Assembly: GCA_030156435.1 (NCBI GenBank)
Contig: JASGMM010000013.1
Coordinates: 1-36,476, forward strand
Reading direction: 5' to 3'
Length of the DNA stretch: 36,476 bases
DNA from: Clostridiales bacterium
Lineage (GTDB): Bacteria > Bacillota > Clostridia > Mahellales > Mahellaceae
Within the stretch, counting starts at the first letter, position 1. Every line of letters starts with the position of its first letter. The notes beneath the pieces are model-generated. The model searched no databases, was not told where the DNA came from, and was given only the letters and a program-made list of their open reading frames with translations. The position numbers and the translations under genes are program-made. Shown piece by piece: positions 1 through 36,476 of the stretch.

Positions 1-184
1 ATCAGCTATTTTCAGGCATGTGCGTGGGGTAAAATGTTTTTTATTGCGCCTGCAAACGTGCTATTTATCTCTATCTCCGGACATCGCAATTAGCTCTAAG
101 CGATATGCAATTCGTAACATAGCAAATTCAGCGTTTCAATTATATATTACGAATCGCAGATAAGCGATATGTGTATATAAAAAC

Positions 185-245
185 TGTGGATAATGTGTAT
201 AACTCTGTTGATAACACTGGTTTTCGCCCTTTAAATTGTGGATAA
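185..245. other. Cluster of DnaA-box-like 9-mers (possible origin or DnaA-binding region)
   Basis: TGTGGATAA, the complement of the DnaA box TTATCCACA, occurs exactly at 185-193 and 237-245. One-mismatch copies lie at 194-202 (TGTGTATAA) and 206-214 (TGTTGATAA). All four share one orientation and the first two abut. Upstream is AT-rich sequence with an 11-bp direct repeat TAAGCGATATG (97-107 and 161-171) and an inverted repeat ATTCGTAA/TTACGAAT (110-117, 147-154). Such arrays are typical of Firmicutes oriC beside dnaA. No dnaA or dnaN is visible, so it could also be a secondary DnaA-binding locus. Confidence 0.5.
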
Positions 246-310
246 CCATGTGCATGGAGGAAAAATGTCAACTAAACGCAATTTTATTTACATATTATAG
301 CAGTTATATG

Positions 311-349
311 AGAAAAAATTTAAAGGCCATGCTTTTTCAGCATGGCCTT
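311..349 (-). terminator. Rho-independent terminator of the zinc-ribbon gene
   Basis: An 11-bp perfect stem (AAGGCCATGCT at 323-333 with its complement at 339-349) encloses a 5-base loop. Read on the minus strand, the stem is followed by TTTAAATTTTTT (322 down to 311), a proper U-rich tail. No T-run follows on the plus side, so it serves the minus-strand gene ending at 405. Confidence 0.85.
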
Positions 350-404
350 GTAGACCAAATCAACCCTTTGTCTTAAATGGGATACCATTAAGCTCGGGGA
401 TTAC

Positions 405-692
405 CTATCTGCGCGCTTGGTAACAATCACTGCAGTAAACTGGTCTATCGTTTCTCGGCTCAAATGGAACCTTGGTAGGTGCGCCGCACGCTGCGCATAC
501 CGCATCGTACATCTGACGTGGCTGCCCCGATGACATACCGCCTCTTCTGTTGGCCTTCCTGGAGTCTCTGCATTCTTTGCATCTAGCGGGTTCGTTTTGG
601 AAACCCCTTTCAGCATAGAATTCCTGCTCGCCTGCTGTGAACACGAACTCGCGGCCACAATCTTTACACACTAATACCTTGTCTTCATACAT
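405..692 (-). CDS. Small zinc-ribbon protein with CxxC pairs
   Basis: This 95-residue protein has two putative zinc-binding modules. The first has CKDC near residue 10 and CKEC near residue 38, matching the probable zinc-ribbon family often found in Firmicutes. The second has CAAC and CSDC separated by 17 residues, the CxxC-x17-CxxC arrangement. The linker is rich in Arg and Lys. Such proteins are thought to bind nucleic acid or partner proteins, but no reaction is known. The ATG at 692 follows GAGGGGAT at a normal distance. The gene has its own promoter (749-777) and terminator (311-349), so it is monocistronic. The family call is secure; the biological role is unknown. Confidence 0.88.
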   Translation of the reverse strand: MYEDKVLVCKDCGREFVFTAGEQEFYAERGFQNEPARCKECRDSRKANRRGGMSSGQPRQMYDAVCAACGAPTKVPFEPRNDRPVYCSDCYQARR

Positions 693-723
693 GGAATAAA
701 TCCCCTCGCTTATAAGTTTTTAC

Positions 724-777
724 TACGCGACTTTATCGCGTATGATTCATTATACAACCATTATCTCCAAAAAGCAA
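724..777 (-). promoter_or_regulatory. Promoter of the zinc-ribbon gene with palindrome at the start site
   Basis: On the minus strand a TATAAT (749-754) lies 17 bases from TTGCTT (772-777). Transcription should begin near 742. Exactly there is the inverted repeat TACGCGA-5-TCGCGTA (724-730 with 736-742). It could be an operator or a 5'-UTR hairpin just upstream of the ribosome site. Confidence 0.55.
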
Positions 778-874
778 TAGATTTATTAAAATTTTTTTGT
801 GGGCAATGGTAATATTTTTCTGCCATCTACCACAAGTAGCAAAAGTTCTAGTCACTCGTGCACTTTATCCGCTA

Positions 875-1126
875 TCATGGTTTATGCTCCAAAGCATATC
901 GCACCATCGCTCTGAGATTTTCGGGAGGCGTCCTCGGCGATACTTCACAGCCGGCACCCACTATATGATACCTGCCACATACTTTATGGCAATAAGCAGC
1001 GGCCTTATACACATCATCGGGTGTACCGTTTAGCAGATCGTCTATGGTGGATACATTGTCCAGAATCACTCTATCCGGCCCTACTATTTGACGAGCTGTC
1101 TCGAGAACCACAGGAAAATTTGGCCT
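875..1126 (-). pseudogene. C-terminal remnant of a uroporphyrinogen decarboxylase-family gene
   Basis: The minus-strand frame encodes a recognisable C-terminus of the UroD/MtaA superfamily. It contains the family's DNVSTIDDLLNGTPDDV stretch (family pattern GNVDPVxVLLxGTPEDV), then GAGCEV and TPPENL before the stop. Only about 80 codons survive, against about 340-380 for a full member. The only start is a GTG at 1111 with no ribosome site, and the frame closes upstream at a stop near 1150. The missing N-terminal three quarters lie where the proS promoter now is, so the gene was probably deleted down to this stub. It might still be transcribed, but it lacks most of the barrel. Confidence 0.7.
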
Positions 1127-1144
1127 GTATCTTTTATTCCAATG

Positions 1145-1173
1145 TTTTTATTTTTTCTTCTCTATGATATAAT
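1145..1173 (+). promoter_or_regulatory. Possible proS promoter
   Basis: A perfect TATAAT at 1168-1173 lies 40 bases before the proS start. The hexamer 17 bases upstream (TTTTTA, 1145-1150) is a poor -35, so only the -10 is well supported. No T-box or other aminoacyl-tRNA synthetase leader is visible in the short gap. Confidence 0.4.
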
Positions 1174-1212
1174 AATAAGCGACTATTTGCGATAAAGGTG
1201 GTATATTTACAT

Positions 1213-2922
1213 ATGAAAATGTCGGAAATGTTTTTTACAACGCTGCGCGAAACCCCGTCTGAGGCTGAAATACCCAGCCATCAGCTTATGCTCCGCGCAG
1301 GGCTTATGCGCAAGCTGGCAAGCGGTATATACAATTATTTGCCGCTCGGCAAGCGCGTGCTCAAGAAGGTCGAGGAGATAGTGCGCGAGGAAATGGATAA
1401 GACTGGCGCTCAGGAGATATTGGCCTCGGCGTTGCTGCCAGCTGAATTATGGAAGGAGACCGGGCGCTGGAACGTATTTGGTCCTGAAATGTTCAAATTA
1501 AAGGACCGAAATGAGCGTGAATTCTGCCTCGGCCCTACGCACGAGGAGATATTCACTGATATAGTCCGCAACGAAATAAAATCGTATAAACAGTTGCCTT
1601 TTAACCTGTATCAGATACAAACCAAATATAGAGATGAGAAACGACCGCGTTTCGGCGTCATGCGCTCGCGTGAATTCATAATGAAAGACGCCTACAGTTT
1701 CGATAAAAACTGGGATGGGCTGGATATATCATATAAAAAGATGTACGATGCCTATTGCGCCATATTCGACCGTTGCGGCCTAAAATACTGGGTGGTGGAT
1801 GCCGACACTGGCGCCATGGGCGGTAAGGATTCCAACGAATTCATGGTGCCCTCCGATGTCGGGGAGGCTGAAGTGGTTTATTGCGATGAATGCGGATACG
1901 CGGCCAACGTTGAAAAGGCTCCGTGCGTGAATCGGGCAATTCACGCAGAGGACGTTGAGAAGGAAATAAAGAAAGTGGCTACGCCCGATGTAAAAACGGT
2001 TGACGAGTTGATGCATTTCTTCAATACCACCGCCGACCGTTTTGTTAAGACGCTCATATACTCGATAGACGGCAAAGCGGTGGCGGTCATGTTACGCGGT
2101 GATCGTGAGGTGAATATCACCAAGCTTCAAAATCTTTTCAAGGCATCGGACATAGAGATGGCCGACCGCAATACGGTGGAGAGCGTTACCGGTGCCGAAG
2201 TTGGTTTCGCAGGCCCGATTAATATAAACGTCGATGTGCTGGTAGTGGACGACGAAGTGGCTCATATGAAAAATTTCATAATAGGCGCCAATGAAACCGG
2301 TTATCACTACGAAAACGTAAACTACGGCAGAGACTTCAAAGCCGACGTAGTCGCCGATATACGAAACATAGAGGTAGGAGAGCCCTGCCCTAAATGTGGA
2401 AAACCCATAAACATAGCCCGCGGCATAGAGGTAGGCCATATATTCAAGCTCGGCACCAAGTACACCGAAGCGTTGGGTGCCACATACCTAGATGAAAACG
2501 GACAGGAGCAGCCCATCATCATGGGCTGCTATGGCATAGGCATAAACAGAACAGTAGCCGCTATAATAGAGCAACACCACGACGACAGGGGCATAATATG
2601 GCCCATGAGCGTAACGCCGTATCACGTAATCATCGTCGTGGCCAGTAATTATCAACCCGAGCAGATACAGGCCGCCGAAAAAATACACGATGAGCTGGCC
2701 GCGCGCGGAATAGAGGTTCTGTTGGATGACCGCGACGAAAGAGCGGGTGTCAAATTCAACGATGCTGATTTAATAGGCATACCTATACGTATCACCGTAG
2801 GCAAAAAAATAAGCGACGGTATGGTGGAATTCAAACGCCGCGATAAGGCCGAGAGCATAGACATACCTATAAACGATATAGTCAATAAGGTTATAGACGA
2901 GATAAATCGCGAACTGGCGTAA
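1213..2922 (+). CDS. proS: Prolyl-tRNA synthetase
   Basis: This class II aminoacyl-tRNA synthetase charges tRNA-Pro with proline in the cytoplasm. The protein is about 569 residues, the bacterial ProRS length. The N-terminal core includes a motif-2-like [19 protein letters not shown] and a GPTHEE motif near residue 110. An insertion of about 180 residues (roughly 220-400) corresponds to the Ala-tRNA-Pro editing domain. The C-terminal anticodon-binding domain contains [15 protein letters not shown] longer frame begins with GTG at 1198, but AAAGGTGGT at 1194-1202 overlaps that codon and is ideally placed for the ATG at 1213, so 1213 is chosen. The neighbouring flagellar genes have their own ribosome sites and are functionally unrelated. 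Confidence 0.97.
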
Positions 2923-2935
2923 ATACCTATAAAGC

Positions 2936-2986
2936 TCCCTCCGCTTTATGCCGAAAATAAGAACAAAGGCAATAGAACGGAGGGAT
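2936..2986 (+). promoter_or_regulatory. Inverted repeat covering the fliD ribosome-binding site
   Basis: TCCCTCCG at 2936-2943 is the exact complement of CGGAGGGA at 2979-2986, which is the fliD Shine-Dalgarno. The loop is about 35 bases. In RNA the pairing would hide the ribosome site. No protein or ligand site can be identified. Confidence 0.35.
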
Positions 2987-2991
2987 TTATT

Positions 2992-4902
2992 ATGTATATG
3001 AATCCTATAAATACATTTAGGGTAAGCGGCCTGGCATCGGGCATAGATACAGAAAGCATAGTAAAACAGCTCATGACGGTAGAGCGCTTGCCATTAGACC
3101 GCTTAAAACAAAACCGGCAGATAATGGAATGGACTCAAGCTGCGTATCGAGATATGAACAGCGCATTATTGGCCTTTCGCAATCAGGTGTCCAACATGCG
3201 CCTGCAAGGCAATTTCCTGGCCAATAAAGTAACATCATCAAATGAATCGGTGGCCACGGCTACGGCAAGCGGATCAGCCACCGGCTCGGTGTATGATATA
3301 AATATCGACCAATTGGCTGCGTCAGCTAAGGCTATAAGCACCGACGGCATATCCAACCTAAAGAGCGTGCTGATAGGACAGGGTATAACCGCCCCTGTAA
3401 TTATAGATTCCTCGTCCAATTCATTCCAGCTCAAGGTCGGCTCCAATACTGCTGTTATAACGCTTGCTGAAGGTACTTATAACACCGCAGGTGATCTTGC
3501 AGCGGCCATACAGGCAGCCATAAATGCAAAGGCATCGGAACTCGGCATAGCGGAAGATGCTATAAAAGTATATGCGATACCCGACAATAAGCTTCAATTC
3601 GTATCCAGTTCGTCCATCAAATTCGAGCTTATGCCGGCTGAAACAAACGATGCTTTGAGCAAGCTCGGTTTCGACGTGCCCGCTGGCAGCTCGGTCAAGT
3701 CGACGGTACAAAGCGTGGATATAAACGCGCCGATAAATCAGATGATAAGCGAGGGCCGATTGGCCGGCGTATCAACCCCATACGCAGACAATCTGACTTT
3801 CTCCATCACCACTTACAATCAGGATGGGAATGCTTTAAGCAAAACTTTCACTATAAATCCTAACACGCAGAGCCTGCAGGACGTCATATCGGCCATACAA
3901 AATTCCGGCTTAGGCCTAACCGGGTTTTATGATGCGGCCAGCGATAAAATAGCCTTCACATCAAAGTATACCGGAAATAACAACGCTGCCGGCGCAGATA
4001 TAGAATTCGGCGGTGATGCTGCAGATTTTTTGAACAATGTTATGAGGTTAGGCGTAACCGATGGCCAAGATGCGACTTTCACCATAAACGGCCTTGAGAC
4101 GTCGCGCAAGAGCAATACGTTCGCCTTAAACGGCGTCACTTTCACGCTCAAGAGCGCTGGAGCAGCCACCATATCGGTGCAGCAGGATACAGATGCCATA
4201 GTGAATAAGATAAAGGATTTCGTAACGCAATACAACGACATAATGGATAAGATTAATTCCGCACTGACTGAAAAGCGCTACAGGGATTATCTTCCGCTCA
4301 CCGATGAGCAGAAGGATGCCATGAGCGATAAAGAAATAGAGCGATGGGAAGAGAAGGCTAAAAGCGGCTTGTTAAACGGCGACAGCATACTATATAAGGC
4401 GTTCTATGATATGCGAAACGCCATATCCCACCCTGTACAGGGTGTAAGCGGTGAGCTTAATTCTATGTCAAAATTGGGCATAACCTCCGGCCTGTGGTAT
4501 GAAAACGGGCGCCTTTATATAGATGAAACCAAGCTGCGCGATGCCGTATCCAACGACCCCGATGGCGTTATGGAGCTCTTCACCAAGACATCCACTGCCA
4601 CCGATAAAACACAGGCCTTCAATGAATCCGGCATAGCCCAGCGTTTATACAATATAGTAAACAACACCATAACCGCTATCACGGATAAAGCCGGTCAAAG
4701 CAACAGCTTATCCAAAGTGGATAACAGCATATTAGGTCTGCAGATGAGGAATATGGACAATCGCATAAGGGATATGGAGCAGCGCCTAATAGCTATTGAG
4801 GATCGCTATTACAGGCAATTTACAGCTATGGAGCGGGCATTGAATCAAATGAATGCTCAGAGCGCATGGCTGGTTCAACAACTAGTTGCATCTCAACAAT
4901 AA
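2992..4902 (+). CDS. fliD: Flagellar filament cap protein FliD (HAP2)
   Basis: FliD is exported through the flagellar export apparatus and forms the cap under which flagellin subunits assemble. The 636-residue protein has the FliD N-terminal signature FRVSGLASGIDTESIVKQLM at about residues 8-27. A long variable middle follows, and then the conserved C-terminal domain, including the KIKDFVTQYND stretch and a helical tail rich in Met and Gln. There is no signal peptide, as expected for type III-like export. The ATG at 2992 follows ACGGAGGG (2977-2984). fliS and a fliT-like gene follow directly, the usual filament-assembly order. The ribosome site may be sequestered (2936-2986). Confidence 0.96.
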   Translation: MYMNPINTFRVSGLASGIDTESIVKQLMTVERLPLDRLKQNRQIMEWTQAAYRDMNSALLAFRNQVSNMRLQGNFLANKVTSSNESVATATASGSATGSVYDINIDQLAASAKAISTDGISNLKSVLIGQGITAPVIIDSSSNSFQLKVGSNTAVITLAEGTYNTAGDLAAAIQAAINAKASELGIAEDAIKVYAIPDNKLQFVSSSSIKFELMPAETNDALSKLGFDVPAGSSVKSTVQSVDINAPINQMISEGRLAGVSTPYADNLTFSITTYNQDGNALSKTFTINPNTQSLQDVISAIQNSGLGLTGFYDAASDKIAFTSKYTGNNNAAGADIEFGGDAADFLNNVMRLGVTDGQDATFTINGLETSRKSNTFALNGVTFTLKSAGAATISVQQDTDAIVNKIKDFVTQYNDIMDKINSALTEKRYRDYLPLTDEQKDAMSDKEIERWEEKAKSGLLNGDSILYKAFYDMRNAISHPVQGVSGELNSMSKLGITSGLWYENGRLYIDETKLRDAVSNDPDGVMELFTKTSTATDKTQAFNESGIAQRLYNIVNNTITAITDKAGQSNSLSKVDNSILGLQMRNMDNRIRDMEQRLIAIEDRYYRQFTAMERALNQMNAQSAWLVQQLVASQQ

Positions 4903-4932
4903 ACAGATGACGAAAGGGGTCATATATAGATA

Positions 4933-5325
4933 ATGATTTTAAATAATCCTTATCAGCAGTATCAGCAAAACAGTATAATGACGGCCAGCCCCGGTGAACT
5001 CATACTGCTGCTGTATGATGGGGCCATAAAGTTTATAAAGCAGGCTAAAGTATATATAGATGAGAAAGATATGCAAAAAGCCAACAATGCAATATTGAAG
5101 GCCGAGGACATCGTGGCTGAGCTTATGACTGACCTCGATCCGGATTATGATATATCGCATGATCTATACAGCCTGTACGAGTTTATAAACGACTGCCTCG
5201 TAAGGGCCAACATAAAAAAAGATAAGGAACTTCTTGATCAAAGCCTTGATCTCATAAACGATATGCGTCAAACGTGGGCTCAGGTCGTCAAACAGTATCG
5301 CCAGCAAGAATACGCGGGTATATGA
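4933..5325 (+). CDS. fliS: Flagellar export chaperone FliS
   Basis: FliS binds the C-terminus of unpolymerised flagellin in the cytoplasm and keeps it export-competent. The 130-residue protein begins with the family hallmark NPYQQYQQNSIMTASPGELILLLYDGAIKF, spread over residues 4-33 (key residues Y, Q, ASPGEL and LYDG), and is otherwise helical, as in FliS. It lies 30 bases after fliD and 4 bases before the fliT-like gene. The ribosome site AAAGGGG at 4913-4919 is about 13 bases from the ATG, somewhat long. Flagellin, its client, is not in the window. Confidence 0.96.
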   Translation: MILNNPYQQYQQNSIMTASPGELILLLYDGAIKFIKQAKVYIDEKDMQKANNAILKAEDIVAELMTDLDPDYDISHDLYSLYEFINDCLVRANIKKDKELLDQSLDLINDMRQTWAQVVKQYRQQEYAGI

Positions 5326-5329
5326 TGCC

Positions 5330-5683
5330 ATGTCTTATTTAGAGCAAAAGAAAGCGCTTATGCTCAAGATAAATGAAATAGCATCCATGCAGCGCTCTGC
5401 TGTACAAGAGGCTGATATGCAAAAGCTTCAGCAGCTTATAGATGAAAGGCAACGCTGCATGGATGCCATAGATGCTATAAGCGATGATAGCTTCGACCAC
5501 GAATTAGCCGATATAATCGAGCAAATACAGGATATAGATAAAGAAACCCATTCAATGCTCGAACATATGATGCACGATGTGGACGATAAGCTCGGCAGTA
5601 TAAAAAATACAAGAATCGGTTTAATAAAATATAATGCCGGGGTATCGCAGATACCGCCGGCATTCGTGGATAAAAAGATGTAA
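5330..5683 (+). CDS. fliT: FliT-like flagellar chaperone
   Basis: This is a 117-residue, mostly helical, charged protein whose place directly after fliS is that of FliT in Bacillus-type clusters. FliT binds FliD and keeps it export-competent. Its sequence is weakly conserved, so the call rests on length, the LQQLIDERQRCMDAIDAI-like helical pattern near residues 33-50, and gene order. The ATG at 5330 lies 4 bases after the fliS stop, so translation is probably coupled. The stop is only two bases from the stop of the convergent sugar-binding gene, and no terminator hairpin is visible between them. Confidence 0.8.
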   Translation: MSYLEQKKALMLKINEIASMQRSAVQEADMQKLQQLIDERQRCMDAIDAISDDSFDHELADIIEQIQDIDKETHSMLEHMMHDVDDKLGSIKNTRIGLIKYNAGVSQIPPAFVDKKM

Positions 5684-5685
5684 TT

Positions 5686-6678
5686 CTATTGAATGCTGTC
5701 AGCATTGTCTTTGGTGACAACAGACACGCCTGTATCGACATTTGGATTATCGATGTTTTCGCCTTTAATGGCTTTTACTGCAGCCTTCATGCCTTCATAT
5801 CCCATAGTCTCAGGGTTTTGCACTATAGTACAATACAGCCAACCTTCCTTCACCAACGAAAGTATCGCATCGGACTTGTCAAATCCAACACCCACTATAT
5901 CTTTTTGGCCATATGCTTTTATGGCATTGCCAACTCCAACAGTAGAACCTTCATTGGTACCAAAAATACCAACTACTCCATCGGTAATATAATTATCTGC
6001 TATATCCTGGCTTTTCATGGCATCGCCTTCGCCGTATTGGGTGGGAAGCAATGTATAGCCTTTTCCTTCGAATGCTTCGCGGAAGCCTTTTTCGCGCAAG
6101 ACTGTAGAAGTCGTCGCGGAATTTACGTTCACGATACCTATTTTACCGTCTTTTTTACCGGCTGCCTCCAGAGCTTGGATCATTTGTTCACCGGCTGTTC
6201 TGCCAGCTGCCTGGTTATCCGTCGCAAAAGTCGCATATGCCTCGGTATTGGCCGGAGAGTCTACATAAACGATCTTTATACCATTCGCCTTTGCCTCTTC
6301 CAAAGCCGCTGTAACGGCATCTGGCCCATTTGCAGCTATTATTATGGCATCAGCGCCATCGGCAATCGCATTATTAACTCGCTCTATTTGCTGAGCATCG
6401 TCTTTTTTATCGGGAGCCATCCATTTATAATCGATATTTCCAAGCTCCTCAACCGCCTTCTTAGCGCCTTTATCTACCGCAACCCAATGCTGATCTGTGC
6501 TATCCATAGTAATAAGGATAATCTTATATTTTTCACCCTCATTTTGCTCCGTCGCATTGTCAGTAGAACCATTGGTTTCCCCTTCGCCAGTCGTTCCGGA
6601 ACTATTCTGGCTACATCCCGCCAAAACACTGACCAATAAAACCGCGCATAATAAAACTGCTAAAATTTTCTTTCTCAT
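5686..6678 (-). CDS. RbsB-type sugar-binding lipoprotein of ABC importer 1
   Basis: This is the extracytoplasmic solute receptor of an RbsABC-type importer. It starts with a lipoprotein signal: two Lys, a hydrophobic run, then the lipobox LAGC, with the lipidated Cys near residue 21. A Ser/Thr/Asn/Glu-rich linker of about 25 residues follows. The rest is the two-lobed periplasmic-binding fold of the ribose/galactose class (KIILITMDSTDQHW, DAIIIAANGPDAV, GIFGTNEGSTVG, VGVGFD). A longer frame begins with TTG at 6693 inside the ribosome site. AGGT/GGAGGT at 6686-6691 fits the ATG at 6678, giving about 330 residues. It is the last gene of its importer operon. The ligand cannot be told from sequence; a pentose or hexose is likely. 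Confidence 0.9.
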   Translation of the reverse strand: MRKKILAVLLCAVLLVSVLAGCSQNSSGTTGEGETNGSTDNATEQNEGEKYKIILITMDSTDQHWVAVDKGAKKAVEELGNIDYKWMAPDKKDDAQQIERVNNAIADGADAIIIAANGPDAVTAALEEAKANGIKIVYVDSPANTEAYATFATDNQAAGRTAGEQMIQALEAAGKKDGKIGIVNVNSATTSTVLREKGFREAFEGKGYTLLPTQYGEGDAMKSQDIADNYITDGVVGIFGTNEGSTVGVGNAIKAYGQKDIVGVGFDKSDAILSLVKEGWLYCTIVQNPETMGYEGMKAAVKAIKGENIDNPNVDTGVSVVTKDNADSIQ

Positions 6679-6726
6679 GCAACTTACCTCCAAATATTTT
6701 TTATTTATTAATTAAAGCATATAGCT

Positions 6727-7761
6727 TTAACTAGCCTTTTGTATGGGTATTGTTTTATCCTCGAGCACTTTTTTTCTTGGCCTACCAGTGCGAATGACCA
6801 CATCGAGTAAAACAGATACAACGACAATCGTACCTATAACAATATTGCGTATGGCCACCGGAGCTCCCGCAAACTGAAGACCGTTTTGAAGCACTCCCCA
6901 TATAGCTGCACCAACGACCGTTCCCAGCAAGATACCTTGACCGCCCAGCGTGGATATACCGCCGATAACAGCCGCGGCTACCGCGTACATTTCATACATA
7001 GTACCGGCATCCATAGTGCCCATACCTGCTGTAGCACACGTTATAAGACCGACTACGGCGGCACAAAATGAACTTATGACATAGGCAATAATTACAGTCA
7101 TGTCTGTATTTACACCGGACAGCTTGGCTGCCTCAATATTGCTTCCTACGGCGTAAATATAACGGCCGGTGCGCGTCCTGCTTAAAATGAAGTTAAATAC
7201 CAAAAATATGGCTAAAGCTATCCAAATAGTGTTATATACCCCTGCCACGCTGCCATAATAGAAAAAGTCGCGAAAGCCTTGCGCCGCTTCTCCTATAGCA
7301 TCGGTATTATAGTTGTTATTAACTATCTGAGCAATGCCGCGAGCAACCGTCATAGTACCCAGCGTAGCGATAAATGGTGGCAGTTTGCATTTTGCAACCA
7401 ATGCACCATTGAGTACACCGACTCCAAGACAGCTTATAAGGGTAACTAACACAGCTATCCACGGATCCATGCCTTTTGTCATTAAAGTTGCAGATATCAT
7501 AGTGCTCATGCCTACAACCGATCCTATAGACAAATCAATGTTTCCGGTAATGAGCACATAACCCTGCCCAATGCCGATAATAAGTATCGGAGCAATTTGG
7601 CGGAGCAAATTTCCGATATTTCTAGCAGAATAGAACGATGGATTTAAAAAGCTAAACAGCAAGCATAACGCTATCAAACCAATAGTGCCAGTTAAAACCT
7701 GCCCCATCCCGCGAATGGAAATTAATCTTTCCCATAAATTCATTTTTTTCGAGTTTTCCAT
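6727..7761 (-). CDS. RbsC-type sugar ABC permease of importer 1
   Basis: This membrane subunit forms the translocation channel of the importer. The roughly 344-residue protein has about 8-10 hydrophobic segments. It shows family motifs such as GQGYVLITGNIDLSIGSVVG (residues about 65-85), LPPFIATLGTMTVARG and GGISTLGGQGILLGTVVGA. The call is secure at family level. TTG at 7767 is an alternative start but lies only 2 bases from AGGAG (7770-7774); the ATG at 7761 has a normal 8-base spacing. It is preceded by the ATPase and followed by the binding protein, so the order is A-C-B. Confidence 0.92.
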   Translation of the reverse strand: MENSKKMNLWERLISIRGMGQVLTGTIGLIALCLLFSFLNPSFYSARNIGNLLRQIAPILIIGIGQGYVLITGNIDLSIGSVVGMSTMISATLMTKGMDPWIAVLVTLISCLGVGVLNGALVAKCKLPPFIATLGTMTVARGIAQIVNNNYNTDAIGEAAQGFRDFFYYGSVAGVYNTIWIALAIFLVFNFILSRTRTGRYIYAVGSNIEAAKLSGVNTDMTVIIAYVISSFCAAVVGLITCATAGMGTMDAGTMYEMYAVAAAVIGGISTLGGQGILLGTVVGAAIWGVLQNGLQFAGAPVAIRNIVIGTIVVVSVLLDVVIRTGRPRKKVLEDKTIPIQKAS

Positions 7762-7796
7762 CTTCAATACTCCTGACTATAATCTTATAAAACACA

Positions 7797-9314
7797 TTAT
7801 ACCGCTTGTTTCTGTGTGAGCTTAGATTCAAACTTGGTCGCATACTCCATAATAAGGTTCTCCGTCGCTTCACCGGAATATAGTTCGCCGGTAATCCTTC
7901 CATCACACATAACTATTATCCTGTCACTTATACCCATTATCTCCGGCATTTCCGATGACACGAACAATACACCGATTCCCTGTCGCTTTAAGTCATTCAT
8001 AAGGTTATAAATTTCCACTTTCGCTGCCACGTCTATGCCTCTAGTAGGTTCATCAAAAATAACTATTCGGGAATTTCGTGCCAGCCATTTGCCGACAACA
8101 ACCTTTTGTTGATTTCCTCCCGAAAGGGATGCGGCATCAACTTCTATACTCGGCAGTTTTATGCTTAAATTTCTAACCGTATCCTCTGCCATTTCGTATT
8201 CTTTTTTGCGATTGACAATGCCGAAATCTTTGCAAAGAATATCGAGATTAGGCAATGCTATATTTTCTCTAACGCTAAGCTTAACGCACAAGCCATCTCT
8301 TCTACGATCTTCTGGCACGAGCACTATACCCGAGCGGATCGCATCTCGCGGACTATTTATTATAACCTCTTTGCCGTCCACAAAAATCCGCCCTGATTCC
8401 TTTGGATCGGCACCAAAAATCGCCCTGGTGGTTTCAGTTCTTCCCGCGCCCATCAACCCTGCTATGCCTACAATTTCGCCTTCATATATCTCAAGATTGA
8501 TATTTCGCACCAACCTGCCTGCGTTGAGATTCTGAACTTCAAAAATCTTTTTCCCGCGTTCACAATCGATGCGAGGAAACCTGTCCTCGATTTCCCGTCC
8601 CACCATATAAGAGATTATTTCGGACATCGTCGTATCCTTAAAGTCCATGGAAGTAATATATCTGCCATCGCGCATAATGATAACGCGGTCTGCAATATAT
8701 TGAAGCTCTTCTAAACGATGTGAAATATATACGATACCGCAGCCCTCTTTTTTTAATTTTCTTATTATCCCAAACAGATCCTCAATCTCTTCCGAAGCAA
8801 GAGCAGAAGTAGGTTCATCCATTATCAAAACTTTAGCATTAATAGAAAGCGCTTTAGCGATCTCTACTAATTGCTGTTGAGAAACCGGTAATTCCCCAAC
8901 AATCGCTTCAGGATCTATATTTACATTTAGTCGTTTAAGGATATTCCTTGCCTCATCGTTCATTTCACTATCCTTTAGTATACACGAATGTGTTTTTTCA
9001 CGACCTAAAAAAATATTTTCCGCCACAGATAGATGAGGGCATAAGTTCAGTTCCTGATGGATTATAGCTATGCCGAGCTCTTGTGCTTTTTTAGGTGTTA
9101 TATCTTCTACGATCTGGCCGAACACCTTGATCTCCCCTTCATCTTTGGTATACACCCCGCTCAGCACCTTCATGAGCGTGCTTTTGCCCGCACCATTTTC
9201 GCCCAACAATGCCAATACCTCTCCGGGCTTTAATTGGAACGAAACATCCTTCAGCGCCTGTACACCCGGAAAGCTCTTGCTTATATGGCTCATCTCAACG
9301 ATATATTCATCCAT
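7797..9314 (-). CDS. RbsA-type tandem ABC ATPase of importer 1
   Basis: This cytoplasmic protein carries two fused nucleotide-binding domains and powers importer 1. Domain 1 has an intact Walker A (GENGAGKST), a Walker B (LIMDEPTSAL) and the H-loop ISH. Domain 2 has the family's usual altered P-loop (GLMGAGRTE), the signature LSGGNQQK and IVFDEPTRGID. The length of about 505 residues is standard. The ATG at 9314 follows AGGTGAG at 9319-9325; the earlier ATG at 9338 has no ribosome site. It serves as the intact comparison for the degenerate homologue immediately upstream (9430-10896), which has lost nearly all of these motifs. Confidence 0.94.
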   Translation of the reverse strand: MDEYIVEMSHISKSFPGVQALKDVSFQLKPGEVLALLGENGAGKSTLMKVLSGVYTKDEGEIKVFGQIVEDITPKKAQELGIAIIHQELNLCPHLSVAENIFLGREKTHSCILKDSEMNDEARNILKRLNVNIDPEAIVGELPVSQQQLVEIAKALSINAKVLIMDEPTSALASEEIEDLFGIIRKLKKEGCGIVYISHRLEELQYIADRVIIMRDGRYITSMDFKDTTMSEIISYMVGREIEDRFPRIDCERGKKIFEVQNLNAGRLVRNINLEIYEGEIVGIAGLMGAGRTETTRAIFGADPKESGRIFVDGKEVIINSPRDAIRSGIVLVPEDRRRDGLCVKLSVRENIALPNLDILCKDFGIVNRKKEYEMAEDTVRNLSIKLPSIEVDAASLSGGNQQKVVVGKWLARNSRIVIFDEPTRGIDVAAKVEIYNLMNDLKRQGIGVLFVSSEMPEIMGISDRIIVMCDGRITGELYSGEATENLIMEYATKFESKLTQKQAV

Positions 9315-9350
9315 CTCTCTCACCTGCCTTAATTCCATATTTCATAATTC

Positions 9351-9359
9351 AGTATAACA
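9351..9359 (-). promoter_or_regulatory. Extended -10 promoter of the importer 1 operon
   Basis: On the minus strand TGTTATACT (9359 down to 9351) is an extended -10 (TG-n-TATACT), 37 bases before the ATPase start. No good -35 is seen 17 bases upstream, which is usual for an activator-dependent promoter. The response regulator encoded upstream is the natural candidate activator. Confidence 0.5.
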
Positions 9360-9429
9360 TGGAACCATAGGTGAGATAAGGGGAGCAGCTTTTGATTTAT
9401 AGGGGATTTTTTCACATGTTTTTAAGTAA

Positions 9430-10896
9430 CTATAGAATTATGCTCTCAGAATTGAAAAGATAAAAATCCTCTCTAGGGTATTCTGCCTGAAATGTGCCTT
9501 TTGACACAATAATAAGTTTATCGGCTACAGCCAGAGAATCCGCTATGTTAGTTGCCAGTATCACGACAGTAGTTCCTTGTTTTTTAAGTTGATTCATCAG
9601 TTCTATTATATGTCGACGCAAATACATATCAGCATTTGCAAAAGGCTGCACACAGAATACGATATCAGCTTTACAAATGTGAATTCTATAATAAACCAGA
9701 TCATAAAGCGACTGCAATTTCAGCTTTCTAATATCGGTTTGATAAATGGCGCTTCCTATCAGGGGTTCATATTCCTGCGCAATGCTGTTGATAACCCGTT
9801 TGCTCAATCGAATGGGGTTACGTTTTTTATCTACCAAAAAGCACAGATTAGTCAGGTAACTCATATCTGGAAACAGCATTGTCGATATAGGATTTTCCTG
9901 GATAAATGCCACACCGTATTTAAGCGAATGTTTTGCTAACTTTTGAGTGTATAGCTCATTCTTTAAGTAGATCTTGCCGCTATGCTGATATAGCTGACCA
10001 TTCATCAGCCCAATAATATCCTGTATAATGGCGTTATCCATGTCCAGTAAAACTGTACTTTCTCCTTTTACGATAGTAAAAGTAAGTGACCGCATATGCT
10101 CAGTACACACATCTTCAAATGTTAAAATTCCCTTATCGCTAATCACGCTCAATCCTTCTCGCTTAACTTTAGCAAATTCTCCGATGTAATACGGGGCTAT
10201 ATTCTCATTGTTAAATTGATCTCTGCCCAGTACTCTCAATATTTTGCCGTCTCTCATAATTGCCATGCGATCGCATACTTTAAATGCTTCCTCATGATGG
10301 CTGCAAATATAGACAAAAGAAAACCCTTGGCCGCAATAATACCTTAACAGGCTATGGAACTTTAATAAATCCGTGGTACTCAATACGTTGCTTATTTCGC
10401 GTATAGCTATCAATTTAGCTCCCATCACTACGGCGCGCAAAAGTTCGGTGACGCATTTTTCATATGGGGTAAGGCTTGATACCAATCTGCTCCCATCTAG
10501 ATCAATGCCGGCATCTTGTGTATAACGCCGCAATTGCTCCTCCAATACTTTGGAATTAATCAGGTATTTTTTAAACCCAAAGCGCATCACATATACATTA
10601 TCAGCAACGGTAAGGTTTTCGATAAGCCTGCTTTTTTGTTCGATTACAGCGACTTTATTCATGGTCATCGGGCTATGCTGATAACTGTTTACAAGCTTTT
10701 CATTAAAATAGACACGCCCGTACTGTATAGGCGCATTCTGGCTGAGCAATTGAAGCATGGCATTCTGACCGTTGGTATTTATGCATACAAGCCCCATTAT
10801 CTCGGATTGAAAGATATGAAGATTGAAATCGTTGAGCAATATCATATCGCTTTGTACGACGGTAACATGCTCCATCCTCAATACTTCATTTTTCAT
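9430..10896 (-). CDS. Degenerate RbsA-like tandem ABC protein (predicted non-catalytic)
   Basis: The protein (about 488 residues) keeps the length and two-domain plan of RbsA-type ATPases but has lost the catalytic motifs. Where intact RbsA has GENGAGKST, it has CINTNGQNA (about residues 38-46). The Walker B LIMDEPTSAL position reads LIAIREISNVL (Asp replaced by Arg). The H-loop ISH position reads ICS. The second P-loop position reads LLDMDNAII and the second LSGGNQQK position LKLQSLYD. The fold markers remain: YIC-HHEEAF, DRMAIMRDGKIL and ADKLIIVSKG. The frame is intact over about 490 codons with no internal stop, so it looks selected rather than decaying. The start is the ATG at 10896, after AGGAATCAGGT; it overlaps the kinase stop by 11 bases, implying translational coupling. 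A regulatory or adaptor role with the kinase is inferred, not shown. Confidence 0.85.
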   Translation of the reverse strand: MKNEVLRMEHVTVVQSDMILLNDFNLHIFQSEIMGLVCINTNGQNAMLQLLSQNAPIQYGRVYFNEKLVNSYQHSPMTMNKVAVIEQKSRLIENLTVADNVYVMRFGFKKYLINSKVLEEQLRRYTQDAGIDLDGSRLVSSLTPYEKCVTELLRAVVMGAKLIAIREISNVLSTTDLLKFHSLLRYYCGQGFSFVYICSHHEEAFKVCDRMAIMRDGKILRVLGRDQFNNENIAPYYIGEFAKVKREGLSVISDKGILTFEDVCTEHMRSLTFTIVKGESTVLLDMDNAIIQDIIGLMNGQLYQHSGKIYLKNELYTQKLAKHSLKYGVAFIQENPISTMLFPDMSYLTNLCFLVDKKRNPIRLSKRVINSIAQEYEPLIGSAIYQTDIRKLKLQSLYDLVYYRIHICKADIVFCVQPFANADMYLRRHIIELMNQLKKQGTTVVILATNIADSLAVADKLIIVSKGTFQAEYPREDFYLFNSESIIL

Positions 10897-11923
10897 ATAA
10901 TACCTGATTCCTTTCAGTGATTTTCGGAAGGGTGATCTCCACATCTGTTCCTACATTTAATGTACTGTATATACATATACCGTATTCCTCCCCAAATAAT
11001 AGTTTAATCCGGCTGTTTACATTGGTTATAGCTATTCCGCCGTGTTTTTCATTCTCCGGTTTTATATAGTCCAACGGCATACCCTTTAGCCTATCATTAA
11101 TTTCTTGAAGTTTATCTTCAGTCATGCCGACACCATTATCGGATACGGTGATAATCAAGCGTTTGGCTGTGCTCTCTATTTTAATGCGCACTTTGCCTTC
11201 CCCTATTTTTCGCTCAATGCCATGATAAATCGCATTTTCCACAATAGGTTGAAGTATCAGTTTAGGGACCCTGCATGACATAATCTCTATTTCATCTTGT
11301 GCATCATATTCCACGCTGAGGCTGAGCCGTTCTCCAAAGCGATACTGCTGGATAATGTAATAGTTATTGACGTTTTTCAATTCGTCCTCTAATGTAACCA
11401 GGTTTTCAACATTAGAGATGGTATAACGGAAAAAAGTAGCCAGTGCCTCCGTCATTTTTGCGACGTTATCCAGACCTGCGCTCAAGGTTTCCCCACGTAT
11501 TCCTTCCAATGTATTATATAAAAAGTGAGGATTGATCTGATTTTGCAGTGCAAGATAATGGGCTTGCTTTTTAGTCGCATTGAGTATCTCATAGGTTTCC
11601 ATAATCTCCTGAACCTTTTCTATAACTTTATCCATTTCCGGGCTTAATGTTATATGCCGGTCAAATAGGGCATCGATAGTATAACCGGCTGCAAATAGCT
11701 GTAAAACCTTTGCATTCTCTCTATATGGCTCATAAATCCATTTATAATATACAAAGAGAAGCAGTCCCATTGATGCATAACCTGTCAATACATAAACAAT
11801 GCCAATATACCCCTGCACAGCAAGTATGCTTATAAAAATCAACAAGGCAAATATAAAAGCAAATAGTGCTCCGGTCACCCACAAAATCCTAGTCGATAAA
11901 TACTTTATATGCTTAAACTTCAT
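10886..11923 (-). CDS. YesM-type histidine kinase lacking an extracytoplasmic sensor domain
   Basis: This membrane sensor kinase is of the His_kinase/HATPase class (YesM/LytS type). Counted from the ATG at 11923 (345 residues), two hydrophobic segments (about 12-35 and 41-60) are joined by only about five residues. A linker follows, then the phosphoacceptor motif NQINPHFLYN with His at about residue 133, and then the ATPase motifs including DNGVGM. Classical YesM proteins carry a dCACHE domain of about 250 residues between the two membrane spans and run to nearly 600 residues; that domain is absent here. GGTGAT just before 11923 supports this start; 11929 is possible. It overlaps the pseudo-ATPase and lies just after the regulator gene. 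It must sense within the membrane or through a partner. Confidence 0.93.
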   Translation of the reverse strand: MKFKHIKYLSTRILWVTGALFAFIFALLIFISILAVQGYIGIVYVLTGYASMGLLLFVYYKWIYEPYRENAKVLQLFAAGYTIDALFDRHITLSPEMDKVIEKVQEIMETYEILNATKKQAHYLALQNQINPHFLYNTLEGIRGETLSAGLDNVAKMTEALATFFRYTISNVENLVTLEDELKNVNNYYIIQQYRFGERLSLSVEYDAQDEIEIMSCRVPKLILQPIVENAIYHGIERKIGEGKVRIKIESTAKRLIITVSDNGVGMTEDKLQEINDRLKGMPLDYIKPENEKHGGIAITNVNSRIKLLFGEEYGICIYSTLNVGTDVEITLPKITERNQVLYEK

Positions 11924-11936
11924 CTGCATCACCCAC

Positions 11937-13553
11937 TTAAGAATATAGCTTTCGATATTCACTCGGTTTAAGACCTGTATTCTTACGAAAACTTTTCGTA
12001 AAATGCTTCAAATCGCTATACCCTACTTGCTCGCATATTTCAGCAATATTTAAATTGGTCTCCCGAAGAAGTTCTTTGGCCTTATTTACCCGCGTTTCCG
12101 TAAGATAATCCACAAAATTTGTACCGCTTACTTTTTTAAATAATGTACTGAAATAAGTCGGGCTGAAACCGACTATATTGCTTATATCTTCCAGCGATAT
12201 AGGCTTCATATAGTTCTCTTGTATATACTGCTTAGCCAGCCTTATAGGCCTGGTTTCCTCCTGCTCCTTCTGTTGTGCGATTAATTTAATGGATTCGCCT
12301 ATCATCATGCAAAGATAGCTGAATATTTCATCCACTGTCTTGCAACGCCATGCATGAATGTGAAATTTCTCCAGAAATTCATCGCCGTGATGAATGGCAA
12401 TCTGATTATTGCGCAGATGCGTTAGATACATCTCACACGCTTGTTCTGCAAGAGATATAATATCTAATCCGCTCAATCGTTTTTCCGCAGCTATAGTGTT
12501 ATAAAAATCCTTCAAGCTGCTCAATACAGCATCGGAATTCAGGACTTCTATAACCGGCCCCATCGACTTATTTAATTCCGCCATTAAACGCGCCTGTAAC
12601 TGGAGAGATTGATTCATAATCGCGCCTTCGATTACGCGACCCGTACCCAACAACAAACGCTGGCCAATGGCATATACTGCAGAGTTGAAACTATCCTTGA
12701 GCCCGCTTATATCATCATACACCTCTCCAATAGCTATCGTGAATTCAAATTGTTCAAATGCCGCTTTCTGTTGTATCAGTTCGTCCAGTATCCCTTTTAT
12801 CTGAGCGCGTATGGATTTTTTCCTTTCAATATCATAGTTTAATATGCAATAGACCGTGCTGTCATCCATATAATTGCCAATTTCAAAGCATTGCGTCCTT
12901 AAAAGATTATCTATAATGCGGGTTATTTTTTCTTCTAAAATCGGAATAGCACTGTTATATTGATCGTCATACCCGCAATCGATTTTTACTCCTATGACTT
13001 GAAATATACCCGATTGAAAGGAATAATGGTAATAGTCATTAGCCGAATCGATCGTCAAATCTTTTGTTGTAGCACCCTTTTTAAGTAAACGCTCGCTAAA
13101 AATGCCCTCGCGCAGTTTATCCGCGTCATTCTCTATCTGCCTTCTCATACGCTCTTCTTCGCTAAGTTGTTTTAAATTGCGAGCATACTTGGCCTTTATT
13201 TTTTCCAAAGCAGACAAAAGATCCTCTTGCTTTATAGGCTTAAGCAAATAATCGCCAACGCCATACTTAATGGCATTCTGTGCATATTCAAAATGCCCAT
13301 AACCGCTGATTATGATAAAGTTTAATTCTTCTTTTATATCTTTTGCGCGACGTATCATTTCTAGGCCATCATACCCCGGCATACGTATATCAGTGATCAC
13401 CAGGTCCGGTGAAAGCGTTCGGATCATATCCAATGTTTCTATGCCGTTATGCGCAATGCCTATTATCTCCATGCCCAACGAATTCCAATCAATCAGGTTT
13501 TGGATTAACTGGCATACATTTTCTTCATCATCTGCGATAATAACCTTAATCAT
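11937..13553 (-). CDS. YesN-type response regulator with AraC-family DNA-binding domain
   Basis: This transcription factor is phosphorylated by the adjacent kinase. The receiver domain (about residues 1-120) has the acidic pocket D8/D9, the phosphoacceptor D55 in VITDIRMPG, and K105 in LLKPI. A middle region of about 300 residues has no recognised catalytic motif. The last ~100 residues are two AraC-type helix-turn-helix units (ISLEDISNIVGFSPTYFSTLF, then NIAEICEQVGYSDLKHFTKSF, split over residues about 450-520). The ATG at 13553 follows GAGGAG; the frame continues upstream but without a better site. It is first in the regulator-kinase-pseudo-ATPase operon and probably controls the importer promoter at 9351-9359. 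Confidence 0.95.
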   Translation of the reverse strand: MIKVIIADDEENVCQLIQNLIDWNSLGMEIIGIAHNGIETLDMIRTLSPDLVITDIRMPGYDGLEMIRRAKDIKEELNFIIISGYGHFEYAQNAIKYGVGDYLLKPIKQEDLLSALEKIKAKYARNLKQLSEEERMRRQIENDADKLREGIFSERLLKKGATTKDLTIDSANDYYHYSFQSGIFQVIGVKIDCGYDDQYNSAIPILEEKITRIIDNLLRTQCFEIGNYMDDSTVYCILNYDIERKKSIRAQIKGILDELIQQKAAFEQFEFTIAIGEVYDDISGLKDSFNSAVYAIGQRLLLGTGRVIEGAIMNQSLQLQARLMAELNKSMGPVIEVLNSDAVLSSLKDFYNTIAAEKRLSGLDIISLAEQACEMYLTHLRNNQIAIHHGDEFLEKFHIHAWRCKTVDEIFSYLCMMIGESIKLIAQQKEQEETRPIRLAKQYIQENYMKPISLEDISNIVGFSPTYFSTLFKKVSGTNFVDYLTETRVNKAKELLRETNLNIAEICEQVGYSDLKHFTKSFRKNTGLKPSEYRKLYS

Positions 13554-13637
13554 GTTTACTCCTCGCCTTGACGTCATCCGCCCGAATGGTTATCTCCATT
13601 TGCTCAGACCTTCATTTATGGCTTACTAAATAATAAT

Positions 13638-13692
13638 GCCGTTGATCTACGACGCTTCTTGCCCATGTTCGATCAACGACATTATTATATCA
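13638..13692 (-). promoter_or_regulatory. Extended -10 promoter and inverted repeat upstream of the regulator operon
   Basis: On the minus strand TGATATAAT (13692 down to 13684) is a full extended -10. Directly downstream is an imperfect inverted repeat, GTCGTTGATC (13680 down) with GATCAACGGC (ending at 13638), with one mismatch and a 23-base loop. It lies at the expected start of transcription and could be an operator, perhaps for autoregulation, or a 5' stem-loop. No clear terminator of the upstream inositol operon is seen in the gap 13554-13735. Confidence 0.5.
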
Positions 13693-13735
13693 CATATTTT
13701 TTTGTTTTTATATCCGCTGTTTTTAATCCCCTAGA

Positions 13736-15259
13736 CTATATACCGCCGCCTACAGAGCCGTCCCATGTATCAACCTTGGTCTTTTTAAGCTCATCCTCGT
13801 CAAACCACCGTGTTGTCACCGTTTTTGTCTCGGTATAGAACCTAACGCCGTCCTTACCCAGCACATGCAAATCGCCTATAAACGACATCTTATGGCCGTT
13901 GAATGGGAAAATGCCAACCGGCACCGGTATGCCCACATTGACCCCTACCATGCCGCCGTGCGTTCTCCTTGCGAATTCACGCGCATAGTACCCATTTTGT
14001 GTGAATATCACCGAGCCATTGGCAAACGGATTGCTGTTCATAAGCTCTATGCCCTCTTCGAAGTCCTTAACCCTTTTTATGCACAGCACGGGCCCGAAAA
14101 TCTCCTGTTGGCCTATGGTCATCTCAGGCGTCACATGGTCGAATATGGTCGGCCCAAGGTAATAGCCGCCTTCATAGCCCGGCACAACTATGTTTCTGCC
14201 ATCGAGTACTAATTCGGCCCCTTCCTCAATACCCTTTTCTATCCATTTTATAATGGAATTTCGGTGTTCGGCCGATACCACAGGACCCATCTCGGTCGTT
14301 TTGTCATACGCAGGGCCCACTTTCAAAGCGCTGGCTTTTGTTTTAAGTATCTCAACCAGTTTGTCAGCTATGCTCTCCTGAGCTACTATGACCGGCAAAG
14401 CCATGCACCTTTCGCCTGCACATCCAAAAGACGAGTTCATGATGCCGGCTGCTGTTCTCTCAAGCGGAGCATCTTCGAGCACCAGGCCGTGATTTTTGGC
14501 CTCTCCTAAAACCTGTACCCTTTTGCCGTGAGCTGCTGCTGTTTCGTAGATATGCTGGCCTACCGATGTGGAGCCCACAAAGGATATACCCTTTACATCG
14601 GGATGCTTCAGCAGTATCTCCGATTCGTTTCTGCTGCATGTGATGATGTTCAGCACGCCGTCGGGCAAACCCGCTTCCTGCCATAGCTCGGCGCATCTCA
14701 TGGCTGTCATAGGCACCATCGAAGCCGCTTTTATCACCATAGTATTGCCGGTAGCTATACACAGCGGTGCCATCCAACCCATGGGGATCATCCCTGGGAA
14801 GTTCCACGGCACTATGCCAGCGAATACGCCTACCGGTTCTCTATACAGAGTCGTATCATACCCCTTCGACGTATCCATGAGCGATTCGCCCAACATGAGC
14901 GTGGGTATGCTACAGGCAAACTCGATCGGTTCTTTTATCTTCAGCACCTCGCCCTTGGCTTCCTCCCACGCCTTACCGTTTTCATGCGCTATAATATCGG
15001 TGAGTTCATCTATATGGTCTTCCAGTATATCCCTGAATTTGAATATTATCTGTGCGCGCTTCATGACTGGCATCTGCGACCAGGTCACAAAAGCCTCCTT
15101 GGCCGCTTCCACCGCCATATTGACCTCCTCGACGGTGCAGCATGGGGTCTGCGCTATCACCTCGCCTGTGCTGGGGTTATGGACATCCATGTACTTGGCT
15201 GTCTTAGATTCTATCCATTTGCCGCCTATAAAAATCTTTAGTTTTCTTATATCGCTCAT
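13736..15259 (-). CDS. iolA: CoA-acylating methylmalonate/malonate semialdehyde dehydrogenase
   Basis: IolA (MmsA family) oxidises malonate semialdehyde with NAD+ and CoA to acetyl-CoA and CO2, the last step of inositol breakdown. The 507-residue protein is a typical aldehyde dehydrogenase: N153 in PWNFPG, the NAD-binding GSTSVG near residue 229, and the catalytic Cys at about 285 in AGERCMAL, the form seen in MMSDH. GGAGGAG precedes the ATG. It is the last gene of the operon, 18 bases after iolB. Its substrate in this pathway is the three-carbon acid half of the aldol-cleaved 2-deoxy-5-keto-gluconate. Confidence 0.95.
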   Translation of the reverse strand: MSDIRKLKIFIGGKWIESKTAKYMDVHNPSTGEVIAQTPCCTVEEVNMAVEAAKEAFVTWSQMPVMKRAQIIFKFRDILEDHIDELTDIIAHENGKAWEEAKGEVLKIKEPIEFACSIPTLMLGESLMDTSKGYDTTLYREPVGVFAGIVPWNFPGMIPMGWMAPLCIATGNTMVIKAASMVPMTAMRCAELWQEAGLPDGVLNIITCSRNESEILLKHPDVKGISFVGSTSVGQHIYETAAAHGKRVQVLGEAKNHGLVLEDAPLERTAAGIMNSSFGCAGERCMALPVIVAQESIADKLVEILKTKASALKVGPAYDKTTEMGPVVSAEHRNSIIKWIEKGIEEGAELVLDGRNIVVPGYEGGYYLGPTIFDHVTPEMTIGQQEIFGPVLCIKRVKDFEEGIELMNSNPFANGSVIFTQNGYYAREFARRTHGGMVGVNVGIPVPVGIFPFNGHKMSFIGDLHVLGKDGVRFYTETKTVTTRWFDEDELKKTKVDTWDGSVGGGI

Positions 15260-15277
15260 TTTTTCTCCTCCATTACG

Positions 15278-16057
15278 TTATTTTGCCGGCCAGATCGCAG
15301 CATCTTCCTGCATCACCCAAAGGTGCTCTGGTTCAAATGTGGGCGTTATATACGGGTTGCCTTCCAAGTGGCGTATAACCCATATATAATACATAGCATA
15401 GCCGGGGGCCGATACCTGAGGATGGCTGGCATCGTTTAGTATCTCTACAGTGTCGTTGTTTTTGACTTTTAGGACGTTTTCGCCGAGGTTGCAAAAGCCG
15501 AAGCCATTCTCTGGACTAAATTTATAATAATATATCTCTGGCTGTGGATGATGGTGCGGCGGATAGCTGGACCATTTCCCAGGATAGTTTATTACCTCTC
15601 CCAACACCAGTTTGGAGTAAGGCGCATTCGAATAATCGAATATGGTCCTTACTATGCGCGTGGCCATCTCGTTCACGGTGCCTTTGCCCCTTTCCTCGCT
15701 CCGACATTCCTCATCCGAATAAAGATGAGCGTCGAAGGCAACGCTGTTATCGGTCTGTGATACCGACAACTCCGCTTCATCGCTTACGCATTTTATATTT
15801 ACAGCGATCCTGGCCGGAACATGCAAGCACCATGGGTTTTGGTCCAGAAAGCTTTTTCTATGGACAATGGCCTTTCTGTTCCCCCATTCGAAAACCACAT
15901 CGCCATGTATGAGTAAAAATGCGCGTTCTTTTGCCGATGCATCGGCAAACCCCTGATCCTTTTTCAATTTCAGTATACCAAAGTCCATTCCCGTCTGATC
16001 TTCATGCACTATGTTGTTATAGCCGAGATCAAAAGGCTTATCCCTTCTTATCAACAA
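15278..16057 (-). CDS. iolB: 5-deoxy-glucuronate isomerase
   Basis: IolB converts 5-deoxy-glucuronate into 2-deoxy-5-keto-gluconate in inositol catabolism. The protein is 259 residues long and has the double cupin fold, with the metal-ligand motif HHHPQPEIYYY (about residues 170-180) and a later YYIWVIRHLEG stretch. It starts with TTG at 16057, placed 9 bases after GGAG in AAAGGAGACG; no ATG is available near the expected N-terminus. It lies 15 bases after the transaldolase-family gene. Homology to characterised IolB is clear. Confidence 0.94.
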   Translation of the reverse strand: MLIRRDKPFDLGYNNIVHEDQTGMDFGILKLKKDQGFADASAKERAFLLIHGDVVFEWGNRKAIVHRKSFLDQNPWCLHVPARIAVNIKCVSDEAELSVSQTDNSVAFDAHLYSDEECRSEERGKGTVNEMATRIVRTIFDYSNAPYSKLVLGEVINYPGKWSSYPPHHHPQPEIYYYKFSPENGFGFCNLGENVLKVKNNDTVEILNDASHPQVSAPGYAMYYIWVIRHLEGNPYITPTFEPEHLWVMQEDAAIWPAK

Positions 16058-16072
16058 ATGTATCGTCTCCTT

Positions 16073-17149
16073 TTAAATGGTTATCATAAATCCCCTTATA
16101 ACACCTAAAAGCTCTTCGTATCCTTCTATAAAGGATTTAAGGGTTTTCCTTGTAGCGCCAAATTCATCGAAATCCTCGGGTTTCATGCCGTCAGCATCGT
16201 ATGCTCTGCGGAAATCGTCGAATTTAGCGTACAGCTCATCGATTATCTTCTTGTCGACATCATTGTCCATCCTAGCAGCTACTTCGATGTCAGAAGCATT
16301 GAACATCCTCTGCCACTTATACGGTATGGTAAGCACTATATCGCCGCCCATGAGCTCGCTCCACTGCAGGTAATTCCTGTAAGCTGCCGCTAAAAGGCGC
16401 GTTCGATAACCTCGCTCCTTGTATATCCTGTAGGCTTTCTTTATGGCGGCTATGCCAGCCCAATCGAGGTAGCCAGGCGTAGCAAGTATTCCATCTTTTT
16501 CAGCCACATCCTTGAGCCAATCGTCCAAACGGCCTACCATTATCGTGCATACCGGCCTCATTGATGCTATATCTTTGCCTTCTTTTTCCCTGCGGTTAAG
16601 CCCTCTTTCTATGGCCTCGGCTACAGCCAACGATTGGGGAACGGTAAAGCAAACCGTCGCATTTATATTAACGCCGTTATATGTGGCCTCTTCTATAGCC
16701 TCTATGCCAGCCTTCGTGACCGGTATTTTTACCTGCATATTAGGCGCCAATGTATTGAAATGTATTGCCTGTTCAGCCATCATCTCAGCATTTCTGTAAT
16801 ATTTAGGGTTGGTCTGTATGGATATTCTGCCTTTTAATCCATTTTCTTTATCAAATACCGGCTTTAGCAACTCTGCTCCTTTGACGGCCATTTCCTCAAT
16901 TAATTTCCATGCCACATCTTCTTCAGTGCCCTTAGGCATCTCTTTTATTATCTGATTTATTCTGTCCTGCCAAAGATGCATTTCTTTCTTTAATACATTG
17001 AATACTATTACCGGGTTGGTAGTGGCCCCTACCGCACCGTTTTCTATAGCGTAGGTCAGCTCCTCCACTGAGCATGAATCATTCCAAAAATCCGTAGGCA
17101 TCGTGGATGCCATCCTGTGCAATGGGCTTTTATAACCATCCATAGTCAT
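16073..17149 (-). CDS. Transaldolase-family protein in the inositol operon
   Basis: This 358-residue TIM-barrel enzyme belongs to the class I transaldolase/fructose-6-phosphate aldolase superfamily. It shows GATTNPVIV (residues about 41-49), the Schiff-base Lys at about 141 in QVKIPVTKAG, and NINATVCFT after it. GAGGTGAT precedes the ATG at 17149. Transaldolase is not a textbook inositol enzyme, yet this gene sits between iolE and iolB in one transcription unit that lacks iolC (kinase) and iolJ (aldolase). Relatives such as fructose-6-phosphate aldolase use dihydroxyacetone as donor. Cleaving 2-deoxy-5-keto-gluconate between C3 and C4 would give dihydroxyacetone and malonate semialdehyde, the substrate of IolA. 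That role is inference; an ordinary pentose-phosphate transaldolase is the alternative. Confidence 0.88.
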   Translation of the reverse strand: MTMDGYKSPLHRMASTMPTDFWNDSCSVEELTYAIENGAVGATTNPVIVFNVLKKEMHLWQDRINQIIKEMPKGTEEDVAWKLIEEMAVKGAELLKPVFDKENGLKGRISIQTNPKYYRNAEMMAEQAIHFNTLAPNMQVKIPVTKAGIEAIEEATYNGVNINATVCFTVPQSLAVAEAIERGLNRREKEGKDIASMRPVCTIMVGRLDDWLKDVAEKDGILATPGYLDWAGIAAIKKAYRIYKERGYRTRLLAAAYRNYLQWSELMGGDIVLTIPYKWQRMFNASDIEVAARMDNDVDKKIIDELYAKFDDFRRAYDADGMKPEDFDEFGATRKTLKSFIEGYEELLGVIRGFMITI

Positions 17150-17177
17150 TTAAAATCACCTCGACAAAATATTATTT

Positions 17178-18071
17178 TTACAATCCGGCTTTAGCCTTTA
17201 TATATTCCCTGGCCTTTAAGGCGTATTCCAGCGGATTGGCCTTGGCCGGGTCCTGTTCCGCTTCCACCACCATCCATCCTTCATATCCTGTATCATCAAG
17301 CACTTTGAATATAGGAGCAAAATCTATCATACCATCGCCGGGCACTGTGAATACACCGGCTCTTACGGCATCGAGAAAGCTCATGTCCTCGCGTTTAACC
17401 TTCTCTAAGACGTCTTTTCGAACATCTTTGAGATGTACATGTTTTATTCTGGCAGCGTATTTTTTCACAACATCCACCGGGTCTTCGCCCGAGAATACCA
17501 GGTGCCCTGTATCATAGAGCAGATATACGAGATTCGGATCTGTCATAGACATAAGCCGGTCGATCTCTTCAAGCGTCTGCACGCCGGTGCCCATGTGGTG
17601 GTGATACGTCAGTACCACCCCCTTATCCTGAGCCAATTTACCCAAATAGTTCAATCCGTCGGCCAGGCGCTTCCATTCTTCTTCGGTGAATATGGGTTTA
17701 CCAGCAAACACGGGTATATCTTTTAATCCTTGTATACTGTGCCCTTGCTCCGCCGCGCCTATTATCTTCGCGCCTAATTCATATAGAAGATCCCTGTGCT
17801 TTATGAATGCATCCACCGTTTCCTGCAGGGGTTTGGTGGTGAGGTATGCGCTGAACCAAGCATTGCATACCTTGAGACCCCTCAAAGACAAAGCCTTTTT
17901 AAGCACCTGGGGATCTTTTGGATACTTGTTGCCCATCTCGGTGCCTTCAAATCCAGCCAGCGCCATTTCGCTTATGCATTGTTCAAATGTATTCTCTGCA
18001 CCCAGTTCAGGCATATCGTCATTGGTCCATGCTATGGGCGCTATGCCCAATTTCACTTTGTTTTTATCCAT
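17178..18071 (-). CDS. iolE: Inosose dehydratase
   Basis: IolE dehydrates scyllo-inosose to 3D-trihydroxycyclohexane-1,2-dione. The sequence aligns well with Bacillus IolE from the N-terminus on (VKLGIAPIAWTNDD, FEGTEMGNKYP) and shows the xylose-isomerase-like barrel metal sites (YHHHMGTG, LLYDTGHL, KHVHLKD, VVEAEQDP). Three ATG codons compete (18089, 18080, 18071). 18089 overlaps the iolD stop as TAATG, but 18071 has AAGGA at 8 bases and aligns exactly with the known N-terminus, so it is preferred (297 residues). Translation is probably coupled to iolD. Confidence 0.95.
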   Translation of the reverse strand: MDKNKVKLGIAPIAWTNDDMPELGAENTFEQCISEMALAGFEGTEMGNKYPKDPQVLKKALSLRGLKVCNAWFSAYLTTKPLQETVDAFIKHRDLLYELGAKIIGAAEQGHSIQGLKDIPVFAGKPIFTEEEWKRLADGLNYLGKLAQDKGVVLTYHHHMGTGVQTLEEIDRLMSMTDPNLVYLLYDTGHLVFSGEDPVDVVKKYAARIKHVHLKDVRKDVLEKVKREDMSFLDAVRAGVFTVPGDGMIDFAPIFKVLDDTGYEGWMVVEAEQDPAKANPLEYALKAREYIKAKAGL

Positions 18072-18088
18072 ATCGTTCATCCTTGCCA

Positions 18089-20020
18089 TTAATACTTTCT
18101 TGCTTTTTTAAGCTCTTCTTTCAATTCCTCAGTAGCTTTCACTATATCCTGTTTGCGCGCCACCTCAGCATTGCCCACTCTCCACCACGATTCGTAGTCG
18201 TGCGTCATGGTCTTGGGCAATACTTTTATATCTATCAATGTGGATACGGTTTGCTTCTTGGCGTCCTCTATGGCGTTTCTAAGGTCTTCTTCGCTTCTAA
18301 CACGATAGGTTTTGCAGCCGTAGCCTTCGGCACATTTGGCGAAGTCTATGCACATAAGCTCGCCATCAAGCTTTCCGGTCTGCTCGTTTCTCATGCGAAA
18401 TTCGGTGCCGAAACTGCCCATGCCGTGGCCCATCTGCAGGTTATTTATGCAGCCGAACGAGGCGTTGTCGAATAGCACCACGTTTATCTTCTTGCGCTCC
18501 TGTATAGATGTTATAAGCTCGGAGTGAAGCATGAGATATGACCCATCGCCTACCATGGCGTATACCTCCACATCTGGCCTGGCCATCTTCACACCCAGCG
18601 CAGCATTTATCTCATAGCCCATGCATGAATAGCCATATTCCATATGGTAGGTATCGGGGGCTTTAGGGCACCACATCCTCTGCATATCACCCGGCAAGCT
18701 GCCCGATGAACCGACTACTATTGCATTGCCATCTATCATCTCGTTCAATATGCCCAGCACCCTGGTCTGAGGCATGTATGAGCCGAATTTTTCTCCGAAT
18801 TCCTCTATCACTTCATCTTTATGGCCAGCTATTTCTGGCTGGAAACCTTCGCTATATCTGACGTTTGCAAGCCTATCCAACTCTTGCAGCCATTTGTCCC
18901 TGGCCTCTTTTATCTCGGTGGTATATGCCGACCGATAACCAAGTCCCTTCAGCTCTTTGCATATGGCCTCAAGCGCCGCCTTAGCATCGGCTATCACCCT
19001 TACCCCATCCAGTTTATAGGCATCGAACGAAGCTATATTTATGTTGAGGAAAGCGACATCCGGGTTTTGAAAAAGCCATTTGGACGATGTGGTAAAATCG
19101 GTATAGCGCGTGCCTACGCCTATTACCAGATCAGCCTCTTTTGCTATAGTATTGGCCGCGAGGTTGCCTGTCGCGCCTATACCGCCCAGATTGAGCTCGT
19201 GGTCCCATGTTATGGCACCCTTGCCCGCCTGAGTTTCTCCAAACGGTATGTTGAATGCCTCGGCAAATGTTCTAAAGGCCTCCTGCGCTTCGGAGTACTT
19301 AACGCCGCCACCGCATATCAATATAGGCTTTTTCTTGCTCATTATGAGCTTTACGGCATCTCTTATCATCTCTTTAGTAGCCAGCACGCGTTCTATGCGG
19401 TGCACGCGCTTTGCCAGAAACTCAATGGGGAAATCGTAGGCCTCGGCCTCGACATCTTGAGGCATAGCCAATGTTACAGCGCCGGTATCGGCCGGATTGG
19501 TCAGCACTCTCATGGCGTTTATGGCTGCCGACATGAGCTGCTCGGGGCGCGATATCCTGTCCCAATACCTGCTTACGGCTTTGAAGGCGTCGTTTGTGGT
19601 TATGCCTATGTTGTAGTATTGCTCCACCTGTTGCAATACCGGGTCAGGCTGCCTTGTCGCATATGTATCGCCCGGCAAAAACAGTACCGGTATGCGATTA
19701 GCAGTAGCCGTGCCGGCTGCCGTCACCATATTGGCGGCGCCCGGCCCTATAGATGATGTGCAGGCGTATATCTGCCTCCTGTGCATCTGCTTGGCATAGC
19801 CTATGGCTGCATGGGCCATGCCTTGTTCGTTTTTGCCCTGGTGCACTATCAGCTCACCCGGATCCTCTTCCAACGCTTGGCCTATGCCCAACACGTTGCC
19901 GTGGCCGAATAGCGTGAATACACCTCTTACAAACTTCTGCTCGACGCCGTCGAATTCAATATACTGATTATCCAGAAATCTGACCAGGGCCTGCGCCATG
20001 GTCATTCTCACGGTTTTCAT
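18089..20020 (-). CDS. iolD: 3D-trihydroxycyclohexane-1,2-dione hydrolase
   Basis: IolD opens the ring of the diketone made by IolE, giving 5-deoxy-glucuronate; it is a thiamine diphosphate enzyme. The 643-residue length is typical. It has the three-domain plan of the ThDP-decarboxylase family: N-terminal [20 protein letters not shown] with the family Glu replaced in its own context, a middle domain with [10 protein letters not shown], and a C-terminal ThDP/Mg motif GDGSYLML...NASFGCINN at about residues 495-530. GAGGTGG precedes the ATG at 20020. It lies between iolI and iolE. Confidence 0.96.
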
Positions 20021-20046
20021 AATACCACCTCTTCAAAAATAACCCT

Positions 20047-20883
20047 TTATTCGACTTCAAAATATTTGCTCACTACTTGCTCTGTTTTTTCTTTACCTAC
20101 CATTATAGCCTTCTCTATATCCCAATCCCAGTATTCGGGACGGAAAAGTTCTACGGAGGCCATTTCATTGTAGCCTATCTTTTTTAGCGTGCTGAGTATG
20201 GCATCTAGGTCTATGACGCCCTCGCCAGGCCATAGCCTATTGTTGTCGCGTAGCGCACCGATGGGCAAATCTTCGGCATCGTCTATATGGAAAATGAATA
20301 TCTTCTTAGGATCGGCCTTCTCCAAATCCTCTATCCTTGAGCCCATGGCATGGAAGTGGAAGCAATCCAACACTATACCGACGCTATCCCTGTTGACGGC
20401 TTTAACTATATTGTAAGCTTGACCAAATGTATTCACAGAACAATTGGGATATCCTACAAACTCAAACGCCAGCTTGAAACCGTGAGGCTCGGCATAACCT
20501 GCCAGGTCATTCAGCGCCCTTACGGTTTCCTCTTTTATCTGCGCCTTGGTATAGTTGCCGACATCGAATGTGGGTACCACAACGATCTTCTTGCAGTTGA
20601 TTTTATCCCCAACATCACAGAGGAATTTCAAATTTTCTTTTATCTCGTTATAACCTTTCTCATCCCTAAAGGTGATGAACTCCAATGCATTGAAAGCATA
20701 GGGCTTTATCCCGCTTTTAGCGAAAAACGCAGCAAGATCATCAACCGTATGGTCTTTGAGGTAATCGCGGAGCTTGTCGAGCCTAATCTCAATCAGCTCA
20801 TAACCAGCTTTTTCGCACAGTTCGAGATCCTTCTCTAGTGTAGAATTTTTCATGGTTGTGGCTTCATTAAAACATATCTTCAT
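20047..20883 (-). CDS. iolI: Inosose isomerase (2-keto-myo-inositol isomerase)
   Basis: IolI interconverts inosose isomers so that different inositols can enter the pathway. The 278-residue protein matches Bacillus IolI along its whole length (KICFNEATT, LELCEKAGYELIEIR, VLDCFHFHAMGS, FIFHIDDAED, VELFRPEYWDW). It keeps the barrel metal ligands (Glu in AFEFVGYP, Asp and His in LDCFHFH, His in FHIDD, Glu in SVELF). Its ATG overlaps the iolG stop as ATGA, so the two are translationally coupled. Confidence 0.93.
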   Translation of the reverse strand: MKICFNEATTMKNSTLEKDLELCEKAGYELIEIRLDKLRDYLKDHTVDDLAAFFAKSGIKPYAFNALEFITFRDEKGYNEIKENLKFLCDVGDKINCKKIVVVPTFDVGNYTKAQIKEETVRALNDLAGYAEPHGFKLAFEFVGYPNCSVNTFGQAYNIVKAVNRDSVGIVLDCFHFHAMGSRIEDLEKADPKKIFIFHIDDAEDLPIGALRDNNRLWPGEGVIDLDAILSTLKKIGYNEMASVELFRPEYWDWDIEKAIMVGKEKTEQVVSKYFEVE

Positions 20884-21905
20884 AGCAACGCCTCCATTTC
20901 TTTAATTTTAACCGGTCTGTTTTCTTTTAGCGATTTCTTGGCCGCCAAAGCTATAAGTACTGGTTTTAAGCCATCTTCACCTGTCACCGGGGTTTCGGTA
21001 TCATTTATAACAGCATCTACAAATTCTTTTATTTCCTCAACAAACGAATCGTTGTATCTTTCGAGGAAGAAATACTTCGGCTTTTCGCCTATAATCCCAT
21101 CAGCAGTGCTTAGAATTCTTGTGGACGGCGTATCATTCTGATCTTCAGCGCTGCCATTGGATCCAAAAACCTCAACGCGCTGATCATAGCCATATGTAGC
21201 CTTTCTACTGTTGTTTATAACGCCTATGGCTCCATTTTCAAATCTAAGCGTGATTATGGCCGTATCTATATCGCCTGCATCGCCTATGGCCGAATCTACC
21301 AATACTGCACCGGCTGCATATACCTCAACTACTTCGCTTCCTGCCAGATACCTTGCCATATCGAAGTCATGTATAGTCATGTCCAGAAATAAGCCTCCAG
21401 ATGATTTGACATATTCTATTGGCGGCGGTGCCGGATCCCTGGAGGTTATTTGGATTATGTGCGGTTGCCCAACCTTGCCTTCTACTACAGCATCCTTTAC
21501 AGCTTTGTGGTTATGATCAAATCTTCTATTAAAACCTATCTGCAGTTTCACGCCCGCAGCCTTCACTGCATCCAGCGCCGCTTTAACTCTATCAACCGAT
21601 AAGTCTATAGGTTTTTCACAGAATATATGCTTACCTGCTTTGGCCGCTTCGATTATGAAATCGGCATGCGTATTGGTGGGCGAGCATATAAGCACCGCTT
21701 CTATTTCAGGATTGTTCAAAATATCTTTGTAGTTCTTTGTAACAGCATTTATACCGAGCTCATCTGCCCATTCTCTGATCTGATCGGCGAAAATATCGGC
21801 TATAGCTACAAGCTCTGCCTTCGGCACATTGTGCACAATATTTTCGGCGTGAAGTTTACCTATCCTCCCCGCACCTATAATGCCTATTTTGAGTTTCTTA
21901 TTCAT
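20880..21905 (-). CDS. iolG: myo-Inositol 2-dehydrogenase
   Basis: IolG oxidises myo-inositol to scyllo-inosose with NAD+, the entry step. The protein is about 341 residues. It has a Rossmann GIIGAGRIGKLH at the N-terminus, FCEKPIDLS near residue 95, and the catalytic GGLFLDMTIHDFDMARYL with Asp and His (about 170-185). A GTG at 21911 opens the frame, but AGGAG is 9 bases from the ATG at 21905, so that is the start. It follows the permease gene and overlaps iolI. A close variant acting on another inositol stereoisomer cannot be excluded. Confidence 0.92.
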   Translation of the reverse strand: MNKKLKIGIIGAGRIGKLHAENIVHNVPKAELVAIADIFADQIREWADELGINAVTKNYKDILNNPEIEAVLICSPTNTHADFIIEAAKAGKHIFCEKPIDLSVDRVKAALDAVKAAGVKLQIGFNRRFDHNHKAVKDAVVEGKVGQPHIIQITSRDPAPPPIEYVKSSGGLFLDMTIHDFDMARYLAGSEVVEVYAAGAVLVDSAIGDAGDIDTAIITLRFENGAIGVINNSRKATYGYDQRVEVFGSNGSAEDQNDTPSTRILSTADGIIGEKPKYFFLERYNDSFVEEIKEFVDAVINDTETPVTGEDGLKPVLIALAAKKSLKENRPVKIKEMEALL

Positions 21906-21937
21906 AATCACTATCTCCTCTCAATAATATCGATTAA

Positions 21938-22906
21938 TTAGCCCCTGTTTCTTCTCAAAGCATCTATCAATACAGCAGCTATTATTATTACACCCTTCAA
22001 TATAGTTTGTATATAGGGTGAAACGCCCAAAAGCACTAAGCCATTGGTTAACACACCTATTATTAAAGCACCTATTATAACACCAGGTATAGTACCTATA
22101 CCGCCTGTTAAGCTGGTACCACCTATAACCGAAGATGCTATTGCATCCAGCTCGTAGCTTACGCCTGCTGTAGGCTGGCCCGCGTTTAATCTCGCCGCCA
22201 GTATTATGCCCGCCAGCGCAGCCAATACTGATGCTAGCGTGTATATGATAACAAGATATTTTTTTACATTTATGCCTGATGCTACAGCAGCACGTTGATT
22301 ACCACCTATGGCATATACATACTTGCCGAATTTCGTATGGTTCAGCAAAACATACATTATTATCCCAACTATTATCATTATAATGACCGGCATCGGTATA
22401 CCTAATATATATCCTCCGCCTATAAAGTTAAAAGCATCACTTAATCCTGTAATAGGTCGACCATCGCTGTATATAAGCGCTGCACCTCTAGCTATGGACA
22501 TCATACCCAAGGTTGCTATAAATGGTGGTATTTTACCGTATGCACTCAAAGAACCATTTATAAACCCGCATGCAGCACCGGCTATCAATGCTAATATAAT
22601 AGGGAGTATCAAGGGATAATCGCCTTTACCGAAAGAAGCCGCTACAACACCGGCTAGAGCTACCACTGACCCCGAGCTCAGGTCTATGCCCGTGGTTATT
22701 ATGCACATGGTGACGCCCATACCTATAATAGCTGTAATGGAAATTTGCCTTATAACATTGATAAGATTAGCCATGCGTATAAACGGTGGATAAAGTATGG
22801 TCATTATAACGCACATACCTATCAATACAAAAAACATTTGAAAGCTTTGACTATCGATAGTTTTCTTTTTTAAAGCATTAGATGAAGACTTTTGCGAATT
22901 TGGCAT
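21938..22906 (-). CDS. RbsC-type ABC permease, probably for inositol
   Basis: This is the membrane subunit of importer 2. The 322-residue protein has about 8-10 hydrophobic segments and RbsC-family motifs (GMGVTMCIITTGIDLSSGSV, PPFIATLGMMSIARGAAL, GGTSLTGGIGTIPGVIIGA). GAGGTGA precedes the ATG at 22906. It lies between the ATPase and iolG in the inositol operon, which is the reason for the substrate call; the family also carries ribose, xylose and galactose. Confidence 0.9.
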   Translation of the reverse strand: MPNSQKSSSNALKKKTIDSQSFQMFFVLIGMCVIMTILYPPFIRMANLINVIRQISITAIIGMGVTMCIITTGIDLSSGSVVALAGVVAASFGKGDYPLILPIILALIAGAACGFINGSLSAYGKIPPFIATLGMMSIARGAALIYSDGRPITGLSDAFNFIGGGYILGIPMPVIIMIIVGIIMYVLLNHTKFGKYVYAIGGNQRAAVASGINVKKYLVIIYTLASVLAALAGIILAARLNAGQPTAGVSYELDAIASSVIGGTSLTGGIGTIPGVIIGALIIGVLTNGLVLLGVSPYIQTILKGVIIIAAVLIDALRRNRG

Positions 22907-22933
22907 TTCTCATATTCACCTCATAAATTAAAT

Positions 22934-24424
22934 TTATTTGCTTCCTGTAGCAAGTTTCATTACGTTTTCCTGGGTAGCCTCATCTCTTGTAAGTTCGCCA
23001 GTAACTACCCCTTCATGCATGACAACTATACGGTCGCTCATGCCAAGTATTTCAGGCAGTTCTGAGGAAATCATTATAATGGCTTTGCCCTGTTTTGCCA
23101 AATCAGACATAAGCTTATGGATTTCTGCTTTAGCACCTACATCAATTCCCCTAGTCGGTTCATCCATTATGAGTATATCGCTGTCCGGTAAAAGCCAGCG
23201 TGCAATGATGACTTTCTGCTGATTACCTCCGCTCAAATTGCTGACTATTTGCGATAAGCTAGGCGTTTTTATATTTAAAAGTTTTACCATCCTTTCACAA
23301 TCTTCCGACATCCTTTTGTGGCTCAATAACCCAGTTTTAATATAGGCATCGATATTTACCACCGTTATATTATCCTCAACGGAAAGTGGTAGAAACAAGC
23401 CGGAAAGTTTGCGGTCCTCGGTAAGCAACCCTATACCACAATTTATAGCATCTACAGGCGAATTTATCTCAACCTTCTGACCTTTTATATATATCTCTCC
23501 AGCATCGCGCGGCCTTAAACCGAATAGGCTCTCTATCACCTCAGTACGTCCTGCGCCTATAAGCCCCGCTAACCCTAATATCTCCCCTTTGTGTAGTTTA
23601 AAGCTTACATTTTTGAATTTCGAATCTGCAAAGCCTTTTATTTCTAAAACCACCTCATCTGTGGGTATATTTTCTTTAGGAAATAATTGGGTTAATTCTC
23701 TTCCTACCATTAAGCGTATAATATTTTCTTCAGTCGCCTCAGATATAGGGAAAGAATCTATAAAGTGTCCATCGCGGAATATTGTTACATCATCAGCGAT
23801 GGTAAATATCTCATCCATTTTATGCGTGATATATATCACCGAAACGCCTCTTTCGCGAAGCAGTCGTATTATCTTAAAAAGCTGTTCTACCTCATCTTCA
23901 GTTATTGCCGACGTGGGTTCGTCCATTATTATTAACTTCGCATTGTAGGAGATGGCTTTTGCTATCTCTACTATCTGCATATATGCTGTACTAAGCTCCA
24001 GCATTTTGCTTGCAGGATCTATGAATACACCTAACTGCTCCAGCAAACGGCTCGTTTCTTCTTGCATGGCTTTATCGTTTACAAGCCCGTTTTTATAGCA
24101 GATTTCCTTGCCTAGGAATATATTTTCCGCTACTGTCATATAAGGAACGGGGTTTAATTCTTGATGCACCATGGCTATACCAGCACTCAAAGCATCGCTG
24201 ACCGAATTGAAATCCACTATTTCGCCATCAAATTTTATCGTTCCGCAATCTGGTTTTAAAAGACCTATCAAAATGTTCATCAGTGTAGATTTACCGGCAC
24301 CATTTTCCCCTACCAAGGCATGAACCGTGCCTTTCCTTACCTTCAGGCCAACACTGTCTAAAGCCTGAACGCCAGGAAACCGTTTCGATATGCCGGTCAT
24401 TTCTAGCAAATATTCTTGTTCCAT
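22934..24424 (-). CDS. RbsA-type tandem ABC ATPase, probably for inositol import
   Basis: This is the energising subunit of importer 2 (496 residues), with two nucleotide-binding domains. Domain 1 has Walker A GENGAGKSTL, Walker B LIIMDEPTSAI and the H-loop ITHKMDE. Domain 2 has GLIGAGRTE, LSGGNQQKVIIARW and ILIMDEPTRGIDVG. All key residues are present, unlike the pseudo-ATPase at 9430. It is followed at 27 bases by the permease and preceded by the binding protein. Confidence 0.94.
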   Translation of the reverse strand: MEQEYLLEMTGISKRFPGVQALDSVGLKVRKGTVHALVGENGAGKSTLMNILIGLLKPDCGTIKFDGEIVDFNSVSDALSAGIAMVHQELNPVPYMTVAENIFLGKEICYKNGLVNDKAMQEETSRLLEQLGVFIDPASKMLELSTAYMQIVEIAKAISYNAKLIIMDEPTSAITEDEVEQLFKIIRLLRERGVSVIYITHKMDEIFTIADDVTIFRDGHFIDSFPISEATEENIIRLMVGRELTQLFPKENIPTDEVVLEIKGFADSKFKNVSFKLHKGEILGLAGLIGAGRTEVIESLFGLRPRDAGEIYIKGQKVEINSPVDAINCGIGLLTEDRKLSGLFLPLSVEDNITVVNIDAYIKTGLLSHKRMSEDCERMVKLLNIKTPSLSQIVSNLSGGNQQKVIIARWLLPDSDILIMDEPTRGIDVGAKAEIHKLMSDLAKQGKAIIMISSELPEILGMSDRIVVMHEGVVTGELTRDEATQENVMKLATGSK

Positions 24425-24489
24425 ATTCGCCCATCCTCTATTCGCAGTTTATCGCAGGCAGAAGCAATAGCTTCCGCCTGCTAAATAAT

Positions 24490-25491
24490 TTATTCATACT
24501 TAGCTCTGTATTCTGCCACTTTATCTTTGGTAACAAGCTCATAAGGAATTATTATTTCTTTTTCGACCGGTTCCCCATTTAATACTTTAACCGCAGCATC
24601 TATAGCGCCTCTACCTTGCCCCTTCGCATCCTGGAATACCGTAAAAGCCAGCTCGCCTTTTTCCACATAATCCAGTGCCTCAGGCGTAGCATCTATGCCA
24701 GCTATCAAGATATCGCCAGCCTTACCAGCATCTTTAGCAGCTAATAGAGCACCTATGGCCATTTCATCATTATGTGCTACTATAGCATCTATATCTAATG
24801 TCGACTGGAACCAGCTCTCAGCCACTGTCATCGCTTTATCCCTGTACCAATCAGCCGACTGGTCGGCCACAACTTTAATGTCAGGATATTCCTCTAACAC
24901 TTCCTCTATACCTTTTTGCCTATTTATCTGCGGCTCATGGCCTTGAGTGCCTTCTAATATAGCTATATTGCCTTTTCCGTCAAGCAACTCTGCCATATGA
25001 CTCATTAATATCCTCCCAGATTCCACAGAATCTGAGCCCACATATGTCACTGCCTTTTCTTGATTAAGGAGTTTCCTGTTAACACTTATTATTGGTATAT
25101 TTGCCCCTGCTGCTTTGTCTATCATAGGCACAGCAGCTTGCACATCAACCGGCATCACTATAACGGCATCAACGCCTTCGGCTACCATATTTTCCATCTG
25201 CGACATCTGCGTATTGGCATCGTATTTTGCATCCTGAAATGAGAATTCTATATCGGGATACTTTTCTGCCTCTTCCTTCATGCCATCCATCATATAAACC
25301 TGAAATTGGTCACTGAAATCCGCTATCAATACTCCAACTTTTTTCTTCTCGCCTTGCTCATTATTATCAGACGAGGCCTCCCCATTTTGCGTTGTAGAAG
25401 ATGTATCATCTGTAGAGCAGCCAACCATCAGCATCAAAGCAATCAATGCCCACGCTATTATTGTTAGTAATCTTCCCTTTTTCGACTTCAT
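24490..25491 (-). CDS. Sugar-binding lipoprotein, probably inositol receptor
   Basis: This is the solute-binding protein of importer 2 (333 residues). A Lys-rich start, a hydrophobic stretch and the lipobox LMVGC place the lipidated Cys at about residue 25. A Ser/Thr/Asn-rich linker and then a type I periplasmic-binding fold follow (VGVLIADFSDQFQVYMMDGM, DAVIVMPVDVQAA, IAILEGTQGHEP, ILIAGIDATPEALDYV). AGGAGG lies about 10 bases before the ATG. The operon context suggests inositol; ligand residues cannot be assigned by eye. Confidence 0.9.
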   Translation of the reverse strand: MKSKKGRLLTIIAWALIALMLMVGCSTDDTSSTTQNGEASSDNNEQGEKKKVGVLIADFSDQFQVYMMDGMKEEAEKYPDIEFSFQDAKYDANTQMSQMENMVAEGVDAVIVMPVDVQAAVPMIDKAAGANIPIISVNRKLLNQEKAVTYVGSDSVESGRILMSHMAELLDGKGNIAILEGTQGHEPQINRQKGIEEVLEEYPDIKVVADQSADWYRDKAMTVAESWFQSTLDIDAIVAHNDEMAIGALLAAKDAGKAGDILIAGIDATPEALDYVEKGELAFTVFQDAKGQGRGAIDAAVKVLNGEPVEKEIIIPYELVTKDKVAEYRAKYE

Positions 25492-25594
25492 ACAATTAAA
25501 ACCTCCTAAAAATTTATTTCAAGCCAGCTCTCACCGGTTTAAGCTAACCTACCCTCCTTTCTTCCGACACTATGAGCACGGCTTAAAAACTTTT
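25492..25594 (-). promoter_or_regulatory. Gap with imperfect hairpin before the binding-protein gene
   Basis: This 103-base gap inside an otherwise tight operon holds an imperfect inverted repeat. On the minus strand AAGCCGTGCTC pairs with GAGAGCTGGCTT, allowing small bulges. A second AAAGGAGGG (about 25555-25563) has no start codon after it. A stem here could protect the downstream binding-protein message, a common way to raise receptor over permease; this is inference. Confidence 0.3.
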
Positions 25595-26902
25595 TTATTC
25601 TAATGCCATTATTTCTTCCCTCGCAATACGCACCCATGTTTTCAGATTTTCCGGATTTTTACCAAGCGTATGGTTATCCTTCATAATAAACTCTGGACGG
25701 CAATCATATTCTTTTATAACTTGGAGCGCATCTCTGAGTTCTTTCCTAGCCGCTTCTTCTTCTATATGAGGTACTGCTAGAAAAGCAGGAGTAGGCTTCA
25801 TGGAATATATATATTTGCTGCCCAATTTCTCAGCCATTAACCTTTTGTTAGCCCATGGCGATACTGATACACGCCGTAGATTTGATGCCGCTTTCACAAT
25901 ATCGATTCTCTGATCTAGAGGTTCACAGCATCCATAACAAGAAAGGCCAAATCTTTCCATCAGCTTCTTTTGATAAGGGAATATAAATTCTTTGAACATG
26001 TCCGGTGATACACCTATCGTTATTTGACTTTCCGCCAATCCCCACATATCTTTTGTCCTTACTTTACCGTCAAAATCCAGAGCGGGTAATTCATCGGTAA
26101 AGCCAATGCCACCTGAACCGACAAATGTTCCATCGTTGTTCAAGCACAATAAATCATTTTGTTCTAAGAAATCTAATCTTTTCATGGTACCGTTAAACAA
26201 TATTCTCATTACTTCGTGCACTTTATCAGGATAATCATAAAAATCCATAAGCAATTTATCCATGCCTCTTAAAAAAGCATAATCATCCGTTAGTCCTACA
26301 GACCAAAACCACACAGTGTTAATCCTTGGCTCCAGATAACCATCAAATATTTCGTGAGCAATTTCCAACAATTTCTCGGTCGTTTTGTAATCTATATCTA
26401 ATTCAGGTTCTATTATATCTTTTACTTGGCTATAATCCTCCAGAACTGTTTCTATGTGATACGAACCTCCGGTTTCCAACGCTTTCTTTTGCGTAGGCCT
26501 ATTCTTTGCTCCTCTCACCCACCACGGCATTTCTTTATACGCATACGGCAGATTGAAATAAGGCTCTACAACGTAGTCATCGTTCATCTCATTACCCCAG
26601 AATATCTGCTTGCGCAAATGATCTTCCCAATGCCTGGCTATGCTATTTTTGCATTTTATTTGATCATCGGTTATTATCTCGTTCCAGCCATTTTCGGGAT
26701 CACATAATATGACAGGCCTTGTTCTTTCTAGTTTATTATGCTTTATCCACAACACCCTTCTCTCCTGCATTATGGGCCGCGCCGCTATTTCAGCTACTTC
26801 TTTAGCTAATTCTCTTAGAACCTCTTTATCTTCTTTAGGGAAACTAATATCAGAATAGTCTGCATTATTGAAGTTTACTCTAAAATTTAATTGTTCAAAC
26901 AT
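25595..26902 (-). CDS. UroD/methyltransferase-like barrel protein in the inositol operon
   Basis: This 435-residue soluble protein resembles the uroporphyrinogen decarboxylase/corrinoid methyltransferase superfamily only loosely. Visible marks are VILCDPENGW near residue 65, a Trp-rich middle (WWVRGA, NTVWFWSVGLTDD), and CYGCCEPLDQRID near residue 325, whose Cys residues could bind zinc as in methyltransferases of this fold. Proteins of this kind recur in sugar-catabolism clusters of Clostridia, but I know of no proven function. GGAGGTT precedes the ATG. It lies between the second dehydrogenase and the binding protein, under the LacI-type promoter. Handling of a methylated or modified inositol is possible but unproven. 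It is not heme biosynthetic HemE, since it is much longer and lacks the HemE N-terminus. Confidence 0.65.
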   Translation of the reverse strand: MFEQLNFRVNFNNADYSDISFPKEDKEVLRELAKEVAEIAARPIMQERRVLWIKHNKLERTRPVILCDPENGWNEIITDDQIKCKNSIARHWEDHLRKQIFWGNEMNDDYVVEPYFNLPYAYKEMPWWVRGAKNRPTQKKALETGGSYHIETVLEDYSQVKDIIEPELDIDYKTTEKLLEIAHEIFDGYLEPRINTVWFWSVGLTDDYAFLRGMDKLLMDFYDYPDKVHEVMRILFNGTMKRLDFLEQNDLLCLNNDGTFVGSGGIGFTDELPALDFDGKVRTKDMWGLAESQITIGVSPDMFKEFIFPYQKKLMERFGLSCYGCCEPLDQRIDIVKAASNLRRVSVSPWANKRLMAEKLGSKYIYSMKPTPAFLAVPHIEEEAARKELRDALQVIKEYDCRPEFIMKDNHTLGKNPENLKTWVRIAREEIMALE

Positions 26903-26928
26903 TCGTAATAACCTCCATCAAAAATAAA

Positions 26929-27948
26929 TCATCTTAAAGTTATAAGCTTTTTTTCTTTAAACGAACGAGTGGCTGCATGGGCTATCTCAGTGGCTTTTGT
27001 CCCATCATACACGGTAATATCCGGTTTCCTTCCCTCGATTATGCAATTTATGAATTCTTCCATTTCCAATCGGTATGCTTGCTCAAATCTCTCCAAAAAA
27101 CCCGAAACACATTCTTTTAGCATGCCATCTTCATTAAAAATTGAAACTAGATTTTTTTCTGGTATAGCCCCTATCCTCAATGTACCCTTGGTCCCTATGA
27201 TTTCTGTTTCGATATGGTAACCATGGGGCGCCGTACGGCCTGCATGGAGCATTGCTATATAACCATCTTTAAATGTCATCATCGCACATGCATTGTCCCC
27301 ATCTTCATATTTTTCAAATTCTTTATGCAAAAATCCTCTACCGGAGGCATATACGCTATCCAATTCGATATCCCCAAAATACCATCTGATAAGGTCTATA
27401 TCGTGAACAGCCATATCCATGAATATGCCGCCACTGCTCGCTGCATACTTTAAAACGCCCTGTATAGCAGACTCAGGATCTATACTAGTAGCTTTTATAA
27501 TATAAGGTTCCCCTATGTACCCCTCATCAATTTTTTGTTTGGCATAAGCATATGATGGATCATAGCGCCTCATGAAGCCAAGCATAAAGACTTTAGCTGG
27601 GTGTTTTTCTACAGCTTTCTCGGCTGTCTTGCACTCTTCAATCGATATACCCAGTGGTTTCTCGCAAAAGACATGGAAACCAGCATCCAATGCTGCTTCT
27701 ATCTGTTTGCAATGCTCCCCTGAAGATGAAGCTATTACTATGGCATCTAACTCTTTATTTTGTAGCATATCATAAAAATTCGTATAACCGTATTTTATTC
27801 CCCAATTCCTTCTAACCCATTCCACTTCTTCGGTTATAATGCTGCATGCTGCCATAAGTTCAGCACCAGGTACCCTAAAGGCTATATTCTCAGCATGTTT
27901 TTTACCCAGCCTGCCAAGACCTACTATCCCAACTTTTATTTTTTTCAT
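26929..27948 (-). CDS. Gfo/Idh/MocA-family dehydrogenase, IolG paralogue
   Basis: This is the first gene of the inositol operon (339 residues). It is an NAD(P)-dependent dehydrogenase with the Rossmann GIVGLGRLGKKH, FCEKPLGIS near residue 95, and GGIFMDMAVHDIDLIRWYFG carrying the catalytic Asp and His. It shares the layout of iolG at 20880 but is clearly diverged, so a different inositol isomer or derivative (for example scyllo-inositol) is likely. Its ribosome site is weak (GGTG in AGCTGGTGTGTC), in contrast to the rest of the operon. It lies downstream of a leader of about 165 bases containing a palindrome. Confidence 0.88.
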   Translation of the reverse strand: MKKIKVGIVGLGRLGKKHAENIAFRVPGAELMAACSIITEEVEWVRRNWGIKYGYTNFYDMLQNKELDAIVIASSSGEHCKQIEAALDAGFHVFCEKPLGISIEECKTAEKAVEKHPAKVFMLGFMRRYDPSYAYAKQKIDEGYIGEPYIIKATSIDPESAIQGVLKYAASSGGIFMDMAVHDIDLIRWYFGDIELDSVYASGRGFLHKEFEKYEDGDNACAMMTFKDGYIAMLHAGRTAPHGYHIETEIIGTKGTLRIGAIPEKNLVSIFNEDGMLKECVSGFLERFEQAYRLEMEEFINCIIEGRKPDITVYDGTKATEIAHAATRSFKEKKLITLR

Positions 27949-27997
27949 GACACACCAGCTTTCATGTATCTCAATATTTAAGCTTTACTTTAAATTA

Positions 27998-28013
27998 GCG
28001 CAAGCGCTTACGC
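27998..28013. promoter_or_regulatory. Palindrome in the inositol leader (second operator or cre-like site)
   Basis: GCGCAAGCGCTTACGC is a 16-bp palindrome with one mismatched pair. It lies about 100 bases downstream of the predicted start of transcription and 126 bases from the promoter operator, centre to centre. The AAGCGCTT core fits both a LacI-family secondary operator and the CcpA cre pattern. Either would repress the operon by looping or roadblock. Confidence 0.55.
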
Positions 28014-28119
28014 AATAAAATCCGATACTAAATTACGCACAAATATGATTTAAAAAGCACCCTTTGTTTTTCTCCATTGTTTCGGCCTCCATTTGACATA
28101 ACGATCATCTTATGGCTGC

Positions 28120-28148
28120 ATTATATCAAACGTTTGCGCTAATGTCAA
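28120..28148 (-). promoter_or_regulatory. Inositol operon promoter with operator in the spacer
   Basis: On the minus strand TTGACA (28148 down to 28143), a 17-base spacer, and TATAAT (28125 down to 28120) match the sigma-A consensus at all 12 positions. The spacer contains the palindrome CAAACGTTTG (28127-28136) within GCGCAAACGTTTGATA. The same layout occurs at the LacI-type gene (30014-30042), so this is the probable repressor site. Transcription should start near 28113. Confidence 0.88.
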
Positions 28149-28271
28149 TATGTTTTCAGAAAATTTTTTAAACTTATTTTTGGCTTATTTCTGCTGTTTG
28201 ATTGATTATTTTTTAACAATGTTTAAATGCCGGATTCTGGAGGCGCATTTTATCTCATTAATTTACGTAAT

Positions 28272-28320
28272 CGTTTGCGAAAATTTCTATTTGCATCGAT
28301 TAAGCTATATATGCTAAAAT
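28272..28320 (+). promoter_or_regulatory. Divergent promoter with upstream half-operator
   Basis: TGCTAAAAT at 28312-28320 is an extended -10 for the plus-strand gene at 28351. A TTGCAT 18 bases upstream is a weak -35. CGTTTGCGAAAA at 28272-28283 repeats one half of the LacI-type operator and lies 145 bases from the inositol operator. It may allow looping between the divergent promoters. Confidence 0.5.
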
Positions 28321-28350
28321 AAAGTATATCATTCCGTAGGAGTAAGAAAG

Positions 28351-28980
28351 ATGACTTCAACAGAACAAGCGAAAATTGTTATAAAAGAAAATAAGCAAGG
28401 GGCACATTCAGAAATACCCCGTTTTGCTATATCTTATGGAAAAGCGGTAGATACGGATACAGACAGATGTCGACTTATCAGTTTTAAGATACTTTCAGCG
28501 TTAAAAGGAGAAGACAACGACGTTATCATCGAGGTTGACAGCTCTCTGTTAAATGCCCCAAGGCAGTATCGGTCCGATATAGCGTTGGATTTTGTTCGCG
28601 CTGTGCGCGGTGCCGGTATAGATTTCAGATATGATAAAAATGCTGAAAAGGCTTCTTTCTTTTCTCAGCTTTTTAGGATCGGCGATACCAGTCCTTCCTT
28701 TCGCCACAGGGTTCTAGCTTATATACCGCAAAACATATGGAGCAGCGAAGGTTTTATAAATATTTTACCCGCTCAGGGCATACGGTATTATATAGTGCCG
28801 TCTAGTGCTCAAAGCAGCAAACTTCTGGACGATATGCGCCAGGGTTATATATTAGATGATGAGAAGTTGGACATGTTCGATCTGATAGTCTTCGACTGTT
28901 GTGTTTTCGGCCATATGGGCGTATATACAAAGCACCTTTCACTGGATGATATAAAAGGGCGCTTAAAAAACATCCTTTAA
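28351..28980 (+). CDS. Unrecognised 209-residue protein divergent from the inositol operon
   Basis: I do not recognise this protein. It has no signal peptide, no membrane segment and no familiar catalytic motif. The first ~30 residues are polar; a strand-rich middle (DVIIEVDSSLL, IDFRYDKN) and a Cys-Cys pair near the end (FDCCVFGHMG) stand out. AGGAG at 28338-28342 and an extended -10 support a real gene. It is transcribed away from the inositol operon, beside a LacI-type half-site, and its end overlaps the LacI-type gene tail-to-tail by 4 bases. Its setting suggests co-regulation with inositol use. Confidence 0.75.
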   Translation: MTSTEQAKIVIKENKQGAHSEIPRFAISYGKAVDTDTDRCRLISFKILSALKGEDNDVIIEVDSSLLNAPRQYRSDIALDFVRAVRGAGIDFRYDKNAEKASFFSQLFRIGDTSPSFRHRVLAYIPQNIWSSEGFINILPAQGIRYYIVPSSAQSSKLLDDMRQGYILDDEKLDMFDLIVFDCCVFGHMGVYTKHLSLDDIKGRLKNIL

Positions 28981-29981
28981 ATACTTCTGCAAGTCCTCCT
29001 TATAATAAGCCTGGGCTCCAGTACTTTTTTTACCGGCGTTTTATCCTGGGGGCTATTTATTTTTTGTATTATTATTTCTGCTGCCAATTGGCCTATCTTT
29101 ACCTTTGGCTGAGCCACTGTGGTAAGGCTGATCTTGTCGAAAGAGGCAAAACTTATATCATCTATGCCCATAACCGATACGCTATCAGGCACTTTCAGTC
29201 CAAACTCTTCTACGGCTTGTATCACGCCGAGCGCCAGCACATCATTGCCCGCCAGTATAGCGGTAGGAATATCGTTATAGATCAACAGCTCTTTAGTAAG
29301 TTCATAGCCACTCATCTGTTTGAACTGGCCGTGCATAGGAGAATACCGCAGCTGCAAACCATACGATTTCAATGCTTCCCTGTATCCTTCAAAGCGCCGT
29401 CTATCACTGCTGCTGTTCTCCAAACCACCTATGTATGCAATATTTCTATGCCCCAGTTTGAGCAAGTACTCCGTCGCCATAAATCCACATTTATAATCGT
29501 CAGTAGCTACAAAACTGCAATCAGGGTCATCAGGACTATAAGTGACAAACACCACGGGCGTGTCCCCACCATTAAAATTAGAAATTATATGGCTTATATC
29601 GTCTATTGCAGGAGCAATTATAATACCATCCACCATCTTGCTCCTAAGGGCTTTTAGATACCTCTTCTCCCTATCAATCTGCCAGTTCGTGGTACATAGT
29701 AAAACGGTATAGCCGTTATCATATGCATAGCTCTCCACCCCCTGAGCTACTTCGGGAAAGAACGGATTTGTTATATCCGGTATTATAAGCCCTATGGTCT
29801 TAGTGGCCTTTGTAATCAGACTTCTGGCTATAATATTGGGCGTATATCCCATATCCTTAGCCAGTTTCTTAATCTTCTTTTTGGTTTCCTCACTGATATC
29901 CGGATGATCGGAAAGAGCACGGGAAACTGTCGCATATGATACATTAGCTGCTTTTGCTATATCCTTTATAGTCACACTCAT
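28977..29981 (-). CDS. LacI-family transcriptional regulator, probable inositol repressor
   Basis: This is a DNA-binding repressor of about 335 residues. The N-terminal helix-turn-helix reads VTIKDIAKAANVSYATVSRAL, with residues 3-23 in LacI consensus, followed by the hinge helix GYTPNIIARSL. A periplasmic-binding-type effector domain follows (IGLIIPDITNPFFPEVAQGVE, ILAGNDVLALGVIQAVEE, VMGIDDISFASF). The frame extends to 30035, but the predicted promoter lies at 30014-30042, so that codon is not transcribed; the ATG at 29981, after an AGGGATGA site, is the start. Matching operators at its own promoter and at the inositol promoter indicate autoregulation and control of the operon. The effector is unknown; an inositol pathway intermediate is plausible. 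Confidence 0.94.
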   Translation of the reverse strand: MSVTIKDIAKAANVSYATVSRALSDHPDISEETKKKIKKLAKDMGYTPNIIARSLITKATKTIGLIIPDITNPFFPEVAQGVESYAYDNGYTVLLCTTNWQIDREKRYLKALRSKMVDGIIIAPAIDDISHIISNFNGGDTPVVFVTYSPDDPDCSFVATDDYKCGFMATEYLLKLGHRNIAYIGGLENSSSDRRRFEGYREALKSYGLQLRYSPMHGQFKQMSGYELTKELLIYNDIPTAILAGNDVLALGVIQAVEEFGLKVPDSVSVMGIDDISFASFDKISLTTVAQPKVKIGQLAAEIIIQKINSPQDKTPVKKVLEPRLIIRRTCRSI

Positions 29982-30013
29982 GAAGTCATCCCTATCTAAA
30001 ACAAGTTTTCTTG

Positions 30014-30042
30014 AGTATAGCAAACGTTTTCGCAAATGTCAA
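30014..30042 (-). promoter_or_regulatory. Autoregulated promoter of the LacI-type gene
   Basis: On the minus strand TTGACA (30042 down to 30037), a 17-base spacer and TATACT (30019 down to 30014) form a near-perfect promoter. The spacer contains GCGAAAACGTTTGC, matching the operator in the inositol promoter (GCGCAAACGTTTGA) and similarly placed. Confidence 0.87.
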
Positions 30043-30074
30043 TGATAATTTTTTAACAAACTTATCGAAAACTA

Positions 30075-30104
30075 TAGGATACCGGTTCATAGCCCGGTAC
30101 CCTA
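30075..30104 (-). terminator. Terminator after the DUF362 gene
   Basis: On the minus strand the stem AGGGTACCGG/CCGGTATCCT (30103-30094 with 30085-30076) pairs fully in RNA with one G-U, and a flanking pair extends it. AGTTTT follows a few bases after the stem; the U-tract is short, so termination may be partial. Confidence 0.65.
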
Positions 30105-30115
30105 AATAAATCAGC

Positions 30116-31216
30116 TTAATCGACCTCTATTATATTATACTGCATGGTACCAAGACCATGGCGTTCTAAGGCCTTAACCTGCACAAACGGATCTTTCCCA
30201 TGGACCCTCTCCAACAGATGCTTTGTTCCTTCGGGATCATCGGCCAGTTGGCGTCCAGCAGGCAAGGAGTTTGGCAACAGATCATATTTGTTTATGGCAT
30301 CCAGACACGCTGTCTCTATCGCGACTATATCGTCGGAAGCCATGATACCTATGTCTGGTACCAGTGGCGGCGTAGATAACCCCCAGCAATCGCAGACATA
30401 TGTAATATTGGTCAATACATTTATGAACAACTTTCGGCCTGGTTCAAATGTGTTGAGCACAGTGGCAGTGGTCAGAGCCATGCCTTCCTGGAAATCATCG
30501 AAAGCGCTCATATTCGCTGTCAGCGCACCAGTAGGACAAGCGTTTACGCAATGCTGGCAATAGGTGCAATTATCGTAATTTATATGATATTTGCCGTCCT
30601 CATCAAAGCTATTAGCATTATAGCGGCACGCTTTGATGCATTCCCTGTCATGTTCGCATTTCTCTTCATCCCAATTGAAGCCACCCTGCAATCCATGTAT
30701 ATCAGAGCGGGTTTTTGCCGTTACGCAACCCATAGCTATATTCTTGCAGGCACCGCCGTAAGCACAAGCGCCATGGCCTTTTACATGCGAAAAATCTATA
30801 AGCACGTCTGCATCGTTGATATGCCCGGCCACCTGCACCTCTTTTAAGCTTTTGTAATCGACAGGCACACTGTAATAATACTTATCGAATAGTCCTGTAG
30901 CTGCAACCAACGGCGCCCCTATTACCTCTTCGGTATAGCCACGGCGTTTAGCTCCAGGTACATCTGCCGGTATATCGGTAACGAACACAATAGCCCCTGC
31001 TCTTTTTAGAGCATCTACCAACAATTGCACAAAAAGTGGATGTATCGTAGTATAACCAAGATTTCCTCCAAAGTGCATTTTTACAGCTACGCGTTTGCCG
31101 CCTACCATATCGCGCAGCGGCAAACCGGCCAACATGCGCCTGAATTTAGCCGGCAGTGTGGAGTTGGCCTCGAGTTTATCATATCCCATTGAACAGTAAT
31201 ATACATCAGATGCCAT
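30116..31216 (-). CDS. DUF362 protein with ferredoxin-type 4Fe-4S motifs
   Basis: This 366-residue protein has the DUF362 domain (VAVKMHFGGNLGYTTIHP, VTDIPADVPGAKRRGY, FSHVKGHGACAYGGACKNIAMGC). A ferredoxin-like insert carries CEHDRECIKACRYN and then CTYCQHCVNACPTGAL (about residues 185-230), with Cys spacing suited to iron-sulfur clusters. No signal peptide or membrane segment is seen. DUF362 proteins are common in anaerobes; their function is unproven, and electron transfer or metal-linked maturation is presumed. AGGAGG is 15 bases from the ATG, which is long. It has its own promoter (TTGAAC upstream, with TGTGATAAT) and terminator. A decayed copy of its leader lies at 32179-32250. Confidence 0.88.
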   Translation of the reverse strand: MASDVYYCSMGYDKLEANSTLPAKFRRMLAGLPLRDMVGGKRVAVKMHFGGNLGYTTIHPLFVQLLVDALKRAGAIVFVTDIPADVPGAKRRGYTEEVIGAPLVAATGLFDKYYYSVPVDYKSLKEVQVAGHINDADVLIDFSHVKGHGACAYGGACKNIAMGCVTAKTRSDIHGLQGGFNWDEEKCEHDRECIKACRYNANSFDEDGKYHINYDNCTYCQHCVNACPTGALTANMSAFDDFQEGMALTTATVLNTFEPGRKLFINVLTNITYVCDCWGLSTPPLVPDIGIMASDDIVAIETACLDAINKYDLLPNSLPAGRQLADDPEGTKHLLERVHGKDPFVQVKALERHGLGTMQYNIIEVD

Positions 31217-31280
31217 AGTCTTTAATTTAATCCTCCTAATATTTTTTATATATTATCACAAGCATCCGCCTTGTTCAAGC
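31208..31280. repeat. Leader repeat, copy 1 (functional DUF362 promoter and ribosome site)
   Basis: About 73 bases covering the first codons, ribosome site (AGGAGG) and promoter of the DUF362 gene recur in decayed form at 32179-32250, in the same orientation, about 971 bases away. By eye about 80 percent of positions agree, with one indel. Confidence 0.7.
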
Positions 31281-31315
31281 CTACAGCTTTATCCCTTTAA
31301 TATCTCTGCTTAAAT

Positions 31316-32014
31316 TCATATTGTCATGGGCTCACCCTTATAATTAATAAATCCTATATCTCCTACTTCAGTTATCCCAGTAGCAATGCGGTAAATGCCG
31401 TCTGCGGATTCCTCAGGTTCGATCTGCGCCGTTGTACGGCCCATTTCAGTATTCATCCTGCCAGGGTGCACAGCAAATATCCTGTATCTTTCTCCTACCG
31501 TAGCCCGTAGGATAAACACCGCTTTATTTGCTGCCGCTTTTGAAATGGAGTAAGAAGGAAAATTGCTGCCCGAGTTGGACATGCTGCCCGCTTCGGATGT
31601 GATGAAAATCATCGTTCCCTTACCATCATCGCGCATCAACGGTAAAAATTCTTTCATCATTATAACAGTTCCTATGGTATTCACTTCAAGACTCTTTTTC
31701 AAATCTTTAACATCAACATTATAAATGAGATTTTCTCTATCCTTAGGTAATAAAATGCCTGCATTATTGATTAGAATATCAATGCTTCCAAATATATCGC
31801 ATGCAATCCGCGCAGATAAATTCACCGAGCCTTCGTCAGACACATCCATCGGTACTATCACGACCCCACCTTCATTTACCGATGCAAAGGCCTCGAGTTG
31901 TGATTTATCATCGCCTTCGTACATGCCTGCAAGTACGCGGTGTCCTCTCTCGATAAACGTCTTAACCAAGCAAAGCCCTAGCCCTTTATTAGTGCCTGTT
32001 ATAACAACATTCAT
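31316..32014 (-). CDS. Short-chain dehydrogenase/reductase
   Basis: This NAD(P)-dependent oxidoreductase of the classical SDR fold (232 residues) has the cofactor motif TGTNKGLG at residues about 7-14, NNAG near residue 87, the catalytic Ser in FITSEAGS, and YSISK with Tyr and Lys near 155. The C-terminal HPGRMNTEMG is typical of the C-factor/sniffer-like subgroup. The substrate is unknown. GGAGGTTTAATGGT precedes the ATG. The gene is enclosed by the two copies of the DUF362 leader, so it was probably inserted or left there by a duplication. Confidence 0.9.
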   Translation of the reverse strand: MNVVITGTNKGLGLCLVKTFIERGHRVLAGMYEGDDKSQLEAFASVNEGGVVIVPMDVSDEGSVNLSARIACDIFGSIDILINNAGILLPKDRENLIYNVDVKDLKKSLEVNTIGTVIMMKEFLPLMRDDGKGTMIFITSEAGSMSNSGSNFPSYSISKAAANKAVFILRATVGERYRIFAVHPGRMNTEMGRTTAQIEPEESADGIYRIATGITEVGDIGFINYKGEPMTI

Positions 32015-32178
32015 ACCATTAAACCTCCAAAATTGTATTTATTGCTCAGACTTCCCAAAATCATTAGCCCTCAGAAGGATTAATGCAAGCATAGCATTCA
32101 TTATAAATATTATCAAGGCTTCAATACTATGAGAAATAAAGGATAAGCCGGCTTTTTTGCAGCAATCGCAAATCCGTT

Positions 32179-32250
32179 AGATGCAATAGTCTCTAATTTA
32201 ACCCACTAACGTTTTCTATATATTATCATAAGCGGATAGCTTGTTTAAAT
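32179..32250. repeat. Leader repeat, copy 2 (decayed)
   Basis: This is a degenerate copy of 31208-31280. On the minus strand the ATG has become ATT (start of I-A-S), AGGAGG has become AGTGGG, and the -10 region GATAAT is kept. It looks like the dead start of a former second DUF362 gene. Confidence 0.65.
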
Positions 32251-32289
32251 CCGTTTGGAGGAGTGAAAACGTTCTGTAAAACATGTTTG

Positions 32290-32355
32290 TTATTCTTTAA
32301 CACCGCCTAAGACTATTCCCGCTACGAAATATCGCTATTGCAAAGGACATGACGC
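32290..32355 (-). pseudogene. C-terminal tail of a MalG/LplC-type carbohydrate ABC permease
   Basis: The minus-strand frame ending at 32290 reads LQ-stop-RYFVAGIVLGGVKE. The end RYFVAGxxxGxVKx is the hallmark C-terminus of this permease family (usual form LQKYFVKGLTAGAVKG). An in-frame TAG replaces the expected Lys codon. Nothing upstream of it is recognisable, so only a dead tail of about 20 codons remains. Confidence 0.6.
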
Positions 32356-32400
32356 TTCCCCAAAACCGAATATCCGTCCAACAAAAACAAGGCAATATGA

Positions 32401-32709
32401 TTACAACAATTTAGCGTAATCCCTAGCTCCGTAGAAGAAACGCAAAACAATTACCCTTTTGCCAACCTCATCTACTTTATAGATAAGGACATAGCTTTTA
32501 ATAACGGCCTTGCGGTACCCCTCTTTCCCCAACCGGCTGTCATTGCATTTGGAGTATATCACCGGTTTGCTTTTCAGGTATCCGTAACACCTGTCAACCT
32601 CGTCAAGAAAATCCGACGCGGCCTCTGGATTCGCCAATTGGATGGTGATATGCGATACGATATTGTCCAAATCCTGATGAGCAAGTTCCGTGACAACCAG
32701 CTTATAGAT
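32401..32709 (-). CDS. RelE/ParE-family toxin with no standard start codon at the expected position
   Basis: This is the toxin half of a type II toxin-antitoxin pair, by context a gyrase or ribosome-targeting ParE/RelE protein. The sequence (YKLVVTELAHQDLDNIVSHI, GYRKAVIKSYVLIYKV, VIVLRFFYGARDYAKLL) fits the ParE fold. The homologous N-terminus (usual pattern M-x-Y-K-L-x-x-T) falls at codons ATC TAT AAG (32709 down), overlapping the antitoxin stop by 8 bases. No ATG, GTG or TTG occurs there: the candidates are ATC at 32709, CTG at 32700, and a TTG at 32670 that would remove about 13 residues. It may use a rare start or be crippled by a start-codon mutation. Length is about 102 residues from ATC. 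Confidence 0.75.
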   Translation of the reverse strand: MYKLVVTELAHQDLDNIVSHITIQLANPEAASDFLDEVDRCYGYLKSKPVIYSKCNDSRLGKEGYRKAVIKSYVLIYKVDEVGKRVIVLRFFYGARDYAKLL

Positions 32710-32962
32710 TGTATTTTTTTCTTATACTTTTCAAAGATTCATCCCCGTCAAGTATTTCCCCTTTTGCCAATTGCTCCTCGGCTGCATTCAATTTGTGGTA
32801 TACATCGGACATGCACATCTTTTCCTCGTACATTTTCGTGCTCATGATAACCATATCCCCGTATCCGTTTTTCGTCACAAAAATAGGCTCATCAGATTCA
32901 TGACACATCTGCGAAATCTTGCTCGTATTTTTTAAATCGCGGATTGGAATAATTTTTGGCAT
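32702..32962 (-). CDS. Phd/YefM-family antitoxin
   Basis: This is the antitoxin partner (86 residues). The N-terminal DNA-binding part reads IIPIRDLKNTSKISQMCHES followed by PIFVTKNGYGDMVIMS, typical of Phd/YefM antitoxins, and the charged C-terminal tail is the toxin-binding region. AAAGGAG lies 9 bases before the ATG at 32962. It precedes and overlaps the toxin gene, so it is translated first and probably represses its own promoter (32989-33017). Confidence 0.9.
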   Translation of the reverse strand: MPKIIPIRDLKNTSKISQMCHESDEPIFVTKNGYGDMVIMSTKMYEEKMCMSDVYHKLNAAEEQLAKGEILDGDESLKSIRKKYNL

Positions 32963-32988
32963 AGTATCCGACTCCTTTCCATGGCCTT

Positions 32989-33017
32989 ATTATACCATAA
33001 TTATGTCCAAAATCAAT
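32989..33017 (-). promoter_or_regulatory. Promoter of the toxin-antitoxin operon
   Basis: On the minus strand TTGATT (33017 down to 33012), 17 bases, TATAAT (32994 down to 32989). It lies 26 bases before the antitoxin ATG. Confidence 0.7.
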
Positions 33018-33059
33018 TTTATTTATCAATTTTTATGCCTCTATCCGACAGAGTTGACC

Positions 33060-33205
33060 CTATATATTCCGCCGAAACAGGCTTACCGCTGTGGGTGGTG
33101 ATATATCCTTGAACCCCTGCCGAATGGGAACACCGTAAACCCAAATCCCTCAAGGTTCCGCACCATCTGCACTGTGCCCCAGCAGTCGAAAACATAGTAC
33201 TTGTT
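33060..33205 (-). pseudogene. Phage terminase large-subunit remnant
   Basis: The minus strand reads YYVFDCWGTVQMVRNLEGFG followed by FTVFPFGRG. One lost base after the GGGG run shifts the frame to FKDISPPTAVSLFRRNI and then a stop. The family pattern is FDRWxxxQMVxxLExxGFTxVPFGQGFKDMSPPTKEL, the C-terminal nuclease part of large terminases. Only about 45 codons survive, with a frameshift, so the gene is dead. It shows that a prophage once lay here. Confidence 0.6.
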
Positions 33206-33229
33206 TTAACATAACAATTATTGTATACT
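33201..33229 (+). promoter_or_regulatory. Promoter-like sequence in the prophage relic
   Basis: TTGTTT (33201-33206), a 17-base spacer and TATACT (33224-33229) resemble a promoter facing the nucleotidyltransferase gene at 33471. The relic reading frame at 33310-33453 lies between them. Confidence 0.35.
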
Positions 33230-33309
33230 ATATGCATGCTTAACCGTGCGTGTATAACGTTAACTATCATATCGTATAATCGGTTAAATATAGAAAGCCC
33301 GTTTTCACT

Positions 33310-33453
33310 GAGGATATATAGGAATTCCTTAAAGACCAGTTTATAAACATAGGCAAGGAAATCCATCAGATGACGGATATTTCAGATGCGATGATCAACT
33401 TTACCGAATGGAAAGCAGTGATCCAGCATGGCTTTGAAACGATGCTCGAATAG
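33310..33453 (+). pseudogene. Unrecognised decayed reading frame
   Basis: A plus-strand frame after an in-frame TAG at about 33340 reads EFLKDQFINIGKEIHQ and ends in WKAVIQHGFETMLE, stop at 33451-33453. Before the TAG the same frame continues (KPVFTEDI). It has no start codon or ribosome site and looks like the C-terminal end of a lost gene; I cannot name the family. Confidence 0.3.
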
Positions 33454-33470
33454 AAGTGAGGTGAGTTTGA

Positions 33471-34313
33471 ATGAATGAAATTGGAGCAGTATTAAATAAA
33501 GTTGCATCAGCATTGGCAGACGTTTCAGGTATCCAAGCTATTGTGCTTGGCGGCTCGCGCGCTAGGGGCACGCACACCTCCGAATCAGACATTGACATCG
33601 GCATCTATTACGACAAAACTGACCTCGACTTGGCATCTTTGAATAAGGCAGCTCAACTTGTGGACGACGAACACCGGGATAAACTGATTGCTTCTCCAGG
33701 CGAATGGGGAAAATGGGTCAATGGCGGTGGTTGGCTCATTATTAATGGATATCATGTTGACCTTATTCTGCGCGATGTAGAACGAGTAGAAAACGCAATA
33801 GATGAATGCCAGAAAGGGAATATTAACGCACATTATCAAACTGGTCATCCTCATGCCTATATTAATGCAATGTATATGGGAGAATTGGCTGTATGTAAGC
33901 TTTTATGGGAGAAAAAAGGTGGTCATATTTCTACTCTGAAACATGTTGCCGAACAATACCCGCAAAAGCTAAAAAAAGCCATGGTTGATTTTTTCGGCTT
34001 TGAAGCGGAGTTTTCTTTAATGCTTGCAGAAAGTAACGCCGGGAAAAATGATGTTTATTATGTCACTGCACATATCGTACGATCGATTTCAGCGCTCAAC
34101 CAGGTGTTGTTTGCAATAAATGAGGAATACTGCCTAAACGAAAAAAAGGCGGTAGGTATGATAGATAGTTTTAACATTCACCCGCTTGGCTACAAAGATA
34201 AAGTAAACTCAATTTTTGCGGCAGTCGGAAGAGAGGACACAAATGCCTGCGCACAGCTCAAGCTGTTAATTAACGAAGTGAAAAGCATGCTTTCAATGAT
34301 ATCACAGCCATAG
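33471..34313 (+). CDS. Nucleotidyltransferase-domain protein (aminoglycoside adenylyltransferase-like)
   Basis: The 280-residue protein begins with a pol-beta-type nucleotidyltransferase domain: GGSRARGTHTSESDIDIGIYY (about residues 28-48) contains the GS motif and the paired Asp that bind metal and nucleotide. A mainly helical region follows, like the second domain of antibiotic nucleotidyltransferases. GAGGTGAG precedes the ATG. The substrate is unknown; drug, protein and small-molecule targets are all possible. Its stop abuts the serine recombinase relic at 34314. Confidence 0.85.
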   Translation: MNEIGAVLNKVASALADVSGIQAIVLGGSRARGTHTSESDIDIGIYYDKTDLDLASLNKAAQLVDDEHRDKLIASPGEWGKWVNGGGWLIINGYHVDLILRDVERVENAIDECQKGNINAHYQTGHPHAYINAMYMGELAVCKLLWEKKGGHISTLKHVAEQYPQKLKKAMVDFFGFEAEFSLMLAESNAGKNDVYYVTAHIVRSISALNQVLFAINEEYCLNEKKAVGMIDSFNIHPLGYKDKVNSIFAAVGREDTNACAQLKLLINEVKSMLSMISQP

Positions 34314-34465
34314 ATAGTGCCGGATAAGTTGCTCATCGTATTCAGCAATGGTAGTGGGTTGCTCCTGCAGAAATGAACTCATATCAGCAATCCGCTTGCA
34401 GCTCATCCAGGCCGGCGTTTCCGTTTGCAGTCTTTGCTTTTCTTCTCGCAGGTGGTAAACTCATC
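34314..34465 (-). pseudogene. C-terminal remnant of a large serine recombinase
   Basis: The minus-strand frame reads VYHLREEKQRLQTETPAW and then KRIADMSSFLQEQPT, EYDEQLIRHY. This is the coiled-coil C-terminus of site-specific serine recombinases (pattern EEKQxLQxE...RIxDMxxFLxxQPTxxxEYDEQLVRRLIEKVT). A one-base shift near 34460 links it to upstream codons for DE, and it breaks off at 34314, directly at the stop of the neighbouring gene. It is a dead fragment marking a former integrated element. Confidence 0.65.
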
Positions 34466-34646
34466 TGTAGAGTTTTGATGTTGAAAGCGGTGACTGCAAA
34501 ATGCGATTTTCTCGGTTCGCAGGAACCAGTCCATGGCGAGGAAAATATCCTTGACAGAACAAGTTGCATGTCTTACTTTAGTTACAGAACAGGTTGGACG
34601 TTTGATTAGAAATAAAGCTTTAATTGTTGCTATCGGAGTTTTAAAT
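34314..34646. other. Gene-free stretch before the GNAT gene
   Basis: These 333 bases contain the serine recombinase relic (34314-34465) and a perfect TTGACA at 34551-34556 followed after 17 bases by a poor TACTTT, a possible weak promoter. No intact gene is seen. Confidence 0.5.
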
Positions 34647-35192
34647 ATGATACAAAAATTGCATTTACATGTTCCTTCATATGAGGAACTTAATTACAAA
34701 GAGTTAATTTTATCTCAACCAGAAACAATGAATTATAACCGCGGATATGATATGAATATTTCAGGATATGACAAAATCACAGGCTGTATTGATTTTCCCC
34801 AGACTGAATGGGAGAGTTGGTACAATTTTTGGATAGGTAATGAGCCTAACCGTTACTATGCTTACATTGCGCAAAATGAGAATAACGCATTTGTTGGTGA
34901 GGTTAATATTCATTTAAGTCCTAAAAATAAATGGTATGATATGGGTATTATCATTGAAGGAAAATACCGAGGAAGAGGTTATGCAGTTGGAGCATTAAAT
35001 CTATTGCTAAAACAAGCTTTTTGCGTTTTTGATGCAAACGCTGTGCATAATGATTTTGAGAATGATAGAAGTGCTGCTATAAAAACCCATCTGTCTGTTG
35101 GATTTAAGAAATATAAAGATACAAATAGCATAATCGAACTCATCATGACTGAGGAACAATATAATAACATTACGAACTATAAGTATACCTGA
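34647..35192 (+). CDS. GNAT-family N-acetyltransferase
   Basis: This is a predicted acetyl-CoA-dependent acetyltransferase of about 181 residues. The acetyl-CoA loop is YRGRGYAVGALN (family pattern R/Q-x-x-G-x-G/A), preceded by a strand ending in GIIIEG and followed by VHNDFENDRSAAIKTHLSVGFKKYKD, spread over residues 130-165, typical of the last GNAT motif. The frame is open back to 34533, but GGAG at 34635-34638 fits the ATG at 34647 and the upstream codons look non-coding. The substrate is unknown. It lies between the nucleotidyltransferase and phosphotransferase genes. Confidence 0.85.
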   Translation: MIQKLHLHVPSYEELNYKELILSQPETMNYNRGYDMNISGYDKITGCIDFPQTEWESWYNFWIGNEPNRYYAYIAQNENNAFVGEVNIHLSPKNKWYDMGIIIEGKYRGRGYAVGALNLLLKQAFCVFDANAVHNDFENDRSAAIKTHLSVGFKKYKDTNSIIELIMTEEQYNNITNYKYT

Positions 35193-35238
35193 AGTGCTTA
35201 TTTGAATGAAACGTAAACGTAATTGAGGAGAAAGAAGA

Positions 35239-36120
35239 ATGACTGAATTCAAATTCGTAAGTTACGATCCGATAAATAAAGGCTGGTCAAGCGACAAAAA
35301 ATACTGTGTCACCGATGAAAACGGCATACGGTATCTGTTACGTATTTCATCACTCGATCAATTTAGCACAAAAGAGTCAGAGTTCAAGATGATGAAACAA
35401 TTGGAGCTTTTGGGTGTCCCTATGTGTAGGCCTATTGAATTCGGTACCTGTAAAGAAGGAGTTTATTCTATACAAAGCTGGATAGAAGGTAAAGATGCAG
35501 AGGAAATTATCTCAGCCCTTTCTGATACCGAAGCTTATATGTATGGTCTTGAAGCTGGCCGGGTGCTAAAGTTAATACATTCCATTCCCGCTCCTGTAGA
35601 TCAGCAGGATTGGGAAATTCGCTTTAACAAAAAGATCGATCGCAAGATAAAAGGTTACACTGATTGTCCGATTAAATATGATGACGGCAATGCCTTTATT
35701 GAATATATAAATTCGAATAGGCACTTGCTAAAAAATCGTCCGCAAGTGTATCAGCATGGTGATTATCATATTGGCAATATGATGATTGACAGTATGGGGC
35801 AGCTCAACATTATAGATTTTAATCGCAGTGATTATGGCGATCCATGGGAAGAATTCAATCGCATCGTGTGGTGTGTCCAAAGCTCACCGATATTCGCTTC
35901 CGGCATTGTAAATGGTTATTTTGACGGCAATGTACCGATGATTTTCTGGAAGTTGCTTGCTCTTTACATTGCAAGCAATACCCTTTCTTCAATTCCTTGG
36001 GCAATTCCGTTTGGCCAGAGGGAAATTGATACGATGTTGGGCCAGGCAAAAGAAGTGCTTGAATGGTACGATTATATGCAAAACCCAATTCCTACATGGT
36101 ATCAAAGTTCTACCAAATGA
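35239..36120 (+). CDS. Aminoglycoside phosphotransferase-family kinase
   Basis: This is a 293-residue small-molecule kinase of the APH/choline kinase fold. It shows an N-lobe Lys context (YLLRISSL), the Brenner-type catalytic loop HGDYHIGNMM (about residues 174-183, with Asp as base) and the metal-binding NIIDFNRSDYGDPWEEF. AGGAGAAAG precedes the ATG. Family members phosphorylate aminoglycosides, macrolides, or metabolites such as homoserine or fructosamine; which applies here cannot be read from sequence. It is the third gene in a row from a drug-modifying superfamily. Confidence 0.9.
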   Translation: MTEFKFVSYDPINKGWSSDKKYCVTDENGIRYLLRISSLDQFSTKESEFKMMKQLELLGVPMCRPIEFGTCKEGVYSIQSWIEGKDAEEIISALSDTEAYMYGLEAGRVLKLIHSIPAPVDQQDWEIRFNKKIDRKIKGYTDCPIKYDDGNAFIEYINSNRHLLKNRPQVYQHGDYHIGNMMIDSMGQLNIIDFNRSDYGDPWEEFNRIVWCVQSSPIFASGIVNGYFDGNVPMIFWKLLALYIASNTLSSIPWAIPFGQREIDTMLGQAKEVLEWYDYMQNPIPTWYQSSTK

Positions 36121-36286
36121 GCAACAAACCAATATTTTATGAGACACTTTGTAATCTTCTGCAACAAGTCCGTACATTGAATAATCACAGATACCTTGGT
36201 TATTCCTATTAAGCCCCCTAACGAGATTGGACAACATATCTTAACTATGATAACATATAAATAAGCGTTGGGAGGAGCAAATAATT
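36121..36286. other. Gap between the phosphotransferase gene and the transposase stub
   Basis: I see no gene, hairpin with T-run, or clear promoter here, only the ribosome site of the stub at 36271-36277. Confidence 0.4.
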
Positions 36287-36352
36287 ATGGCACAAAAACA
36301 ATATAGTGAAGAATTCAAAGCGCAGAGGTTATGGATATCGGAATCAGCGTAA
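36287..36352 (+). pseudogene. N-terminal stub of an IS3-type transposase OrfA
   Basis: GGAGGAG at 36271-36277 precedes an ATG reading MAQKQYSEEFKAQ, the typical start of IS3-family OrfA (MxKKxYSxEFKxEAV). The frame then leaves the family pattern and stops after 21 codons. The helix-turn-helix that should follow is absent. Confidence 0.6.
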
Positions 36353-36476
36353 TTTCACTTTAAGGTTGAAGTTAGAGTATAAACGCTATAATAAAAGTGA
36401 GCCAAAAACGGGTCAAACGCTAACGAATTTTTGATCCACTAAAGACTAAAAATCCTGTATTATAGACATGAAAAAC
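36353..36476. other. Right edge, possible insertion-sequence end
   Basis: No gene is visible. TATAAT at 36387-36392 has only weak -35 candidates. The segment from about 36399 contains CCAAAAACGGGTCAAACG and AATTTTTGATCCACT, which look like an insertion-sequence terminus, but the partner end is not in the window. Confidence 0.25.

Follow-up and report, generated by a model that had tools for sequence, protein, structure and literature searches.

Bce-type modules (BceRS-BceAB) are built around intramembrane-sensing kinases (PMC10314905, PMC3023708). In the clostridial XylFII-LytS and CuaDSR systems, a two-component system switches on the adjoining sugar importer, with a second binding protein acting on the outer domain of the kinase (PMC10384115). 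In UhpABC, a transporter paralogue, UhpC, serves as receptor for the membrane kinase UhpB (cited in PMC5703999). RbsA-type ATPases in which single sites are degenerate are also already known (PMC11466899). In the open-access literature we found no account of the loss of both sites together with a move into a two-component operon, and no description of an ABC ATPase with both halves dead as the dedicated partner of a sensor kinase.

Here we describe a locus that brings elements of these systems together in a 36,476-nucleotide stretch of contig JASGMM010000013.1 (referred to as the window), from a 2.19 Mb genome of the genus Mahella. A YesM/LytS-type kinase and a YesN-type regulator are encoded with a full-length but catalytically degenerate homologue of the ribose importer ATPase RbsA (referred to as the pseudo-ATPase), next to an intact RbsABC-type sugar importer.

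Results

A two-component system, a pseudo-ATPase and a sugar importer are encoded together

An earlier note on this DNA, made from the sequence alone, had placed a YesN-type regulator before the kinase and the ATPase homologue, and an RbsABC importer after them. Gene calls and Pfam analysis gave the same arrangement, with intact RbsA, RbsC and binding protein genes following, and its coordinates and overlaps were correct, including the 11 nt shared by the kinase and ATPase homologue genes (Table 1). The regulator protein carries its phosphoacceptor Asp within the sequence VITDIRMPG. The rbsA open reading frame opens at 9338, and a start at 9314 is the better fit to the candidate promoter described below.

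Table 1. Coordinates of the sensing unit, its candidate promoter and the adjacent importer in the window.
Feature	Position	Strand	Basis
YesN-type response regulator, receiver and AraC-type HTH, gene 1 of the unit	11937..13553	-	Pfam Response_reg, HTH_18, HTH_AraC
YesM/LytS-type histidine kinase, two membrane helices	10886..11929	-	Pfam His_kinase, HATPase_c
RbsA-derived tandem ABC pseudo-ATPase, proposed kinase input subunit	9430..10896	-	AraG/RbsA models
Tandem direct repeat, candidate regulator binding site at the rbsACB promoter	9378..9421	-	Cross-locus conservation
Candidate -10 box TATACT	9351..9356	-	21 bp past the 44-bp motif
Intact RbsA-type tandem ATPase of the importer	7797..9314	-	Pfam/NCBIfam; all motifs intact
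RbsC-type permease, proposed docking partner	6727..7761	-	Pfam BPD_transp_2
Sugar-binding lipoprotein of the importer	5686..6678	-	Pfam Peripla_BP_4

Upstream on the same strand there is an apparent inositol catabolism cluster (window 13736-25491, minus strand), with the sensing unit directly downstream. Its genes encode an aldehyde dehydrogenase, a KduI/IolB family protein, a transaldolase-type protein, two xylose-isomerase-like TIM barrels, a TPP enzyme and a GFO/IDH/MocA dehydrogenase, and a second RbsABC-type importer lies inside it (~21938-25491, minus strand). An inositol operon upstream of the unit is not constant among the loci described below, and neither are the ROK, FGGY or PfkB-type sugar-kinase-like sequences that were seen by eye close to some cassettes. 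Between the aldehyde dehydrogenase and regulator genes there is a long inverted repeat, AATAATGTCGTTGATC ... GATCAACGGCATTATT (~13620-13690, minus strand), which is perhaps a terminator or attenuator. With regard to a defence-system or phage origin, PADLOC gave no match and PHROGs returned only generic ABC matches.

The kinase has no outer sensor domain

An AlphaFold model of the kinase, of moderate confidence (mean pLDDT 72.7), contains helices at residues 4-38 and 44-80, and as these span the membrane only ~5 residues are expected outside it, in agreement with the short loop first noticed in the sequence. This loop is 3-10 residues long in 24/24 kinases of the family, compared with ~250-275 residues in ordinary YesM kinases. 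The catalytic residues of the window kinase are intact, and together kinase and regulator have the domain make-up of YesM/YesN systems; what is missing is the large extracytoplasmic sensor domain, a feature that is usual in ordinary members and not strictly defining. The linker between the second membrane helix and the phospho-accepting His (residues ~66-131) is well conserved (PYxExxKxLxLFxxGYT ... TKxQAQYLALQNQ), and Pfam found no match to a HAMP domain within it. Judged from this conservation, the linker is a candidate contact site.

The pseudo-ATPase keeps the tandem fold and has lost its catalytic residues

The 488-residue pseudo-ATPase aligns over its whole length with models of AraG, RbsA and related proteins, with low scores: its Pfam ABC_tran match is 38.7 bits compared with 188.6 for the intact RbsA, with which it shares 18% identity. 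Its AlphaFold model (pLDDT 87.6, pTM 0.82) contains both ABC folds, and the best matches among solved structures include tandem nucleotide-binding domain (NBD) chains such as those of DppABCD and OppABCD chain D. In the window protein the first P-loop has changed from GENGAGKS to CINTNGQN, the first Walker B Asp to Arg, the H-loop His to Ser, LSGG to LKLQ, and the second Walker B pair DE to VQ.

These losses are universal in the family. Using [AG]xxxxGK[ST] as the criterion for an intact P-loop, none was found in any of the 24 full-length pseudo-ATPases, a comparison that the earlier note had itself proposed as a check. In all 24 the Walker B Asp, the H-loop His, both glycines of the second signature, and the Asp and Glu of the second Walker B motif are replaced, while all of these residues are kept in the 22/22 neighbouring RbsA proteins compared. 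The family therefore shares the tandem NBD fold with the functional RbsA/AraG/MglA ATPases, and an intact competent catalytic site is present in 0/24 members. The P-loop Lys is retained in 11/24, the window protein not among them, and never inside an intact P-loop; the carboxylate following the first Walker B Asp is retained as E or D in 24/24. Not every loss originally listed is telling, because active RbsA already has Arg for Lys in its second P-loop, no LSGGQ in NBD1 and no H-loop His in NBD2. Some of the listed changes are thus normal for RbsA, whereas the loss of the competent set sets the pseudo-ATPase apart.

Across the six pairs tested, dN/dS of the pseudo-ATPase was 0.04-0.13, slightly higher than that of RbsA in most pairs and clearly purifying, which argues against neutral decay. 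The conserved motifs YICNHHEE and QPFxxAD mark the family. YICNHHEE was considered as a metal site and rejected, as its Cys and His vary among members. In one Oscillospiraceae locus (L016) the pseudo-ATPase, at 6671-8091, is split across two overlapping frames; the cause would be a sequencing error in the metagenome-derived assembly, or genuine decay.

The unit is conserved across several bacterial groups

Searches of proteins and of genome contigs identified relatives in Mahella, Amazonia massiliensis, Merdimonas, Blautia, other Lachnospiraceae and one Oscillospiraceae genome, and further loci were added by profile searches over ~800 genomes (class, phylum and some families). In total the unit was found in 25 loci, a count that is not a frequency, as few candidates were scored per genome and the genomes are a sample. 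The pseudo-ATPases are 28-94% identical. Regulator, kinase and pseudo-ATPase genes are contiguous at all 25 loci, with the regulator conserved as first gene, and the RbsA, RbsC and binding protein genes are adjacent wherever the contig is long enough; the regulator, kinase and pseudo-ATPase order first seen in the window therefore holds across the family. At most loci the importer genes follow (regulator, kinase, pseudo-ATPase, RbsA, RbsC, binding protein), and at three Lachnospiraceae loci (L015, L017, L021) they come first (RbsA, RbsC, binding protein, regulator, kinase, pseudo-ATPase). An RbsC-type permease adjoins the unit at nearly all loci. At loci with a clear start, the pseudo-ATPase gene overlaps the end of the kinase gene or begins no more than 45 nt away, and the gap between pseudo-ATPase and rbsA is usually 60-280 nt. 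On plasmids there were only distant RbsA-type matches, with at most ~24% identity among the matches listed. Several groups of anaerobes and gut bacteria thus carry the unit, beside an importer that it apparently controls.

Kinase-led searches recover the same association

As an independent check we searched with a profile of the kinase, ignoring the ATPase. All kinases scoring at least ~430 bits adjoin a dead ATPase, a result that is circular if taken alone because many of these kinases were in the profile. Among kinases scoring 280-380 bits, all but one of which were outside the profile, a tandem ATPase was adjacent in 7/9. Within 1.5 kb on each side, a tandem ATPase was present for 19/22 top-tier kinases and for 2/23 ordinary YesM kinases, the latter being those below 260 bits. 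The kinases with a dead ATPase form one clade (SH-aLRT 98), within a wider group that holds most of the other ATPase-linked kinases, and among the kinases of this clade the kinase-led search found no intact ATPase homologue at the same position.

More distant kinases adjoin spare ATPases that are partly or mostly intact. Short-loop kinases occur with degenerate ATPases at three loci (L068, L117, L119) and with a half-intact ATPase at another (L124), while kinases with sensor domains occur with ATPases whose first P-loop is intact at three more (L118, L120, L122). These seven loci lie beside different RbsABC importers in varied gene orders, the order at L122 being regulator, kinase, binding protein, ATPase and RbsC. 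Though few, these loci suggest that the kinase's sensor domain and the catalytic capacity of the ATPase are lost in step. As L118, L120 and L122 keep an intact first P-loop, death of the ATPase is not needed for linkage to a kinase in general. A single clade for all kinase-linked ATPases was not supported: because the tree contains long branches that join one another, it does not establish that these ATPases and the dead family arose once.

A conserved repeat precedes the importer genes

Between the pseudo-ATPase stop codon and rbsA we identified a tandem direct repeat, AAAAAATCCCCTATAAATCAAAAGCTGCTCCCCTT, at 9378-9412, which had not been mentioned in the earlier note. The two-copy element has a 21-bp period (roughly TTCCAAARANTNCCCCCTNA twice) and precedes rbsA in most loci, including L021 with its different gene order. 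When each locus was scored with a model built without the sequence cluster to which it belongs, the element exceeded all 100 shuffles in 17/21 loci, with L017 and L018 borderline and L015 and L016 negative. In most loci a -10 box follows 20-22 bp past the 44-bp motif. The conserved element is also nearly unique: the window contains no second match (this one has 0 mismatches, with 0.11 matches expected when up to 3 are allowed), and its pattern has one perfect match in the whole Mahella genome. It is absent from the related Blautia rbsACB loci L019 and L023, which have no two-component system nearby and carry ROK and GntR regulators in its place. At a further locus (L024, ~7828), rbsACB is preceded by a clear copy of the element (30 bits), and no regulator, kinase or pseudo-ATPase was recognised within 17 kb; the sensing unit may lie elsewhere in that genome. 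On the simplest reading the element would be the binding site of the regulator, and the two-component system would have essentially one target, the importer. A regulatory link from unit to importer is well supported by these comparisons.

Discussion

Our best explanation, which we hold to be somewhat more probable than its negation, is that the pseudo-ATPase is the input subunit of the kinase, sits on the permease and reports its state, and that the regulator switches on rbsACB. The three genes would then form a dedicated transport-linked sensing unit of the adjacent RbsABC sugar importer, in which a catalytically dead relative of the importer ATPase has been turned into the input subunit of a kinase without a sensor domain of its own. 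The pseudo-ATPase would most likely take RbsA's place on the cytoplasmic face of the RbsC permease, where it could feel docking of the binding protein or the conformation of the permease while driving no transport. Its signal would pass to the kinase and lead to phosphorylation of the YesN-type regulator, which would bind the tandem 21-bp repeat beside the -35 region of rbsACB and so turn the importer on.

The steps of this proposal differ in strength. As the kinase has no outer domain, a binding protein cannot read it in the manner of XylFII-LytS or CuaDSR, and the second binding protein acting on such a domain is not part of this system. Input must therefore reach it via the membrane or from the cytosol, and the additional conserved gene encodes the pseudo-ATPase. 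Contact between pseudo-ATPase and kinase, like binding of the regulator to the repeat, is an inference. Docking on RbsC, already proposed in the earlier note, is the most tentative step, and is favoured because the segments following the Q-loops are retained: DLTVADNIF (HLTVAENIF in RbsA) is the most RbsA-like 9-mer of the pseudo-ATPase, and its counterpart in NBD2, SYLDNLCF, ranks with the best conserved parts of the protein. In known ABC importers, for example at MalK, the permease's coupling helix fits into this region. The docking proposal also draws on the adjacency within the cassette and on L122, where the kinase operon includes its own binding protein and RbsC. Alternatively, folding or kinase binding could account for the retention of this segment. 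Distance-matrix correlation ranked known partners top (kinase-regulator 0.58, RbsC-binding protein 0.59) and separated no single partner for the pseudo-ATPase (kinase 0.26, RbsA 0.31, RbsC 0.33, regulator 0.24, binding protein -0.03). A search of the PDB found no close relative of RbsA or RbsC.

In a rather unlikely alternative, the pseudo-ATPase serves the kinase as a cytosolic regulatory subunit, makes no contact with the permease and responds to a ligand inside the cell or to the state of the kinase, the importer being output only. Its closest physical linkage is indeed to the kinase, as the genes overlap and are contiguous in both operon orders, a cytosolic partner could bind at the conserved TM2-His linker, and the YICNHHEE and QPFxxAD motifs are new and conserved. 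However, this would leave unexplained why the docking segments are retained, why an RbsA-type importer is constant, and the arrangement at L122. We consider it improbable that the pseudo-ATPase is instead a transport brake that competes with RbsA for the permease, with the kinase receiving its signal elsewhere, for example from the permease helices as in Bce systems. The RbsA-like docking segment would suit such a brake, and BceS does touch BceB via membrane helices (PMC10314905), but by gene order the pseudo-ATPase goes with the kinase rather than with the importer operon, for which there is a separate candidate promoter, and related importers occur without the unit nearby (L019, L023). That the pseudo-ATPase is a decaying rbsA duplicate, or a pseudogene kept by chance beside a two-component system, would fit its low identity to RbsA and is ruled out for practical purposes by its low dN/dS, its invariant family-specific residues, its conservation in several families and a reading frame that is interrupted at only one full-length locus.

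Under the preferred reading of a permease-docked input subunit, the family suggests that the dead motor of a transporter has been recruited for signalling. If so, the bacterium would read its transporter without the reader burning ATP, a set of sensorless YesM kinases would be explained, and transport-linked sensing could be tested directly on a small system whose promoter is defined and which apparently has one target. More tentatively, and with somewhat less than even confidence, we suggest a class of receptors derived from ABC ATPases, in which LytS/YesM-type kinases recruited spare tandem ATPases from sugar importers and the catalytic activity of these ATPases was gradually lost. They would form non-transporting complexes with permeases, and transporter occupancy would drive transcription with no hydrolysis by the receptor subunit; the window family would be the fully dead end of this series. 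For annotation, these pseudo-ATPase genes match importer-ATPase models and are likely to be labelled as such by pipelines.

Compared with known systems, the kinase resembles those of Bce modules in having two membrane helices and almost nothing outside, and the input of Bce kinases depends on an ABC transporter (PMC10314905). The Bce regulator controls the transporter genes, as we propose here. However, Bce modules use an active BceAB with a large extracellular domain, whereas here there is an RbsABC importer with an extra dead ATPase, and in place of a BceB-like permease a BPD_transp_2 permease and a binding protein are adjacent; the kinase is also of the YesM/LytS class and the regulator of the AraC type. 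The comparison with BceS drawn in the earlier note thus stands as a principle and fails as a family assignment, since the two systems have kinases and regulators of different classes and transporters of different types. XylFII-LytS and CuaDSR likewise place a YesM/LytS-type kinase and regulator beside a clostridial sugar ABC importer (PMC10384115), but here the kinase has no outer domain and the additional gene encodes an ATPase paralogue. With RbsA, AraG and MglA the pseudo-ATPase shares its fold, tandem organisation, length and post-Q-loop docking segment; unlike them it has no catalytic motifs and is encoded with a two-component system, not as the importer's own ATPase. The use of a transporter paralogue as receptor, proposed here for the pseudo-ATPase, recalls UhpC, a protein that belongs to the secondary carriers rather than to the ABC ATPases. 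The system is therefore a two-component system of the YesM/YesN type with an unusual kinase and a third, ATPase-derived component, and belongs to neither the Bce nor the Uhp family.
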